Shown here in pieces: positions 1-64,000 of a stretch of DNA of 64,000 bases. The stretch is from a virus. A program made the position numbers and the translations under genes. The notes under the pieces were generated by a model, which saw only the letters and a list, made by a program, of their open reading frames with translations, was not told the origin of the DNA and did no database searches. The stretch is taken from positions 1 to 64,000 of the IMG/VR virus record IMGVR_UViG_3300030090_005562. One strand, given 5' to 3'. Numbering within the stretch: position 1 is the first letter of the stretch; each line of letters starts with the position of its first letter.

Positions 1-2
1 AC

Positions 3-803
3 GTCAATCCAGATAAAAAATTTGAAGATTCTCCTTGGTTTGGAGCGTGCGCAGAGGACTTAAACTGGAAGCAGCGGGTGAAACTTCAAGCTGCCGCACA
101 ACAGCATATCGACCATGCTATTAGCTCTACATTAAATCTACCAGAAGATGTTTCTGTTGAGCAGGTAGAAGAGATTTATGAAGAGGCGTGGGAAAGAGGA
201 TGTAAGGGAATTACAGTATACAGAAAGAACTGTCGCACAGGAGTTTTGGTAGAGGAGGCGAAGCAAAAGCAGGAAGAATCTCCCGAACAGGCTGCCGAAG
301 ACGAGAAAAGACCTAGAGAGCTTCCCTGTGACGTATATCATATTAGTGTGCGACATAACCAATACTTTGTTTTAGTTGGCCTAAAGGATGGAAAGCCCTA
401 CGAAGTTTTTGCGGGCAAGAACGGTTTTCTTAACAAGAACATAAAGACCGGAAGAATTATAAGAAAAAGAAGAAAGTTTTACAGAGCAGAATTTGACCAC
501 GACGAGGAAACTGAGCTTTCCCCAATCACTGCGGCTTGCAGCGACCACGAAGAAACAATAACCAGACTTATATCTGGATATTTAAGGCTCGGAGTTGACA
601 TGCACTTCATAGTCCAGCAACTCGAAAAGGTTGACGGAGAAATGCATTGCTTTGCTAGAAGCGTTTCAAGAGCTTTGAAAAAGTACATACCAGACGGAAC
701 AGAGGAAAGCGGAGAGGCGTGTCCAGAGTGCGGAACATCTCCTATAGTAAGGCAAGAGGGATGTGTGACTTGTTTATCGTGCGGATGGAGTAAGTGTCTA
801 TAA
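3..803 (+). CDS. nrdJ: Adenosylcobalamin-dependent (class II) ribonucleotide reductase, C-terminal part
   Basis: The frame is open to the left window edge, so only about 266 C-terminal residues are visible and the true start lies outside; a GTG at 78 is internal. A stretch reading QQHIDHAISSTLNLPED followed by a helix ending in GCKGITVYR is the conserved end of the catalytic barrel of class II reductases. After it come an acidic linker, a TSCPD-like domain, and a C-terminal zinc-ribbon/redox tail with CPEC and CVTCLSCGWSKC cysteines. These enzymes make deoxyribonucleotides without oxygen or a separate radical subunit, which suits phage DNA synthesis. The stop overlaps the next ATG by one base (TAATG), suggesting translational coupling. 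Confidence 0.9.
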   Translation, partial: VNPDKKFEDSPWFGACAEDLNWKQRVKLQAAAQQHIDHAISSTLNLPEDVSVEQVEEIYEEAWERGCKGITVYRKNCRTGVLVEEAKQKQEESPEQAAEDEKRPRELPCDVYHISVRHNQYFVLVGLKDGKPYEVFAGKNGFLNKNIKTGRIIRKRRKFYRAEFDHDEETELSPITAACSDHEETITRLISGYLRLGVDMHFIVQQLEKVDGEMHCFARSVSRALKKYIPDGTEESGEACPECGTSPIVRQEGCVTCLSCGWSKCL

Positions 804-1174
804 TGCCCACATATGTATTTAAATGCGAAGAATGCGACTATGAGCTTGAGGTTGAGCAAAGCATCAAAAAGCCCACGCCAAACAGAAAAAAGTGTCCGGC
901 ATGTGGAAAAAATAAATTAGAGAGACTTTTATTTGCCCCACACGTTTACAATAAGCCTGGGGATGATAATATAACATTAGGTCTTCTTGCAGATAGAAAT
1001 TCGTCTAGATTTTCCGACGACCAAAAAGAGGCCCTGGAAAGTAAAAATGGTGTCAAGAAAAAGAAGAAGAGAGAGGGAAAGAATTTCTGGGAAACCTCTG
1101 ATAAAAATATGAAAAAAATATCAGAAATGACCCCTGCGCAAAAGAAAAAGTATATAGAAACGGGAGAAAAATGA
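803..1174 (+). CDS. FmdB-family small zinc-ribbon protein
   Basis: Start placed at the ATG at 803 rather than the upstream GTG at 794, because FmdB-family proteins begin MPTY and this gives MPTYVFKCEEC. Two CxxC pairs (CEEC, CPAC) near the N-terminus form the zinc ribbon. The rest is a Lys-rich, probably disordered tail (KKKKKRE) ending in a short helical segment. Family members are annotated as putative regulators but their biochemical role is not established. It overlaps the reductase by one base and is followed by an ATGA overlap, so it sits in the same transcript. A role in transcription or as a small nucleic-acid-binding protein is inference. Confidence 0.75.
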   Translation: MPTYVFKCEECDYELEVEQSIKKPTPNRKKCPACGKNKLERLLFAPHVYNKPGDDNITLGLLADRNSSRFSDDQKEALESKNGVKKKKKREGKNFWETSDKNMKKISEMTPAQKKKYIETGEK

Positions 1175-1479
1175 AAAACAACCAAGACGAAATAAAGAAA
1201 CAAATTTACGAGAAGACCAGAGAGTATCTTCCAGGGACGACTGTTGCCCAAGTAAAGGTAGAGGTAAGTCTTCACAGAGCATATATTGATTTGAAAACTA
1301 GCGAGAAAATATTTGAGCTTGTGGACATGCATTCTGAAAGATTTGACGCAAGAGTCGATAGCGACGATGCATACGAGGCTAGAGACATAATGAGAAAGAA
1401 TATAATTCAATCATGCAGCAACTGGGATTCTTTACCAAATGATAAAAATGCAAACAACGAAACGGACAAGGATGAGTGA
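1171..1479 (+). CDS. Hypothetical protein, 102 aa
   Basis: I do not recognise this protein. It is a small, charged, mostly helical-looking polypeptide with an Asn/Asp-rich C-terminal tail and no membrane segment, signal peptide or obvious metal-binding motif. It starts at an ATG that overlaps the previous stop (ATGA) and its last bases overlap the start of the next gene, so it is almost certainly translated as part of this operon. Its position among zinc-ribbon genes next to ribonucleotide reductase suggests an accessory nucleic-acid or host-takeover role, but nothing in the sequence shows that. Confidence 0.65.
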   Translation: MKNNQDEIKKQIYEKTREYLPGTTVAQVKVEVSLHRAYIDLKTSEKIFELVDMHSERFDARVDSDDAYEARDIMRKNIIQSCSNWDSLPNDKNANNETDKDE

Positions 1480-1720
1480 TTTTACTTTTTTATGTTCAAA
1501 CTGCGATGCGCCTCTAGCAGAATTTTTAGAAAAACCTAAACAAAGCCAAATTTCTAGAAAAATTAAAGCGATGTGTCCCCATTGTGGGGATGCGTCATTC
1601 ACTAAAGACATTACAAGTGAATTTTATATTGGCGCAACAGAGTACACGGCAGTAGAGTCGCTGGAAGAAAAAGACGGGGTTATTATAATAAAAACAATTA
1701 AGAGTAAAAAATATGACTAA
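1472..1720 (+). CDS. Small zinc-ribbon protein, 82 aa
   Basis: The ATG at 1472 is preferred over the upstream in-frame ATG at 1439: it yields MSDFTFLCSNC and lies just after a purine-rich stretch (ggacaagg), while the earlier start would overlap the neighbour by 41 bases. Two CxxC knuckles (CSNC and CPHC) about 30 residues apart form a probable zinc ribbon, with a beta-rich C-terminus. Function unknown; phage proteins of this size and type are often transcription or replication accessory factors, but that is inference. It follows FmdB and the reductase tail as the third zinc-ribbon element within 1 kb. Confidence 0.7.
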   Translation: MSDFTFLCSNCDAPLAEFLEKPKQSQISRKIKAMCPHCGDASFTKDITSEFYIGATEYTAVESLEEKDGVIIIKTIKSKKYD

Positions 1721-2093
1721 ACAATATATAACAAGCACAACTAAGTCAGGGGCCTCTCACGGCTCTGACTCATCTGGTTCACTTGAAAGCGCTTTATTTT
1801 ATGGCTCTGGAGGTGAGATTGAATCGGATGGAACAGACTGCTACGCCAAAAAAAATCATTTTAAAAATGCGCAGGGTGAGGACAGAGAGTCTTACTATAT
1901 AAAGTCTGGCAGAGACGGTTCTTTATTTGACCCATGGGGCATGTTTACTGAAGGCACCGAAAAGAAAGAGTTTGGAAGTGAATCTTACTGGAGGTTTAAA
2001 GCAGTAAATAAAAAGTGCTTTGAATTGTATGTGAGATTTTTAGAGTCTAAAAACAACTCGTTTAAGCTGCACGCAGAAAGAGAGATAGGATAA
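1713..2093 (+). CDS. Hypothetical protein, 126 aa
   Basis: Not recognised. The N-terminal third is Ser/Gly-rich (runs such as SGASHGSDSSGS) and probably flexible; the remainder contains aromatic and charged residues typical of a small globular domain. No cysteine cluster, nucleotide-binding loop or membrane span is visible. It overlaps the upstream zinc-ribbon gene by 8 bases and joins the next gene through a TAATG overlap, so it belongs to the same leading transcript. Its solubility and composition would fit a small virion-independent accessory protein, but no function can be assigned. Confidence 0.65.
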   Translation: MTKQYITSTTKSGASHGSDSSGSLESALFYGSGGEIESDGTDCYAKKNHFKNAQGEDRESYYIKSGRDGSLFDPWGMFTEGTEKKEFGSESYWRFKAVNKKCFELYVRFLESKNNSFKLHAEREIG

Positions 2094-2464
2094 TGCCTAA
2101 AGCAAGAGAATTAACAGAAGTAGAAAAATTTTATATTGAAAACAACCCACAGCAGAGCGACGAAGAAATTGCCTCGCAAATCAAAGGAGTTGGTGCAAAA
2201 ACAGTAGAAAAGTTTCGCGCGTCAATCACTCCCGCTCAGGATGACAAGAGAGATTCAATCACCGAAACTAGAGAAGAGAGAATCGACAGGCTTGGCAATG
2301 GAGCAAAAGCAGGTGATTTTATAGCCAAACAAAGCGGGGCATCTATAATGACTCAACAAGCGTCTGAGGTTACAGATGCTAGAGCGATTGTTCACGGAAC
2401 TAGAATGAATAAAGCTGAATACGAATCTAAAAACAAAGATAAAATTCATAAACCGCAAAATTAA
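2093..2464 (+). CDS. Hypothetical protein with possible N-terminal helix-turn-helix, 123 aa
   Basis: Residues 1-45 (beginning MPKARELTEVEKFYIE and continuing with SDEEIASQIKGVGAKTVEKF) have the pattern of a small homeodomain-like or resolvase-type helix-turn-helix: a helix, a DEEIA turn helix, then a putative recognition helix. The C-terminal half is polar, includes a short GASIMTQQASE segment and looks extended. This would suit a small DNA-binding regulator, but the assignment rests on pattern alone. The gene joins its upstream neighbour by a one-base TAATG overlap and ends 3 bases before the next ATG. Confidence 0.6.
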   Translation: MPKARELTEVEKFYIENNPQQSDEEIASQIKGVGAKTVEKFRASITPAQDDKRDSITETREERIDRLGNGAKAGDFIAKQSGASIMTQQASEVTDARAIVHGTRMNKAEYESKNKDKIHKPQN

Positions 2465-2467
2465 ACG

Positions 2468-2935
2468 ATGACTAATCAAGACATAGCCTCTACATCTTAC
2501 GGACTTTGCATTGAAGATTGTAAATATTTGGAGGATAAAAGCATCTGGATTGCAACGCTATCCAATGGCTTAACAGTTTACCAGGATGACCACAAATCTG
2601 GGAAAGAGCCCATAGCGTGGAAAAGGCTGTCTAAATACTGCAAAGAAAACGATGTTTTTGTCATAGGTATGTGTTTAAAATTTCGCTCTAACGTAATCAT
2701 AATAAAAACTCCAGACGAGATTGATGGATTTTATTTTGCTTATGGTGCCCAGAGAGAGTTTGATGAAGATGTTACTAGAGCTTACTATGTTGTAGGCTAT
2801 GCTAAGAGAGGCAATATATACTCTAACTGGTACACAATACCTGAACTTCTAAAGCATAAAGAGTCTAATCGAACCCTCACTCAAAAAGACCTGGAAGACG
2901 AAAGATTAATAGTCAGCCCGGCTTACACAAATTGA
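2468..2935 (+). CDS. Hypothetical protein, 155 aa
   Basis: Not recognised. The sequence looks like a compact alpha/beta domain: it has two early cysteines (CIEDC), a repeated aromatic pattern and a central strand-rich portion (FRSNVIIIKT). No catalytic motif is evident. It is the last gene before the first clear promoter in the window; its TGA stop is formed within the TTGACA -35 hexamer of that promoter, so the promoter starts inside this gene's 3-prime end. This places it at the end of the leading small-gene operon. Confidence 0.65.
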   Translation: MTNQDIASTSYGLCIEDCKYLEDKSIWIATLSNGLTVYQDDHKSGKEPIAWKRLSKYCKENDVFVIGMCLKFRSNVIIIKTPDEIDGFYFAYGAQREFDEDVTRAYYVVGYAKRGNIYSNWYTIPELLKHKESNRTLTQKDLEDERLIVSPAYTN

Positions 2936-2959
2936 CAACTTCTTCTCTTAAGCTATAAT
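2932..2959 (+). promoter_or_regulatory. Sigma70-type promoter, TTGACA-N16-TATAAT
   Basis: Perfect consensus hexamers: TTGACA at 2932-2937 and TATAAT at 2954-2959, separated by 16 bases. The expected transcription start is about 2966, only about 4 bases before the ATG at 2970, so the first mRNA would be leaderless or nearly so. It lies in one of the few real intergenic gaps of the plus strand and would drive the replication block using host RNA polymerase. Confidence 0.8.
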
Positions 2960-2969
2960 AAGCTATATT

Positions 2970-3437
2970 ATGGCAACTGAAAAAACACAAAAATGTAAAT
3001 TCCACTCCGATTATGGTGGAGGTTACGTTCGTGAAGACCAGTGGATAACTGAGAGGCTTTGCGCTTTAATTGCAAAGAAAAACGGTACAGAGCTTCCAGA
3101 TAAGTTTTGGAATCTTCCAAAATGGAAAAGCATATTTCGGAGACAAGTGCAAATAGCCGTAAAGCTACTATCTGTGTATAAAGCTGAAGTGGTTTCAATG
3201 GCCCTGAGAGACAAAAGATGCAGGAACGTCCGCTCATTTGCTGCGTTCAAGGCTGGCACATTTTTTTCAAAAGTTTTAAAAGAGTATCAAGCTAAATATG
3301 ATGCGGAGATGAAATCTAAAGAGGTTCAGCTTGAGATTAGAAGCACAACCTCTATACCTAAACGTACTGTAAAAGATAACAAATTATCGAGGTTAAAAAA
3401 TATAGATGGCAAAACAAGACCCATTCAAAGTGGCTAA
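2970..3437 (+). CDS. Hypothetical protein, first gene of the replication operon, 155 aa
   Basis: Not recognised. A basic, largely helical protein (many Lys/Arg, e.g. KWKSIFRRQVQIAVKLL) with a single CKFHSDYGGGY segment near the N-terminus that could bind metal. Basic charge plus first position in the replication operon suggests DNA binding or a replication accessory role; this is inference. No ribosome-binding site precedes the ATG because the promoter -10 element ends 10 bases upstream, so translation is probably from a near-leaderless message. The last 32 bases overlap the start of the recombinase gene. Confidence 0.65.
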   Translation: MATEKTQKCKFHSDYGGGYVREDQWITERLCALIAKKNGTELPDKFWNLPKWKSIFRRQVQIAVKLLSVYKAEVVSMALRDKRCRNVRSFAAFKAGTFFSKVLKEYQAKYDAEMKSKEVQLEIRSTTSIPKRTVKDNKLSRLKNIDGKTRPIQSG

Positions 3438-4530
3438 AGATTTATTGGCTAAACATGGAGACAATATAGTAAGAAGCGGAGACGCAATGGTTTCCGATAA
3501 ACAGGAAATTGTTTCTGTTTCTCCATTGATTGATGTGAACATAGGAGGAGGAATACCCGAAGGCTCAGTAGTTCTTCTTGCTGGCGATGAGAAATGCGGT
3601 AAAACAGTTACAGCATTGCAGATTTGCAAAAACGCACAGGATATGGGTAAAAACATATACTACCTAAACATCGAGGCTAGGTTGAAATCTAGAGACCTAG
3701 AAGGCATAGAGGGATTAGACTTAGAAAAAATAAACGTAGTAAGCTCATACAGGGAGGATGACAGTGAAGGAAATTTGGTTCAAAGTAAAATCCTTAGTGG
3801 AGAAGAGTGGCTCAGTTTCGCTGAGAATTTTATACATAATGACCCTGGATGCGTTGTTGTTCTTGATTCTATTTCTCAGCTTGTAACTGAACGTCAATTA
3901 CAGGCAGATATTGGCGATGTAACTGGTGACGGAGGGTTCAGGCTTCTGTCTCAATTCATAGGCAGAATAGCTCCAGTTGTGGTTGTAAATAAATGTATCG
4001 TGATTGGAATCCAGCATCTAATTGCAAATACACGCGCAAGGCCAGGACAAAAAACAAAAAGCAGGAGTGGTGGTCGTAAGATTAGATATGCGGTTGACGT
4101 AGACCTTGAATGCACATATATACAGCCGTGGAAAGCATCCTCTGCGGATGACGCGGAACAGATAGGGCAAAGGGTCAACTGGATTACCCGCTCTACTGCT
4201 AGGCCGATACCTCCAGGACGAAAGATTGAGTCTTTATTGAGGTATGGGGTTGGACTTGACAAAATAGGAGAGCTGATTAGCCTTGGAAAAAGCCTTGGTT
4301 TTATAAGGGTGTCTGGCTCTTGGTATGTTTTAGATTATATGCAGAATCATCTCGACATTTTAGGAGTAGATGAATGGGCTGTGGACAAGAAAGGGAAGCT
4401 AACCCCAGAAATGTCAAAGCTCGTACAAGCTCAAGGAGAACACAAGGCTCACGATTTGCTTAAAGCTAACCCAGATTATTTGGATTGTTTACAAAAAGAC
4501 ATATATGAAATGCTTGGGATGAGTGAATGA
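3406..4530 (+). CDS. RecA/UvsX-family recombinase
   Basis: A 374-residue RecA-fold ATPase. Walker A is GDEKCGKT at residues 60-67 and the Walker B strand CVVVLDS at 149-155. A glutamate in NIEARLK follows strand 2 at the position of the RecA catalytic Glu, and loop regions later include QHLIANT and GGRKIRY. RecA/UvsX proteins form filaments on single-stranded DNA and drive strand exchange, which in T4-like phages also primes recombination-dependent replication. Length fits phage recombinases (about 350-390 aa). It is followed at once by a nuclease and a possible mediator. I cannot decide between bacterial RecA and UvsX lineage by eye. Confidence 0.85.
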   Translation: MAKQDPFKVAKDLLAKHGDNIVRSGDAMVSDKQEIVSVSPLIDVNIGGGIPEGSVVLLAGDEKCGKTVTALQICKNAQDMGKNIYYLNIEARLKSRDLEGIEGLDLEKINVVSSYREDDSEGNLVQSKILSGEEWLSFAENFIHNDPGCVVVLDSISQLVTERQLQADIGDVTGDGGFRLLSQFIGRIAPVVVVNKCIVIGIQHLIANTRARPGQKTKSRSGGRKIRYAVDVDLECTYIQPWKASSADDAEQIGQRVNWITRSTARPIPPGRKIESLLRYGVGLDKIGELISLGKSLGFIRVSGSWYVLDYMQNHLDILGVDEWAVDKKGKLTPEMSKLVQAQGEHKAHDLLKANPDYLDCLQKDIYEMLGMSE

Positions 4531-4925
4531 AGGTAGTAGACTTTAACGGAAAAGAACACAACTTCCCTCCAACGGGTCATCAGCCTGACTTGGATGACGG
4601 AAGAAAAAGAAGCGACCTTCATCTTCATGCTAGAAGGCTATTGAAAGAGATTTACCCTACGCAAAGAATACTAGAAGAAGTGCCTCTGCCTGGAACTAGA
4701 CAATACGCAGACTTTTACCTCCCCCACAGGAAAGCGGTTGTTGAGGTCCACGGCAGACAGCACTATGAGTTTGTTGCACACTTTCATGAAGATAGATGGG
4801 GTTTTGCCAAGTCAAAGCAAAATGATTCTAAGAAAGAAAGTTGGTGTGATATGAATAATATTAAGTATATAGTTTTACCATACAATAAGGTTAATGATTG
4901 GGATGACATCATATCAGAGTCTTGA
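4527..4925 (+). CDS. Small PD-(D/E)XK-like nuclease, DUF559/Vsr-like
   Basis: 132 residues. The core ADFYLPHRKAVVEVHGRQHYE (residues 61-81) has the arrangement of the DUF559/very-short-patch-repair fold: Asp62 on one strand, then Glu73-x-His75 and Gln78-His79 on the next. A basic helical segment precedes it (residues 30-45) and a hydrophobic strand follows (NIKYIVLPYN). Such proteins cut DNA in mismatch repair, homing or resolution. Its place directly after the recombinase (ATGA overlap) suggests processing of recombination intermediates, but no substrate can be read from sequence. It shares this core pattern with the nuclease at 42840-43619. Confidence 0.6.
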   Translation: MKVVDFNGKEHNFPPTGHQPDLDDGRKRSDLHLHARRLLKEIYPTQRILEEVPLPGTRQYADFYLPHRKAVVEVHGRQHYEFVAHFHEDRWGFAKSKQNDSKKESWCDMNNIKYIVLPYNKVNDWDDIISES

Positions 4926-5391
4926 TGAGAGGTGGGAACAAGTAGAGAAAGCCCTAAAGCAGTTTGAGGTTGCTGTAGGGCTTGGTTCTTTAGGTCCAAC
5001 CGAAGTTAATAGGTGGATAAATATAACCCCTCAACTGTTGAACAAGCTTTCGGAACAGGAGTGTGCAGAAGGCGCGTACTTGCTTGTACAGGAAGCCACC
5101 TTTGTGCAGTCTCAGATTAATGTTTTACAGTCAAAGATAGATTGGTGCAATAGAAAGATAAACTCAATCATAGCACCAATAATCAAAAACCAAATCACAC
5201 GATATATGGAAAACGAATTAAAAAGAGCTTACGCAGTAAAGCAGGATGATGTTGCTGAGAGGCTACAACAAATAGCTGATGAAGCGTCTAGCTATCACTC
5301 ACGACTGATTTACCTACCTAACTCTTTGAGGGCACAAGCTGATAAGCTAACTAAATATCAAGAAATAAAGAGAGGTCAAAATTATGCCTGA
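4894..5391 (+). CDS. Coiled-coil protein, possible recombination mediator (UvsY-like role)
   Basis: A 165-residue, highly helical protein with heptad-like regions across residues 60-150 and many Lys, Gln and Glu. In T4-like phages a short helical single-strand-binding mediator (UvsY) loads the recombinase. Position directly downstream of the recombinase and upstream of helicase, plus helical composition, make a similar role plausible, but I see no diagnostic motif. The ATG at 4894 has AAGG three bases upstream; the in-frame ATG at 4903 (12-base spacing) is an alternative start. It overlaps the preceding nuclease gene by 32 bases. Confidence 0.45.
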   Translation: MIGMTSYQSLDERWEQVEKALKQFEVAVGLGSLGPTEVNRWINITPQLLNKLSEQECAEGAYLLVQEATFVQSQINVLQSKIDWCNRKINSIIAPIIKNQITRYMENELKRAYAVKQDDVAERLQQIADEASSYHSRLIYLPNSLRAQADKLTKYQEIKRGQNYA

Positions 5392-6031
5392 TTTTTCAGA
5401 GATACTAAAGATAGCCGTAGAACAACAAGACTGGCAGTTAATATGCGGTCTTTATACAAATATAACAGGAGAGCCTCTTTCAGTTCCGACTGCCGAGCAG
5501 ATAAAAAAAGAAGAAGAGGATGTTCTTGCAAAAGAATATTCTGTGGAAGAACTTAAATACCAGAATCAACTTCCCCCAGAAGAGCAAGACTTAAAATTAG
5601 TTGATAAAAATATTGACAACATGGTAGACAGCAGATATAATGATTTTACAGCTCCGCCAAGAAACACAGAGAATAAAAATTTTTCAGGCAGGCAAATGCG
5701 CTCAGAGGCTGTTGGAAGGAGTAAGCTCACAAATGTTGTTGGTGTTAGCGAAGAGGGATTCGTTGATGATTTGACAGAATCTCTTACCGACCCAGAGACA
5801 GGCGAAAAGCTAGTAGGCAACAATAAAAACGTAAAGGTAACCCCTAGAAATAGAAGAAAGCAGCTCGGCATGAATGATACATCTGTAATTAACGCTACAT
5901 GCTCTTCTTGCAGAAAACAATTTAAGGTTGCTTCATCAATAGCTTTTGGGTACTCAGATTCGGAATCTGAAAATACTTGGGAATGCAATGATTGCACTGT
6001 AAGAAAGGGTCGTCGTGACAGAGGTAGATAA
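5384..6031 (+). CDS. Hypothetical protein with C-terminal zinc ribbon, 215 aa
   Basis: The N-terminal about 50 residues look helical (ILKIAVEQQDWQLICGLY), the middle 120 residues are polar and probably disordered, and the C-terminus holds CSSC and CNDC pairs about 27 residues apart, a probable zinc ribbon ending in basic residues (RKGRRDRGR). Lying between the mediator candidate and the helicase, it could be a helicase-loading or ssDNA-binding adaptor, but this rests on position only. It overlaps its upstream neighbour by 8 bases and the helicase GTG start by 17 bases. Confidence 0.55.
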   Translation: MPDFSEILKIAVEQQDWQLICGLYTNITGEPLSVPTAEQIKKEEEDVLAKEYSVEELKYQNQLPPEEQDLKLVDKNIDNMVDSRYNDFTAPPRNTENKNFSGRQMRSEAVGRSKLTNVVGVSEEGFVDDLTESLTDPETGEKLVGNNKNVKVTPRNRRKQLGMNDTSVINATCSSCRKQFKVASSIAFGYSDSESENTWECNDCTVRKGRRDRGR

Positions 6032-7508
6032 TTCTAATCGTAACGTAGCTGCTGAAAGAGCCGTGCTGGCTGGACTATATACTTATGGCATTGATGCCTA
6101 TCTTGATGTTGCTCCGATGCTAACACCGATGTCATTTACTGACAGGTCTAATCAGGCAATTTACAAATGCTTTTGTCACTTATTTGAAGACAAAGAGCTT
6201 AAACAGCTTGATGAGTCCTCAGTATTTTCTGCCTCAAAAGACCTTGGATACTCTTGGCTTGTAGAGAAGAAGGACGAAATAAACCACCTTCACAGTATTT
6301 TTAACACGCATATATTGCTAGAGAATGTTAGGTCTTTTAGCGCAAAGATTAGCAGGCTTGAGGTCGCAAGGATGCTGCGACAACAAATGAGGGACGCTGA
6401 CGCTTCACTAAACGATGTTGGTGGAGATGAGCCGATTGAGCATATACTAGGCATAGCAGAAAAATGCATATTTGATTTTACAAGCAAGCTTACTAACTCT
6501 AGCGGCACTGACCCTCAGAGACTTAGCGAGGGGATGAGAGAGCATATCATGGATAGGCTTGACAATCCAACTGAAGTTATTGGCCTCCCCACGCCTTGGC
6601 CCGCCTACAATGAAGCAATCGGAGGTGGTTGCAGGAGAAAAGCGGTTAGTATGATTGGGGCAAGAAGCGGCGTTGGTAAGAGTATGCTGTCTGACAATCT
6701 GGCAAAACACTTGGCTGAACTTGATATACCCGTCTTATATCTTGACACTGAGATGTCAGATGAAGACCACTGGTACAGAATAGGGGCAAACTATGCGGAC
6801 GTTACTATTAATGACCTTGAAAGCGGGAGATGCGGTCAAAACTTTTCTGAAAAAGAAAGAGTTGTCAAGGCATTGGACAAGATTGAGTCTCTTCCCATTG
6901 ACTACATAAACATATCAGGAATACCGTTTGAAGAAAGTCTTGCAATAATTAGACGGTGGATTCATAAGAACGTTGGGTTTGAAGATGACGGTCGCACAAA
7001 AGACTGCATGGTTATATATGATTATGTGAAGCTGATGAACGGCGAAGACTTAAAGATTGGTGTTCAGGAATACCAAGTGCTGGGATTCATGATGACCTCT
7101 CTGCACAACCTTGCTGTCAGAAACGATATACCCATATTTACCATGATTCAACTTAACAGAGATGGCATAGATAAAGAAACGGCTGATGTTGTTGCTGGCT
7201 CAGACAGAGTGATGTGGCTAACCACAAACTTCTCTATTTTTAAACCTAAAAGCGATGAAGAGCTTCAGATGTCTGCGGCGGAAGAGGGCACGCATAAATT
7301 AGTAATTGTTAAGCATAGGCATGGGCCAGGAATGACCAGAGGTGATTATATAAATATGAAGATGGAGGGTTCCAAAGCAAGAATTACCGAAGGCAAAACA
7401 AAGCTAAAGATACAAAGAGAAAATGAAAGAGGAATAAATCCACAGCCAGAAAACGTATCTGAGGAAGTAAACGACATACCATTTGGCGTTGATAATGCAG
7501 GAAACTAA
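6015..7508 (+). CDS. dnaB: Replicative DNA helicase, DnaB family
   Basis: 497 residues with a GTG start. The N-terminal helical domain opens AAERAVLAGLY, typical of DnaB. The C-terminal RecA-like motor has Walker A GARSGVGKS at 215-223, then PVLYLDTEMS, a Walker B-like MVIYDYVKLM, and FTMIQLNRDG preceding the arginine-finger region. DnaB hexamers unwind duplex DNA 5-prime to 3-prime at the fork and recruit primase. The primase gene follows with a 14-base overlap, matching the usual helicase-primase pairing. The GTG sits after an AAAGGG purine stretch. Confidence 0.9.
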   Translation: MTEVDNSNRNVAAERAVLAGLYTYGIDAYLDVAPMLTPMSFTDRSNQAIYKCFCHLFEDKELKQLDESSVFSASKDLGYSWLVEKKDEINHLHSIFNTHILLENVRSFSAKISRLEVARMLRQQMRDADASLNDVGGDEPIEHILGIAEKCIFDFTSKLTNSSGTDPQRLSEGMREHIMDRLDNPTEVIGLPTPWPAYNEAIGGGCRRKAVSMIGARSGVGKSMLSDNLAKHLAELDIPVLYLDTEMSDEDHWYRIGANYADVTINDLESGRCGQNFSEKERVVKALDKIESLPIDYINISGIPFEESLAIIRRWIHKNVGFEDDGRTKDCMVIYDYVKLMNGEDLKIGVQEYQVLGFMMTSLHNLAVRNDIPIFTMIQLNRDGIDKETADVVAGSDRVMWLTTNFSIFKPKSDEELQMSAAEEGTHKLVIVKHRHGPGMTRGDYINMKMEGSKARITEGKTKLKIQRENERGINPQPENVSEEVNDIPFGVDNAGN

Positions 7509-8637
7509 AGACCCATACTTTGATTACGACCTTATAGAAGAAGTTAAGGACTTGGCGTGCGCAAGCATAGAAGAGCTTTTAACAGCTTTAGATGTAGACT
7601 TTAGGCAGAACGGAAAAATGTTTTGTGGCCCTTGCCCAGTTCATGGCGGCGATAACTTGAGTGCATGGAATCTTTACCCAGAAGGAGAGCAGGTTAGGGG
7701 CTACTGGGTTTGCAGGACTCATCACTGCGAAAAGAAAAAGAGCAAAGAAGACCGACTGCTTTACGGGTCAACTATAATTGGGTTTGTAAGAGGCGTGCTG
7801 TCTAATCAACAGGGAAAGCATGTAAGCTATAAAAAGGCTATAGATTTTATAGTTGATTTCTTAGGGTATAAGTCTTTAACAGAGATATCTAAGCCTGACG
7901 CAGAGGCGATAGAGAGGCGAAAATACATCTCCTCCATGAAAAAATTGAGCCTTGCACCGAAACAAAAAAGCATAGGGTGGGATAGAGAAAAAGTAAGAAA
8001 AACACTTAACATACCTTGTGAGTATTATTTAAACAGAGGTTACTCGCCAGAGGTGCTTGACAAGTATGATGTAGGGCTATATAATAAGCGTAATAGAGTA
8101 GTTGTACCGGTTTACGACGACTCGTATAAATATGTTGCGGGTTTTCTTGCAAGGTCGGTCTGGGACCAATGTAACAAATGCGGCAAATGGCACGAGCCAA
8201 CTCAAAAATGCCCAACTAAAGGCTATGAAATAAAAGAGTGTGAGAAGTGGCTAAATGGAAGTTTTGAGTCTACAAACTATCTGTACAACTATTGGTTCGC
8301 CTCTGAGCATATTAGAAAGACAGGCGTTGCGATACTGGTTGAGGGTGCTGGCGATGTTTGGAGGCTAGAAGAAAACGGCATACATGTAAGCTTAGGTCTA
8401 TTCGGCACAGACCTAACAGATGCTCAAAGAGTTTTGCTGGACAGGTCGGGCGCATTGTCTATTGTGGTAATGCTCGACTCGGACGAAGCTGGAATAGAAG
8501 GGTCAAAGAAACTGAACCAACAACTATCTAGACAGTATAGAATGTACTTCCCTAAAATAAAAGACGATGCAGGTGAACTTGGAAAAGACGAAATTACAGA
8601 AGATATAAAACCAATGATACAAAAGGCTATGCAATGA
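7495..8637 (+). CDS. dnaG: DNA primase, CHC2 zinc finger plus TOPRIM
   Basis: Start taken at ATG 7495 (MQETKDPYF); a TTG at 7483 would only lengthen the overlap with helicase. The zinc finger uses Cys44, Cys47, His50 and Cys73 or Cys78. A middle RNA-polymerase region contains YYLNRGYSPEVL and RVVVPVYDD. The TOPRIM fold has Glu283 in ILVEGAGD and the acidic pair Asp328/Asp330 in VVMLDSDEAG. A second CxxC pair (CNKC, residues about 222-225) with a nearby HxxxxxxC may bind another zinc. It synthesises RNA primers for the split PolIII encoded downstream. About 380 residues is shorter than bacterial DnaG; a C-terminal helicase-binding domain is reduced or absent. Confidence 0.88.
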   Translation: MQETKDPYFDYDLIEEVKDLACASIEELLTALDVDFRQNGKMFCGPCPVHGGDNLSAWNLYPEGEQVRGYWVCRTHHCEKKKSKEDRLLYGSTIIGFVRGVLSNQQGKHVSYKKAIDFIVDFLGYKSLTEISKPDAEAIERRKYISSMKKLSLAPKQKSIGWDREKVRKTLNIPCEYYLNRGYSPEVLDKYDVGLYNKRNRVVVPVYDDSYKYVAGFLARSVWDQCNKCGKWHEPTQKCPTKGYEIKECEKWLNGSFESTNYLYNYWFASEHIRKTGVAILVEGAGDVWRLEENGIHVSLGLFGTDLTDAQRVLLDRSGALSIVVMLDSDEAGIEGSKKLNQQLSRQYRMYFPKIKDDAGELGKDEITEDIKPMIQKAMQ

Positions 8638-9416
8638 CGAATATACTTGCTATATCAGGAAAAAAACAGTCAGGTAAAACTACTTGCGGCAATTTTTTGT
8701 TCGGCTGCGCGATGGTTTCTAATGAAACTGTTGAGTATGCAAATATTGACGAGCATGGCAATCTCGTTGTTCCATACGAGGACCAAGACGGCGAACTAAA
8801 ACCGTGTGTATTCCCCACCGACAGTCTGCATCCAAGCATGGTGGCTTACATGAGAGAAAACATTTGGCCGTCAGTAAAAATATATAATTTTGCAGATAAT
8901 TTAAAGAGGGTGTGCATAGATGTGCTTGGACTAACAGAGAGGCAATGTTACGGCACTGACAATGAAAAGAATACGCTGACGAAATTTAATTGGTCTGATA
9001 TGCCGTCCATGGAAAATAAAGCGTCGAGCCCGATGACTGCCAGAGAAGTTATGCAGTATGTTGGCACAGATTTTTTTAGAAAGATATACCCGAATGTTTG
9101 GGTAGATTCAACTATAAGAAAAATTGAAAGTGAGGCCCCAGACCTAGCAGTTATTGTTGATTGCAGATTTCCAAATGAGACAAAAGGAGTAAAGGAGGCT
9201 GGAGGCAAAGTAATTAGACTAAGTAGAGACATGTTTAAAGGACAAGACATGCATGCCAGTGAGACTGCGTTAGATGACTACGACGATTTTGACGCAGTTA
9301 TTGACAATCAAGAAATGAGTGTCGCAGAACAGAATGAAGCCGTTTATAATCAATTAGTGGACTGGAGTTTTGTTGACTTTAAGGCTGTTGCAGGGACGCA
9401 TAAATCAGCAGAGTAA
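8634..9416 (+). CDS. Deoxynucleoside monophosphate kinase (T4 gp1-like)
   Basis: 260 residues. The P-loop SGKKQSGKTT lies at residues 8-17. IYNFADNLKRVCIDVLGL, EVMQYVGTDFFRKIYPNVW and VIVDCRFPNE are the substrate and LID-region signatures of the phage dNMP kinase family. These enzymes phosphorylate dNMPs, including modified ones, to dNDPs for phage DNA synthesis, complementing the ribonucleotide reductase at the left edge. The gene overlaps primase by ATGA. Broad kinase folds look alike, but the FPNE segment and the LID region favour this family. Confidence 0.82.
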   Translation: MTNILAISGKKQSGKTTCGNFLFGCAMVSNETVEYANIDEHGNLVVPYEDQDGELKPCVFPTDSLHPSMVAYMRENIWPSVKIYNFADNLKRVCIDVLGLTERQCYGTDNEKNTLTKFNWSDMPSMENKASSPMTAREVMQYVGTDFFRKIYPNVWVDSTIRKIESEAPDLAVIVDCRFPNETKGVKEAGGKVIRLSRDMFKGQDMHASETALDDYDDFDAVIDNQEMSVAEQNEAVYNQLVDWSFVDFKAVAGTHKSAE

Positions 9417-9418
9417 TT

Positions 9419-10447
9419 ATGATTATAACATACTTTAGAAGCAGCTCGTTCAATACTTTTGGCATGTGCCCTCAGCAATATTTTTTATCGTATGTGCTGG
9501 GTATACCATCTCCTGGTGGCAAAAAGGCTGAAAAGGGAACCATAGTCCATAAGGTTTTAGAATGTTTGGCTCAAGGCAAAAAAGCAGAGCAAGAGAAATT
9601 GCCTACGTTTAATGACGACGCACTTGCAGAACAGCCAACAAATAGAATTTATGACAAGGACTTTGTAAACGAACTAAGCAGGCTGTCCTTTGACTATTAT
9701 ACACAAAAGTCTATACATGATTTCAGCGATAAGGACTATAGAGATTGTGAGAAGTGGGCTTGGAAAGCTATTGAATATTCTGATGGGGCGTATGACCCTA
9801 GAAAAAGAAAGATTGTTGACGCTGAGCCGCATTTTGATATCACAATCCAGGAGCCTTGGGCTGAATACGACTATATCATGCCAGACGGCTCAAGACTTCA
9901 CGGGAATCTTTCTATAAAGGGTACAGTTGACCTTATTACAGACGCCGGAAACGGAGTATATGAAGCCACAGATTGGAAGACGGGAATGAGGAAAGACTGG
10001 GCAACAGGAGAAACAAAGGACTTCTGGAAGCTATGTGGAGACCCGCAGTTAAGAATTTACCATTACGCTCTCACACATCTGTATCCAGAAGCAAAGCAAA
10101 TAGTTCCAAGCATTTACTTTATTAATGATGGCGGTCCATTCACCATGGCTTACGATGAGTCTGATATAGAAGCCACAAAAGAAATGTTGAGAAAAAGGTT
10201 TGAAAAAATAAAAGACGTTGTAAGACCTCAACTTTTGACAGGATACAATAGGTGGAAGTGCAATACATTCTGCCATTACGGAACAACGCAGCACCCATCA
10301 GGAAAAATTAATCCAAGGACAGGCGAGCCATACACGATATGTCAATATGTCGCAGACAAAACTAAGAAGTGTGGTATGGATATTGTGATAGCGGAGGACA
10401 CAAACAAGGGCCATACCATAGACTACTATCAAGACCCAGGAGCGTGA
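9419..10447 (+). CDS. RecB/Cas4-like PD-(D/E)XK exonuclease with candidate Fe-S cysteines
   Basis: 342 residues. The nuclease core has a FRSSSFNTFGMCPQQYFLSYV start, His44 in GTIVHKVLE, Asp171 in GTVDLITD, Asp185-x-Lys187 in ATDWKTG and a QxxxY element at Gln210. Cys17 together with Cys281, Cys285 and Cys308 or Cys318 is arranged like the four cysteines of the AddB/Cas4 iron-sulfur cluster. Such enzymes resect DNA ends to feed recombinases, which matches RecA/UvsX upstream. It starts three bases after the kinase stop. Assignment as nuclease is firm; the Fe-S cluster is inference. Confidence 0.85.
   Translation: MIITYFRSSSFNTFGMCPQQYFLSYVLGIPSPGGKKAEKGTIVHKVLECLAQGKKAEQEKLPTFNDDALAEQPTNRIYDKDFVNELSRLSFDYYTQKSIHDFSDKDYRDCEKWAWKAIEYSDGAYDPRKRKIVDAEPHFDITIQEPWAEYDYIMPDGSRLHGNLSIKGTVDLITDAGNGVYEATDWKTGMRKDWATGETKDFWKLCGDPQLRIYHYALTHLYPEAKQIVPSIYFINDGGPFTMAYDESDIEATKEMLRKRFEKIKDVVRPQLLTGYNRWKCNTFCHYGTTQHPSGKINPRTGEPYTICQYVADKTKKCGMDIVIAEDTNKGHTIDYYQDPGA
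10438..10442 (+). promoter_or_regulatory. Ribosome-binding site supporting a TTG start
   Basis: AGGAG lies 9 bases upstream of TTG 10452, the only plausible start before the catalytic DVDG motif of the next gene. It overlaps the last codons of the nuclease gene. Confidence 0.6.
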
Positions 10448-10451
10448 TAGC

Positions 10452-10856
10452 TTGTATACAGAAATAAAAACCAAAATATCAAGTGGCGAAAAAACAATTG
10501 TTGTTGATGTAGATGGAGTCATTGCTGAAACAGAAGGGTGTGATTACAAAAATTCAAAACCTTTAAAATACGGAATTGAATGGGTTAACAAAAGGTATGA
10601 AGAGGGATATTATATAATAATACTTACAGCTAGATATGACAAGCTGGAGCTTGGAAACCTAGCTAGACAATATCACGCCGGATATATAGAGCTAGTTAAC
10701 TGGCTAGATAAATATGAAGTCAAGAGACATGAGGTAAGGATGGGAAAGCCTAGAGCATTTATGTATCTTGACGATAGAGGCGTTAGAATATCTGGAGATT
10801 CTGAGGCTGGCTGGAAACAAGCAGATAAATGCTTAGAGGAAAAGAAAAATGGCTAA
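10452..10856 (+). CDS. HAD-superfamily phosphatase-like protein, 134 aa
   Basis: Starts at TTG with AGGAG 9 bases upstream. Motif I is VVDVDGVIAE (DxDG), motif II IIILTARYD, and motif IV YLDDRG, the order of a minimal HAD hydrolase without a cap domain. Small phage HAD proteins include deoxynucleotidases and polynucleotide phosphatases (as in the 3-prime phosphatase half of T4 Pnk); the substrate cannot be set here. It sits between a recombination nuclease and a dehydrogenase within the replication operon, so a nucleotide or DNA-end substrate is more likely than a sugar phosphate. It overlaps the next gene by 8 bases. Confidence 0.7.
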   Translation: MYTEIKTKISSGEKTIVVDVDGVIAETEGCDYKNSKPLKYGIEWVNKRYEEGYYIIILTARYDKLELGNLARQYHAGYIELVNWLDKYEVKRHEVRMGKPRAFMYLDDRGVRISGDSEAGWKQADKCLEEKKNG

Positions 10857-11982
10857 TATACTAATACTTGGAGCAGGGGGCATCGGCCTACCAATCGCAT
10901 CGGCACTAAAGCACGAAGAATACAATCTTATTCTATCTGATTGCTCTCAAGACGCTATTGATAAAGCTAAGGATTATTTCGCTAGAACTAAGTTTGACAG
11001 TGAATGCTCCCTTGACTTTCATGTTGGCGGAGCAGAGGATTATCTGGATAAGAATAAATTAGACTTTGACATGGTAGTGTCAGCTTTGCCATACTACATG
11101 AACAAAGAAATAGCATTCGCGTGTGTTAGCGCTGGCGTAGCTTACGTTGACCTTGGCGGTCATGTAGACACAACCAATTATATTCGCAAGATTGCTGAGG
11201 AAGACGGCTGCGCTCCAGTAGCTAGCGACCAAGGATTAGCTCCAGGTTTGGTTAATATCTGTGCGGAAGAGGCTTTTGAAGCTGTTAAGGAAAACAAATA
11301 CCGTAGCGCAAAAATTAAGATGGCGGTAGGCGGTCTTCCAGAGAATAGAGGCTTGAACCCACTAGACTATATTGTTACTTGGTCTATTGACGGGTTGATT
11401 AATGAATATAAGGGAGAGGCGGAAGTTCTCTTGCGAGCAGAAAAGAAGAACGTACCCACACTCACCGGCCTAGAAACAATGACTGTTGACGGAGATGAGC
11501 TAGAAGCGTTTTACACATCCGGTGGAAGCTCTCACACAATTCAATCCATGTTTAACCAGACTTCTCGTCCAATACCTGACGTTACATACAAGACGTTGCG
11601 ATACCCAGGACATATGAAGATGGTGAAGTGGCTCATGGAAGAGATTGAGCTGGACCACATTGATTTGACACATCTGTTTAAGTACGGTTGTGCGGCGTTA
11701 GACGAAAAGGATATTGTAAAGTTCTATGTCGAGGCTACCAATGGGAACCTGTCTTACAAAAGAGAACACACGTTCTATGCGAGCGAAGAGTTCTCTGCTA
11801 TGCAGCGGTCTACCGCATACAGCGCAGCAGCGGCAATTCAGACAATGTATATAAATAGGCCAAACGATGGCGACTCTTTTTCCCTGGACTATTCATACTT
11901 CCGTAACGATTTGTTTCATGAGCGTTTCAGAGATGCTTTAAATAGAGACAGGCCAGAGAAAGAGAAAGAGTGGGTGGTCTGA
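10849..11982 (+). CDS. Saccharopine dehydrogenase / lysine 6-dehydrogenase-like oxidoreductase
   Basis: 377 residues. A Rossmann loop GAGGIG at 8-13 is followed by MVVSALPYYMNKEIAFACV, VAYVDLGGH and APVASDQGLAPGLVN, the signature run of the saccharopine-dehydrogenase-like family. Single-domain members of about 380 aa include L-lysine 6-dehydrogenase and carboxynorspermidine dehydrogenase. The reaction would be NAD(P)-dependent oxidation or reduction at an amino-acid-derived amine. It is surprising inside a phage replication operon, between a HAD protein and DNA polymerase. It could alter host lysine or polyamine metabolism, or supply a DNA-modification precursor; nothing decides among these. 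No frameshift is seen and the reading frame is full length. Confidence 0.78.
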   Translation: MANILILGAGGIGLPIASALKHEEYNLILSDCSQDAIDKAKDYFARTKFDSECSLDFHVGGAEDYLDKNKLDFDMVVSALPYYMNKEIAFACVSAGVAYVDLGGHVDTTNYIRKIAEEDGCAPVASDQGLAPGLVNICAEEAFEAVKENKYRSAKIKMAVGGLPENRGLNPLDYIVTWSIDGLINEYKGEAEVLLRAEKKNVPTLTGLETMTVDGDELEAFYTSGGSSHTIQSMFNQTSRPIPDVTYKTLRYPGHMKMVKWLMEEIELDHIDLTHLFKYGCAALDEKDIVKFYVEATNGNLSYKREHTFYASEEFSAMQRSTAYSAAAAIQTMYINRPNDGDSFSLDYSYFRNDLFHERFRDALNRDRPEKEKEWVV

Positions 11983-12848
11983 TGAGTGAAACAAGGAAAT
12001 GTATAGTATGTGGTCAAGATAAAAAATTAGTCAAATTCAGCAAGCGTATACACAAAGAAAAAGCGTCTTATGGCAAAACCTGTCATACTTGCGGCACTCT
12101 CATACGACGTTCAGAGATACTTAAAAAAATAATAAAATGTGAACAGTGTGGCGAAGAAAAAAAAATAAACAAATACCAAGTGTCTCATTCTTTACTTAGT
12201 GGCGGGGAGCTTGAAACAAAGTATTCCCCAGAGTGCAAAGAATGCATGGATAGAAACAAACGCGCAAGGAAGTCTGAGGAGAATTTTAAGAACAGTCGCT
12301 ATAGCACGGAAAAATTGCAGTTGTGTCGTAGGTGTGGAAAAGAAAAGGGTGCTGATTGTTTTTATGTAGACAAAAGAAGAAACAAAAACGGCAAGCCATA
12401 TAGGAAAAGTGAATGTATAGAGTGCATGAAAGAGCGCTCTAGACTTCAGTGGGTTGGCGGCAGAAAAGACACTTATTCTTATGAATACACACCTAGTAAA
12501 TTAAATAAAGAGATTAACCCAGGAGCGCTTACCAAAAAAGACTATCAAAAAAGGATGTTTCTTGCGGCAAGAGGCAGGGCAAAATCTAAGGGTCTTCCTT
12601 TTACCCTGAATGAAGAAGACGTCGTTATTCCAGATAAATGCCCTGTCTTCGGAATTGACATAGATGTGGGGGCGGCTAAATATGCACCAAATATACCTAG
12701 CATAGACAGGGTGGTTCCAGAATTAGGATATACAAAGGAAAATATAAGAATAGTTTGTTACAGAGCAAATAGATTAAAAAATAACGCTTCATTTGAAGAG
12801 CTAGAATTGATATACAACTGGATGAAAAAAGAGCTAGGTAAAGAATGA
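11982..12848 (+). CDS. HNH/His-Me-finger endonuclease with multiple zinc knuckles
   Basis: Start taken at ATG 11982 (MSETRKCIVCGQ), which overlaps the previous stop as TGATG; an upstream GTG at 11970 is less likely. Three or four CxxC pairs (CIVC, CHTC, CEQC, CKEC, CRRC, CIEC) form N-terminal zinc fingers. The C-terminal part has an ARGRAKSKGLPF helix, DKCPVFGI, then PSIDRVVPELGYTKENIRIVCYRANRLKNN, the pattern of phage HNH-like endonucleases (the SxDRxxPxxGY and NxxxxCxxxNxxK elements). Freestanding endonucleases of this kind are often homing enzymes. Its position directly 5-prime of the split polymerase genes (ATGA overlap) is notable. Confidence 0.75.
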   Translation: MSETRKCIVCGQDKKLVKFSKRIHKEKASYGKTCHTCGTLIRRSEILKKIIKCEQCGEEKKINKYQVSHSLLSGGELETKYSPECKECMDRNKRARKSEENFKNSRYSTEKLQLCRRCGKEKGADCFYVDKRRNKNGKPYRKSECIECMKERSRLQWVGGRKDTYSYEYTPSKLNKEINPGALTKKDYQKRMFLAARGRAKSKGLPFTLNEEDVVIPDKCPVFGIDIDVGAAKYAPNIPSIDRVVPELGYTKENIRIVCYRANRLKNNASFEELELIYNWMKKELGKE

Positions 12849-14803
12849 CATTTTTCCCACTTCATGTTCACAGCCACGATAGCCTTCTTGATGGTCTTAG
12901 TAAGCCTAAAGATATTGCTAAGAGATGCAAGGAACTTGGGCTAAAAGGATGCGCTCTAACTGACCACGGCGTTCTCTCTGGTGCAGTCGGTTTCGTTGAG
13001 GCCATGAAGTCTGCCGGACTAAAACCTATACTTGGATGCGAGTTCTATATCTGTGAGGGCGACCCTACTGACAAGGAGAATAGGACTCGCTCCAACACAC
13101 ACCTCGTCGTCCTTGCCAAGAATAAGCAGGGTTGGCAAGACCTTATTGCAGCAACCTCCCAGTCCAATCATCCAGACTATTTCTACTATGCTCCAAGACT
13201 AGACTTGGCTACGCTCAAGAAGTTCTGCACAGGCAACTGGATTGCATTTAGTGGACACATGGGTTCGCACCTAGCCAACGATATGTTCATAGACCATAAG
13301 GAAGCCTACTCTGCTCAAAGCTATGACGAAGCAACTAAGATGGTTGATAAAGATTGGGTGAATAAGGTTTCTAACAAAGCTAAGGAACTTGAGGATGTCT
13401 TTGGTAAAGGTAACTTCTTTCTAGAAATACAGCTAATAGACGTAGACAATCTACCGGCTTCTGGCGTAGTCGCAAAAGGCCTTAGATACCTAAGTAATAA
13501 AATTGACATTCCGTGTGTCGCAACACCAGACGCTCACTACGCTTATCCAGAGGATGCAGACGACCAAAGAGTTCTTCTCTCCAATCACCCAAGCATAGAC
13601 ACGCCTTTGAAAGACATTTACAAAAAGATGGTTTCAGGAGACGATATAAGCCTGGGAGCTTTCTTTAAGTCCAGAAATTATTACATTCCTGGGCATGATG
13701 AAATGATGAAACTTCACACAGAGGAAGAGGTTGCGAATAGTGAGAAGATTGCTGATATGTGTGAGGAATATACAATCACTGGAAAGCCAATGCCTCCTAG
13801 ATTTCCGCTGCCAGAAAAAGTAACGGCGATTGAAAGGTTAAGAGAAAGATGTCGTGAGGGATGGCAAAAAAGATGGCCTGAAATTAAAAAGGTGATAGAT
13901 TCCTCTAAACACACAAAAGAAGAGTACGCACAAAGATTTGAGATGGAAATATCTATTTTGGAAAATGCCAAACTAGCAGATTACTTCTTAATTGTTGACG
14001 ATATAATTCAGTGGGCAAGAAGTGACGGTCAGCTTACAGGGGCCGGTAGAGGCTCCGCAGACGGGTCTCTAATCCTGTATCTTTTAGAGGTAGGACATAT
14101 AGACCCAATTAAACATGACTTAATGTTCGAGCGATTTTACAACGCTGGGCGGAATACAGCAGGCAGAGTCTCTCTTCCTGATGTGGACATGGACTTTGAA
14201 AAGCTAGGGCGTGAACGTATAATTGGCTATATAAATGATAGGTTTGGTGAAGATAGAGTTTCTCAAATGATTACGTTTAGTAAAATGCAAGGTCGCGCTG
14301 TGCTGCAAGATGTAATGCGTGCGCATAGCGCATGCAGTCCAGACGAAAGAAACAGAATTACAAAGAATATACCAGATGAAGCAGATATTTCTGACCAACT
14401 TGAAGATATGCGTCAGGCAGACAAAGATTCTGGAGGCGATGGCAGCGCTAGTATTATTCAGTGGTCTTTAGAAAATAGGGAAGAAGATTTCAAGCAGTGG
14501 TGTTACATTGGAGAAAACGGCGACCTTCAAGGCCCAATGTCAAAGATATTTGAGCAAGCAATACGCATGGAGGGAACAAAGCGTTCTCGCAGCAAACACG
14601 CTGCTGGAATTGTGATTGCCAACGAACCTCTTGCAAAGATTTGCCCTATGGTATATGATAAAAGCTCTGGTGAAAGTATCGCCGGAATGGAAATGAATGA
14701 TTTGGAGTCTATGGGTCATATCAAATTTGACATTCTGGGTATTGCTATCCTTGATAAGATACATGGAGTCCAAGACCTTCTGTCAATAGGAGATTTTCGT
14801 TAA
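12845..14803 (+). CDS. dnaE: DNA polymerase III alpha, N-terminal fragment: PHP, palm and thumb
   Basis: 652 residues. The PHP domain keeps its metal ligands (HVHS near residue 8, ALTDHG, LGCEFY, TPDAHYA), so it may be an active exonuclease. The polymerase part has GAGRGSADGS, then the catalytic pair Asp446/Asp448 in LPDVDMDF, the segment RSKHAAGIVIANEPL, and the third catalytic Asp629 in IKFDILG. The protein stops 23 residues after Asp629, at the boundary where palm gives way to fingers in bacterial DnaE. It is not a random truncation: the remainder of the polymerase is encoded by 15528-17228. The stop overlaps the exonuclease ATG by one base. Confidence 0.92.
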   Translation: MTFFPLHVHSHDSLLDGLSKPKDIAKRCKELGLKGCALTDHGVLSGAVGFVEAMKSAGLKPILGCEFYICEGDPTDKENRTRSNTHLVVLAKNKQGWQDLIAATSQSNHPDYFYYAPRLDLATLKKFCTGNWIAFSGHMGSHLANDMFIDHKEAYSAQSYDEATKMVDKDWVNKVSNKAKELEDVFGKGNFFLEIQLIDVDNLPASGVVAKGLRYLSNKIDIPCVATPDAHYAYPEDADDQRVLLSNHPSIDTPLKDIYKKMVSGDDISLGAFFKSRNYYIPGHDEMMKLHTEEEVANSEKIADMCEEYTITGKPMPPRFPLPEKVTAIERLRERCREGWQKRWPEIKKVIDSSKHTKEEYAQRFEMEISILENAKLADYFLIVDDIIQWARSDGQLTGAGRGSADGSLILYLLEVGHIDPIKHDLMFERFYNAGRNTAGRVSLPDVDMDFEKLGRERIIGYINDRFGEDRVSQMITFSKMQGRAVLQDVMRAHSACSPDERNRITKNIPDEADISDQLEDMRQADKDSGGDGSASIIQWSLENREEDFKQWCYIGENGDLQGPMSKIFEQAIRMEGTKRSRSKHAAGIVIANEPLAKICPMVYDKSSGESIAGMEMNDLESMGHIKFDILGIAILDKIHGVQDLLSIGDFR

Positions 14804-15531
14804 TGAATTACAATTCTATATGTTGCTACGACTATGAAACCGGTTCTCCAAACTCCTCTACGTGTTCTATCATACAAATAGCCGCAGAGATGATACATGG
14901 CAGAAACCTTAATGTGGTTGACAAGTTCTCGGCTTATGTCAGACCAGACTTTGACGATAAAGAATCTACCACAGACGAAACTATAGACTGGCATTGTAGA
15001 AACAAGGGAGTTTCAAAGAAAAAGTTTGTAGACATGCTAAACGAATGTCCGCCAATCAGTATAGTATGGAAAAACTTTTCCTCTTGGGTTGACAAATACA
15101 ATTGGGGAAAGACTAATAAAAGTGGATTCCACGCACCTGTGTCTGCTGGCTACAACATACTCGGCTTTGATAACCCGATAACGGACAGGCATTGTAAATT
15201 GTTTGGCCCCACTGAGAAAGACAGACGAAACGGCGAAGAGAGGCCAAGAATATTTAATCAGATATACAGCTTCGATTTAATGCAGCATGTCTGGTATTGG
15301 TTTGAAAATAACAGCGAGCTTAAAAACCAAAAGCTAACAACAGTCTTAGAGTATATGGGCGTACCAGAAGAAGTTACCGCAAATGCTCACGATGCAGAGT
15401 TTGACGTTGAATGGACATCTAAGGTCATCATAAAACTTATGAAGACATCTAGGTGGATGACCGGATGGAACGAAGAAAAGCAAAAGAGAAGGCTTGAGTT
15501 TGCCAACTCTTTTGCACAGGAGTTCAAATGA
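14803..15531 (+). CDS. DEDDh 3-prime to 5-prime exonuclease (DnaQ/ExoI-like), nested between the two polymerase genes
   Basis: 242 residues. Catalytic residues are Asp10 and Glu12 in CYDYETGS, Asp123 in NILGFDNP, and His196 with Asp201 in NAHDAEFD, a complete DEDDh set. The longer central region and GFDNPITDRH resemble exonuclease I more than epsilon. Placed between dnaE fragments with 1-base and 4-base overlaps, it is very likely the proofreading subunit of the same replicase and may bridge the two polymerase polypeptides; that bridging role is inference. A general end-processing role remains possible. Confidence 0.85.
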   Translation: MNYNSICCYDYETGSPNSSTCSIIQIAAEMIHGRNLNVVDKFSAYVRPDFDDKESTTDETIDWHCRNKGVSKKKFVDMLNECPPISIVWKNFSSWVDKYNWGKTNKSGFHAPVSAGYNILGFDNPITDRHCKLFGPTEKDRRNGEERPRIFNQIYSFDLMQHVWYWFENNSELKNQKLTTVLEYMGVPEEVTANAHDAEFDVEWTSKVIIKLMKTSRWMTGWNEEKQKRRLEFANSFAQEFK

Positions 15532-17228
15532 CAAAAGTTAGATGGCCGTGCGGATGCGAGCTTCCGGTTAAGAATACTCCCGACCCAGATATGGTGATTA
15601 ACGTACAGTTTGGAGACACTTTGCCCAAAGGCATTGAGCTAGATGTTTACAACATCAATCTTAATTGCGAAGCTACATGGGATATGATATGCAGCGGGAG
15701 AACCAAGGGTGTATTTCAGTTAGAAAGCGCACTGGGTCGTCAGTGGGCAAAAAAACTCGAGCCCAGAAATATACAAGAGCTTGGAGCTTTGGGGGCTCTA
15801 ATTAGGCCTGGATGTCTCCGAGCTATGAGCGGCAATCCTCCTAAGAGTATGACGCAAAGATATTGCGATAGAAAACACGGAGTTGAAGAGGTCGTTTATC
15901 CTCATGAATCTTTAGAGCCAATACTTAAAAACACTCAGGGCGTTCTAACATTTCAAGAGCAAGCCATGAAGATAGCTGTAGTTCTGGCAGGATTTAACGA
16001 ACAGCAGGCGGATATTCTTCGTAAGGCAATCGGTAAAAAGAAAGCCGATGTTATGCATGAGGTTAAAAGTTCTTTTTTAGAGGGGGCTAAGAAAACAGGA
16101 ATAGTTTCACAGGAGCTTGCTGAAGAAATCTTTGGGTGGATTCAGGAGTCTCAAAGATACTCTTTCAATAAAAGCCATGCAGACGCATACGCTTTAAATG
16201 GATACTGGAGCGCGTTTTGTAAAACGCATATGCCGCTTGAGTTTTACTGCTCTTGGCTTAGAGGCGCTGCCTGGAAGGGTGCAAAGCAATATGAAGAAAT
16301 ATATGACCTAGTAAATGATGCAAAGGTAAATAATATAGACGTTCTTCCTCCAACTCTAGCTGACAAAAGAAACACATTCTACATTAAGGACAAAAAAGTT
16401 TACTTCGGTCTTTCAAGTATTAGGGGTATAGGCACTGCTGTAATTGACAAGATGTTGACCAAGCTAACTGAAATAGAAAACAAACTAAACAGAGGTATTG
16501 GGGCATGGATGTGGCTAGAGTATCTAAAGTACGGAACTGAGTGTGTATCATCCAACGTAACCGAAGGAATGATAAAGGCCGGAGCTTTAGACTTTTTTGA
16601 GCTTTCAAGAAATAGAATGCTTTACGAATATTCTATATGGGCACAACTCAGCCCCACAGAAAAGAAGTGGATTACAAATGAGTATAGCGGATATAAGCTT
16701 CTCGAAGCTCTAAAGGCTTGTCAACCAAAAAGGGTAATGAAGAACAAAGTACAAGTCGCTGGCGGCGGGTGCGTAAACGATAAACGCTCTGACTTTGTTG
16801 GAGACTTAATCACATCACTTAAAAATCCGCCTCATAAATTAGAAGACTCCATGGATTGGATTGCTTGGAATGAGCAAAAAACTTTGGGCGCCCCAATAAC
16901 CTGTAGCAGAGTAGACGCAATTGAGGAGGGTGTACAGGCTAATTGCACCTGCAAAGAATTCATAACTACAAAAAGAAAAGACTACATGAAGTTCGCTGTT
17001 GAGGTCACTAAAGTAAAGGTGGTCAAAACAAAAAAAGGTAAGAACCCAGGTCAAGAAATGGCTTTTCTTACCGTCGAAGACAATAGTTGTTCATTGGATG
17101 ATGTTGTTTTTTTTCCAGACAAATTTCAAGAGTGTCGTGACGCTATATACGAGGGCAATACTATACTAATTCATGGAGAAAGGGGCAGAAACGACTCTCT
17201 GGTTGCCCAGCAGATATGGCAAATCTAG
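15528..17228 (+). CDS. dnaE: DNA polymerase III alpha, C-terminal fragment: fingers and OB-fold
   Basis: 566 residues. After about 50 residues with a WPCGCELPV cysteine pair of unknown role, the sequence joins the DnaE fingers at NLNCEATWDMICSGRTKG followed by VFQLES. It continues with RPGCL, the TFQEQAMKIA segment, DILRKAIGKKK and YSFNKSHADAYA, all expected fingers signatures. The last about 100 residues (KFAVEVTKVKVV, VVFFPDKF, ILIHGE) form the OB-fold. The bacterial tau-binding C-terminal domain appears to be absent. Combined with the N-fragment (1218 residues) the total is close to bacterial DnaE. It must pair with 12845-14803 because it has no catalytic aspartates. Confidence 0.92.
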   Translation: MTKVRWPCGCELPVKNTPDPDMVINVQFGDTLPKGIELDVYNINLNCEATWDMICSGRTKGVFQLESALGRQWAKKLEPRNIQELGALGALIRPGCLRAMSGNPPKSMTQRYCDRKHGVEEVVYPHESLEPILKNTQGVLTFQEQAMKIAVVLAGFNEQQADILRKAIGKKKADVMHEVKSSFLEGAKKTGIVSQELAEEIFGWIQESQRYSFNKSHADAYALNGYWSAFCKTHMPLEFYCSWLRGAAWKGAKQYEEIYDLVNDAKVNNIDVLPPTLADKRNTFYIKDKKVYFGLSSIRGIGTAVIDKMLTKLTEIENKLNRGIGAWMWLEYLKYGTECVSSNVTEGMIKAGALDFFELSRNRMLYEYSIWAQLSPTEKKWITNEYSGYKLLEALKACQPKRVMKNKVQVAGGGCVNDKRSDFVGDLITSLKNPPHKLEDSMDWIAWNEQKTLGAPITCSRVDAIEEGVQANCTCKEFITTKRKDYMKFAVEVTKVKVVKTKKGKNPGQEMAFLTVEDNSCSLDDVVFFPDKFQECRDAIYEGNTILIHGERGRNDSLVAQQIWQI

Positions 17229-17229
17229 C

Positions 17230-17259
17230 TTGACATTGCTGTTCGTTTCTTGTTATTTT
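17230..17259 (+). promoter_or_regulatory. Sigma70-type promoter, TTGACA-N18-TATTTT
   Basis: TTGACA at 17230-17235 and TATTTT at 17254-17259 with an 18-base spacer (or TTATTT at 17253-17258 with 17). The ATG of the next gene is at 17265, so transcription would begin at or next to the start codon, giving a leaderless message. It occupies the only real gap between the replication and glycan blocks. Confidence 0.65.
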
Positions 17260-17264
17260 ATTGT

Positions 17265-18956
17265 ATGGAAAGAAAACTAAGAGTTCTTTGGTGCGGCGAA
17301 GCTAGCTTTCTAAATACTGGATATTCTGTATATGCTAAAGAATTACTGAATAGGCTACATTCTTCTAATAAATACGAGATAGCAGAGCTTGGTTGTTATG
17401 CCGCGCACGATGACCCCAATATATACGAAGTGCCGTGGAGGTTTTATCCAACGCTACCAATAAATGATAGTGAGCGCAATATTTATGCATCTAGCCCAAA
17501 TGCTCAATTTGGGGAATGGAGATTTGACGAAATATGTTTAGATTTTAAACCGGACGTTGTAATAGATATCAGAGATTGGTGGATGATGGAGTACCAAGAC
17601 AGGTCTCCGTTTAGGCAATTTTTCAAATGGGCCATAATGCCAACCGTAGACTCTGAGCCTCAGCAAGAGCAATATATAAGCACATACATGAACGCGGATG
17701 CCGTCTTTACATATTCTGAATTTGGCAAACGAGTATTGGAAGGTGACAGCAATAACAACATAAACGTGCTAGACATTTGTTCGCCCGCAGCTAATTTTGA
17801 TTTCTTAAAGCCTTCGTCTAATAAAAAGCAACACAAAAAAATGTTTGGGTTTCTAGATGATGTGACCTTAGTCGGCACAGTAATGAGAAATCAAAGACGA
17901 AAGCTGTATCCAAATCTAATATCAACATTCAGAAAACTCTTAGACGAAGACGCAGGCCTTCAAAAGAATACCTTTCTTTACATACACTCATCATATCCAG
18001 ATGTTGGGTGGGATTTACCATATTTTCTTAAAAGATACAATATGGGCAACCACACTTTGTTTACTTACAAGTGCAAATCCTGCGGCTCTTTCTTCCCTTC
18101 ATTTTTTCAGGGGTCATTAATTCCGTGCGCTAGATGCGGACAAAAAACCGCCGTAATGCCAAACACAAACTTTGGAGTAACAACTGAAGAGCTTGGACAA
18201 ATAATAAATTGCTTTGACTTATATGTGCAGTATTCAGTATGCGAGGGCTTTGGAATGCCTCAAGTGGAGGCTGCTGCGTGCGGTGTCCCAGTAATATCAG
18301 TAGATTACTCTGCTATGGAAAGTGTCGGTAAAAACATAAAAGCGGATATGGTTAAAAATAAAGATTTTTTCTGGGACTTAAATACACATTCGCAGCGTTC
18401 GATACCAGACGATGAAGACCTCCTTGAGAAAATGAAAAAGTTCATAAAGCTTCCGCAAAGCATGAAAAGCAAAAAAGGCATGGATGCTTACATGGGCGTT
18501 AAGAAGAATTACAGCTGGGATAAATGCGCTAAATCTTGGGAAAAATACCTGGACTCAGTTGAGATTAAAGATGAAAAAGAAACTTGGCTATCAGAACCAA
18601 AGACAATTGACATACCAAGCGAGATTCCAGCAAATTTTGACAACGAGCAGATAATAGACTGGTCAGTTCAGAATATACTTGGAGGAAAACAATATATAGA
18701 CGATTATGTATGTTTAAGAATTTTAAGAGACCTGAACTCTGGACAATCTATGTCTGGTCATTTTGGACTTTATTATAATGAGTTTAGCTCTTTCGATAAC
18801 AATCTTGCATCAACAGCGTTTACACAGCAGGAGGCCGTTAGAAATCTCATAGAGATTAGACAAAAGATTAACTCAGCAGAGGAAATAAGGGCACATATGA
18901 TTGCGTGTAAGAATGATGAATGGAAAAGCGAGTTTTTAATGGGGGTTAAACCATGA
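17265..18956 (+). CDS. GT4-type glycosyltransferase with an internal zinc ribbon
   Basis: Start taken at ATG 17265 (MERKLRVLWCGEASFLNTG), since an upstream in-frame start at 17250 lies inside the promoter. The C-terminal donor domain has LVGTVMRNQRRK, a VQYSVCEGFGMPQVEAAACGVPVIS segment whose EGFGMPxxEAxxxGVPVI pattern is the GT4 nucleotide-sugar site, and a later helical tail. Between the two Rossmann-like halves sits an unusual insertion with Cys270, Cys273, Cys288 and Cys291, a probable zinc ribbon. Donor and acceptor sugars cannot be read. At 563 residues it is longer than most GT4 enzymes because of this insertion and a C-terminal extension. Confidence 0.82.
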   Translation: MERKLRVLWCGEASFLNTGYSVYAKELLNRLHSSNKYEIAELGCYAAHDDPNIYEVPWRFYPTLPINDSERNIYASSPNAQFGEWRFDEICLDFKPDVVIDIRDWWMMEYQDRSPFRQFFKWAIMPTVDSEPQQEQYISTYMNADAVFTYSEFGKRVLEGDSNNNINVLDICSPAANFDFLKPSSNKKQHKKMFGFLDDVTLVGTVMRNQRRKLYPNLISTFRKLLDEDAGLQKNTFLYIHSSYPDVGWDLPYFLKRYNMGNHTLFTYKCKSCGSFFPSFFQGSLIPCARCGQKTAVMPNTNFGVTTEELGQIINCFDLYVQYSVCEGFGMPQVEAAACGVPVISVDYSAMESVGKNIKADMVKNKDFFWDLNTHSQRSIPDDEDLLEKMKKFIKLPQSMKSKKGMDAYMGVKKNYSWDKCAKSWEKYLDSVEIKDEKETWLSEPKTIDIPSEIPANFDNEQIIDWSVQNILGGKQYIDDYVCLRILRDLNSGQSMSGHFGLYYNEFSSFDNNLASTAFTQQEAVRNLIEIRQKINSAEEIRAHMIACKNDEWKSEFLMGVKP

Positions 18957-20146
18957 AAGTTTTGTACCTTGGCTGCTATAGGGATGGCACAGGCTGGGCA
19001 AACGCAGCGATAAATTATATACTGTCACTAGACGCGGCTGGGGTTGAGGTTGCCCCTAGATTTATAAAGCTAAATGACAGGAATGCCGAAATTCCAAAAA
19101 GAATTGAACTGCTAGAAAAAAACAGCGATAAAAATTGCGATGTTGTAATACAGCACATTCTTCCGCATCAAATAGATTATAGGGGAGAATTTGATAAAAA
19201 TATATGCTTGTACGTGGCAGAAACCGATAACTGCAAAAATAGCGCTTGGCCAGACAGGATAAATTTAATGGACGAGGCTTGGGTTCCAAATCACCACCTT
19301 GCAAAAGATTTTTGCACAAACAGCGGCATATCGACCAAGCATTTTATTGTGCCCCATGCATGCGATGTATCAAAATACCAAAAGTCATACAACAAATTAG
19401 AAATTCCTCACTTAAAAAATAAGTTTGTCTTTTATTATGTAGGAGAAATAACTAGAAGAAAAAATATAGGCGCTCTAATGAAAGCGTTTCATTTAGAATT
19501 TGAGAAAAATGAAAACGTAGCACTACTTATAAAAGGCCATATTCCAGGACAATCTGCTGGGCAAGCAGAAGAATATTTAAGAGACATGTCTAATAAAATA
19601 AAAGACGGACTAAAAATACACAGGAGCCACTCTAGCCATCATCAGGAAGTTTTTATCTGCGACTATTTGCCTGAAGAGCAAATATTTGACATACACAATA
19701 CGTGCGACTGTTTTGTTTCCTCGAGCTTTGGAGAGGCGTGGGGGATACCAATCTTTGACGCAATGTCCATGGGTAATACGCCTATATCTTGCGATAACGG
19801 AGGCCCATCCGATTTTTTAAGTCAAGGCGGCGGCCTGCTTACAGAATGCAGAAAAGAGCCCTGCTTTGGTGTATTTGATAGTTTTGACGACCTTTATACA
19901 GCAAAAGAGAATTGGTACTCAATAGACATTAATTGCCTTAGAAAAAATATGCGTGAAATTTTTGAGGACTCTGACAAAAGAGAGCGGATTGCCTCCGTGG
20001 GAATACAGACCGCGTACAATTATTCCTACTCAAAGGTTGGCTCAATAATGAAAAATACTCTTGAAAATACAAATAAGCAATATTTCAATCAAGGCAATGA
20101 TATACTACAAAAACACTCAATAGAAAAGCTAATAACACATGCCTAG
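18953..20146 (+). CDS. GT4-family glycosyltransferase
   Basis: 397 residues, GT-B fold. The N-terminal domain begins KVLYLGCYRDGTGWANAA, typical of nucleotide-sugar transferases with a glycine-rich acceptor loop. The C-terminal donor half has FVFYYVGEITRRKNI, ALLIKGHI, and SSSFGEAWGIPIFDAMSMG, the conserved E-x7-E-like region of GT4. It presumably adds a hexose or derivative to the phage-encoded glycan. It overlaps both neighbours (ATGA upstream, 8 bases downstream), indicating translational coupling with the preceding zinc-ribbon transferase. Confidence 0.82.
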   Translation: MKVLYLGCYRDGTGWANAAINYILSLDAAGVEVAPRFIKLNDRNAEIPKRIELLEKNSDKNCDVVIQHILPHQIDYRGEFDKNICLYVAETDNCKNSAWPDRINLMDEAWVPNHHLAKDFCTNSGISTKHFIVPHACDVSKYQKSYNKLEIPHLKNKFVFYYVGEITRRKNIGALMKAFHLEFEKNENVALLIKGHIPGQSAGQAEEYLRDMSNKIKDGLKIHRSHSSHHQEVFICDYLPEEQIFDIHNTCDCFVSSSFGEAWGIPIFDAMSMGNTPISCDNGGPSDFLSQGGGLLTECRKEPCFGVFDSFDDLYTAKENWYSIDINCLRKNMREIFEDSDKRERIASVGIQTAYNYSYSKVGSIMKNTLENTNKQYFNQGNDILQKHSIEKLITHA

Positions 20147-21152
20147 TTTAGTTCAAACTGTATTAAGAAATGCCACAAGAAAATCAGGCGAACCAATAAA
20201 TATATTGACGTTCCCAACGCACGAAAGATATCAGTGGAATATTAGTAAAACTGGTCAAAATTTCTATCTTTGGCAGGGTGAAGGAATAAAGCCGTGGAGA
20301 GGGGATTATGCAAAAGTGCCACAAGGAACAGTGCTTTTAAACCCTGAGAATGGCTCCAATCAAATACCTCCAGAGGTTGACCTTGATTTGGTTTTAAGCC
20401 AAAATAAATTTGGGCAGTTTGAAATAGCAAAACAAATAGCGTCTCAGCTTGCCTTGCCTCTAGTAAGCATAGAACACACCCTGCCTATGGAGTCTTGGAA
20501 TGAGCAGCAATTGATTCAACTCTACAATATGAAGGGCGACGTAAATATTTTCATATCTGATTACAGTAGAAAAAGATGGGGATGGAGAGATGATGAGGCC
20601 CTTGTTCTTCATCATGGAATTGATTCCGTTGAGTTCTCTCCAGGCGAAAATGTAAAAAGAGAAAAGGTTGCTCTTTCGGTTGTTAATGATTGGATTAACA
20701 GAGATTGGTGCTGCGGGTTTAATCTGTGGAGACAAATAACTGAGTATCCAGAAAGCAATTTTCCCGTTGTAGTGCTAGGTGATACTCCAGGCCTTTCTAA
20801 ATCAGCTAAATCTACTGAGGAGCTTATAGAAACTTACAGGAAAAGCCTAGTGTTTTTAAATACATCTTTAATATCTCCTGTGCCAACATCGTTACTTGAA
20901 GCGATGTCTTGTGGCTGTGCGGTAGTTAGCACGGCAACCTGCATGATACCAGAAATTATAGAAAACGGTAAAAACGGTTACATATCAAATGACCCAAATG
21001 AGTTGCGAAAATTTGTTAAAAAGCTTTTAGATGACGAAGAGCTAGCGATAGAGTTGGGTAAAAATGCACGGCAGACAATAATTGATAACTTCTCTTTAAC
21101 TGATTTTGTCAGTAATTGGAACCAAATTTTTTATGGAGTATTGAATGAGTAA
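20139..21152 (+). CDS. GT4-family glycosyltransferase
   Basis: 337 residues. The C-terminal half carries the GT4 donor signature PVPTSLLEAMSCGCAVVSTA, followed by ENGKNGYISNDPNELRKFV and a final helix, a very standard ending. The N-terminal half includes LSQNKFGQFEIAKQIA and HTLPMESWNEQQL, consistent with an acceptor-binding Rossmann domain. Acceptor and donor cannot be inferred. It is the third consecutive glycosyltransferase of the block and overlaps both neighbours by 8 bases. Confidence 0.82.
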   Translation: MPSLVQTVLRNATRKSGEPINILTFPTHERYQWNISKTGQNFYLWQGEGIKPWRGDYAKVPQGTVLLNPENGSNQIPPEVDLDLVLSQNKFGQFEIAKQIASQLALPLVSIEHTLPMESWNEQQLIQLYNMKGDVNIFISDYSRKRWGWRDDEALVLHHGIDSVEFSPGENVKREKVALSVVNDWINRDWCCGFNLWRQITEYPESNFPVVVLGDTPGLSKSAKSTEELIETYRKSLVFLNTSLISPVPTSLLEAMSCGCAVVSTATCMIPEIIENGKNGYISNDPNELRKFVKKLLDDEELAIELGKNARQTIIDNFSLTDFVSNWNQIFYGVLNE

Positions 21153-21630
21153 AGTTAATTTAATTTACGGCGCTGGCGATGTAATGGAGACGCATATTAA
21201 CATTAATCCGTTTGCAGATAATCCGGACGGAAATATCCTGATAAGAGCAGACATAACAAATCTCGACAAGCACGTTGATGACGGAGAGCTTTATGAGCTT
21301 AGGGCTGTTGATGTGATTAATTACATCGAAATTGATAAGGTTGAAAGCACAATAAATAATTGGTGCCAGAAAATAAGGCTTGGAGGTAAAATTATTATAG
21401 GCGGAATTGACTTAATGGAGGTCTGTAAGTCTTTCTCGGAATATAAATCTGATTTAACAGAGGCTAATATTTTATTGCATGGCTCACAAGAAAAACCATA
21501 CTTGATAAAACGCTCAAGCTTTACGTCTCTTGGATTGTCAGATTATTTGCAATCAAAATTTAATTTTACAATAATCAAAAAAAGAATTAATTCTTACAAA
21601 ATGATTATTGAAGCTAGGAGAGAAAAATGA
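21145..21630 (+). CDS. SAM-dependent methyltransferase-like protein, 161 aa
   Basis: A short Rossmann-like methyltransferase. It has NLIYGAGDVMETHINI, a compressed glycine-rich SAM loop followed by the acidic residue that binds ribose, then an ELRAVDVINYI strand and LGGKIIIGGIDLMEV, the LRPGG-like motif VI turn. Proteins of this compact type occur in phage and bacterial polysaccharide loci and are predicted to methylate sugars; this one has no visible substrate-recognition domain. It overlaps the previous transferase by 8 bases and the next gene by ATGA. Confidence 0.65.
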   Translation: MSKVNLIYGAGDVMETHININPFADNPDGNILIRADITNLDKHVDDGELYELRAVDVINYIEIDKVESTINNWCQKIRLGGKIIIGGIDLMEVCKSFSEYKSDLTEANILLHGSQEKPYLIKRSSFTSLGLSDYLQSKFNFTIIKKRINSYKMIIEARREK

Positions 21631-22523
21631 ATTTAAATTTTAATGAGGCGCAGTGGGAGCATCATGCAAAGACAAATAAAATTATTTTTAGCTCATGTAA
21701 GGATTGTGTTTTTTTTAAATCGCCAGACGAGTGTTCTTGTGGTAGACTAGAAAAATTTACAAACATTAGTGTTGATATAGTAGATGACAATAACAATATT
21801 GAGTACAAAGTAATTAATGGAAGAATATGCAATATGTACAGAACTGGCGATTGGCTCAAAGCTTTAAATATATCTGAAAAGCCGAATAGCCATCTTAAAA
21901 AGATAGCCAGAAAAGAAGTTCAAGTAAAATGTAGTTTTGTAATTATATGCGACGATGATGACGAGACGAGAAAAATAACTGATGAAAAAGAGATTAGGGC
22001 AAAATCAAAAGAAAAAATATCGCTGATTGTAGAAACAATGCAAAGCATTTTATCGTCTGCAATAGAGCCAGAAGAAATAATTTTTCTAAATGAGAGCTGG
22101 ATAAAACCGTATGATTTTATAAACTACTTGAGAATACAATGTAAAGAAAACAACATAAAATGTAAATGGAGATTAGAGCATTTTGGAGATTTTTCGGCTA
22201 AAGACTCAAGCAACAGAGACGATAATCTAAAAAATGTTTTAAAGACAATAACCAAAGGCTATTGTTCAATATTTTTTAATGGAGAAATTGTAGGTAAAAA
22301 TTACTTAGAAGGAATAGACTGCAAATTAAATGATGAGTTAAAACCCTTCTTGATAGTAAAACCGAGAGAAGGAATTTCAGGAATAGTTATCAACAGCATT
22401 CTTTTTAAACAATTTTTTTCAAATAAAAATTCCTATACCATCGAGTCATTTATTAAACAAGTTGAGAAAGTAGCCGAGGAGCAAAAATGCCCACACCTGA
22501 TTCAACACCTAGACCAAGAGTAA
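21627..22523 (+). CDS. Hypothetical protein with N-terminal cysteine cluster, possibly a degenerate GT-A protein
   Basis: 298 residues, not firmly recognised. The N-terminus has a tight cysteine cluster (CKDCVFF ... DECSCG), which could bind zinc or an Fe-S cluster. The middle carries FVIICDDDD, then AIEPEEIIFLNESWIKP and YDFINYLR, a layout reminiscent of a GT-A nucleotide-binding domain, but a clean DxD donor motif is missing or displaced. It lies inside the glycosyltransferase run with ATGA upstream and a 37-base overlap with the following GT2 gene. An accessory or degenerate transferase is the best guess. Confidence 0.4.
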   Translation: MNLNFNEAQWEHHAKTNKIIFSSCKDCVFFKSPDECSCGRLEKFTNISVDIVDDNNNIEYKVINGRICNMYRTGDWLKALNISEKPNSHLKKIARKEVQVKCSFVIICDDDDETRKITDEKEIRAKSKEKISLIVETMQSILSSAIEPEEIIFLNESWIKPYDFINYLRIQCKENNIKCKWRLEHFGDFSAKDSSNRDDNLKNVLKTITKGYCSIFFNGEIVGKNYLEGIDCKLNDELKPFLIVKPREGISGIVINSILFKQFFSNKNSYTIESFIKQVEKVAEEQKCPHLIQHLDQE

Positions 22524-23221
22524 CGGTTGTAATACCTTGTCATAATCACGCTGACATGGTAGCAAACGCCGTCAGAAGCGTTCTCATTCAGGACTATAGG
22601 CCTATAAAAATATGTATTGTTGATGACGGCTCAACAGACAATCCTCGTGCATCAGTAGAAAGAATCGAAACTGATATAGAAATATCGTTTATAAAAAACG
22701 ATTCACCGACTGGGCCTTCGGCAGCTAGAAACATAGCAATAGATACAATGTGGAATGATACGGATTTCTTTGTTATGCTTGATGCTGACGATTTATACAT
22801 GCAAGGGAAAATATCAAAATCCGTCGAAAAATTTCTAGAATATTCAGAGCATGCTGGAATAGTATATACTGACGCGATAATAAAAAACATAAAAACATTT
22901 ACGGAAGTTCATGAATTTAGACATTATTTTGACAGGGTGGAATTAGAAAAAGAATGCATCATATCCAACACGCCCATGATTTCCAAGAAAGCGTTCGAGT
23001 CATGCGGTGGTTACGATGAAAACATGAGAACCTGCGAAGATTGGGATTTGTGGCTTAGGATAACAGAAAATTTTATGGCTATACACATACCAGAACCCCT
23101 TCACATCTACCATGTAACGGGAAAAAACTCTTCGGATGTTGTTTCCCAGGAAGTTTGGCAAGAAAACTGGGCTAAAATAAGTCAAAGAATAGCAGAAAGA
23201 AGGCATGGCATTAGCGGCTAG
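22487..23221 (+). CDS. GT2-family glycosyltransferase
   Basis: 244 residues. The N-terminus VTVVIPCHNHADMV is the classic GT2 start. The uridine-binding Asp lies in KICIVDDGSTDN, the DxD-type metal site is in FVMLDADDLY, and the catalytic region has GGYDENMRTCEDWDLWLRI, where ED is the usual base motif. This is a complete inverting GT-A transferase acting on a nucleotide sugar in the cytoplasm. It is preceded by a Pro-rich leader (MPTPDSTPRP). The 37-base overlap with the upstream gene means the frames are interlocked, but the assigned ATG is the only sensible one. Confidence 0.88.
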   Translation: MPTPDSTPRPRVTVVIPCHNHADMVANAVRSVLIQDYRPIKICIVDDGSTDNPRASVERIETDIEISFIKNDSPTGPSAARNIAIDTMWNDTDFFVMLDADDLYMQGKISKSVEKFLEYSEHAGIVYTDAIIKNIKTFTEVHEFRHYFDRVELEKECIISNTPMISKKAFESCGGYDENMRTCEDWDLWLRITENFMAIHIPEPLHIYHVTGKNSSDVVSQEVWQENWAKISQRIAERRHGISG

Positions 23222-23945
23222 AAATATAACATCGACTAAGAAGCTATATAAATCAAATTCGTCTGATATAAGCGTCATCATACCAGCGGCTGGCATGGGT
23301 CATAGAATGAAGTCGTATGGGCCTAAGGGCTTAATAAATCTTTACGATGACACAAGTCTGCTAGAAAGGCAGCTAGAATTAATATGGGCAGTATATCCGA
23401 AGGCGGATGTGTTTTTAGTCGTCGGCTTTGAGGCCGAAAAAATAATGTCTAAGCTAGATGATTATCCTGTAAGGTTCATTTCAAATCCAATACACACGGA
23501 CACGAATGTTCTGTACAGCATATCCCTTGCTTTACAAGCGTGCTTATCTAAAGAAGTTCTTATAGTCTATGGAGATTTAATTTTTAACGAATCGTGCATA
23601 AGAAACCTTAGAGGTCGTTCCAGAGTAGTTGTAGAGGATGCAGGAATGATGAAAAAGACGGAGGTTGGAGTTTGTGTGCAAGGGAAAATGGCTATAAACT
23701 TTTCGTTTGGTTTAGACACTAAATGGGCTCAAATATCATATCTTACAGGAAATGAGCTGGATTTATTTAAACATATATGCCTTAAGAGAGAAACCTCGCA
23801 GTGGCTTGGCTATGAAGCTTTGAACTATGTGTTAGAAAATGGAGGAGAAATAGAGGCCGTGCATCAAAAGTCAATGAAAATATTTGAAATAGATTCTGCA
23901 AGAGATTTAGAGAAAATACCAAAAAACAAATTGACGTTTGGCTAG
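23205..23945 (+). CDS. MobA/LicC-like nucleotidyltransferase
   Basis: 246 residues. The NTP-binding loop reads VIIPAAGMGHRMKSYGPKGLINL, with the G-x-G-x-R-M and PKG elements of sugar-phosphate or choline-phosphate nucleotidyltransferases. VLIVYGDLIFN holds the metal-binding Asp. The lack of the standard RmlA tail, and the size, put it nearer LicC or MobA-type cytidylyl- or uridylyltransferases than glucose-1-phosphate thymidylyltransferase. It probably activates a small alcohol or sugar phosphate for the glycan. It could instead supply a nucleotide sugar to one of the flanking transferases; the exact substrate is open. Confidence 0.7.
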   Translation: MALAARNITSTKKLYKSNSSDISVIIPAAGMGHRMKSYGPKGLINLYDDTSLLERQLELIWAVYPKADVFLVVGFEAEKIMSKLDDYPVRFISNPIHTDTNVLYSISLALQACLSKEVLIVYGDLIFNESCIRNLRGRSRVVVEDAGMMKKTEVGVCVQGKMAINFSFGLDTKWAQISYLTGNELDLFKHICLKRETSQWLGYEALNYVLENGGEIEAVHQKSMKIFEIDSARDLEKIPKNKLTFG

Positions 23946-23964
23946 TTTAGGTTTTACAATAGTT

Positions 23965-24282
23965 ATGAGAACTTCTATAGACGTTAGCAAGCTTAAAAGA
24001 AACACAAAAATAATGGTTGAAACTGAGTCAACTGTTTTTGAAATCATTGTCACCGGACCAAAAACTGGGTCTGTGCTGGTTAGCGGAGGTATTGCTTTTG
24101 TAAGACCGACGAAAGCGAAAGTCGTTTGCCTAATCCAAAAGAGAAGGTCAATTGTATTTATGTACAAAAATAAAAACGGCAAAGACGATTCTTTTACAAC
24201 ATCACACGTTTTAAGCGCTACAGTTTCTTCTTCAGACGGTTCGTGGTATTATCACGCAATAGAGAAAAAAGAAAAATCATGA
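23965..24282 (+). CDS. Small beta-rich hypothetical protein
   Basis: Start taken at ATG 23965 (MRTSIDVSKLKRNTKIMV); the TTG at 23938 would begin inside the previous gene's stop region. The 105-residue sequence alternates hydrophobic and polar residues (MVETESTVFEIIVTG, GSVLVSGG, VVCLIQ) like a small beta barrel. No catalytic motif is visible. Neighbouring genes are a nucleotidyltransferase and a glycosyltransferase, so an accessory role in glycan assembly is possible but undemonstrated. Confidence 0.5.
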   Translation: MRTSIDVSKLKRNTKIMVETESTVFEIIVTGPKTGSVLVSGGIAFVRPTKAKVVCLIQKRRSIVFMYKNKNGKDDSFTTSHVLSATVSSSDGSWYYHAIEKKEKS

Positions 24283-25271
24283 GAATACTAATTCAACACG
24301 AACATAATGCATCTCACTATATATATACCGGATTAATGCGAGCATTCATATCAGATGGGCATGAATGTGTGTTTTGGGACACAAAATCTACTTGTGCGTT
24401 TGACATTTTTGACAGCTTCGAGCCAGACATGTTTATAGGCCAAGGCTATAATCTAACGAGAGCTATAATCAAATGCATCAAAGAAAGAACCAATATCAAA
24501 GTTCTTTTGAAGGTAGGATGCTGGGGGCCTGTGTGTAAAGACGTTGACACAGAAAAATACCCTATACTACTAAACACCGCCGAAGAAATTAGAAATGTTG
24601 AACAGGTGTCCGATGCTGTTAAAAACCTCGTCCTGTTTAATTATGTTCACCCAAATAGAAAAGACTATCTTATGGGTTCATGGGGGGATGTGGTTGCGAA
24701 AACAATAGGGCTTCTTCCAGCGGCAGATACAAGCCAGTATTTGGCAGGAGAGTTTAAAGAAAACCTGTCTTGTCAAATAGGGTTTGCTGGTGGATACTGG
24801 CCCTATAAAGGACAAAACCTTGATAAATATATAATACCCTTATGCTACCCTGTTGGAAAATATAATATAAAAATATTTGGAAATCAACCTTGGCCTGTTC
24901 CGCAGTATATGGGTTTTGCTGAAGATAAAACAGTTGCTGATTTATTTGCCTCCTCTTTAATATGCCCTAATGTTAGCGAGCCGCATGCAAATGTTTTTGG
25001 ATTTGAGGTCAACGAAAGAGTGTTCAAGCTTGCTGCCTCAAAAGCGTTTTTTATATCAGACCCAATAGCCTCTCTTACAGAGGATATATTTACAAAAGGA
25101 GAAGCCCTTGTTGCAAAAGACGCAGGCAACTTTCAGTCTTTAGTCTCAGATGTTATAAATAATCCTGAAATGAGAGATGCTCATATCTCCTCCTGCTACG
25201 AAACAGTTATGAAAAACCACACATACAAACACAGAATAAAACAAATAATGGAGAGCTTTGAAAATGGATAA
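24279..25271 (+). CDS. GT-B glycosyltransferase with CgeB/GT1_2-like C-terminus
   Basis: Start taken at ATG 24279 (MRILIQHEHNASHYIYTGL); the upstream in-frame start at 24243 would overlap the neighbour by 40 bases. 330 residues. The C-terminal half has IGFAGGYWPYKGQN, KIFGNQPWP, and a VNERVFKLAASKAFFISD segment. This E/R-x-F-xx-xA-x-AF pattern is that of the Glyco_trans_1_2 (CgeB-like) domain. The N-terminal half is a Rossmann-like acceptor domain with FEPDMFIGQG. Donor unknown. Length suits the family. Confidence 0.72.
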   Translation: MRILIQHEHNASHYIYTGLMRAFISDGHECVFWDTKSTCAFDIFDSFEPDMFIGQGYNLTRAIIKCIKERTNIKVLLKVGCWGPVCKDVDTEKYPILLNTAEEIRNVEQVSDAVKNLVLFNYVHPNRKDYLMGSWGDVVAKTIGLLPAADTSQYLAGEFKENLSCQIGFAGGYWPYKGQNLDKYIIPLCYPVGKYNIKIFGNQPWPVPQYMGFAEDKTVADLFASSLICPNVSEPHANVFGFEVNERVFKLAASKAFFISDPIASLTEDIFTKGEALVAKDAGNFQSLVSDVINNPEMRDAHISSCYETVMKNHTYKHRIKQIMESFENG

Positions 25272-26241
25272 GGACTCTAAGATATTAGTAACCGGAGCTT
25301 TAGGATTTTTAGGAAGGCATGTGTGTGAAGAGCTTCGCTCCAAAGGTTATTCAAACGTTATCGAATGTGCAAATAGCCACATAACAACGCGTTATTACAT
25401 TGACGGCAAAACTGGAGTTCATCACTGCGACCTAAGAGAGAAAGACTCATGCGGGTCTTTAATCACTCATAATGTTCCAGACGTTGTAATCCATCTAGCC
25501 GCTAGAGTTGGCGGCATTGGTGCAAACCAAGAACATCCAGGCACTTTCATACATGACAATTTGACAATGGGGGTAAACCTTATTCATGCCTGCAAGCACT
25601 ATGTTCAAAAGTTTGTTTTAGCAGGGACCGTCTGCTCGTATCCAAAATATGCAAAGGTTCCTTTTGAAGAACAGTTTATATGGGATGGTTATCCAGAAGA
25701 GACCAACGCCCCCTATGGAATAGCAAAGAAGACATTAACTGTTATGCTTGACGCCTATAGACAGCAATATGGATTAAACGGGATAACAGTTATACCGGTC
25801 AATATGTATGGCCCACACGATAATTTTAAACCGGAAAGCTCACATGTTATACCTGCATTAATTAAGAAAATAGAAGAGGCTGGTGAAAACGGCAGTCTAG
25901 AGATTTGGGGGACCGGTAACGCCAGCAGAGAATTCCTGCATGTTCGTGATTCTGCAAGAGGCATCGTCATGGCTGCTGAATCATATAACGACCCATCTCC
26001 AGTAAACTTAGGCACATATGATGAAGTCAGAATATGCGACCTTGTTCATATGCTAAGAGAGATAATGGGGCATAAGGGGCAGGTTGTATATAATAAAGAT
26101 AAGCCTGATGGTCAGCCTAGAAGATGCCTGCTAACCTCAAAGGCTAAAAGTGAATTTGGATTTTCAGCAGAAATAGGTCTAAAGGAGGGGTTGCAGGAAA
26201 CTGTCGATTGGTATTTATCAAATAAAAAGGTCGCAGTATGA
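25264..26241 (+). CDS. GDP-L-fucose synthase-like NAD-dependent epimerase/reductase
   Basis: Start taken at ATG 25264; the TTG at 25258 is possible but weaker. 325 residues. The Rossmann loop is VTGALGFLGRH. VIHLAARVGGIGANQEHPGTFI is the hallmark segment of GMER/WcaG, followed by AGTVCSYPK (the Ser/Thr-side of the active site) and APYGIAKK, the catalytic YxxxK. It converts GDP-4-keto-6-deoxymannose to GDP-fucose or a similar keto sugar. A partner GDP-mannose dehydratase is not in this window, so the substrate must come from the host or from outside the window. Confidence 0.8.
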   Translation: MDKDSKILVTGALGFLGRHVCEELRSKGYSNVIECANSHITTRYYIDGKTGVHHCDLREKDSCGSLITHNVPDVVIHLAARVGGIGANQEHPGTFIHDNLTMGVNLIHACKHYVQKFVLAGTVCSYPKYAKVPFEEQFIWDGYPEETNAPYGIAKKTLTVMLDAYRQQYGLNGITVIPVNMYGPHDNFKPESSHVIPALIKKIEEAGENGSLEIWGTGNASREFLHVRDSARGIVMAAESYNDPSPVNLGTYDEVRICDLVHMLREIMGHKGQVVYNKDKPDGQPRRCLLTSKAKSEFGFSAEIGLKEGLQETVDWYLSNKKVAV

Positions 26242-27155
26242 TAGAATCAGCTTACGCAGTAAAGTCTCATCCATTGAGCATAGTTATATTTTCAAAGGAC
26301 AGGGCGGCGCAACTAGACCTGTGTTTAAAATCTATACACGAAAATCTTTCTAATCTTTCCGAACATTGGAATATATATATAATATATACTTCTAGCTCTG
26401 AAGACTTTAAGAATGGTTATAGGCAATTAATGAAAGAGTGGTACTCAAAGCCTAATGCTATCTACTTTTTGCCAGAAGATAAATACAAAGGATTCAGAAA
26501 AACTTTAGAATACTGCATGAAGCATTGGGAAGAAATGGTTATGTTTTTTACCGACGATGATATAGTCTATAGAAAATTTGAATACCACTATAACATCTTT
26601 ACATGGGCGTCAAAAGCACACTGGCACCAACACGATTCTTTCTGTACATCGCTGCGGCTAGGAACAAACACTTTTGTTCAAGACCAATATACAAATAGCA
26701 ACTGTTTGATTCCTGATGAGGTTATAATGGGTGACGGGCCAGCGAGATTCTGGAATTGGAAGGAGCAACAAAAAGATACAAATTTTGCCTATCCCTTCTC
26801 TGTAGACGGACACGTATTTCCATTTCACATAGCTAAAAGAATGGTAAATAACACTCCAAAATACAATAATCCAAATAGCTTTGAAGGAAAAGCCCAAAAC
26901 TATATACAAGACAAAATAAAAACATTTCCAGACGAGATGTGCTGTTTTGAAAAAAGCTATGTAATAAATACACCGCTCAACAGAGTTCAGGAAACGTGTC
27001 ACAACGGAGCTGGTAAATTTTTTGGAAGCACGCCAGAAGAACTAAACAAAAAGTTTTTGGAGGGCAAAAGGCTGACCCTTGAAGGAATGGACTTTAGCAC
27101 TATTATTGGCGTTCATCAGGAACTTAAATTATGCTGGAATGACAAATGCTCTTAG
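26238..27155 (+). CDS. GT-A-like glycosyltransferase
   Basis: 305 residues. Starts with LSIVIFSKDRAAQLDLCLKSI, a GT2-type opening, and has MFFTDDDIVY, a strong DxD-like metal site. Around residues 160-190 the region RFWNWKEQQ and a following FSVDGHVF carry Trp and acidic residues, but the canonical catalytic ED is not certain. It begins ATGA against the fucose-synthase-like gene and ends overlapping FkbM by 10 bases. The family is diverse; the sugar specificity is unknown. Confidence 0.7.
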   Translation: MIESAYAVKSHPLSIVIFSKDRAAQLDLCLKSIHENLSNLSEHWNIYIIYTSSSEDFKNGYRQLMKEWYSKPNAIYFLPEDKYKGFRKTLEYCMKHWEEMVMFFTDDDIVYRKFEYHYNIFTWASKAHWHQHDSFCTSLRLGTNTFVQDQYTNSNCLIPDEVIMGDGPARFWNWKEQQKDTNFAYPFSVDGHVFPFHIAKRMVNNTPKYNNPNSFEGKAQNYIQDKIKTFPDEMCCFEKSYVINTPLNRVQETCHNGAGKFFGSTPEELNKKFLEGKRLTLEGMDFSTIIGVHQELKLCWNDKCS

Positions 27156-27772
27156 ACTTTGAAAAACTACTTAAACAATACGACATGAGAATCAGCGGCG
27201 TGCTTCATGTTGGCGCGCACTTTGGAGAAGAATATCTTAGCTATGTAGACAACGGTATAAGCAGAGTGGTGTTCATAGAGCCGTTAAAGGAAAACTTCCA
27301 GGTTCTGGATGACAGGTTTGGAGCTATTGACGATGTTGTACTCATAAATAAAGGGGCCGGAAGCGAGAAGAAAGAGTTAAATATGTATAGGGCTTCAAAC
27401 GATTTAGTATCAAGCTCTGTACTGAAACCTAAGAGACACTTGTCTCAGCACCCAGACGTTTTGTTTGATAGCGGTGAAACAATTATTGAAATAGATAGAA
27501 TCGATAATATGCTGCAAGACATAACCCCATACAACTTCATGAACGTTGATGTTCAGGGTTACGAGCTAGAAGTATTCAAGGGGGCCGGAGATTACCTCGA
27601 TAAAATTGATTTCATCATGACAGAAGTAAATAGGGATGAGGTTTATGAGAATTGCGCGCAAATTGGACAAATAGACGAGTACCTCTTGACATACAGATTT
27701 AAAAGAGTTGAAACTAGCTGGGACGGTGATTGTTGGGGTGACGCTCTATACATTAAGGAGCAAATGCCTTGA
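27146..27772 (+). CDS. FkbM-family methyltransferase
   Basis: 208 residues. The SAM site has VLHVGAHFGEE, then VVFIEPLKENFQVL with the ribose-binding Glu. NFMNVDVQGYELEVFKGA is the FkbM signature (VDxxGxExxVxxG). These enzymes O-methylate sugars or polyketides in the cytoplasm. Here the neighbours are glycosyltransferases, so methylation of a glycan residue is the likely function. An SD-like AAGGAG inside its 3-prime end serves the next gene. Confidence 0.85.
   Translation: MLLDFEKLLKQYDMRISGVLHVGAHFGEEYLSYVDNGISRVVFIEPLKENFQVLDDRFGAIDDVVLINKGAGSEKKELNMYRASNDLVSSSVLKPKRHLSQHPDVLFDSGETIIEIDRIDNMLQDITPYNFMNVDVQGYELEVFKGAGDYLDKIDFIMTEVNRDEVYENCAQIGQIDEYLLTYRFKRVETSWDGDCWGDALYIKEQMP
27755..27760 (+). 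promoter_or_regulatory. Ribosome-binding site that supports a TTG start at 27769
   Basis: AAGGAG lies 8 bases before the TTG at 27769, a near-ideal Shine-Dalgarno distance. No ATG precedes the conserved N-terminus of the next gene, so this supports translation from TTG. Confidence 0.65.
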
Positions 27773-28692
27773 TTAACATATCCTGTATAAGCGACTCAAA
27801 TTACCTTACATACGGATTAGCGCTAATAGACTCAATCAAGTCAAACACAGAAGAAGATTTTTTAATTCACTATCTTTGCTTAGACGATGAAACAATCTCG
27901 ACGCTTGACTCTGTTGAAAATGTAAAAACATACAATATGTGCTGTATAGAAAAAGACCCAGCGTTTGAAATTTTAAAGAAAAATAACCCGTCAAAGCCTG
28001 GAAACCTATCGCCATTTCACTGGGCTCTAGCGTCTTTCTTCACAAACTACTTAATACAAGAGGTCGGTGTCCCTAGCTGCTTATACTGTGACACAGACAT
28101 ATGTTTTTATGACGACATAAATAAAATATTTGATTCCGCTAAGCTTGACGATATTGGGCTAGTTACACATAAGCATGTACCTCTTGATTATATGCAAAGC
28201 GTAGGTTACTATAATGTAGGGGTTGTGTATTTTAGCGGTTCTGAGAAATCAAAGAAATGCCTAAAGTTTTGGAGAAATTGTGTTGTAGACAAAGACAATC
28301 CTTACGCAGAAAAGTTTGGAACTTGCGGAGACCAAAAATATCTAGAGCTTTTCCCATTTATATGCGATGATGTAAAAATAAATGTGTTAGACCATACAAT
28401 AGGACACGCCGCCCCATGGAACTTCAGTCTGTCTGCTATACACAATAAAAAGTTGACCTGGGACATGGGACCGGCGTTCTTTGACTGTCATGTTACCGGA
28501 GAGCATGAAACAACACAGGATTTAATCTTTATACATTTTTCTCACTTTAGCCCAGATTACGATAACGATGCTTATAAAATAGACTTTGAAGGGGAATGGG
28601 GCAACGTACTTCCTCAGCCTGGAGTAGAGGAAGCATATGACCAATATTTTGAGCTATGCAAAAATACAAAAAGAAAGTATAACATATCATGA
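27769..28692 (+). CDS. GT8-like glycosyltransferase
   Basis: 307 residues, starting at TTG with AAGGAG 8 bases upstream. The N-terminus INISCISDSNYLTYGLALIDSI matches the retaining GT8 opening; CLYCDTDICFYDD holds the DxD metal motif, and YYNVGVVYFSG the NxGV element of GT8-like folds. HxxG-like residues occur near the C-terminal part (HAAPWNF). The fit to GT8 is good but not definitive; a related family is possible. It follows FkbM and precedes a GT2-like gene, with ATGA at its 3-prime end. Confidence 0.7.
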   Translation: MINISCISDSNYLTYGLALIDSIKSNTEEDFLIHYLCLDDETISTLDSVENVKTYNMCCIEKDPAFEILKKNNPSKPGNLSPFHWALASFFTNYLIQEVGVPSCLYCDTDICFYDDINKIFDSAKLDDIGLVTHKHVPLDYMQSVGYYNVGVVYFSGSEKSKKCLKFWRNCVVDKDNPYAEKFGTCGDQKYLELFPFICDDVKINVLDHTIGHAAPWNFSLSAIHNKKLTWDMGPAFFDCHVTGEHETTQDLIFIHFSHFSPDYDNDAYKIDFEGEWGNVLPQPGVEEAYDQYFELCKNTKRKYNIS

Positions 28693-29576
28693 ATATCGCC
28701 TTTGGAATGATAGTCTTTAATGGAAACTACGTGCTTAAAGAATGTCTTGAGTCAGTTTATCCATTCGCAAGCCAAATTTTGATTTCTGAGGGGCCAGTAA
28801 AGTATTGGCAAGAGCAGGGAAATGAAACTTCAACTGACGGCACAAATGATATTCTACATGAGTTCTATGACCCAGATAACAAGATTGTTATTGAGCATGG
28901 CCAGTTTGAAGAAAAAAACGAGCAGTGCAACAGGTACATGAAACACATGCGCGACGACACCGACTATATATGGAACTTAGACTCAGACGAAATATTTAAA
29001 CCAGAAGATATACAGCTAGTAATTCAAGCTTTAAAAGATTACAACTTTACCTCCGTTGGATTTAAAAGCTTTTCTTTTTACGGCGGGTTTGACCATTACT
29101 TGACAGGGTTTGAGGAAGACGCTGAATTTCACAGAATAAGAAAGGTATATCCAGGCTCATACTGGTCAACGCATAGACCGCCAACTATAGCACATAAAGT
29201 TCAGCCCACTTTACAAGAGCTTCATTTGTCGTATAATATGTTGGCTAGCTACGGAGTTCGCATGTATCATTATTCATACGTTTTTCCGTGGCAGGTCAAA
29301 CAAAAGGTGCAATACTACAAGTCTGCCGTAAGTCGAGACAATTGCATAGACGATTATTACGAAAAGATATACGAGCCTTGGGTTAATAATCCTGAACTTA
29401 GACAAGAAATAGAAAAAGAGTGGGAGGGTGTACACGAATTCAAACCACAGTACAGAGGACCGTGCTACACAAAAAGGTTTGAAGGACAGCATCCGCCAAA
29501 GATATTGCAAAATATTGACGCTCTTAAAGATAAATTTAACAACCAACTGAAAGATGTGTGGTATGAAAACCTATAA
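28689..29576 (+). CDS. GT2-like glycosyltransferase
   Basis: 295 residues. NIAFGMIVFNGNYVLKECLES is the GT2-type start; the DxD site is in IWNLDSDEIF. After this come a histidine and aromatic-rich acceptor region (YHYSYVFPWQ) and a charged C-terminus. The arrangement resembles transferases that act on glycans during outer-core or capsule synthesis, but the acceptor is not identifiable. It shares ATGA with the preceding gene and a short overlap with the following methyltransferase. Confidence 0.72.
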   Translation: MNIAFGMIVFNGNYVLKECLESVYPFASQILISEGPVKYWQEQGNETSTDGTNDILHEFYDPDNKIVIEHGQFEEKNEQCNRYMKHMRDDTDYIWNLDSDEIFKPEDIQLVIQALKDYNFTSVGFKSFSFYGGFDHYLTGFEEDAEFHRIRKVYPGSYWSTHRPPTIAHKVQPTLQELHLSYNMLASYGVRMYHYSYVFPWQVKQKVQYYKSAVSRDNCIDDYYEKIYEPWVNNPELRQEIEKEWEGVHEFKPQYRGPCYTKRFEGQHPPKILQNIDALKDKFNNQLKDVWYENL

Positions 29577-30183
29577 TGACTCAGGATGGAAATCTGCAAG
29601 CGCAGAGGCATTTCAGCAACAGTTTGTGCTAAACCTTAGAGAACTAAATGACCCACCCACTCATTGGAGGTTTTTTTTAGAGGAGCTAGGCAGAATAAAA
29701 GATTCAAAAAGGGTCGTAGATATAGGGTGTGGAGTAGGCTCTTTTTCCAAGCTAATTCGCATGTGGCATGGCGATTTAAATTATGTAGGATATGATTATT
29801 CAGCAGCCGCCATAGAAACAGCTAAAAATATGTGGGGTGAATTTGGCGTGTTTGAAGAGAGAGACTATCATGATATTTCTAGTAAAGATATGCAGGACGG
29901 AGACGTTATAGTTGCCAATGCTTTGTGCGATGTTCTTCCAGATGGTGACGAGTGCTTTGAGCATATTCTATCACTGGGCGCAAAGAATGTAATTTTTTTA
30001 AGAGTTAGGATTACAGAAAAAGAAAGCTTTTATGAAGAATATGAAGCGTACAGTGAAATTCAAACCTATGCGTTTTATCACAACGAGGCGGGTTTGGATG
30101 AAATAATTAAAAAGCATGGTTATAATCCGCCCAGATTTAACCACTATTCTGAAAATATGATAAACATTCATCTAGAAAAATGA
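29563..30183 (+). CDS. SAM-dependent methyltransferase
   Basis: Start chosen at ATG 29563 (MKTYNDSGWKSA); the ATG at 29554 is an equally in-frame alternative three codons earlier. 206 residues. VVDIGCGVGSFSKLI is motif I, with YVGYDYSAAAIETAK carrying the ribose-binding Asp and VANALCDVLPDGD the motif IV region. It is a class I methyltransferase, most likely for a sugar hydroxyl or amino group. It lies immediately before the GT29 gene (ATGA overlap). Confidence 0.75.
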   Translation: MKTYNDSGWKSASAEAFQQQFVLNLRELNDPPTHWRFFLEELGRIKDSKRVVDIGCGVGSFSKLIRMWHGDLNYVGYDYSAAAIETAKNMWGEFGVFEERDYHDISSKDMQDGDVIVANALCDVLPDGDECFEHILSLGAKNVIFLRVRITEKESFYEEYEAYSEIQTYAFYHNEAGLDEIIKKHGYNPPRFNHYSENMINIHLEK

Positions 30184-30812
30184 AGCAAATTAAAGCTGTA
30201 ACTCCGACACTTTTTGTAAAATCAAAGATGGCTATAGTCGGCTCATCGTCATCTTTATTGGATACGGAGCAAGGACAGGATATAGACGATTTTGATGAAG
30301 TCGTAAGGTTTAACAGGGCTCCAACAGAGGGTTGGGAAAATCATGTTGGTTCAAAAACAACGCTTAGAGTCGCCAACAATCATGTGTTTGCAAATGTAAA
30401 GCATAATGTGGGTGGAGATGAGGATTGTGAGGATTGGAAGCCGCAAGGACAGCCCCAAAACTTTATAAGAGATTTGAAAAATCAAAAAATATTATTGCTT
30501 AACAGAGACTACTCCGCATGGGAAGAAAAAGAAAAACACATAGACTCAAGCTCCGCCGCATTTTTAGGAAATTATTTATGCGTTGAATCTTTTGGGGGAA
30601 CTCGTTCCCCAAGCGTTGGATATGCTTTTATATCCTTGTGTATAATGAATGGAATTAAACCAACTTTGTTTGGCTTTGGACTAAAAGAAGACGATGAAAA
30701 AGCAAGTCACTATTGGGAAAATAAAGATAAAATTATTTCTAGTCACGGATATAAGCTCGAAAGAGAGAACATTGCAAAATGGCACGAAACAGAAAAATTG
30801 CTAATAAAATAG
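30180..30812 (+). CDS. GT29-type sialyltransferase (CMP-sugar-dependent)
   Basis: 210 residues. All three sialylmotifs can be seen. L runs across residues 18-64 (AIVGSSSSL, then VVRFNRAP, then HVGSKTT). S spans 143-167 (PSVGYAFISL and LFGFG). The VS motif is His177-Tyr-Trp-Glu180 with a C-terminal helix. Family GT29 transfers sialic acid or, in some lineages, other ulosonic acids such as Kdo from the CMP-activated form. Its neighbours (KdsA, NeuA-like, aldolase) supply such a donor. No signal or membrane segment is present, unlike eukaryotic Golgi enzymes. GT29 is mostly known from eukaryotes. Confidence 0.82.
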   Translation: MKQIKAVTPTLFVKSKMAIVGSSSSLLDTEQGQDIDDFDEVVRFNRAPTEGWENHVGSKTTLRVANNHVFANVKHNVGGDEDCEDWKPQGQPQNFIRDLKNQKILLLNRDYSAWEEKEKHIDSSSAAFLGNYLCVESFGGTRSPSVGYAFISLCIMNGIKPTLFGFGLKEDDEKASHYWENKDKIISSHGYKLERENIAKWHETEKLLIK

Positions 30813-31711
30813 CCAAGAACCTTGTCGTACCCATACCAGCAATGTATGACAACTGTGGCGGGATAAATAAATTAAGCACGTTTAATTACCTAGAGTTTTT
30901 AAAGAATAGCGGCGTTAAGTGCGTGATGACCACTGCCGGAACTTCTCAGTTTAACATGCTTGCAAAAAGAGATGTGGCAAGGCTTAATTATATTGTGTGT
31001 GCTGATGGTTTTGATTCTTATATACTTGGAATACATCCAACAAACACAGCAAGAACAATAGAGCAAATAAAGTCTCTGCAAAAAATGCTTGGAAAAAAAT
31101 CTAACAAGTGTATTATGCTTTTATATCCAGAGAGATATTATGACGATGAAACAATAGTTAATCATTTTTATAGGTGTGCAGATGCGTCTGAGATTCCAGT
31201 GATAATCCACGCTATGTTTATGCGTCAAGGGACCGGTGGCTGGTATGATTATTCTTCAAAACTCATAAATAAATTGGTTGAACATTCAAACATTATTGGT
31301 ATAAAAGAAGAGACCTCTGAGTTAGGAAAAGCATATAATATATGCAATCAAATAGATAAGGACGAGTGTCTTATTATAGCTGCTGGTGGCAGCATGCGTA
31401 GATATAATGCGCTGAAGCCGACAGGAGTTCAAACATGGCTTTCTGGAGTCGGCAACATGTTCCCAGAAGCAGAGCTGGCTTTTAGAAAAGACACATCAAA
31501 ATTAAACATTATTAAAGATTTTGAAAATCCTATGTTTGATGTGTTCATGAAAATAGGATGGCACAAGGCCATGAGAGAAGCAATTAGACAGCTTGCTATT
31601 GGATGTGTTGTTAATGGAGAGCCATTTGCAAAAATAAGCTCAGAGGAACGTTCTGCGATTACTAATGTACTACAGGAATTGAAAGAAAAATGTCAGAAAC
31701 ATGGATTTTAG
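30779..31711 (+). CDS. DapA/NanA-family class I aldolase (DHDPS-like)
   Basis: 310 residues. The TIM-barrel aldolase signatures are present: CVMTTAGTSQFNML (TT/GTTGE equivalent), LLYPERYYDD near the conserved Tyr, and the Schiff-base Lys in NIIGIKEETSEL. The family includes dihydrodipicolinate synthase, N-acetylneuraminate lyase and several keto-deoxy-sugar aldolases; all condense or cleave pyruvate with an aldehyde. Placement between GT29 and KdsA favours an ulosonic-acid substrate. The catalytic set appears intact, but the exact product cannot be fixed. It overlaps GT29 by 34 bases. Confidence 0.78.
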   Translation: MARNRKIANKIAKNLVVPIPAMYDNCGGINKLSTFNYLEFLKNSGVKCVMTTAGTSQFNMLAKRDVARLNYIVCADGFDSYILGIHPTNTARTIEQIKSLQKMLGKKSNKCIMLLYPERYYDDETIVNHFYRCADASEIPVIIHAMFMRQGTGGWYDYSSKLINKLVEHSNIIGIKEETSELGKAYNICNQIDKDECLIIAAGGSMRRYNALKPTGVQTWLSGVGNMFPEAELAFRKDTSKLNIIKDFENPMFDVFMKIGWHKAMREAIRQLAIGCVVNGEPFAKISSEERSAITNVLQELKEKCQKHGF

Positions 31712-32475
31712 GCCCCTGTGGCATAGATAACGTAGAGATGTATATAGAGACATGCAGGTTTCTTGTTCCGTTTATGGACGGGAAAGATTGGTACTATAAA
31801 GCGTCTTTTGACAAGGCAAACCGAACATCTATAAATGGAGAAAGATGCGTTGGCCTTGAAACTGGAATAAAAGCTTTCGAGCAAGTAAAAGCCATGTTTC
31901 CAGGAATAAGGCTTGTAACAGACGTTCATGAGTGCCATCAAGTTGAGAAGCTGGCTCATGTAATTGACGTTATACAGATACCGGCGTTTCTTTGCAGGCA
32001 AACAGACTTAATTGTGGAGTGCGCCAGACATTTTGACACAGTAAATGTAAAGAAGGGTCAGTGGATTGGTCCGAATAATCTTGTGGCGTCTGTAGACAAA
32101 ATAAGGCACACAAACGATAATTGTAAAGCTTGGATTACAGACAGGGGGTCAAACTTTGGCTATGACAAGCTAATTGTTGATTTTGGAATCGTAGACGAGC
32201 TTAAAGAAAGCTACGATAAAGTTATATTAGACTGTACACACTCCACGCAAAGAAGTAGAACTGTATACGGAAAACAGGGTGATGTTGAGCTTGCTAAAAG
32301 ATATTTTCTTGCCGCACCTATTTTTGAATATGATGGTGTTTTTGTAGAAACTCACCCCAATCCGTCAGAGTCCTGCTCTGATAAAGAGTGCCAAATACCC
32401 TTAGACGAAATGATAGACTTACTAGCAGAACAGAGGATTATATCGCATGCAAACGATAAAAGAATTTCAATCTGA
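31690..32475 (+). CDS. kdsA: 3-deoxy-D-manno-octulosonate 8-phosphate synthase (Kdo-8-P synthase)
   Basis: 261 residues. GPCGID (8-13), KASFDKANRTS (37-47), TDVH (77-80), QIPAFLCRQTDL (96-107) and NVKKGQ (119-124) are the KdsA signature blocks; DRGSNFGYDKL and ETHPNP close the set. The enzyme condenses PEP with arabinose-5-phosphate to form Kdo-8-P, the precursor of the LPS inner-core sugar. The fit to KdsA rather than NeuB is strong. A KdsC phosphatase is not seen in the window. The next methyltransferase overlaps its 3-prime end by 29 bases. Confidence 0.9.
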   Translation: MSETWILGPCGIDNVEMYIETCRFLVPFMDGKDWYYKASFDKANRTSINGERCVGLETGIKAFEQVKAMFPGIRLVTDVHECHQVEKLAHVIDVIQIPAFLCRQTDLIVECARHFDTVNVKKGQWIGPNNLVASVDKIRHTNDNCKAWITDRGSNFGYDKLIVDFGIVDELKESYDKVILDCTHSTQRSRTVYGKQGDVELAKRYFLAAPIFEYDGVFVETHPNPSESCSDKECQIPLDEMIDLLAEQRIISHANDKRISI

Positions 32476-33154
32476 ATTACTTAAAGACGCAGAGAGCATG
32501 CGTAATGACTCTCAACTTCAAGATGACGCGTTTAGTGTTTTAGTTAGAGCAGACCGGCATAGATGGATACATCAAACTAATTTCGCTGGCATTCCAGCCC
32601 TACAACTTCCTCAAGACCTGTTTACTATGCAGGAGATTATATTTAAGACTAAACCTCAAGTTATTGTAGAGCTTGGAGTGGCTTGGGGAGGAACTACAAT
32701 GTTCTTTGAGTCTTTTCATCAAGGGGATATTATTGGGGTTGACCTGCAAATACCAGACCACCTCAGAGATGCAACTGCGTTTAAGGGCAATATCAGATTT
32801 CTTATTGGCGATAGCGTTTTGAGCGCAGAAATAGTGAAAAAATTTGTTGGGGATAGAAGCTGCATGGTAATAGTAGATTCTATGCATACCCACGAACACG
32901 TTCTTGCCGAATTGAACGCCTTCTCTAGCATTGTTACTCCTGGCTGTTACATGGTTGTGTGTGATACTTTAGTCGATGACTCAAGATATCACGAAGACGG
33001 AGCCGCTAGAAATCGCCCTTGGGGTCCAGGCAATAGCCCCAGAAGCGCTTTAAATCAGTTTCTCGATGAAAACCCAGATTTTGAAAGAGACGAAGATATA
33101 CGAAATAAACTTCTGTTTTCTTGTCAACCAGATGGATATATATATAAAAAATGA
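32447..33154 (+). CDS. CmcI-like (cephalosporin-hydroxylase/rhamnosyl O-methyltransferase family) methyltransferase
   Basis: 235 residues. IIFKTKPQVIVELGVAWGG followed by TTMFFES is the CmcI SAM-binding block; DIIGVDLQIPD, VIVDSMHTHEHVLAEL and RNRPWGPGNSP are the subsequent family motifs, with metal-binding acidic residues. The family includes sugar O-methyltransferases of surface glycans. Placement after KdsA and before a glycosyltransferase suggests methylation of the phage-encoded sugar. The start ATG at 32447 overlaps KdsA by 29 bases but gives the expected N-terminus. Confidence 0.83.
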   Translation: MQTIKEFQSELLKDAESMRNDSQLQDDAFSVLVRADRHRWIHQTNFAGIPALQLPQDLFTMQEIIFKTKPQVIVELGVAWGGTTMFFESFHQGDIIGVDLQIPDHLRDATAFKGNIRFLIGDSVLSAEIVKKFVGDRSCMVIVDSMHTHEHVLAELNAFSSIVTPGCYMVVCDTLVDDSRYHEDGAARNRPWGPGNSPRSALNQFLDENPDFERDEDIRNKLLFSCQPDGYIYKK

Positions 33155-34170
33155 AAGACTTATTAACGCTAGTTGTGCCTCTTTTAGATAGGCATGCCTT
33201 AACACACAGGGTTCTTCAGAACCTTAATAGGCAAAAGTGTGAATTTAAAATAATAGTTGCTGACGGCAGCTTAACGGAATTTAATAAAGAGCGTCTGAAG
33301 CAGGGGGTGTTTTATGAAAATCTAGACATTGAGTATTTTTATAATGGCCATGACTATGACATAAACCGATATATGAATAAAATGCACAACGCATTTCAAA
33401 AAATATCCACCCCTTTTGCGATGATATTTGATAACGACGATTTGATAGACATCTCTGGAATCAGAAGAGGTGTTTACTTTATGTCAAATAATTTAGATTA
33501 CAGCACATATAGAAACGACGTTAGAACTCTAGAGTTTTCAGATAGTTATGTTGACATAAAAGACAGCCTATATACATACCCATCCATTGAGCAGGAAGAG
33601 GCTAAAGATAGACTGATTGATTCTGTGATAAATTTTAACAGTTTTAATTATGCAGTTTTTAGGTCTGAGCAAATAAAGTGCTTTTTTGAAATTATGGATT
33701 TGTTTGACAACAACGACTTCCAACTTTTTTCAAAATCATTAGCGTACTTTTTTGCGTCTATAGGCAAGTGCAAAAGGCTTTTTAACGAATCTTACTACTA
33801 TTTTATACCTGGATATACAATATTACAAACTGGGAATAAGATACACAAGTTTAGAGAATGGATGGACACAAAATTTTGGGACAAGTCATGCCCCTTAATG
33901 ATTTCGATGGCGTCTTCAATATGCGAGCATTTGCACAAAGAAGATGTTCGACGGCCATTCGCGGAAGTTTTTATCAAAGAGGTCTGCGAAAAGGCGGGGA
34001 TTAGTGATTCACAATATAAAAATTTAAACAGAGATATAGAAGAGTCTAAAAAATTTGACTCTAAAATACGTCAAGTATTAGAAAAATATAAATTTGAGGA
34101 CAAAGAATATGGTTGCGAGCAGTGTGATGCAAAGACAAATGAGGAGTTTGTACAATCGCTAAACATATAG
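33151..34170 (+). CDS. TIGR00180-type glycosyltransferase
   Basis: 339 residues. LLTLVVPLLDRHALTHRVL and KIIVADGSL form the GT2-like nucleotide-binding half; STPFAMIFDNDDLID carries the metal site. The longer C-terminal part, rich in Asp and aromatic residues, matches the glycosyltransferase domain named TIGR00180. A terminal CEQC pair is noted. It shares ATGA with the previous methyltransferase and its TAG overlaps the GTG start of the sulfotransferase, so these three are tightly coupled. Confidence 0.75.
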   Translation: MKDLLTLVVPLLDRHALTHRVLQNLNRQKCEFKIIVADGSLTEFNKERLKQGVFYENLDIEYFYNGHDYDINRYMNKMHNAFQKISTPFAMIFDNDDLIDISGIRRGVYFMSNNLDYSTYRNDVRTLEFSDSYVDIKDSLYTYPSIEQEEAKDRLIDSVINFNSFNYAVFRSEQIKCFFEIMDLFDNNDFQLFSKSLAYFFASIGKCKRLFNESYYYFIPGYTILQTGNKIHKFREWMDTKFWDKSCPLMISMASSICEHLHKEDVRRPFAEVFIKEVCEKAGISDSQYKNLNRDIEESKKFDSKIRQVLEKYKFEDKEYGCEQCDAKTNEEFVQSLNI

Positions 34171-35033
34171 TGTTAGATTCTTTAGCTCGCTCAGGCACCA
34201 CCTTGTTGAGTGCGCTATTAAGAAGTCAGAAGAATACAATTGCTTTTTGCCCAGGATTTAACGAACCTCTATGTTGCGAAAACATAGGGGAATGGCCTCA
34301 TGGATTTTGCAAAAGCGAATTTGTTGAAAACCCAAAATTTGATTTCAAAAAATTTCAAGAAGAAAGCATTTCACATATAAAAGACTTTGCGCAGTATTAT
34401 GGAATTGAAGCGTCTGATTGGGAAAAGCTGATATTAGATAGCGATAGCGCACAAGAGATTAGAAGTAAAATAGAAAATAAATTTAGTGAATGTAAATTTA
34501 TATGCTATAGATGGAATCAATGCCTTTGGTATTTTTACGAGTGGGTTTCAAGGGGCGAAGATTTTTTATGGCTAACAATGATAAGGAACCCTCTTGATAG
34601 GGCATGCTCATCTTGGAAAAAACACAGGTGGAGCATAAAACAAAGTCTAGAGAATACAATGCATTTCGCGCACAAAGTTGAGCAAATTTCAAATCATAAA
34701 AATTTTCACCTTATATATTATGAAGACCTTGTAAGCAATCCAGAGAAAATACTCAAGGAGATTTATTCTTTTTTTGGACAAAACATTCAATATGTAAACT
34801 TAAGTAATATAAAGGGGTCAAATGGGGAGGACTTTATTCCACAAAGCTCTGACTTAAAGAATGTATATCAAAAAAAAGACGGCTACTTAACTGAAGGAGA
34901 CGCGTTTTCTGGATTGTATAATAGTAAGATAAATAGGTATAAAGACGAAGAATACATAGACGAAATTACATATCAAGCCTTTAAGAGATTTTTATCAGAG
35001 TTCAGCGTTTACAAAAGATACTTTAAGGATTAA
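34170..35033 (+). CDS. PAPS-dependent sulfotransferase
   Basis: 287 residues, starting at GTG. The 5-prime-phosphosulfate loop is SLARSGTTLLSALL (residues 4-17) and the 3-prime-phosphate site MIRNPLDRACSSWKK (137-151), both standard for carbohydrate or protein sulfotransferases. IYYEDLVSNPEKILKEI is the usual third region. It would transfer sulfate from PAPS to the glycan, adding negative charge; PAPS would come from host metabolism. No transmembrane anchor is present. It overlaps the upstream gene by one base. Confidence 0.85.
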   Translation: MLDSLARSGTTLLSALLRSQKNTIAFCPGFNEPLCCENIGEWPHGFCKSEFVENPKFDFKKFQEESISHIKDFAQYYGIEASDWEKLILDSDSAQEIRSKIENKFSECKFICYRWNQCLWYFYEWVSRGEDFLWLTMIRNPLDRACSSWKKHRWSIKQSLENTMHFAHKVEQISNHKNFHLIYYEDLVSNPEKILKEIYSFFGQNIQYVNLSNIKGSNGEDFIPQSSDLKNVYQKKDGYLTEGDAFSGLYNSKINRYKDEEYIDEITYQAFKRFLSEFSVYKRYFKD

Positions 35034-35034
35034 A

Positions 35035-35661
35035 ATGGATTTATTAGCATTTAACGGACAAATGAACTTTATACTTGATAAAATATCAGGTGTAGATGGA
35101 GATATAGTTGAACTCGGCGTTCATACGGGAAACAACTCTATACAGTTCATGCTTCAATCTCCACAAACAAAATATTGGGGATTTGATACATTTTGCGGCT
35201 ACACAAAAGAGGACATTGAAAGCAGTCCAAATAAACAAGGCCTTTTAGATAATGAGGGCAGATGGGTTTGCGACGAAAATGAAACAATAGATAGAATAAA
35301 GAGATTTAGGGGGCTCATCAAAGAGATAACTCCTAGCGATAAAAAATTTGCAAATTTTGAAATAATAAAAGGAGACCTAAAGAAGACTTTGCCTGAACAA
35401 ATAAACTCAAACAATCTAAAGAAAGTCGCGTTGCTATATGTAGATTGTAATGCATATTTACCAGCAATAAAAGGAATAGAGGCTATATACCCAATACTTT
35501 CAAGAGAAGGAATAATTTGCATAGACGAACACCAGGACGGAGGAGAGACTAAGGCAATAAAAGAAACTGCACAAAAATATGGGTTGGATATTAACGAGAC
35601 AGGTTTTAAATTTGAAAGTGGAATTCATTCTAATCCCTCTAAATACATTGTAAAAAAATGA
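35035..35661 (+). CDS. TylF/MycF-like methyltransferase
   Basis: 208 residues. DIVELGVHTGNNSI is the SAM loop and YWGFDTFCGYTKEDIE the TylF signature (GFDTFxG). Further along, LLYVDCNAYLPAIKGIE and IICIDEHQD hold metal-binding acids and close the catalytic face. TylF-type enzymes O-methylate deoxysugars. It begins one base after the sulfotransferase stop and ends with ATGA into the CMP-sugar synthetase gene. The specific acceptor hydroxyl is unknown. Confidence 0.8.
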   Translation: MDLLAFNGQMNFILDKISGVDGDIVELGVHTGNNSIQFMLQSPQTKYWGFDTFCGYTKEDIESSPNKQGLLDNEGRWVCDENETIDRIKRFRGLIKEITPSDKKFANFEIIKGDLKKTLPEQINSNNLKKVALLYVDCNAYLPAIKGIEAIYPILSREGIICIDEHQDGGETKAIKETAQKYGLDINETGFKFESGIHSNPSKYIVKK

Positions 35662-36350
35662 AAAGACTGGCTATTATTCCCGCAAGAAGCGGAAGCAAAA
35701 GATTCCCAGGAAAAAATTGGGCAAAGTTAGGAGAGCATCCTTTGTGGCTGTGGAGCGTTGAGGTTGCCTCTGTTGCTTTTGAAACCACTGTTTTCACAAC
35801 AGACTCAGAAAACCTTCTGCACGATGTTATAAATAGAGAAGGGAGTTTCGTGACAGGGCTTCTTAGGCCTAAAAATCTATGCTCAGATACATCTAAAGTT
35901 ATAGATACGGTGAATTGGATTTACGATATATATGACAAAAAGCCAAGCAAGCCTGATGAGATATGGCTCCTTCTTCCAACTTGCCCGCTAAGAAAAGTTG
36001 AGGATGTAACTAATGCTCAGAACAAATTAAGAGACAGCGATGAGTGTGACGGCATAATTAGTATTACAGATTATGAGTTTCCTCCTCAGCTTGGATTGAC
36101 ACATGAGAATGACCAGATAATGGATTGGCATGAAAGTAAACCCTGGCAGTCTGGAAACAGTAGAAGTCAAGACCACGAAAAAATATACAGACCAAACGGA
36201 GCGCTTTACGGAATGAGGTGGGAGGCATTTAGAAAAAACAGAAATTTCTATAAAGGAAAAATATGCAGTCACTATATGCCTAGAGAGCGCTCAGTTGACA
36301 TAGACAATGAAATTGATTTAAAATTAGCGGAGGCGTTAATACATGAATGA
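35658..36350 (+). CDS. neuA: CMP-N-acylneuraminate cytidylyltransferase-like enzyme
   Basis: 230 residues. IPARSGSKRFPGKN at 7-20 is the CTP-binding loop of the NeuA/KdsB group. TTDSENLL, LLLPTCPLRKVEDVTNA, RPNGALYG and ERSVDIDNEIDLKLAEAL follow the NeuA (sialic or pseudaminic acid) pattern rather than KdsB. It activates a 3-deoxy-ulosonic acid as the CMP-sugar used by the GT29 transferase at 30180. It remains open whether the acid is Kdo, made by the KdsA encoded here, or a sialic-like acid. No NeuB is visible in the window. Confidence 0.82.
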   Translation: MKRLAIIPARSGSKRFPGKNWAKLGEHPLWLWSVEVASVAFETTVFTTDSENLLHDVINREGSFVTGLLRPKNLCSDTSKVIDTVNWIYDIYDKKPSKPDEIWLLLPTCPLRKVEDVTNAQNKLRDSDECDGIISITDYEFPPQLGLTHENDQIMDWHESKPWQSGNSRSQDHEKIYRPNGALYGMRWEAFRKNRNFYKGKICSHYMPRERSVDIDNEIDLKLAEALIHE

Positions 36351-36981
36351 CATATTAAGACAGGTGTATGAAAATGGGTTATACGTGTTTCCAGAACTTG
36401 TTGAAGATAGTGTGGTACAAAATATAAAAAAGCAAACACTAGCTTTGCTCGAACGGGACGGAGACAAAGATTACAAATTTGGAACAGCCATAAATATGGG
36501 GCCTTTGTCAGAGCAGTCTGGTTCAATAAAAGATTTTTTTGATACAGAATATTTTAACGATATCGCATTTAGGTACGGAACAAGAGACGCCAGAGCAGTA
36601 ATGGCTACTCACGATTATGAAAACGATAACGGAACTGAAAGGAATGGGTTTCTTCATTTTGACAGAACTCATACGTTCAAGTTTTTTCTTTATCTCACCG
36701 ACTGCGATGAATCTAGCGGAGCGTTTAAATACGTCCCTGGTTCTAGGGAGCTAGGCGAAACTTTAAGAACACAGGCAACTATTGACGCTGACGGAGAATA
36801 CAAAACAATAGCTAATAGATTAGAGCTAGATTATTTAGATTTAAACTACACGGCAGAGGACGCCGAGCCACTTGTTGGCAAGGCCGGAACTCTGTTTGCT
36901 TTTGACACAGACACATTCCACATGGGTGGTATAGTACAAAATGGAAAAGAAAGGGTTGTAATTAGGTCACATTATGTCTAA
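36343..36981 (+). CDS. Phytanoyl-CoA dioxygenase (PhyH)-like Fe(II)/2-oxoglutarate oxygenase
   Basis: 212 residues. The iron-binding triad is His105 and Asp107 in FLHFDRTH, with His193 in DTFHMGG; Arg204 would bind 2-oxoglutarate. KFFLYLTDCDESSGAFKYVPGSR is the characteristic strand pair between them. PhyH enzymes hydroxylate lipids, amino acids or sugars; in surface-glycan loci they can oxidise sugar residues. Neighbours are NeuA-like and a C-methyltransferase, so a modified sugar is the best guess. It overlaps both neighbours by 8 bases. Confidence 0.8.
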   Translation: MNDILRQVYENGLYVFPELVEDSVVQNIKKQTLALLERDGDKDYKFGTAINMGPLSEQSGSIKDFFDTEYFNDIAFRYGTRDARAVMATHDYENDNGTERNGFLHFDRTHTFKFFLYLTDCDESSGAFKYVPGSRELGETLRTQATIDADGEYKTIANRLELDYLDLNYTAEDAEPLVGKAGTLFAFDTDTFHMGGIVQNGKERVVIRSHYV

Positions 36982-38149
36982 AACAAAATTTTTAGATTTG
37001 GGCACACAGCCCATCGCAAACGGGTTTTTAAAAGAATCAGACCTGGATAAAGATGAGTATACCTTTAATTTATCTGTTGGCATATGTAGTGATACGTTTT
37101 TGGTTTCTCTTGTGGATTTTGTAGACCCGCCAAAAATGTTCAATGAAAGCTATCCATTCCACACATCCGCTTCTCCAGTAATGGAGTCTCATTTTAAGAG
37201 AACGTCTAATTTATTATCAAAATTAAATCCAGACAAAGTCATGGAGATAGGAAGCAATGATGGAGCGTTCTTGAAAAATTTTCACCCATCTAATGCCATA
37301 TCAGTAGAGCCATGTTCTAATTTTGCTAGACATACACAAGAACTTGGATATACAACCTATGATGAGTTTTGGACACAAGAACTCGCAGACCGTATATGTT
37401 CATCCAATGGAAAGCAAGACCTAATATTTTCTGCGAACTGCATGTGTCATATACCAGACATAGAAGGCGCGTTTAAAGCGGTTGCCTCTTGTCTTAGCAA
37501 GGATGGGGTTTTTGTTTTTGAAGACCCGTCACTTGTGTTTATGCTTATGAGAAACTCGTATGACCAAATATATGATGAACACGCACACATATTCTCCCTA
37601 CATTCTTTATCCATACTGCTTAAAAGAGCCGGTCTAAAGATATGGAAGGTTGATGTTCTTGAGAATGTGCATGGAGGCTCTTGTAGGGTTTATGCTGTTC
37701 ATGAAAACAACCCCGTAAAAAAGCTTGATTCCACACTAATGCAGTTTGAGAGAATTTGCGGAATAAACAAGAGTGGGTTTGAAATATATTACTCGTTTGC
37801 TAGGAACGTGCAGAAAAGCAAAGAGGCTCTTGTTGACGCTCTATCTGGTCTAAAAGACAAGGGGAAGAAGGTTATCAGCTTTGGAGCAACCTCCAAGTCT
37901 ACCACAGTATTTAATTATTGCGGAATTGGCAATGACTTAATAGACTATATAACTGATAGGACAGATGATAAGATTGGAAAATTCTCTCCGGGCAAACACA
38001 TACCGATTATAGCAGAAGGAGTGGGGTTTGATGATTCTGTTGACGCTGCATTTCTTGGCGCTTGGAATTATAAGGACGCGATACTTACTAAGTATTCAGA
38101 TTTTAAAGGCTCTTGGATTACTCACGTTCCAGAGGTTTCTGTAATATGA
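36974..38149 (+). CDS. Sugar C-methyltransferase-like enzyme (TylC3/NovU family) lacking the zinc site
   Basis: 391 residues. Starts KFLDLGTQPIANGFL, the beginning of the family after its zinc domain; the usual CxxC pairs that bind zinc at the N-terminus are missing or reduced to a lone Cys (ICSDTFLVSL). The SAM site is VMEIGSNDGAFLKNF, FSANCMCHIPD is the family catalytic region, and KVISFGATSKSTT begins the C-terminal Rossmann domain that binds the nucleotide sugar. It probably adds a methyl branch to a dTDP-linked keto sugar. Loss of zinc ligands may change stability rather than catalysis. Confidence 0.8.
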   Translation: MSKTKFLDLGTQPIANGFLKESDLDKDEYTFNLSVGICSDTFLVSLVDFVDPPKMFNESYPFHTSASPVMESHFKRTSNLLSKLNPDKVMEIGSNDGAFLKNFHPSNAISVEPCSNFARHTQELGYTTYDEFWTQELADRICSSNGKQDLIFSANCMCHIPDIEGAFKAVASCLSKDGVFVFEDPSLVFMLMRNSYDQIYDEHAHIFSLHSLSILLKRAGLKIWKVDVLENVHGGSCRVYAVHENNPVKKLDSTLMQFERICGINKSGFEIYYSFARNVQKSKEALVDALSGLKDKGKKVISFGATSKSTTVFNYCGIGNDLIDYITDRTDDKIGKFSPGKHIPIIAEGVGFDDSVDAAFLGAWNYKDAILTKYSDFKGSWITHVPEVSVI

Positions 38150-39048
38150 AAATTTTGGTGACAGGCGGTCTTGGTCATATAGGCTCTTACGTTATAAGGA
38201 CTACGTTTGCTGGCAGAGGAATTTGTGTGGTTGACGATTTATCAACTAACAGATATTGCTCCCTAATGAACCTTCCGTACCCAATAGATTTTATTAATGA
38301 TGGGTTTGAGAATCTCAGCGAAGACTTTTTAGAGCAGTTTGATACAGTCGTGCATTTTGCTGCGGTAACAGACGCGGCTAGAGGAGACTCTGAAAGCATC
38401 GAGAAAATAAATGTTGGTCACACCAGAGACTTTATAAAAAAGCTTATGTCTCTGGACAGCCCTCCTTTGTTTATATTCCCGTCATCAACAAGCGTTTATG
38501 GAACCGCGTCTGATATAGTCAAGGAAGATGACGAAAGCGTTTTAAAGCCACAAAGCCACTACGCATCATCAAAGCTAATAATAGAAAATTTCCTCAGAGA
38601 AAATTATCCTAGATATTTGATTCTCAGATTCGGTACAATATTTGGAGCAACTCCAGGAATGAGATTCCACACAGCAATCAATCACTTCTGCTGGGCTTCT
38701 TCAATGAAACAGCCGTTAGAAGTTTGGGAGCAAAACTATCATTATCACAGGCCGTATCTAGACGTAAGGGATGCGGAAAGGTCTATTTCACACCTTCTTT
38801 ATAATCGCGTTGAAAATGAAACCTACAATATTCTTAGCGACAATTATAAGTGTAGCGATATAATAGAGATTATAAAAGAATACGTGCCAGATATTAAAGT
38901 AAATATGGTTAAAACGCCTCTCTTAAATCAGTTCTCATATCTTGTTGACGACACTAAGTTAAGCAATACTGGAATAAATTTAAACGGCAGCTTAAAGAGG
39001 GGTATAAAAGAGACATTGGAGATTCTTAAATGCGTAAAAAGATATTAA
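38146..39048 (+). CDS. NAD-dependent sugar epimerase/dehydratase
   Basis: Start taken at ATG 38146 (MKILVTGGLGHIG) with AGAGG upstream; a TTG at 38113 would add 11 unlikely residues. 300 residues. The dinucleotide loop TGGLGHIGSY is followed by VVHFAAVTDAARG, FIFPSSTSVYG and a SHYASSKLI segment with the YxxxK catalytic pair. It resembles UDP-glucose 4-epimerase or related short-chain sugar enzymes; substrate nucleotide is unknown. It probably acts in the same dTDP-sugar or UDP-sugar route as the next genes. Confidence 0.78.
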   Translation: MKILVTGGLGHIGSYVIRTTFAGRGICVVDDLSTNRYCSLMNLPYPIDFINDGFENLSEDFLEQFDTVVHFAAVTDAARGDSESIEKINVGHTRDFIKKLMSLDSPPLFIFPSSTSVYGTASDIVKEDDESVLKPQSHYASSKLIIENFLRENYPRYLILRFGTIFGATPGMRFHTAINHFCWASSMKQPLEVWEQNYHYHRPYLDVRDAERSISHLLYNRVENETYNILSDNYKCSDIIEIIKEYVPDIKVNMVKTPLLNQFSYLVDDTKLSNTGINLNGSLKRGIKETLEILKCVKRY

Positions 39049-39743
39049 TCTCTGGAGGAGATGGAAAATTCGCCAAACAGCTTTTTTCCTGCGGCTGCGA
39101 TATTTTTGAGATAAGCAAGCCGTCTAGAAAAAATATGAATATATCAAGCCCACGCGATATTTACTCAAACATAGTTAGGTTTAATCCCGATTATTTCATT
39201 CACGCTGCCGCTATGACGCGACCCATGAAAAACCATGAGATAGCCCCCATGAAAAGCATGAAAATAAATATTGAGGGAACATGCAATGTCGTAGAGGCTT
39301 GTTGCACTACTGGCATAAAGCTTATATACATATCAACAGACTATGTATATCCAGGTAGAGATGGAAATTATTCTGAAGATGACGGAGTTCTCCCGTTCAC
39401 TAAATATGGTTGGTCAAAGCTTGGCGGTGAGTGTGCAGTAAAAATGTATGAAAAGTCTTTGATACTTCGTATAGCTATGTGCGAGAAGCCTTTTCCTCAT
39501 CCAGCAGCCATGATAGATGTTAAGAAAAGCTCTATTTTTAATGACGATGCAGCAAAAATTACTTTACAATTACTTGATGAAGTTGGTATAATAAATATTG
39601 GAGGACCAAATCAATCCATATACGATTTTGTAAGCTCGCATCAGGACGTAGATTCTATGACTAGAAACAGAGCAGATTCCAGCATGATGCCAGACGTTAG
39701 CATGAACACGGAGAAACTAGATGAGATTTCACGAAGACGATAG
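39030..39743 (+). CDS. dTDP-4-dehydrorhamnose reductase-like protein (RmlD family)
   Basis: 237 residues. KKILISGGDGKFAKQLF is the Rossmann loop; PDYFIHAAAMT, KLIYISTDYVYPG and YGWSKLGGE carry the Ser/Thr, Tyr and Lys of the short-chain active site. RmlD reduces a 4-keto sugar to finish dTDP-rhamnose. It is short for RmlD (about 290 aa), mainly through a reduced C-terminal substrate lobe, so specificity may differ. It overlaps the epimerase by 19 bases and the cupin by 23 bases. Confidence 0.7.
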   Translation: MRKKILISGGDGKFAKQLFSCGCDIFEISKPSRKNMNISSPRDIYSNIVRFNPDYFIHAAAMTRPMKNHEIAPMKSMKINIEGTCNVVEACCTTGIKLIYISTDYVYPGRDGNYSEDDGVLPFTKYGWSKLGGECAVKMYEKSLILRIAMCEKPFPHPAAMIDVKKSSIFNDDAAKITLQLLDEVGIINIGGPNQSIYDFVSSHQDVDSMTRNRADSSMMPDVSMNTEKLDEISRRR

Positions 39744-40104
39744 AGCGCAAAGATTTTGCGATATTTTTCCAGAGGCAGGTGGACAAACTATGGTCTCAAG
39801 GATAAGAGCTCCTGGTCATGTTGTTGCTTGGCACAGACATAAAATACAAAATGATTACTGGTGCTGCTTGCAAGGCTCTTTTAAAGTTGGATTGGCAAAA
39901 GAAAATGGAGATTTTGAGTTTGTATATCTATCCGAAAGAAACCCAAGGACAATACACATACCTCCTGGGATATATCATGGCTACATGGCGTTAGAGCCAA
40001 ACTCCATTCTGCTATATTATATGGACCAGCCTTACGACCCATCAGACGAATACAGGGCCGAAGTAGGGCATTTTGGAGATGAATGGAGCATACCCAACAA
40101 ATGA
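39721..40104 (+). CDS. Cupin, RmlC-like sugar isomerase/epimerase candidate
   Basis: 127 residues forming a single cupin. VVAWHRHKIQNDYWCCLQGSFKVGL holds the histidine cluster of the first cupin motif, and TIHIPPGIYHGYM the second. RmlC proteins epimerise dTDP-4-keto-6-deoxyglucose at C3 and C5; this one is shorter than standard RmlC (about 180 aa), so an alternative sugar cupin is possible. Together with RmlB at 41108 and RmlD at 39030 it points to a dTDP-deoxysugar route. Confidence 0.65.
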   Translation: MRFHEDDRAQRFCDIFPEAGGQTMVSRIRAPGHVVAWHRHKIQNDYWCCLQGSFKVGLAKENGDFEFVYLSERNPRTIHIPPGIYHGYMALEPNSILLYYMDQPYDPSDEYRAEVGHFGDEWSIPNK

Positions 40105-41111
40105 GACTTTGGTTTAATTCAAAAAAACATAGGCTGTTTAATATAAACAACTATAAAATAGACACAGGCAAATTTAAAAATCTGCTACATGATTTTGAAG
40201 ATGAGCTTGAGGAAAAGTTTGCTAATTACGTTGGTGCTAAGTATGCTTGTATCGCTAATAGCGCAAGCAGTTTATTGGAGTTATGTCTGGCACAATTTGT
40301 TAATAATTGCCCTCATCATTTTTTAGAAGTTTATAAATTACAGCTTCCCAGTATGATACCGATAGCTGTTTCAAATATAGTTCAAAACTCACACATGCCA
40401 GCAGTTTGGAAAGATGACGTTGATTGGGTCGGAAGCTCTTATGTACTATATGACACAGAGAAGGTTTTATCAAGATTTAAAAATAGCATACATCCATATA
40501 AGATAATAGACTCGGCGCAGGAGGTAAGAAGAAATCAATTTAAAGAAGACGCTAAAGATAATGATTTAATGATTTTTAGTCTATACCCAACAAAGCCTGT
40601 GGGTGGGATTGATGGCGGAGTAATGGTGTCTAATAATAAAGATACCATAGATTACTATAGGTCAATAACTCACCTTGGAGTTTCTTCTGTCAGTAAAAAT
40701 AGCTGGGAAAGAGTTCTAAAATTTTCGGGATGGAAAATGCACCCAAACAGTGTTCAGTGTTATGTTGCAATAAAAAATCTTGAAAAATTAGAATATAAAA
40801 ATCAAAGGCTAGACGATATAAAAAAACAGTATAATGAAGCTTTTGAGCTAAATAACAACAGCAGGCACCTGTATAGAATTGAGGTGAACGGTGGCAGAAA
40901 AGCATTTACAGAAAAAATGTCGTCTCTAGGTATAGAAACCGGGTTTCATTACGGACCCGCTCACTTAAACCCTTTCTACAATATAGAAATGAACGCACCA
41001 ATGACAGAGACCTTACAAGCATCTACAAGGACAGTAAGCATACCCTTTAATGAAAAATTATCAAATAAAGACGTTAAGTTTATAATAGACAAGGTTAATA
41101 AATACAAATGA
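40101..41111 (+). CDS. DegT/DnrJ/EryC1-like sugar aminotransferase
   Basis: Start taken at ATG 40101 (MRLWFNSKKH), overlapping the cupin stop as ATGA; an ATG at 40083 would overlap by 22 bases. 336 residues. The PLP Lys is Lys165 in SLYPTKPVGG, with Asp137 and Gln140 in IIDSAQEV stacking on the cofactor. The N-terminal YVGAKYACIANSASSLLEL is the family opening. It is divergent: the loop containing the usual acidic residues is altered. It likely aminates a keto sugar, fitting the ketoisomerase encoded at 42009. Confidence 0.72.
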   Translation: MRLWFNSKKHRLFNINNYKIDTGKFKNLLHDFEDELEEKFANYVGAKYACIANSASSLLELCLAQFVNNCPHHFLEVYKLQLPSMIPIAVSNIVQNSHMPAVWKDDVDWVGSSYVLYDTEKVLSRFKNSIHPYKIIDSAQEVRRNQFKEDAKDNDLMIFSLYPTKPVGGIDGGVMVSNNKDTIDYYRSITHLGVSSVSKNSWERVLKFSGWKMHPNSVQCYVAIKNLEKLEYKNQRLDDIKKQYNEAFELNNNSRHLYRIEVNGGRKAFTEKMSSLGIETGFHYGPAHLNPFYNIEMNAPMTETLQASTRTVSIPFNEKLSNKDVKFIIDKVNKYK

Positions 41112-42022
41112 AGATAATGACAACTGGTGGAAGAGGCTTTATTGGAAGCCACTTTGTTGAAAAGGTTCTGCAATTTAAGAATGTTTCATCGGTAATAGAT
41201 TACGACTGCATGACCTATGCGGCAAGCAAATCTTTGCCCTTTGACGATAATCCTAAATATGAGCATGTAAATGAAAATATACAAGACATACAAAGACTTC
41301 CTCCGAATATAGACTATATCATTAATTTTGCCGCAGAGAGCCATGTAGATAATTCCATAGCTTCTCCAACAATATTTATCGAAAGCAATGTGCTTGGCGT
41401 CTACAATTTGTTAGAGCTTATACGAGGAAAGGTATACTCTAGACCTCAGTTTATACACATCAGCACAGATGAAGTTTACGGTGATGCAGATGACGGGGAT
41501 AGTCATTTTGACGAGGACCATAAGCTAACTCCAAGCAACCCATACGCTGGTTCCAAAGCCGCAGCTGAAATGATGATTATGTCATATGGAAGAACATTTG
41601 GAATAGATTATAAAATTACAAGAAGCACAAACAATTATGGTCCAAGGCAATATCCTGAAAAGTTAATACCTAAGTGCATAGATTCAATTCAGTCTGGCAA
41701 AAAAATACCGCTACATGGAAATGGTAGCTACGTTAGAGATTGGATTCATGTCAAAGATAATGTTGATGGAATCTGGTATGTTATTGAGTATGGGGAAAAT
41801 AGAAACGTATACAACATAAGCGGCGACAACCCCTTATCTAATATTGAGGTCGTTAAGCAAGTTTGTTCTTGGTTTGGAATAGAAGACTACGAAAGTCATG
41901 TTGAGTTTGTAGAAAACAGGCTAGGGCAAGACGCAAGATATTCAATCAATAGTAGGAAAGCAGAAGACTTGGGGTGGTCAAGAAAATTTGAAAAAGGATT
42001 AAATAATTATGTTGAACATTAA
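41108..42022 (+). CDS. rmlB: dTDP-glucose 4,6-dehydratase
   Basis: 304 residues. The NAD loop is TTGGRGFIGSH; NFAAESHVDNSI is the signature block; catalytic Thr120-Asp121-Glu122 in HISTDEVYGD and Tyr146/Lys150 in YAGSKAA complete the site. RSTNNYGPRQYPEKLIP is the RmlB-specific nucleotide-sugar segment. The enzyme makes dTDP-4-keto-6-deoxyglucose, the branch point for rhamnose and 3-amino sugars. Glucose-1-phosphate thymidylyltransferase (RmlA) is not seen here, so dTDP-glucose would come from the host. Confidence 0.88.
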   Translation: MKIMTTGGRGFIGSHFVEKVLQFKNVSSVIDYDCMTYAASKSLPFDDNPKYEHVNENIQDIQRLPPNIDYIINFAAESHVDNSIASPTIFIESNVLGVYNLLELIRGKVYSRPQFIHISTDEVYGDADDGDSHFDEDHKLTPSNPYAGSKAAAEMMIMSYGRTFGIDYKITRSTNNYGPRQYPEKLIPKCIDSIQSGKKIPLHGNGSYVRDWIHVKDNVDGIWYVIEYGENRNVYNISGDNPLSNIEVVKQVCSWFGIEDYESHVEFVENRLGQDARYSINSRKAEDLGWSRKFEKGLNNYVEH

Positions 42023-42392
42023 TAAAGACGATAGAGGTAGGCTAATATCCATGAATGATTTAATTTCTAGCATACCATTCACGGTTAAGAGGTTCATGGA
42101 CATCAGTGGAGTTCCTAATGGGCAGACAAGAGGATATCACGCACATAAAACTAATGAACAGTTGCTGCTTTGCTTTAAGGGTCGAGTGGTGGTTAGGACA
42201 GTGCTGAAAAACTCTGCGGGAGAGCTTGTAGAACAGTCACACGAACTTAATGAGGGCGACTTTTTACACACACCTGCCATGACATGGGGCGAACAAACTT
42301 ACTATGACGATGCGATTCTGCACGTTCTTTGCTCTAAAAAATATGATGAGGATGATTATGTCAGAGACTATGAAGAATTTAAAGAACTTTAG
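42009..42392 (+). CDS. dTDP-4-keto-6-deoxyhexose 3,4-ketoisomerase-like cupin (FdtA/QdtA family)
   Basis: 127 residues. DDRGRLISMN, PFTVKRFMDISGVPNGQTRGYHAHK, LLLCFKGRVVVRTV and HTPAMTWGEQ form the WxcM/FdtA cupin with the His-rich pocket. FdtA or QdtA moves the keto group from C4 to C3 of dTDP-4-keto-6-deoxyglucose so an aminotransferase can add nitrogen at C3. Immediately downstream of RmlB and near the DegT aminotransferase, it completes the core of a dTDP-3-amino-3,6-dideoxyhexose pathway. The acetyltransferase step, if any, is not seen. Confidence 0.85.
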   Translation: MLNINKDDRGRLISMNDLISSIPFTVKRFMDISGVPNGQTRGYHAHKTNEQLLLCFKGRVVVRTVLKNSAGELVEQSHELNEGDFLHTPAMTWGEQTYYDDAILHVLCSKKYDEDDYVRDYEEFKEL

Positions 42393-42843
42393 TGTTCTGG
42401 TTCCAAATACTGGAGCCAATCAAATATCATTTTGTCTTATAAATCAGGTGAATAGACTCTTTGACGTTCATCCAGAAATAGACGTTATGATATTTTACGA
42501 AAACATGCACAAGAATTGCATTCCCACTAACTTCGCCTGCATGGAAATATCTAGCGCGTTTAATCACAAAGGGCCTATGATAGCGACCACAGTTTCAACC
42601 GCTAGAAAATTAATTTCTTTTGCGTCTGAAAAAAAGTTTTTCTATGTTTGGGATTTATCGTGGGTGAGAAATTCTAGAGGCACACAGCAATACGAAGCAT
42701 ACAAAGATGTTTATTTAAATAAATCGCTTGAACTGATAGCTAGAAGTGAAAGTCACAAACAGGCTATAGAAAGCTGCTTCAATAGAGAGGTTAAGCATGT
42801 AATATCAGATTTCAAAATTGAAGATATACTGGAGATACTATGA
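42358..42843 (+). CDS. Hypothetical protein at the end of the glycan block, Rossmann-like
   Basis: Start chosen at ATG 42358 (MSETMKNLKNFSVLVPNTG) with GAGG six bases upstream; the in-frame starts at 42304 and 42370 are alternatives. About 161 residues. It has a strand-rich N-terminal half with NQISFCLINQ and DVMIFYEN, then KKFFYVWDLSW and a helical C-terminus. It looks like the N-terminal, acceptor-side half of a GT-B glycosyltransferase without a donor half. Function unknown. Its stop overlaps the next endonuclease ATG. Confidence 0.5.
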   Translation: MSETMKNLKNFSVLVPNTGANQISFCLINQVNRLFDVHPEIDVMIFYENMHKNCIPTNFACMEISSAFNHKGPMIATTVSTARKLISFASEKKFFYVWDLSWVRNSRGTQQYEAYKDVYLNKSLELIARSESHKQAIESCFNREVKHVISDFKIEDILEIL

Positions 42844-43619
42844 GCAAACTAAATGATAAAAAGTGGTGCAATAAACAATATTGGACCCTAGAGAGAAGTG
42901 TCGGAGACATAGCCCAGGAACTGGGAACTTATCCCAATAAAGTACGCAGGGCTTTAAAATCGCACGGTATTAAACTAAGAGACAAGGGGTCCGCACAGGC
43001 AGTGGCTTTAAAAAAGGGCCGCAGCAGCCATCCTACGAAAGATAAGGGGCACTCTGAGGAGTCTAAGATTAAAATTTCAGAATCGGTTGCTCAAAACTGG
43101 GAAAACTTGTCGGAAGAAGAGCTTGAAAGCAGGAGAGAATCAGCCAGAAAACAGTGGGCTAATATGTCTGAGGAAGACAGAATGAAGCTTAGAGAGGCGG
43201 CTGTTCCTGGTATAAAAAAGGCCTCTCAGGAAGGCTCTAAATTAGAAAAATACATTAGAGATAAATTGACAAAAGAAAGCTATGTGATAGAATATCATAA
43301 GAAGGGGATTGTGCCTAATGCTAATCTTGAGGTAGATATATATTTACCAGAGTTAGGCACAGCCATAGAGATAGACGGACCATCTCATTTTTTACCAATA
43401 TGGGGAGATGAGGCTTTAAGGAAAACAATAAAGTCTGACAATGAAAAAAACGGACTTCTTAGATATCATGGGATAATGGTTCTTAGGGTGGCGCAGAAGA
43501 AAAAGACGCTATCTCAAAAGGCTATGAGAGATACATGGAATAGTATTAAAAAAGAGCTTGAAGTTATATCTGTAAAGATGCCAACAAAATCAGAAAGATT
43601 CAAAGAAATAGAGGTTTAA
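42840..43619 (+). CDS. Putative homing-type endonuclease: HTH, NUMOD3 and EDxHD/Vsr-like domain
   Basis: 259 residues. Residues 15-48 look like a helix-turn-helix (RSVGDIAQELGTYPNKVRRALKSHG). Residues about 68-115 carry NUMOD3-like repeats (KGHSEESKIKISESV and later SARKQWANMS), a DNA-recognition module of phage homing enzymes. The catalytic core has Asp166 in EVDIYLP, Glu177 and Asp179 in AIEIDGPSHF and His183, the EDxHD/DUF559 pattern. Homing endonucleases spread by cutting cognate alleles lacking the insertion. It sits exactly at the right border of the glycan block. Confidence 0.75.
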   Translation: MSKLNDKKWCNKQYWTLERSVGDIAQELGTYPNKVRRALKSHGIKLRDKGSAQAVALKKGRSSHPTKDKGHSEESKIKISESVAQNWENLSEEELESRRESARKQWANMSEEDRMKLREAAVPGIKKASQEGSKLEKYIRDKLTKESYVIEYHKKGIVPNANLEVDIYLPELGTAIEIDGPSHFLPIWGDEALRKTIKSDNEKNGLLRYHGIMVLRVAQKKKTLSQKAMRDTWNSIKKELEVISVKMPTKSERFKEIEV

Positions 43620-43622
43620 TTT

Positions 43623-44555
43623 ATGACTACCAAACACGGATACGAAGATGTAAGCGTGAAGGATATCAGAGAAGAACTTAGGTCTTTAGGAGTAGAAGAT
43701 GAAAGTCTTTTGTCTCAAAGCAAAAAGCCTCTAGTTGAACTTCTTCTAAAAACTAAACAGGAAGACGACATACTGTTTGATAGCGATGAGTCTGACATTC
43801 TGTCTGCGGTTGATTCAGAAGCTTTGAGCGACGAGTCTTTTTTGGCTCAACCCGCATTTAATAGCGAGAACTGGTCGGAGTGGGTGCTGTCTCAATTTGC
43901 GGATGATGAATTGGAAAACGGCGCTCCAACCTGTGATGGCCTTCGTAGAGTTGCAGAAGATGTGCTTGGCCCAATAGCTAAAGTAGAGGTCATAAAAAAT
44001 GACACTCCAGCCGTATCTAATAAAGGAAATGCAACGGTTGTTGTAGGTATCACGATTGAGCCAGTCTTACTTGAAGGTCATCCAAGGCAAGGCAAATCAA
44101 TATATGTTGAAGATTTGGCAGATGCAAATAAACTTAATACGCCCGAGGAAATATTTAAACACCCTTCGGCTACTGCTGGCACTAGAGCCGAGTCTAGAGC
44201 GTACAGAAAAATGCTTAGGCTTAGAAAAGTTCTAACGGCAGAAGAGCTTGCCTCAAACACGCACACGGAGGAAGATTGGGCTCCATCAACTCCAATTACA
44301 GACCAGCAGATTACTGTGATAGACATGCTGTGCCAAAGAACAAATATTGATGTAGTAGACTTTATCAATTGTGGGGATGCTAAGTATGTCTGCATTGAGC
44401 AGGTTTCGGAGCAGTCTGCACAAAAGATGCTTCAGTATTTAAATAGAATTCAAAGAAAAGACGCCGAAAGACCTGATGGCGTAGAAACATACGACGAAAA
44501 CTGGAAGGTAAAAAACAATGACACAAGAGAAGAGAATTTTAGCAAAGGAGTATAG
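43623..44555 (+). CDS. SAP-domain protein, possible ssDNA annealing/recombination factor
   Basis: 310 residues. Residues 9-43 (VSVKDIREELRSLGVED and following) look like a SAP DNA-binding motif. The middle has NATVVVGITIEP and ATAGTRAESRAYRKMLRLR, which resembles the Arg-rich helix of Rad52/Red-beta-like annealing proteins. The C-terminal region (TDQQITVIDMLCQRTNIDVVDF) ends in helices. A role in single-strand annealing is plausible next to the probable ssDNA-binding protein that follows, but the family is not settled by eye. It begins three bases after the endonuclease stop and overlaps the next gene by 38 bases. Confidence 0.5.
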   Translation: MTTKHGYEDVSVKDIREELRSLGVEDESLLSQSKKPLVELLLKTKQEDDILFDSDESDILSAVDSEALSDESFLAQPAFNSENWSEWVLSQFADDELENGAPTCDGLRRVAEDVLGPIAKVEVIKNDTPAVSNKGNATVVVGITIEPVLLEGHPRQGKSIYVEDLADANKLNTPEEIFKHPSATAGTRAESRAYRKMLRLRKVLTAEELASNTHTEEDWAPSTPITDQQITVIDMLCQRTNIDVVDFINCGDAKYVCIEQVSEQSAQKMLQYLNRIQRKDAERPDGVETYDENWKVKNNDTREENFSKGV

Positions 44556-45069
44556 GATATATAAGCCTAACTCTAAAGGAAGCGGTGCGGCTTCCAAGTT
44601 TCAATGTAGAACTAAGTGGAAGACTGTAGACGGGGTTGATTATGCAGACTTAATACTGTTTTTAGAAACTGCTCAACAAACTGGGTACGACTCTAATAAT
44701 AACGCATCGTTTGCTTGGTCTTCAGGAGATAAAAACAAAGACAAGTCTGTTACAATGAAATTGGGTCTTCCTGATATAGGAGAGATACTTTTGGTGTTGA
44801 AAGGAAGAAAGAAGTTCGTTGGACCAGAGCCAAAACAGGGAAGAAGTGTTGAGCCTGGGCTTTATCATCAGAAAAAGAACGGCAACACTAGCCTTAGACT
44901 AAAGTGGAGCGAGGGTAGGCTGTATTTAAACCTTTCTTCACAAGATGCAAAGAAAAATGTAACCAAGGTTTCTCATAGCATAACTTCCGCAGAGGCGGCG
45001 GTTCTTGAGTCTCTACTTGACCATTTTATAGTTGAGTATCATGGCTGGGCTTACTCTAATAAGACGTAG
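44518..45069 (+). CDS. Probable single-stranded DNA-binding protein (Whirly/PC4-like)
   Basis: 183 residues. A beta-rich body with basic N-terminal segment, GLPDIGEILLVLKGRKKFVG, and a C-terminal unit (SLRLKWSEGRLYLNLSSQ, VSHSITSAEAAVLESLLDHFI) typical of PC4/Whirly-like ssDNA-binding folds: curved sheet plus terminal helix. It may coat ssDNA at forks, since no canonical OB-fold SSB was found in the window. The stop codon TAG lies inside the 3-prime end of the opposing virion gene: the last 14 bases overlap on the other strand. Confidence 0.5.
   Translation: MTQEKRILAKEYRIYKPNSKGSGAASKFQCRTKWKTVDGVDYADLILFLETAQQTGYDSNNNASFAWSSGDKNKDKSVTMKLGLPDIGEILLVLKGRKKFVGPEPKQGRSVEPGLYHQKKNGNTSLRLKWSEGRLYLNLSSQDAKKNVTKVSHSITSAEAAVLESLLDHFIVEYHGWAYSNKT
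45056..45069. other. Convergent gene overlap without terminator space
   Basis: The plus-strand ssDNA-binding-like gene ends (TAG) at 45069 and the minus-strand 2542-residue virion gene ends at 45056, so the two coding regions share 14 bp. No hairpin with a T-run is visible between the blocks, so transcript ends must lie inside the opposing gene or rely on a factor. Confidence 0.85.
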
Positions 45070-48000
45070 TGGTTGTTCCACCGTCATCGCTTGATGTGGT
45101 TGTTGTGGTGGATGAGGTTGTTGTTGTTGTTGTTGAGGTTGACGACGCTCCTCCTCCTCCTCCGCCATCAGAGCCATAGTCTCCCATAAAAATCGTCTCT
45201 CCTAAGACTAGCCCTTGTGGCATATAATATGTCTTGCCACTAATTTCAACCTTATCCGCTCTATGAACAGGAGAATTTATCTTTGCAGTTTCTTCGTTCT
45301 CAAAAACTGGATAATGCCCCTCGACCACATTTGATTGAGTAGACGTATCTACTGTATTTGCCTCTCTATCTCCAGCATCAAAATTTTGCCCAACACAAGC
45401 AGCTAGCCCTTTGGCGCAGCTTCTTCCCTTTCCTTCGTTATAATCAGCGTGATGAATCTGAAGCATCTTTTGTTTTTCTGCAACATTATCCCAAACTTTT
45501 ACTAAATCAATCTCTGCGTTATTTAATGGATTGGTAGCGCCCTGGAATTTATTTACACCTATTGCAAATTCTGCGCCAGCAGCGGCGGAAAAAGCCCTGT
45601 CGTGCTTTCCATCAACGGGCTGAATATGTACTATTGTGTCCTGCCCCTGATGTTCCACAAGGCCGATTATACCGTTTTTCCCTTGGCCTCCCTCCGCTTC
45701 ATTCGCTTCTTTGTCGTTAGCATTATGCCAGAAGAAATAATGCGTCCACTCATCACTTGCATCAATGCTACCGTATTGAGTACCCCCCTGTTTCTCTGGA
45801 ACACTAATATACTCAGTCCCTGAATCCCCTTCACTTGAAACAACAAAAATAAGCTTGCCGTTTTTATAGAACACTCCCCACCCGCCAAGTGTTTGGGGGT
45901 ATTCGCCATTCTGACCCATTCCGTAACAATGCGTTACAACACCCTCCATTTTGCCGGATGGCGCTCCTGTTTTTTTAAACCAAAATGATACTGCTACTCC
46001 ATAACCATGCTTGTGGGGATAACCATCAATTTGTCTGGCTATAGGAGGACCAACACCTCTTCCCCATGTGCCCCCATGAGACTCGGCCATATTCCAGCAC
46101 AAATTTTCCTCTTGTCCGCTTTTACTTGTGAAGAAAGCAGTTCCGTCAAATTTTGCAGATACATTTGTAAAATCAGAAAAATGGCCGTTGCCGTCTGGAT
46201 ATACGTGATAGCCGCGTGGTGTCTGTGCGCTTCCAAAAGATACCAAATCTTTATTTCCATTTCCAGCAGGAGCGACCCCTCCGTTGACGCCAGTTAGATG
46301 GTGTGGCTGAAGCTCTTGACCTATAGATTCGCATCCTCTGGCCTCAAATTCATAGCAAGCGCATGGAGAAAAATTATTGGCTGGTATGGTTTCTTGTGCT
46401 TGAGCTTGTGGGTTGCAATTTGTTTCCTCTCTATTTTCTTGCTCGCGTATATCTTTTGCTACTAAGTGTGATGGTTTTCCAGGGGTAACATAACTCTTAT
46501 GCAATGTCTTTATAACATATTGGTCTTCTGGAGAAAAGCTTGTGGGAGACGACTCTAGTATTTGATTTTTAAACTGATAGAATATACTGTCTGTGGCATC
46601 TCTTCCGTCGCAATATTTTTCTACGTCTTGACCCATTCCTAATACTTGAGTCAACTCTTCCATTGTGACGCTTTTTCTTCGAACCGGATGTTCGACCGGA
46701 CTAGGGTCATTGTTTCCTACCCAAACAAAGCCAGACTTAATAAATTTATTTGCATCAGCTCCAGGAGCGTAAAGCTGTCGATAGAACCCCGCAGTTCCCG
46801 CAGGCATACCGGGTGATTGGCCAAGGGCATTTTGAAATATTTCATTAAATTTTTCAACTTCAGAAAATATTACAATTATAGCGCCATTAAAAAGACTTAC
46901 GGTTCCAGTGGTATAAACTAAAGTTGGGCCCTCACCGCCCTTACTCATCAGCTCATTTAATTTGCTTATAGTTGTCTTCAAAGTTTGAACGTCTTCAGCT
47001 ATTGCGTTAATTTCGTTTCCGTCGTCGTCATACCAAAGAGCTTTTACTGGTACGTTTGTTTTCTTAAATCTTCTTACAGGTGCTGCCGCACCTTCTAATT
47101 CTGTACCCCCACAAACAGTTTGAAAATGAGGAAGCTCATTGTCTATTAGGGCTGGTTCTGGCGGTATTCCAGCTCCAAGCTCATTTGTACCACAGGCTTC
47201 TTCAATACAAACTTCAAATTTTTCATCTATACATCCTCTTATTGAGCCATAGCTATTTGGTCCACCAGTTCCTTCCCCTGCTCCAATAGTATTTCCCTCA
47301 TCATCAACAGGGTCCGCTGCCACGCTAGGAGGTATGTTTCCCGCGTTGTCTCCAACTAATTCATCGCAGCATTCTGGGCCGACAACACGTAATCTTAAAA
47401 ATTCAAACGAGCTTGCCTGCACTCTTTCAGTGATGTTATGATGATTCAATATTTGATTGCTAGGCACCCAATTAGTAATTCCATCAGAAATATCATTATC
47501 TGTGCTTGTCGCATAAAGTCTAGATGTTCCTTTTGCTGGGTCTACCTCTGGTCCTTGAACAGCGTTTTGGTCATAAGAAAACTCTGGACCGTAAAGATAC
47601 CAAGTTCCACCTTCATGAGCAACTCTGTAAGAGCCTCCGTCCCGCTTATTCCATGGAGAGCCCTTGCCGTTTGGGTTGTTTGTTTTATCGTCGCATGGAG
47701 AAGAAAGTTTTTTTGTGGAGCCACAAGCTACGCCGCCAACCTGTAAGCCGCCGCATTCATTTAAAGCCTGAAAAACCCATTGCACACCAGCATAAGTCCC
47801 CACCCAACTACTGGCGTTATCTGAATTAGCAATGATGCTTAGTGTTACGGGTCCCGAAGCCTCGCCAAAATTATGCTGTAAAACCACTGGGTCTTCCGCA
47901 CCCGGCAAAATAGTAACCTCTTCAACAGTTATATTTGTTTCCCCAGGTCTCTCCCATATTTTTGGTGTGACAATAGCTCCAGAAGCTGTTCTAGGCTCTA

Positions 48001-51000
48001 AGCAAAAAGCTGTATTAGAGTCATCTTTTTTAGTAACACACCAAGCAGGTACATTTTGAACATCTTCTGCGCTAGGGGCGCAATTATCAGGAGCCTCATA
48101 TCCAGAAACATAGCAGCCTCTAAAGTATTTGGCTGGTCCGGAAATACCGACTGTTAAAGACTCTGTGACATCTATGCACAAGTGAGTTGCGGTTGCAATT
48201 TTACCATCATTTCCACCTCCATCTACAGGTGCTGAGCCATACTTCTTGCAGCAGTAGCGGTATTCGGGCTTACTATTGGTTGCTGGTACGATATGCGTTG
48301 AGCCCCCATCTGCATGGCAATCTTCAATAAATTTACCTACTTTTGGGTCAGTATCTGGACCATATATTCCACCGGTTGGAACCCCCTCTCCTTCGTCACA
48401 AGAAGGGGCGTCTCCTCCAGGGTCTCCTGGATAGTTGTCTTCTCCACTTGATTCAGGCTCACAGCAGAAATTATAACGCGGTATGGGGGATGATGATGCT
48501 GTTAGTTCAAAGTTGCTCAAATCCTGAACACCAGAAAGCTCTTCCCACCCACCCTTTACAGTTTCTTCTGGACAATCAGGGAAATGTGAATTTGGGTCGG
48601 ATAGCTTGTACATAATAATCGGAAACCCAGGCGGTCCAGGGTTATAAGGAAACCATGTCCATATAGACCATTGAGTTACAGGGGTGGTGGCAATTGCGGT
48701 CGTCCAAAGTCTAATAAAATAGCGACCATCATCTTTTGCCCAAATATTTCTTCCGCCCTCACCGCCAAAGTCTATTGGTGTTCCGTCAGGCTTTGTTGTG
48801 GGATAATTTTCTGGCGCAAGATATTGATATGTACCATTAATTTTGAACACGGAGTCGTTTGGGAATCCAGACGCAGTTATAGTTGTGCTACAATCTAAAG
48901 GGGTTCGAGGCGCCGGTTGTCCCGGAATATGCAAAACAGTTCCACCTCTTTGCTCACACTCTTGTGTAAACTTCACCACATCTTCGTCACCGGTATTACC
49001 ATATATTCCATCTGTTGCCTTTTTGTTGCTTCCACACGCTTCGTTTGTATCCTCTCCGCCTGGAGGAGGAGGATAAAAGTTTGCTGGCCCAGAAGTTTCG
49101 TCTCCGCATATATCATATATCCCACCACAAGCAGCCGTGCCGCATACAACAGGACCAGCACGAGTGGTGCTACTGCAACGGTAATCATCGGATGTAACGT
49201 CGCTGACACCGCAACCGTCAACATAACTCAAAGTGTATGTAACGCTCGGGATACCGCTAGAAAATTCGACGGGCATAGATTTTATATCTAAAAGTGCATA
49301 TATAAAAGAAAGCTCTCCTTCCGGAACATTTTGATTTTCAATCCGAATATTGCAAAAGTCTTTCTTACCCCGTGTTTGTCTACCGACAATCACTATAGCG
49401 TTTTCTTTAAGGCCGCCACCAACCCCAGTATTGCGTTCTATCTGTCTAACAAACTCCACAATGTTGCCTTCTGCAAACGTCAGCATTTCCGGCGGACCAT
49501 CAAAAGCCTGATAATCTGAGAGTGGTATGTCCTGGCCATCAGAGTCGAGAGACCGATAAAAAGAATAACAGCCAGCTAAAGGACCGTCTCCGACAATGCA
49601 AAAAGCCACATCATCTTCGTAATTAGTCGTGCAGCAACCCTCAGACGACAAAAGACACTCTTTGATTGGGACCAGTTCAAATTTGCCGCCTCCATATGAA
49701 GCGATGAAAGAATCGCCTTCTTTATCAAACACCATAGTAAGATTCTCGCGATACGTTAAACTAAAATACCAACTGCCGTACTGCTCGACAAGTGTAATCT
49801 TGGGATTTCCAAAAATCGGGCGAACCTGCACCCAACTCACCGTATCGCCTTCAACATTTCTAGTGTAACACCCTTCAACCAAATCTGAAATTTTTACATT
49901 CGAGCCATCAGGAAGCTCTACTTTATCATTTACCGAAGAAATATCATCCGTTACACAAAATGCTGGAATTTTTTTTATGTTTTCAATATTTTGATTGCAC
50001 GGTATACTACCAATAGTATTCTCGCCCTCTCCTGGAGACAAAGAGTCTCCTTCGCCAGAAGTTGGAGGAGACGCAGAGTCACTCCCACTGCTTGGTTCTT
50101 CTGGAGTTGTCGGCGGTTCTTCCGGAATAGGCGGCGTGCTTTCGTCACAATCGTCAGATTGGCAGCATGTCCCACTAGATATTTGAACATTTGAATTTTG
50201 GTGAGGAATGCTTACTGATTGCCAAGCATAAATGGAGTCGTTTACAGTTGGTGGTGAATCTGAAATAGTACTTCCAAGGTATGGATGGTAAAATAAAACC
50301 GAATGATGATGACCCGAACCCGTGCAGGATGCGTTGGTAAGAGCTGATAATTTACTACTAATATCAGCGGCAGTATCTTTACTGGATATAACACTTTCGT
50401 ATAGCATTGAGATTATCTTCTTATCAAGGCAGAAAAAGTCGAAGGGGAAATAGCCCTCGTCACTATACCGTGCGGTTGATTTGAAAAGGACGGTATCAGC
50501 TGTACCCTGATGAAAATAGTCCGCATCGTCATCGTCTATTTGAGGGGATTTTAGCAGTCCGAGAGACTTAGCTATAGCTTTTCTTATAATTAAATTTCTC
50601 TCGTCCCCTGTTCTATCTTCGTTAATATAAATCTGAGCGCGTGAAAAGTTCTCAGAATCGAAATAATTTCTAACGTCGACGAAAAATCTCTGGTTCGCGG
50701 GCATAAGACCTCTAGCAGCTAGACCGTCGCTGCTATAATAACCTCCATTTCGGTAGCCTTTATTAACAAATTTAAACCTATCCTCGTCGCAAAAAAATAA
50801 ATGAATTGCTCCGGTAGGAGGTTCTGTTCCAGCAGTTTGTCCAGCTGTTGTAACTTCAATAGTTTTTCCAATATCAAGCTTACTAAAGAGAGAGTTTATA
50901 TCTGCAATAACTTTGTTAATCTCGGTTAAATCGTCGGAGGTTGCCCCCTCTATAATGTTTATGTAAACATTTTCATCGGCCCATTTTTTTATTGTTTCCG

Positions 51001-52684
51001 AGGGTTCGTCTTGGATTGCCGCACCCAAAGCTATTCTAGAAAATAACTCTATTTCTTTATCTGTATATTTACGTCCGATAATGTCTTGACCGCTACCGCC
51101 AATAAACCCTATAACCCATACCGGCTCTTTAAAATCTTCATCAACACAGAAGCATTTATTGTAATCGGTTAAAAATATTAGAGGCCTCTCTCCATTAGGG
51201 CCTCTTGTAGTCTCTCCGCAAATATCTGTTTTTTTATAGATAGGTCTGGTGCGGGTTGTATTATAAATAACATCTGTAGCAGTGCTGGTTGTTAGTGATG
51301 ATTTTTGATAAGTTCCATTGAAGAGGTCTGAATTTTCTCCTACAACCCCGCTAACACAAAGAAAATTATTTAAATCTTGTTCATCTTGAGAGCCACCAGG
51401 AACACAAGGATACTCTTCGTTATCTCCTGTTGTCGTTTCATCTCCTTCCTCTACCGGCCCATCATTTCCAGCAGAATCGCTATCTGCATTGTTTGAGCCG
51501 TCTTCTGGATGAGAGGCGCCGTCGCCGCTAGGCGGAGTAAAGGGTGTAGAGCCTTCTCCATCGGAAGGCGGCTCTGATGAGTTTTCTTCTTCTGGCGGGC
51601 TGTCTGCGTGTGGGCATGCATTAACTGTAAGCTTATATTCAATGAGGCCACCACTCCCAGCGGGTGGAAACAAATCAACCTCCGCTGGATTTCTAACTGT
51701 CGTCGATTCAGACACCGCCACTACGGTTCTATCAGAACTCGCATCTGTTTTTTTATATAGTGTCCATATATCCTCCTCCCTAATCAATCCGTTTTCTGGA
51801 ATGAGCGAATATATGGGATATTGGCCGCTGCATCGTTCGAGTTCCGTGGACTCGAAAGGACAACTGTAATAAATACATCTGCTTACGCCAAGACTTTGGC
51901 TATAAACTGGCTTAGGATGGCCTGGAACAGTAACTCTAAAGAAGGCGCCCTCTGAATCAGCTAAGCTATTTTCCACATCGGGCTCATTCAAAAACTTTAT
52001 AAACATTCTAACTTTATAAGGAGCGTTGCCGCATGTAGGGCTGCCAAGGGGAATTGGAGGTCCCGATAAACTAGCGTTAAAAGTAGCGATATGATTTTTA
52101 TATCTAATTGTAATTTTCGCTACGGCACTTTCTCCAGGATGATAAAGATATGCATAGACAACTGCGGTTCTATCTCCAGAGCTTCTTGCAATTTGCTCTC
52201 CGTTTATAAACATAAATTCTCTTTGCTCGCCGTTCTCAAGAAAAGCGTCAGAGAGATTCATGAAATAACTCAGATTTTTTTGATACATGAAAGACTCTAC
52301 AACGTGCGTGCGAAAGCTACCGGCGTCCAAGTGTGGTAGAATTTGTTTCCACTCTGTTAAAGAAACCCAAAGAGGTTTTTGAGGTTCTACATCTCCTGTA
52401 AACCAATCAAAGTTCGGATATCCTGGATTTCCTAAGTCGTCGACTAAACACTGACCCGCTTGTTCCCCTAGATATTCAGCCTCTAACTGCAAATCGGAGT
52501 GGCTTTCACTATCAAGGAGTTGCGCTTCAATCCTTGCGGTTGCAGGAAATGAATCTGGCGGCAGGGGGGTTCTGTATGCGCCTCGTGCTGTCAAAGTTTT
52601 TTTCAATTGTCCAGTTGAATCTGTTAAACATAAATATGGTCTCTCGTAGCATCCAAAGCTTAAATCATCAGATTCATGAACCAT
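45056..52684 (-). CDS. Giant virion adhesin/tail protein: Cys-rich modules, LamG-like domain, Ser/Thr tail
   Basis: 2542 residues. Regions include an N-terminal beta-rich half, two Pro/Ser/Thr/Glu-rich linkers (about residues 357-424 and 845-895), and Cys-rich modules with paired cysteines (for example TCCQSDDC, FCCEPE, YRYCC). Two related units occur near residues 1222-1255 and 1433-1465 (DGIYGNTGDEDVVKF versus GGIYGPDTDPKVGKF), and a LamG/ConA-like lectin domain at about 2175-2410. The end has a six-Gly hinge and a tail of Ser and Thr ending SY. Lectin-like, disulfide-rich design suggests an exposed tail fibre or surface adhesin. The gene lies at the end of the late virion operon. Confidence 0.8.
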   Translation of the reverse strand: MVHESDDLSFGCYERPYLCLTDSTGQLKKTLTARGAYRTPLPPDSFPATARIEAQLLDSESHSDLQLEAEYLGEQAGQCLVDDLGNPGYPNFDWFTGDVEPQKPLWVSLTEWKQILPHLDAGSFRTHVVESFMYQKNLSYFMNLSDAFLENGEQREFMFINGEQIARSSGDRTAVVYAYLYHPGESAVAKITIRYKNHIATFNASLSGPPIPLGSPTCGNAPYKVRMFIKFLNEPDVENSLADSEGAFFRVTVPGHPKPVYSQSLGVSRCIYYSCPFESTELERCSGQYPIYSLIPENGLIREEDIWTLYKKTDASSDRTVVAVSESTTVRNPAEVDLFPPAGSGGLIEYKLTVNACPHADSPPEEENSSEPPSDGEGSTPFTPPSGDGASHPEDGSNNADSDSAGNDGPVEEGDETTTGDNEEYPCVPGGSQDEQDLNNFLCVSGVVGENSDLFNGTYQKSSLTTSTATDVIYNTTRTRPIYKKTDICGETTRGPNGERPLIFLTDYNKCFCVDEDFKEPVWVIGFIGGSGQDIIGRKYTDKEIELFSRIALGAAIQDEPSETIKKWADENVYINIIEGATSDDLTEINKVIADINSLFSKLDIGKTIEVTTAGQTAGTEPPTGAIHLFFCDEDRFKFVNKGYRNGGYYSSDGLAARGLMPANQRFFVDVRNYFDSENFSRAQIYINEDRTGDERNLIIRKAIAKSLGLLKSPQIDDDDADYFHQGTADTVLFKSTARYSDEGYFPFDFFCLDKKIISMLYESVISSKDTAADISSKLSALTNASCTGSGHHHSVLFYHPYLGSTISDSPPTVNDSIYAWQSVSIPHQNSNVQISSGTCCQSDDCDESTPPIPEEPPTTPEEPSSGSDSASPPTSGEGDSLSPGEGENTIGSIPCNQNIENIKKIPAFCVTDDISSVNDKVELPDGSNVKISDLVEGCYTRNVEGDTVSWVQVRPIFGNPKITLVEQYGSWYFSLTYRENLTMVFDKEGDSFIASYGGGKFELVPIKECLLSSEGCCTTNYEDDVAFCIVGDGPLAGCYSFYRSLDSDGQDIPLSDYQAFDGPPEMLTFAEGNIVEFVRQIERNTGVGGGLKENAIVIVGRQTRGKKDFCNIRIENQNVPEGELSFIYALLDIKSMPVEFSSGIPSVTYTLSYVDGCGVSDVTSDDYRCSSTTRAGPVVCGTAACGGIYDICGDETSGPANFYPPPPGGEDTNEACGSNKKATDGIYGNTGDEDVVKFTQECEQRGGTVLHIPGQPAPRTPLDCSTTITASGFPNDSVFKINGTYQYLAPENYPTTKPDGTPIDFGGEGGRNIWAKDDGRYFIRLWTTAIATTPVTQWSIWTWFPYNPGPPGFPIIMYKLSDPNSHFPDCPEETVKGGWEELSGVQDLSNFELTASSSPIPRYNFCCEPESSGEDNYPGDPGGDAPSCDEGEGVPTGGIYGPDTDPKVGKFIEDCHADGGSTHIVPATNSKPEYRYCCKKYGSAPVDGGGNDGKIATATHLCIDVTESLTVGISGPAKYFRGCYVSGYEAPDNCAPSAEDVQNVPAWCVTKKDDSNTAFCLEPRTASGAIVTPKIWERPGETNITVEEVTILPGAEDPVVLQHNFGEASGPVTLSIIANSDNASSWVGTYAGVQWVFQALNECGGLQVGGVACGSTKKLSSPCDDKTNNPNGKGSPWNKRDGGSYRVAHEGGTWYLYGPEFSYDQNAVQGPEVDPAKGTSRLYATSTDNDISDGITNWVPSNQILNHHNITERVQASSFEFLRLRVVGPECCDELVGDNAGNIPPSVAADPVDDEGNTIGAGEGTGGPNSYGSIRGCIDEKFEVCIEEACGTNELGAGIPPEPALIDNELPHFQTVCGGTELEGAAAPVRRFKKTNVPVKALWYDDDGNEINAIAEDVQTLKTTISKLNELMSKGGEGPTLVYTTGTVSLFNGAIIVIFSEVEKFNEIFQNALGQSPGMPAGTAGFYRQLYAPGADANKFIKSGFVWVGNNDPSPVEHPVRRKSVTMEELTQVLGMGQDVEKYCDGRDATDSIFYQFKNQILESSPTSFSPEDQYVIKTLHKSYVTPGKPSHLVAKDIREQENREETNCNPQAQAQETIPANNFSPCACYEFEARGCESIGQELQPHHLTGVNGGVAPAGNGNKDLVSFGSAQTPRGYHVYPDGNGHFSDFTNVSAKFDGTAFFTSKSGQEENLCWNMAESHGGTWGRGVGPPIARQIDGYPHKHGYGVAVSFWFKKTGAPSGKMEGVVTHCYGMGQNGEYPQTLGGWGVFYKNGKLIFVVSSEGDSGTEYISVPEKQGGTQYGSIDASDEWTHYFFWHNANDKEANEAEGGQGKNGIIGLVEHQGQDTIVHIQPVDGKHDRAFSAAAGAEFAIGVNKFQGATNPLNNAEIDLVKVWDNVAEKQKMLQIHHADYNEGKGRSCAKGLAACVGQNFDAGDREANTVDTSTQSNVVEGHYPVFENEETAKINSPVHRADKVEISGKTYYMPQGLVLGETIFMGDYGSDGGGGGGASSTSTTTTTTSSTTTTTSSDDGGTTTTSY
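45117..45134. repeat. (GTT)6 trinucleotide repeat encoding Thr on the minus strand
   Basis: Six perfect GTT units; on the coding strand they read ACA/AAC codons in the Thr-rich C-terminal tail of the giant virion protein. A neighbouring tract at 45148-45162 has five CTC units that encode Gly. Both are candidates for slipped-strand length variation. Confidence 0.85.
45148..45162. repeat. (CTC)5 trinucleotide repeat encoding the Gly hinge
   Basis: Five tandem CTC units, read as Gly codons on the minus strand, forming most of the six-Gly hinge before the Ser/Thr tail. Confidence 0.8.
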
Positions 52685-52685
52685 T

Positions 52686-54323
52686 TTAAATACCCTCCCA
52701 AGCAGTTCCGGATAAATCGCATCTATTGATGGCGTCTAATAAAACACAGACTGGGTGAGGCACGTACTCTAAAACTTCAATTTTCAATCTTGTTGTTCTT
52801 GGAAGTTCTTCAGGAAAAGAAATCATAGCGTCATTTAATTCTGGAACAGACCTATCCCAGCTATTTTGCGTCCTTACTCTATAATATGGAACGTCTTGAA
52901 CTCCATGCTGTGTATAATCTGGAAGGCCTATCAAATTTTTAACCTCACACATATCAAACGCTTCAAGCTTTGGTATAGTAATTGGATAGTCCCATTTTGC
53001 ATTAGTAACAACAAAATTTTTATATCTACTTATATCTGAGTTATAGAAATTGCTTAGAGAGCCATTTTCACAGAAAGGAACATAAACCTCATTAAGGTCA
53101 TTGACGCTGCTAGTTTGTGGTATTTGTATCCATCTTGGTTTCGTCGCCTTTAAAGCGTACTTAACTCTAAGTTGGGATGGTTCCTGATTCTGTCCATCCT
53201 GCTCTTCTTCAACATCAAGATAAACATTTAAATCTCCAATGCGACTGCCGTCTCGTGCAACTGCGTAAGAAAGAGTTGGATTTGAACCAAGCTGAATAAA
53301 TTCTGTTCGTAGGAAAAAGCCTCTGCCATAGGCCCTATTTGCGCTGCCTTGCCCGTCTGCTGAAGTTTCTGCATAAAGATAATAGTCGCCACTGTTACCT
53401 GTTTCTAGACCAGTGTTACTACTGGGCGTGCCTCCGCTGTCTCGATTCCACCTTCCATTATTAGTGGCGGTCTCTATCGGAACCCAGTCAACGTCGTCGT
53501 AACTAGAAATATCTCCATACTTATCTATGACATCGGTCCCCACTCCACTACCGTCGCTGGTTTCCCATCCTTCGGGCACTCCATTTTCAAATGAATAATT
53601 TGTTCCATCAATGTTTATATCGTCTAGTTGTAAATCAGCCCTAAAAGTGAAACCTTCAGACTGTTGAACGTAATGAAAAACAAGTTTAACTTTTTTGTTA
53701 CTGTAACTAGAAAGGCCAGAGACCGTCCTAGTCTCCCAAACCCTGGCGGTTGTTCCAGGCAAAGAATCTAAAGACTCTGTTAACCCTCCTGGCTCTGTAG
53801 ACGGACATCGCTCATAAAGCGGATTTGGTATCCACATAGCAGGGTGAATCATCCATCTAAATACCCACTTTGGAGTATTGTAAGTGCTATCTAGAGTGAG
53901 GAAGAAGTCAGAGCGATTTGTTCCGTCCCAGTAACCATTAACCCTTGAGCCCCTGTAAACACTCCAATCATAAACATTATTTGGAATATGATAGTCTGGG
54001 AAAACAAATGGAAAGTCTGTTGGGGCTAAGCTCTCTTTGAGATAATATGTAGTTACAGGAGATATGTTAAAGGAAACTCTTTCTTGAAGTATCCTGCAAG
54101 ACATAAATGCTGTTTCACCCCTACCCTGCTCATCTCTTGATTGATATAAGTTTCTAGCGTGAGAGCCTGTAATGTAATCAATGTATTTTTCAAGCTCGTC
54201 TTTATTTACGGCCTCATAAATACCCATTGGGTACATATCAGTTCTATTTGCAAGTGGTATAGGGTCTCCAGGACTTTCATCGTGAGTGACCCTTATTTTA
54301 GTAGGCACTCTAATTTCTGACAC
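52686..54323 (-). CDS. Virion structural protein with a MAM-like domain, 545 aa
   Basis: Starts at GTG (54323). Residues about 279-373 match a MAM-like fold (meprin/A5/mu type): an opening DWVPIE, then SGDYYLYAETSADGQGSANRA, a RTEFIQLGSNPTLSYAVA strand region and GSRIGDLNVYLD. Flanking regions are beta-rich with Trp and Asp. The rest carries no enzyme motif. It lies one base from the giant adhesin and downstream of the 213-aa gene in the virion operon. Probably a tail or decoration protein that contacts a surface partner; MAM domains are mainly known from animal adhesion proteins and some bacteria. Confidence 0.7.
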   Translation of the reverse strand: MSEIRVPTKIRVTHDESPGDPIPLANRTDMYPMGIYEAVNKDELEKYIDYITGSHARNLYQSRDEQGRGETAFMSCRILQERVSFNISPVTTYYLKESLAPTDFPFVFPDYHIPNNVYDWSVYRGSRVNGYWDGTNRSDFFLTLDSTYNTPKWVFRWMIHPAMWIPNPLYERCPSTEPGGLTESLDSLPGTTARVWETRTVSGLSSYSNKKVKLVFHYVQQSEGFTFRADLQLDDINIDGTNYSFENGVPEGWETSDGSGVGTDVIDKYGDISSYDDVDWVPIETATNNGRWNRDSGGTPSSNTGLETGNSGDYYLYAETSADGQGSANRAYGRGFFLRTEFIQLGSNPTLSYAVARDGSRIGDLNVYLDVEEEQDGQNQEPSQLRVKYALKATKPRWIQIPQTSSVNDLNEVYVPFCENGSLSNFYNSDISRYKNFVVTNAKWDYPITIPKLEAFDMCEVKNLIGLPDYTQHGVQDVPYYRVRTQNSWDRSVPELNDAMISFPEELPRTTRLKIEVLEYVPHPVCVLLDAINRCDLSGTAWEGI

Positions 54324-54333
54324 AGTAAATCCT

Positions 54334-54975
54334 CTATAGATATTCTAAAGAGAAGAATAAGCCATATTGAGTTTTATTACCAATAGAATCAGGGCTAGCA
54401 GAAATAGCTGCATACCAATCATGTCTAGCAGACTGTTTAGTTGATATAACGCTAACGCCATCTCCCGCATAAAAGCCGCTAATTCCAGGAGAGTTGGCAA
54501 ATGCCGCAACAACACCAGAGCCTTTAGGCGTTATCCATTGGCTGTCTCCAGAGCCAGTGGCAAACTGTGTTACTCTAGGGTGAATAATTTCAGCAACTTT
54601 AGTCGTTACACCAGACGCAGGATTGTTAATGTTAGTTCTGTCGTATATTCTCATCTCACAGTTTTGCGTTTTAACTTTACTTGAGTGAGTGAATCTAATG
54701 TTTAGAGTCGCTTGATAATTTGGAATTGCTTGAAGGCCTATTCCGCTCGACGCAGCGCCAATAATACCGCTGCCAATATTCAAAAACTTTATGTTTTGAG
54801 CTTGGGCGCCTTTTGTTGCTCCTGTGCCATCAGACACAAAAGTTGTCCCTTGATAAGCTCCAACTTCAACACTAGAGCCAAATCCAGCACTGCCAAAAAA
54901 AGCAAGTCCTGAGCCGCCTAGTTTTAAGTCATAATCAAAGCCTGTTTGATTTATAAGAAAGTCTATTTGTGCCAT
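54334..54975 (-). CDS. Virion structural protein, 213 aa
   Basis: A Gly/Ser-rich, beta-looking protein (GSGLAFFGSAGFGSSVEVGAY) with repeated aliphatic strands (SGVVAAFANSPGISGFYAG). It is small for a virion protein and could be a fibre tip, decoration or head-tail component. No enzyme motif. It starts at ATG 54975 behind a good Shine-Dalgarno (AGGAG) and the candidate late promoter at 55000-55009. Function is inferred only from the surrounding operon. Confidence 0.6.
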   Translation of the reverse strand: MAQIDFLINQTGFDYDLKLGGSGLAFFGSAGFGSSVEVGAYQGTTFVSDGTGATKGAQAQNIKFLNIGSGIIGAASSGIGLQAIPNYQATLNIRFTHSSKVKTQNCEMRIYDRTNINNPASGVTTKVAEIIHPRVTQFATGSGDSQWITPKGSGVVAAFANSPGISGFYAGDGVSVISTKQSARHDWYAAISASPDSIGNKTQYGLFFSLEYL

Positions 54976-54999
54976 TTTAAAATATCTCCTGTTATGGGA

Positions 55000-55009
55000 A
55001 TATACACCA
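55000..55009 (-). promoter_or_regulatory. Candidate late promoter -10 region (TGGTGTATATT)
   Basis: On the minus strand the sequence reads TGGTGTATATT, with TATATT as a possible -10 hexamer about 25 bases before the ATG at 54975 and an AGGAG site in between. The same TGGTGTATAnT occurs upstream of 62833. No clear -35 is evident. Confidence 0.4.
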
Positions 55010-55010
55010 T

Positions 55011-55253
55011 TTATTGTTGTTTAGGCCATTTGTTCTCAGGGCAGTCTTCACTTCTCCACCAAGCCTTTTTTGAAAGAACACAGCCGCATTTAATGCATTC
55101 GCCGTCTTTGTGATATTCGCAGGCGTTGCACGCATTTAATCTCTCTATATATTGTTCTAATGATACATCTTTAAATCCATCTTCAGCATGTTTTTTAACA
55201 GCTTTTGCAAAATTTGTTGCTTTTTTTATTATTCCTGGTTTATTATCATTCAT
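55011..55253 (-). CDS. Small Cys-rich protein, 80 aa
   Basis: A basic N-terminal helix (KKATNFAKAVKKHAE) is followed by a compact zinc-type cluster: CNACEYHKDGECIKCGC, then a later Cys in SEDCPENKW. This pattern recurs in small tailed-phage proteins of unknown role. It could be a zinc-stabilised structural or assembly factor. It lies between two virion genes in the late operon and starts at ATG 55253 with GAGGAG upstream. Confidence 0.6.
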   Translation of the reverse strand: MNDNKPGIIKKATNFAKAVKKHAEDGFKDVSLEQYIERLNACNACEYHKDGECIKCGCVLSKKAWWRSEDCPENKWPKQQ

Positions 55254-55284
55254 TTTTTTTCTCCTCTTGTTTAAGTGCCCCAGT

Positions 55285-56937
55285 TTAAGGGTTTAAATAA
55301 CAATATTCTTTTGTAGGAACTTTTTTATGTGATGAATAATCAGTCGGATTCTCAACGCAGGGAGGGGTTCTCCATCCACCCAATCCTCCTTCGAGGAGTT
55401 TTGAAGACATGAAAGCGGGGTCATGAAAGAATATGGTCTTTTGACTAAACGGCTCCTGTTCAGCCCCGTCTAATAAAAGATTGACATTTAAACATTTATT
55501 ATAGTCTGCAATTAGACACCAATAATCGTAAACTCTATATTCTGGCTCAACCCAGCCAGGAACAGGAACTATATCTCCCTCATAAGGCCAAAGAATATTT
55601 CCAAATTTTTCACTTTCATAGACTTTTCTTGTTGGCGGACAGTCTTCGTTCTCTAAAGCTCTATCCCAATATCTTAACCACCTTGGATTGGCATTACTTG
55701 GTTGTTCAGGAAGTCTGCCTCCTCCAGTCCATCCTATCCAGCATGGGTCGTAAACGCAAGTAGGGGTATCCCTGGTAACACTTGCAACTGGGTTCAACTC
55801 TTCCTCTCCTGTGTTCTCATTCTTTTCTTTCTTAAACAATCCGGAGTCCTCTTTGCATTTATCACTAATGTCTGGTGATGGGCATTTTGGAAAAATCTTT
55901 TTAAGACCATCTTGAAACCAAAGCAATTCACTCCACAGTCCTTTAGAGCTAGAGTTACAATTTGGCTCAGGCTGAACATTATATTCTGGGTCTCCTGGGT
56001 CTTCCATATTTGTATATCGCATCTCATATGAGGTAAAATCCCAAGAAACTCCCCTATTTGAACCGTGAGAACCAAGGTCTCTCCAAGCGTCTGATGCAGA
56101 AGCCGGTGTGTCAAAAGCAGTGGCGGAAGGGCTTTCTAAGTTTCTATCACTGCAATAATTGGTTGAACAATCTCTTGCTTCTGAAAACTGAACGTTTGCG
56201 GCCCTTGTTTCCATACCATAGCTGCTATAACCGACCGCAGTTCTTGCGCAGTTGTGGGTTTTCTCGTCAGGTTGATTTACACCCATGAAATCTTTTAAAA
56301 ATTTTTCAAAATTTTCTGACCAATATGTTGTTGGTAAAAATTCACTAGGTCCGCCATATGCCTCAGAGCCCGCCTCGCAAGGATGGCAAGGAACGTCTCT
56401 TCCGCAGTCTTGGTATTCACACGCAGGCGGTACGCCATCTGCGGGAACCTTAGTGACAGGAGCAGGGTTGGCACATTCACTAATAAAATTTCCTGTTAAT
56501 ATATTACATTGCGGAAAGCTAGCAATCAAGTCAGTTCCAGCTATATTTCCCTCACACTGTTCGCTTCCTCCAATAAAGGCGTTGCGTGACGCAGCTGATG
56601 CTGGATGAGAGCCGTTTGTAAGTATAGCTTTAATTACTGGATACGAAGAAACTGAAGAGTTGGTTCTATGGCCTTGAACTGGACCTAAAGAAATGACTGT
56701 GCTACACCAGCCTCCGTTTACGCCTCCATTAGCAAGCTGCCAATAATGATGAGCATCCCAGCAATCTCCTTGTGCTATTGCGTCTGCAAGAGGCATTGTC
56801 CTTTGGCCTGGAACTAAATGAAAAGAGTTTGGTGTAAAAGAAAACCTTCCACTTTCCATATACTGAGTTTTAACTTCCCCTGAAGCTGAAGGAGCCTTAC
56901 ACCAAGAGGCTATATGTGGTTGACATAAATTTGACAT
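55285..56937 (-). CDS. Cys-rich virion protein, 550 aa
   Basis: Over twenty cysteines spread through the chain, many as CxxC or near-pairs (CEYQDCGRDVPCHPC), plus Trp and Asp-rich stretches. The segment CLIADYNKCLNV (nt 55492-55506) matches FLTDYNKCFCV in the giant adhesin at 51152-51166, so these proteins share a small module. It is probably an extracellular, disulfide-linked tail or fibre protein; phage lysate oxidation would form the bonds outside the host. No enzyme motif seen. Confidence 0.65.
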   Translation of the reverse strand: MSNLCQPHIASWCKAPSASGEVKTQYMESGRFSFTPNSFHLVPGQRTMPLADAIAQGDCWDAHHYWQLANGGVNGGWCSTVISLGPVQGHRTNSSVSSYPVIKAILTNGSHPASAASRNAFIGGSEQCEGNIAGTDLIASFPQCNILTGNFISECANPAPVTKVPADGVPPACEYQDCGRDVPCHPCEAGSEAYGGPSEFLPTTYWSENFEKFLKDFMGVNQPDEKTHNCARTAVGYSSYGMETRAANVQFSEARDCSTNYCSDRNLESPSATAFDTPASASDAWRDLGSHGSNRGVSWDFTSYEMRYTNMEDPGDPEYNVQPEPNCNSSSKGLWSELLWFQDGLKKIFPKCPSPDISDKCKEDSGLFKKEKNENTGEEELNPVASVTRDTPTCVYDPCWIGWTGGGRLPEQPSNANPRWLRYWDRALENEDCPPTRKVYESEKFGNILWPYEGDIVPVPGWVEPEYRVYDYWCLIADYNKCLNVNLLLDGAEQEPFSQKTIFFHDPAFMSSKLLEGGLGGWRTPPCVENPTDYSSHKKVPTKEYCYLNP

Positions 56938-56946
56938 TTTTTATCC

Positions 56947-59900
56947 TTAACAGTCGGCTACATCCATCCATTTAACAGGACATGCACCAGATTGACCTGC
57001 ATCATGACCTAAAATTTGTGCTTTATTTTCGTTATACCCAGGTATACTGGTCCAGTCAAAAGTGCTGTTGTCACAGGGGTCTGACCTTCCTATAACAGGG
57101 GTTCCTGTCCCTGGCCCGCTGCCTCCTCCTGGAATACTTGGCGTCACGGCGCCGCAAGCTTGAACTTGAGCCCATCTAGTTTCAACCCCTACAGTTGGTG
57201 GTGCTTGAGTGTATATAATTCTTGTTGTGGCCGTTAAATCTAAACAGTCGGGGCTTGGAGAGCCTGTATTGTACGCCTCAAGGTCTGTAACAACGCAAAT
57301 CGGCATAAATTCTGCTTGCATAACAACCCATTCACATCCATCTGGATTAAAATAAGCAAATATGTGTTGCCCTGAACAAAGAGGCTGGCCAAGGCGATTA
57401 GTAACAACAAAAGGAGATTGGTCGTCTGAGCCATCTCCAACAGGAGTCGCCTGCTGTGTCCCTCCTGGGACTAAATCTCCGTTTAGCTTAGCGTAGACGA
57501 TTATATTTCTATCTTTTTGTTGAACTGGAGGCGGAACCCACATTTTTTTACAGTCGTCCCATCTCACATCTAGCGGGCCAGCTTTCCAAGTATCAGGCCT
57601 CACTAACCAATCATCAGCAAATTTGCATGGGTCATTTGGTTCAGCAGGGACAGGACTACCCTCTACATCATAGCCCCAACCAACTATCACAACTGGGCCC
57701 TTCATACCTAATGGTCTAATTCCATCCGGCTCTTGCACTCTTGGCTGCAAACCATCTGAAGGCAAAGATTGGTCAAAAACTAAAGTTCTTATATCGTTTC
57801 CAGGTAAGAACTCAGGTTTGACACTTGCAAGAGTTTTAGCAAAAGTACTTGTCATGAATGGATTAGCTGTTTGAGATGTAATTTCTATTTCACAGCCAGA
57901 AGACGGGTCTGGCGAACAGCAGGGAGAGTAAACACTTGATAACCCCGCATTGAAAGTTGGGCTATCTGGACAAACGCTGCATGGAGGACTGCCAAATTCA
58001 TAAACTGTGAAATCAGCATTTTGTTCTGTAATTTGATATGGCCTAAATAAGCCTTCTAATCCAACTCCGGCAGATTTTTTCCAAATCTTTCCATCTGGAG
58101 AAGGGTCCGCCTCTTCCATCATTTGACGTAAACTCTCAGCAACAACTGTAGTACATTTGCCATGGTCTGGATAATTTGCTGGTCTTTTTGGGTCTTCTGC
58201 AAAATCTAAAGTAATCGCAGCCAGCCCATTCATTGACGTTCCTTTGCGAAAACCCCCTCCTGGACCAAACTCTTTTCCGCCATGAGCATTAGCTTGTTTA
58301 TCCGCTACTTTACCACCCTCACCTCCTCCTCCAGCTTGAATAGCATTTCTTAAAATAGACCTCTGTCTTCTTTCAACGGCTTCTGTTCTAAAAGCTCTTT
58401 GGAATTTTTGTTGAGCCTTGGCCATCTTTTCCATAAACTCCAACCTGCTTTGAGCTAAATCTCCAAAATTTGGAACAAAAGTTCTAAAAGTAAGGCTTGT
58501 AGTTACGCCTCCAACGCCAAGATTAAAAGACACGCTTGTGCATGCCGCTCCACCTAAAGAGCTTCCCAATCCAGGCACTCCTGCGTCAGTAGGAAGGCCT
58601 GTGAATTTAGCGCTACCACTTTCAAGGATTGTTCTGCCTGAAGTTTTAAGCTCTGTTTGAGCATTTCCGGCGATGTTCATAAATCCTATGCCATTAAAAT
58701 TCCAAGGCGTTAAACTTTCATCTCTTTCATATTCAGCCGAGCCAGCATCTCCATCATCATCAGCCCAAGGGCCATAGCAAAGCTCTCGACTTTGAAGTGG
58801 AACAATAGCACCATCGGGCAAAACAGGCTCAGTAGCAAGTCCTAAGCCTAGCAAACTTGCTCCGCCCCATCTTTCTGTTAATATTTCCCGCAATGTCTCA
58901 AGTTCATCCTCGTCGAGTTCTCCGTCTGCATTCGCTTCGGTCAAGATTGGTAAGAGGGCATTAGCTAATCCAACGACAACACCGCCTGGAACACCGCAAG
59001 TTGGCTTATGCAGCCTAAGCCCTCCACTAACATCAATTATTGCTGCGTGCTGAAAAGGATTGCCTTGATTGTCAAGTAGACAATTATCGGGCTGTTTTGG
59101 GTTGTCGCAATTATACAATATGATTTCATCAACAGACGACTTTATATAATAGTATTCTTTTTCAGACCACCAATCAGTTTCTAGTCTAGCAACATCAACT
59201 GTAAAGCCTGCTGGAACATCATCTTTTTTATATCTAACAAATGAGCCCACCTTTCCTTCTTCTGTTTTAAATACTTCCAGGCCTATGCCATAAAAATCTA
59301 GCAATAGTATCTTTGCATTTTCATCATATGGCCATCCACCGTCTGTTTGCTCAAAGTTTTTTTGAGCATTTGGGGGGTCGCTTGTAGATGGACAACATAA
59401 AATTGGAGGTATTGTATCTCCACCCACATCCTTTGATTCTGTGGGTAATAGAACAGCAAATTTCTTGCCATAATATTGACCAAACGAAGAAACAAATTCG
59501 TGACAACTGTGAAGAGCGCTATCTTGGCACTGCCGAGCCGCTTTCGCCAGGATAGCCTCCTCAGACGCATCCTCTATCTCAGCCGCAGTTAAATTAACCA
59601 GCCCTCTGGTTAGATTAGCCGCTATCATCTGCCAATTTAAACCAGGAACGGGTTCAACGTCGATTAGGTCTTGAATTCTGTCTCTTGCAAAAACCACGCA
59701 ATATTCATACCAAACTTCAAAACTTTCCTCTGCTGCACGTATTTCAAGTTCAGTTATAAAAATTGTATCTGTGCTTAACTCTGAGGCAAATGGCTGCAAG
59801 GTTATATCAACATCAAACCCAAGGCCAAATGGAACGGTTGGAAAAAGAACATCTTCATGAAGCTCTGGACAAATTAACTCTCCTGTTGTAGGGTCATTTC

Positions 59901-61017
59901 CATAATACTGCCTTATTTGTCTAGGGGGTGGGTCGTCGTCCTCATCGTCAAAATCAAACGGCTCGGCTTCTTCTACTTGATAAATCAGGCTTTTAAATCC
60001 GCCATTCACCATAGCGTGAGTACAGGCTTCTCCTGCCTCAATACCATAGTTTAGACTTATTAAATTTCCAGTTGTGGCGCATTCTTCTTCAGATAAAGTA
60101 TTAGTAAAACCTAGAGAGCTTCTATTTATTGCTCTATACACAGAACCTCTAACAAGTTTATCTTGAGCTGGAAGCTCTCCCTCGTCGATATCAAATGCCC
60201 CAGGTGGAGCTTGGCGAGATACGGTTGGTCCGCCCTCACCAGTATCAGTAAATATTTTAATTATATTTATACCAATAAGCTCAACAAATATACGAAGGCC
60301 TTGAGCTTTAGCAGCTTTCTCAATTGCCGCCATGACATCAATGTTGTCGCCACTAAATCTTAAATCACATCCTGGAACTGAGCCAGCCACCAGCAGAGTG
60401 TAGTCAAATCCTCGATGATAAAATCTGTGGCCTTCGATAACTGATAATATCTGCGACCATGTTACGCCCACATCATTGCACCAGGACGCTGATTTTGGGA
60501 ATGATTCAAGATGTAAATTAATTAAATTTGGCGATGAAGTAAAAGAGTCGTCTAGTCCTTGTAATATAACTTGAGAATTTTTTAAAACGACAGTTGGGCT
60601 TTCCATTCTAACAGTATAACCACGCTTACTAACACTAGTAACGCGTTCAACATTTTTAATTAAGCCTCCATACTGAAAAGTTCCGTATCTAAAAACTTTT
60701 GGAGTGCCGACTTTGGGCATGATAAAATTATCCGCCTCGCCATCATTGTCTGTGCCCTCTCCGCTAAATTCCTCTGAACCGCTAGAATAACTTCTTCTTA
60801 CACTATTGGCACAGCTATCCTCCACTAGCTGAATACTTATATCGCTAGAATTTGTTCCAAAACCTAGCTTTCCGCTAAAGTCCGTGACTGTAGCGCCTAA
60901 AAATGTAGTTTGGTGATATGGGGACGTAATTAAATCAGGGCCACCCGGCGAAATCTCCTTTGAATACTCTGGAGGCGTGAGACCGCTTTCACTTTCTATT
61001 CCATCTTTTAAACCCAT
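56947..61017 (-). CDS. Large virion protein with EF-hand-like loop, 1356 aa
   Basis: N-terminal beta-rich region, a long middle, and a C-terminal half rich in Gly, Pro and Cys. Residues 694-705 form an EF-hand-type loop (EANADGELDEDE) with acid or amide ligands at positions 1, 3, 5, 9 and 12. Coiled segments follow near residues 860-900 (EKMAKAQQKFQRAFRTEAVERRQR). Position between the other late genes and its size suggest a baseplate hub, tail or fibre protein; calcium could stabilise it. No hydrolase motif was recognised. The ATG at 61017 follows an AGAGGAAGCAGG site. Confidence 0.65.
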   Translation of the reverse strand: MGLKDGIESESGLTPPEYSKEISPGGPDLITSPYHQTTFLGATVTDFSGKLGFGTNSSDISIQLVEDSCANSVRRSYSSGSEEFSGEGTDNDGEADNFIMPKVGTPKVFRYGTFQYGGLIKNVERVTSVSKRGYTVRMESPTVVLKNSQVILQGLDDSFTSSPNLINLHLESFPKSASWCNDVGVTWSQILSVIEGHRFYHRGFDYTLLVAGSVPGCDLRFSGDNIDVMAAIEKAAKAQGLRIFVELIGINIIKIFTDTGEGGPTVSRQAPPGAFDIDEGELPAQDKLVRGSVYRAINRSSLGFTNTLSEEECATTGNLISLNYGIEAGEACTHAMVNGGFKSLIYQVEEAEPFDFDDEDDDPPPRQIRQYYGNDPTTGELICPELHEDVLFPTVPFGLGFDVDITLQPFASELSTDTIFITELEIRAAEESFEVWYEYCVVFARDRIQDLIDVEPVPGLNWQMIAANLTRGLVNLTAAEIEDASEEAILAKAARQCQDSALHSCHEFVSSFGQYYGKKFAVLLPTESKDVGGDTIPPILCCPSTSDPPNAQKNFEQTDGGWPYDENAKILLLDFYGIGLEVFKTEEGKVGSFVRYKKDDVPAGFTVDVARLETDWWSEKEYYYIKSSVDEIILYNCDNPKQPDNCLLDNQGNPFQHAAIIDVSGGLRLHKPTCGVPGGVVVGLANALLPILTEANADGELDEDELETLREILTERWGGASLLGLGLATEPVLPDGAIVPLQSRELCYGPWADDDGDAGSAEYERDESLTPWNFNGIGFMNIAGNAQTELKTSGRTILESGSAKFTGLPTDAGVPGLGSSLGGAACTSVSFNLGVGGVTTSLTFRTFVPNFGDLAQSRLEFMEKMAKAQQKFQRAFRTEAVERRQRSILRNAIQAGGGGEGGKVADKQANAHGGKEFGPGGGFRKGTSMNGLAAITLDFAEDPKRPANYPDHGKCTTVVAESLRQMMEEADPSPDGKIWKKSAGVGLEGLFRPYQITEQNADFTVYEFGSPPCSVCPDSPTFNAGLSSVYSPCCSPDPSSGCEIEITSQTANPFMTSTFAKTLASVKPEFLPGNDIRTLVFDQSLPSDGLQPRVQEPDGIRPLGMKGPVVIVGWGYDVEGSPVPAEPNDPCKFADDWLVRPDTWKAGPLDVRWDDCKKMWVPPPVQQKDRNIIVYAKLNGDLVPGGTQQATPVGDGSDDQSPFVVTNRLGQPLCSGQHIFAYFNPDGCEWVVMQAEFMPICVVTDLEAYNTGSPSPDCLDLTATTRIIYTQAPPTVGVETRWAQVQACGAVTPSIPGGGSGPGTGTPVIGRSDPCDNSTFDWTSIPGYNENKAQILGHDAGQSGACPVKWMDVADC

Positions 61018-61036
61018 TTTCCTGCTTCCTCTTTAT

Positions 61037-62833
61037 TTAACAATCTTGATAATTCCATGTAACACTTCTTGAATATTTTTTAGTCCAAACGTCGTAGTTT
61101 TCTTGGTCTGAAGTTCTGTAAACAACACCTCCTAATGGCTGGTATTGTAATATTTTATCTGTCACTGATTGAGTCATTGCGTCATACTCAGCGGTAGATG
61201 CCTCTGTTGATAATTGAATATCGATTGATATCGATGCCGATGCTATGCTTTGTGTTCCCATCGGCTGCAAAACTGGACCAGCAGACCTACCAGGAACTTC
61301 AATAACTGCAACTTTTGGTACGGGATTTTGGTAAACTATATTTATAGTTTCAGATATTGGGGCAACAGATAAGCCTAGATTATTCGTTCTTGTGTTAAAA
61401 ACAAAACTTAAATTTATTGTTCCCGCCTTTTCGTTTTTAGCAACTGTTTTTGAAATTGGGTGAGAATGAAGCGAACCCGAAGCTTCGCCATAAGATTTAG
61501 CCAACAAAAAAGCGTTTGCCTCTCCTGTACCTCCAGACCATTTTGAATTATATCTGGTTAAAGCATTAGTATATTTTGATACGGATATTACGTCATATTG
61601 CCCTGCCTGATTGTCTGACCCCCTTTCATCATACCCAGTAATATTACAGTTAACTGTGATAGTGCTTATGTTTCCTGTATAATCATAAGACTCATCTATA
61701 TCTACCTCTTCGATAACTTTGTTGTCAAATTGATTCGTATCTATTAATAAAAAAGTTTCTGTTATAGAATAAGAGCCTGAAGAGATATCTACATCTTGAG
61801 AACGAATAACATTCACAGGACTGTAATTAGTCAGTGCATTGTCACTTCCCTCTCTTGATAAAATTCCACCCCAGTCATTTTGTTGAAAAGTTGTAGCATT
61901 TTTTCTGTCTTTTTTATAGCCTTTAATTTTACCCTCTGGATTTCCAAGAATTTCTTCATAAGAAACATAATCTTTTGGGTCTCCGCCAACTCTAGCTCCA
62001 ACACCTACTCTAGATTGAACCCAAATTTTAGCATTTTCCCAAGCGTCTCTAATAAGTCCTCCAGGACTAATAGACCCTTCACTAACTGGACCATAAGCTC
62101 TTTTACCCGTAGCTGAAATACTATGACTCACTTCATAAATTGGAGACTGTTTTGCCGACGTTCCATCCGGAACAAACGACCCAAGAGAACCAAAGTCAGT
62201 TATTGCCGCATTAGAATCTGCTTCGCTTATAGACCAGCTTTCGCTAGCATCAGAAAGATAAATCCTGTGGTTGCCTTTATAGGAAAACCTTTCAGTAAAA
62301 TTTTCAGTTTCCTCTGTTGTAATGTTTAAATTAGCATTTTTAAAATCTTCAAGGCCAAGTGTATTTGATAAATCAGAAGTATGAAATATTTCATCGACCT
62401 CTAAAGTAACAGTATACGGCATGGGGTCAATATATCTGTTATCGTCTATGCTTACGCTAATTACCCTTGGAAAACAATAGTACCCTATGCTATAATTTCC
62501 GTTGCTGTCTTTTTTCCATGTTAAAAGATAAAGACCTCTTCCATCTCTAGAAAACAATTTTCTAATTGCAGACGCTTTATTGAAAAGAGAGTATTGAAGT
62601 TCTTCAGGCTCTGCTGATTGATTGGACGGCTCTTCATATTTTTGACCCAAGCCAGGAATAGATGTAAAAGTGCCTGTTTTAGTTGGAGAGCCCTTATGTG
62701 ACAAAAATGTTCCCTCTAGGGTTATAGAATAAGTTGCCCCTATTTTCTTTCCGTCGCTTCCTCTGACATAATCTTTGCTTATAGAAACAAGCGGAGCAGG
62801 GCTTAGGAGGTTATTGTCGTAATAAACTGGCAT
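61037..62833 (-). CDS. Virion structural protein, 598 aa
   Basis: Beta-rich with alternating hydrophobic residues (VSISKDYVRGSDGKKIGATYSITLEG, written here only as the N-terminal feature) and no enzyme motif. The opening lines SPAPLVSISKDYVRGSDG and YSITLEGTF resemble the N-terminal portion of phage baseplate or tail proteins with repeated Ig-like strands. C-terminal helix and strand pairs include QSVTDKILQY. It begins at ATG 62833 with GGAG upstream and lies behind the second candidate late promoter. A baseplate or tail-tube accessory role is inference. Confidence 0.55.
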   Translation of the reverse strand: MPVYYDNNLLSPAPLVSISKDYVRGSDGKKIGATYSITLEGTFLSHKGSPTKTGTFTSIPGLGQKYEEPSNQSAEPEELQYSLFNKASAIRKLFSRDGRGLYLLTWKKDSNGNYSIGYYCFPRVISVSIDDNRYIDPMPYTVTLEVDEIFHTSDLSNTLGLEDFKNANLNITTEETENFTERFSYKGNHRIYLSDASESWSISEADSNAAITDFGSLGSFVPDGTSAKQSPIYEVSHSISATGKRAYGPVSEGSISPGGLIRDAWENAKIWVQSRVGVGARVGGDPKDYVSYEEILGNPEGKIKGYKKDRKNATTFQQNDWGGILSREGSDNALTNYSPVNVIRSQDVDISSGSYSITETFLLIDTNQFDNKVIEEVDIDESYDYTGNISTITVNCNITGYDERGSDNQAGQYDVISVSKYTNALTRYNSKWSGGTGEANAFLLAKSYGEASGSLHSHPISKTVAKNEKAGTINLSFVFNTRTNNLGLSVAPISETINIVYQNPVPKVAVIEVPGRSAGPVLQPMGTQSIASASISIDIQLSTEASTAEYDAMTQSVTDKILQYQPLGGVVYRTSDQENYDVWTKKYSRSVTWNYQDC

Positions 62834-62869
62834 TATATGATTTCTCCAAAAAATAGAATTCTATACATA

Positions 62870-62879
62870 CTATACACCA
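62870..62879 (-). promoter_or_regulatory. Candidate late promoter -10 region (TGGTGTATAGT)
   Basis: Minus-strand TGGTGTATAGT about 37 bases before the ATG at 62833, with TATAGT as a possible -10 and a GGAG site downstream. It shares TGGTGTATA with the site at 55000-55009. It also contains the stop codon of the upstream gene. Confidence 0.4.
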
Positions 62880-64000
62880 CTTGCATTAATTGCTATTTGA
62901 GAACCCAAAATGAATAGGGATATATCCCCGTTTTTCAAAAACTGCTTAGTATAATACTTATAATCCGTGTCAAACTTCTCCTCCATAGCGGCTGGGCTGC
63001 AGACCTTATTTGACACAACAAGTTCATCTATTAAAAACTCGTCTTGTTGTTTCGGGTCAGCGCTTAAATTGTATCCAAGATTACTGTACGGAACCGAATC
63101 AGACCCTCTTTGTAAAAGACCTCCGACTTTAAGTTTTATATCATCTGTATCAGTTTTTACTTCGTATCCATCCCATTTTTGAGATACGTCAGTGATGGGT
63201 TTAATTTCAGGCATATATCCAGATTGCCCTGGATGCCCTTTTGCTGGAGAGGCAACTCTGACGAATGATTTGTATAGTTCTGTATCCACCCAATAATTTA
63301 TAAAATACCACCTATCGTCGTCAAACGGAATCATTAAGTCTGGAAGGTGTTCTTGAACTAATTCTCCGTCGTCATTGGTTTTCAAGATTCCGCCCATTCT
63401 TCCTCCTGCTGTAGTGTTTACAAAAGGAATCAGCCCTCCAAGAGTGTCGCTATTGGGTCGTAATCTATTTTCGCTATCAGACTTGAGTAAATTTTTAAGA
63501 GAATTAAAAGGCCCGTCTCCGCTCGCTTTAACGTTTGAATTATGACCGGCATAATAAATTGACCACTGACCAGATGTTGCCGTGGTACTCCCTGTAAAGC
63601 CAATCTCGCAGTTTCCTAATACCGACCTAATACCAAGTCCAAATGGAGTGGCGATTCCAGGTGCGGGGCCTTTTCTTTTTATCCAGAAAGATGTGGAAAC
63701 ACCTCTTCTTGGCGGAGTAAAGTTTCCAGCAGAATCAATATGCCCGTCTTTGGGCGTAATTCTATGCTGGTCACCAATAGACGGAGAGCCAGACTGTACC
63801 AATACAGTTCCATAATAAGGCGTTGACTGCTTGCCTTTAAATCTTGCTACTCCAGAACCGGTGAGGGATGACGATGGAAATCTATCGCTAGTTTGAAAAA
63901 ATCCAGATTCAGGGGTATAAGACCCAGGAAACGAGCTTTCAGCACCGGAACGCCATCCGCTAGCATATAATTTAAATCCATAATCCTGAGAATTATCATT
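62870..64000 (-). CDS. LamG-like virion protein, N-terminus outside the window
   Basis: The frame is open to the right window edge, so the start is missing; the TTG at 63802 is internal, not the start. The visible 376 residues contain a LamG/concanavalin-like fold: RGVSTSFWIKRKG, GQWSIYYAG, RWYFINYWVD and a DEFLIDELVVSNKV ending, like the C-terminal domain of the giant adhesin. It probably forms a fibre or carbohydrate-binding spike. The gene ends at 62870 and shares bases with the candidate promoter of its neighbour. Confidence 0.7.
   Translation of the reverse strand, partial: NDNSQDYGFKLYASGWRSGAESSFPGSYTPESGFFQTSDRFPSSSLTGSGVARFKGKQSTPYYGTVLVQSGSPSIGDQHRITPKDGHIDSAGNFTPPRRGVSTSFWIKRKGPAPGIATPFGLGIRSVLGNCEIGFTGSTTATSGQWSIYYAGHNSNVKASGDGPFNSLKNLLKSDSENRLRPNSDTLGGLIPFVNTTAGGRMGGILKTNDDGELVQEHLPDLMIPFDDDRWYFINYWVDTELYKSFVRVASPAKGHPGQSGYMPEIKPITDVSQKWDGYEVKTDTDDIKLKVGGLLQRGSDSVPYSNLGYNLSADPKQQDEFLIDELVVSNKVCSPAAMEEKFDTDYKYYTKQFLKNGDISLFILGSQIAINASGV

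Follow-up and report, generated by a model that had tools for sequence, protein, structure and literature searches.

The window analysed here is the first 64 kb (64,000 nucleotides) of the 148,761-base viral record IMGVR_UViG_3300030090_005562. Three open reading frames (ORFs) lie on its plus strand at positions 12845-17228, in the order polN, exo and fing. The first, polN (12845-14803), codes for a 652-residue protein carrying the PHP, thumb and palm of the DNA polymerase III (PolIII) alpha subunit; exo (14803-15531) codes for a 242-residue DEDDh 3'-5' exonuclease and separates the two polymerase pieces; and fing (15528-17228) codes for 566 residues comprising the fingers, HhH and OB fold of alpha. 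At the polN/exo junction (14788-14805, plus strand), an AGGAG motif is followed by a 1-base stop/start overlap (TAATG), and at the exo/fing junction (15518-15531, plus strand), AGGAG is followed by a 4-base start/stop overlap (ATGA). The ORF coordinates thus agree with the 1- and 4-base overlaps given in an earlier note on this DNA, and both exo and fing have their own AGGAG upstream of an ATG. Sigma-70 and terminator scans yielded nothing above chance. An assembly artefact was rejected, as the same three ORFs occur on independent contigs at 96% identity, and on others down to about 35%.

The domains of the two polymerase pieces were assigned with Pfam, PDB profiles and predicted folds, and additionally with PHROG for polN. 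Pfam recognised PHP and DNA_pol3_alpha in polN, and DNA_pol3_finger and HHH_6 in fing; the OB fold of the latter gives only a weak Pfam hit, while its predicted fold is clear. All the domains, from PHP and palm/thumb to fingers, HhH and OB, are present in DnaE order. The polN profile match corresponds to residues 7-637 of Taq PolIII alpha (2hpi) and the fing match starts at its residue 640, the two pieces tiling the Taq protein through the OB fold with neither duplication nor loss; fing has no sequence for the alpha region beyond that fold. The cut (Taq 637 | 640) falls in the linker entering the fingers, and the alignment to the DnaE structure therefore supports the earlier note, which had placed the split at the palm/fingers boundary. 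The AlphaFold models of PolN (pLDDT 91.8; Foldseek match 2hpi, E 2.7e-44) and Fing (pLDDT 94.1; Foldseek match 7pu7, E 6.8e-24) are confident and match DnaE structures of Thermus, M. tuberculosis and E. coli. Concerning the first 34 residues of Fing (15528-15629, plus strand), which carry a CGC motif and predicted short strands according to the alignments and the model, they do not align to intact DnaE; this extension is found in part of the clade described below, and is missing from the remainder. To our knowledge, a replicative PolIII alpha subunit normally consists of one chain. The single-chain criterion of a family C (DnaE type) catalytic subunit is not met here, the subunit being encoded by two ORFs with another gene between them.

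The earlier note had also assigned all three palm aspartates to the 652-residue protein, which was said to end 23 residues past the last of them, and the fingers and OB fold to a separate 566-residue protein. Both statements stand, the second on Pfam, PDB profile and fold. Residues D446, D448 and D629 lie in stretches of polN aligning to the Taq palm, and none of them varies among the 166 distinct polN relatives (166/166). As for the exonuclease, the claim of a complete DEDDh gene in the gap is confirmed by the ORF, by PHROG 192 ('DNA polymerase exonuclease subunit', E 5.8e-20) and by the residues D10, E12, D123, H196 and D201; the match to RNase_T (Pfam) is below cut-off and that to the PolC exonuclease (PDB profile) is weak. 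The DEDDh residues are kept in 147 of 153 exonucleases, the other six being gapped at N-terminal sites; every exonuclease sequence covering the sites retains them.

The search of other phage genomes for the same split and order, proposed in the earlier note, was conducted on IMG/VR with P0001, P0003 and profiles of each piece, using the best 80 hits each; the loci obtained are a sample of the nearest relatives and not a census. At least 249 loci with all three genes were found, some of them from the same contig, representing 147 distinct exonuclease sequences. All of these sampled loci (at least 249) show the order polN-exo-fing on one strand, and none of them in this clade has a fused polymerase. 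In the genome collection, palm and fingers are in one ORF in 74 of the best 80 hits and three separate genes occur in two (L185 and L186); these two contigs, 8 and 25 kb long, come from MAG bins and are probably phage DNA. A search of 50,697 phage records yielded no isolate belonging to the clade; among the matches listed, those to fing do not exceed about 36% identity and cover only part of the protein, and exo had no match in this phage collection at E 1e-5. The clade is apparently widespread and uncultured, and common in the sampled viral contigs. All split members with the exonuclease form one clade (SH-aLRT 100 in an 87-row tree; 100/100 in a 31-row tree), which sits on a long stem. It is inferred that the split with the exonuclease has a single origin, at the root of the clade, and that the probable route was the insertion of an exonuclease gene into a permissive linker between two domains of an intact polymerase; no intermediate between the intact polymerase gene and the split arrangement with exo was found.

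Between the window and two of its relatives (L003 and L006), dN/dS ranges from 0.014 to 0.035 for polN, exo and fing, and between these two relatives from 0.020 to 0.047, with synonymous sites near saturation in some comparisons. The evolutionary distances of the three genes correlate (r 0.72-0.84), as expected for any linked genes. Judging from the sequences, the polN-exo-fing arrangement is old, conserved and under strong purifying selection. These observations leave practically no room for decay, according to which an insertion broke the gene and the pieces are remnants: nothing was found in its favour beyond the fact that breakage of genes by endonucleases is common in phages, whereas the same break occurs in 147 distinct sequences with the catalytic residues all kept and dN/dS below 0.05. 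A pseudogene was also rejected. The loss of catalytic residues, which would have refuted the earlier note, was seen in neither piece, here or in the relatives. Its reading as a purposeful three-polypeptide replicase is borne out as the preferred explanation, provided that 'purposeful' is taken to mean that selection maintains the arrangement, as the conserved order and cut site and the dN/dS values indicate; an advantage of the split has not been shown.

The content of the gaps varies among relatives. In the sampled loci, polN and exo are separated by -14 to 2491 bp, and exo and fing by -59 to 3639 bp; since these lengths use the most upstream start codon, the overlaps are upper bounds. Unrelated cargo genes come and go, e.g. 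three other genes in the polN-exo gap of L007, and most members have one small ORF in that gap. Of 125 such small ORFs (e.g. in L070 and L101), 75 belong to one family and 33 to another; neither PHROG nor, above its cut-off, Pfam gave a match, and these conserved ORFs could possibly be extra replisome subunits. A gene of the uracil-DNA glycosylase superfamily lies between polN and exo in close relatives (L006, 8955-9545), and is missing from the window and L003. Blast comparison with L003 and L006 showed this gene, and an HNH gene upstream of polN (11985-12845 in the window), to be clean insertions at gene junctions. Finally, a 206-kb contig (IMGVR_UViG_3300024358_000009; L321 and L074) has two copies of the polN-exo-fing block, with 88% identical polN copies and an interrupted fingers gene in the second copy; it is either chimeric or carries a duplication.

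Such variable content (no gene at all in some gaps, several different ones in others) is consistent with separate polypeptides but not with an intron or intein, and it bears on the idea that the break is repaired, an intron (at the RNA level) or a split intein (at the protein level) rejoining palm and fingers into a full-length alpha. Phage polymerase genes do get split by introns and inteins (PMC12363816), and in L020 (4624-5314) a LAGLIDADG-like reading frame, possibly an intron, further interrupts polN beside its PDIDVDF catalytic motif. At the locus itself, however, the 1- and 4-base overlaps leave no space around exo for an intron, each of exo and fing starts at its own ATG with an AGGAG before it, and no intein domain was detected in polN or fing (Pfam, E 0.01). 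A split intein was rejected, there being no such domain and no intein-sized extra sequence other than the 34 residues on Fing. No homing endonuclease or intron was found at the break, where the gap contains the exonuclease and also, in most members, a small ORF; the absence of an Rfam match is weak evidence, as Rfam did not recognise the L020 interruption either. All in all, repair of the break receives very slight credence.

As for the rest of the 148.8-kb record, it holds one DNA_pol3_alpha domain, one fingers domain and one RNase_T exonuclease. An intact alpha (dnaE), a PolA and a PolB were not found in it, and no beta clamp, gp45 clamp or delta-prime-type clamp loader was recognised; the record may be incomplete, so that the absence of a gene is no proof. 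Subject to this, the full-length dnaE elsewhere in the genome, the other refutation envisaged in the earlier note, did not appear. The same results are relevant to the proposal that PolN (e.g. as a nuclease) and Fing (e.g. as a DNA-binding factor) have independent jobs, and that another polymerase of host or phage copies the genome. It is true that no complex has been shown, and that a phage without a recognised clamp or clamp loader in its record may lean on host replication parts. Yet the palm aspartates and the fingers motifs are both conserved, which makes sense only within one active site, and no other polymerase was found in the record. Separate jobs are thus considered improbable. Inspection by eye alone revealed no clamp-binding motif.

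The explanation that we favour, with a high degree of confidence, is a heteromeric family C phage replicase composed of PolN and Fing with Exo as its proofreader. PolN and Fing would be translated separately from one operon and would associate non-covalently via the natural palm-fingers interface, thereby rebuilding the alpha subunit, while Exo, co-expressed through the overlapping genes, would act as an epsilon-like proofreading subunit. Since the arrangement is old, conserved and strongly selected, it is very probable that the pieces come together as a functional enzyme, although both the complex and its polymerase activity (DNA synthesis) are inferred. This replicase has neither biochemical nor proteomic data nor a model of the complex in its support, and the conservation of neighbouring genes is no proof of contact. 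A further point against it is that exo need not adjoin polN, as is shown by the small genes and cargo between the two.

The role of the exonuclease can be further considered in relation to the PHP domain, in which nine metal-ligand positions were assigned on the basis of what is generally known of PHP domains. All nine are filled in the PolN of the window. They are all kept in 95 of the 166 distinct relatives, and none or one is kept in 62, so that the site is lost in over a third of the members, while the linked exonuclease is present throughout. From this contrast, Exo is probably the proofreader, its partnership with PolN and Fing being inferred from sequence alone, and on the simplest reading the PHP nuclease activity is not needed. 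At their C-terminal end, most exonucleases have a short, conserved basic-aromatic motif, whose strict pattern, chosen after inspection, is present in 114 of 153 tails vs. 0 of 1839 internal windows. The tail of E. coli epsilon docks on alpha, and by this analogy the exonuclease tail is a natural candidate for docking on alpha; in the absence of binding data, the inference is suggestive only. It is also conceivable, though rather unlikely, that Exo holds palm and fingers together besides proofreading, forming an obligate three-subunit PolIII core. If so, polymerisation would need the proofreader and could be controlled by assembly, and the locus would represent a third way to wire proofreading into a family C replicase, after the free epsilon and the PolC-internal exonuclease.

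Several known systems resemble this locus in part. Intact DnaE/PolIII alpha proteins (Taq 2hpi, E. coli 2hnh and M. tuberculosis 7pu7) share its domains, their order and the catalytic residues, and can be aligned from the first residue to the OB fold, whereas the window has two polypeptides, an exonuclease gene between them and nothing past the OB fold. PolC also has an exonuclease coding sequence inside the polymerase coding region; it is, however, a single polypeptide whose PHP region contains the exonuclease, while the proteins of the window are separate and the exonuclease is at another position. Cyanobacterial dnaE is likewise in two pieces, but its break is presumably at a different site from that of the window, and its products are rejoined by protein splicing, whereas the pieces described here have no intein domain. 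Another catalytic subunit of family C in two proteins is that of the group 2.2 jumbo phages, where a minimal PolIII alpha, lacking the other PolIII domains, is split into distant genes with the NTP-binding and Mg-binding parts separated, alongside a family B polymerase (Iyer et al. 2021, PMC7824862). In the window, by contrast, PHP and OB are present, all the aspartates are in one piece, the genes are adjacent and no PolB was found. Finally, introns and endonucleases commonly split phage genes (PMC12363816, PMC8351571); examples are T4-like polymerase or reductase genes (gp43 and nrdA), split by homing endonucleases (cited in PMC8351571). There too, a phage enzyme is made as separate parts, but the insert is a selfish endonuclease, whereas here it is an exonuclease of related function, fixed throughout a deep clade. 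The polN-exo-fing arrangement was not found as such in the full-text literature, most subscription papers being beyond reach, and the passages on 'split' and 'phage' of a 2026 survey of bacterial polymerases contain no such case (PMC12926913).

A parallel among isolates is Rossellomorea phage phiT1 (PV767480.1). Its alpha (gp20/gp19/gp18) is broken at the site equivalent to the palm-fingers cut described here, and the gap contains a 49-aa gene in place of the exonuclease. Among the matches listed, its nearest phage relative is Moorella phage MTATph1 (36%), which is intact. In the 87-row tree, phiT1 falls outside the clade among intact phages, while in the 31-row tree it adjoins the clade weakly (80/37). 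One or two origins of the palm-fingers split are therefore possible, and phiT1 is not taken as a clearly independent split. As suggested by phiT1, a cut at the palm-fingers joint seems to be tolerated. Other phage PolIII alpha genes are interrupted elsewhere, either inside the fingers (L023, PV686781.1, by an endonuclease gene; L024, CP101896.1) or before the palm motifs (L279, MH884512.1).

As a natural split replicase, the locus could be used to test which interfaces are sufficient for activity, and the clade allows the loss of the PHP nuclease site to be compared with a fixed DEDDh exonuclease. In annotation, the polN and fing genes will be called partial or broken.

With regard to the remainder of the window, long ORFs (up to 2542 aa) occupy the minus strand at 45056-63802; by position and size they are probably structural, and none of the six that were scanned had a PHROG match. 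Sugar-related genes form a long run at 17250-45069; the ten ORFs tested there include glycosyltransferases, a C-methyltransferase and a DegT-type aminotransferase. On the other side, a saccharopine dehydrogenase-like gene (10849-11982) adjoins the replication genes and is kept in L003 and L006. Directly upstream of polN, and not in the break, is the HNH/endonuclease VII-like gene (about 11982-12848), which is precisely absent from L003 and L006 and is therefore probably a mobile free-standing endonuclease.
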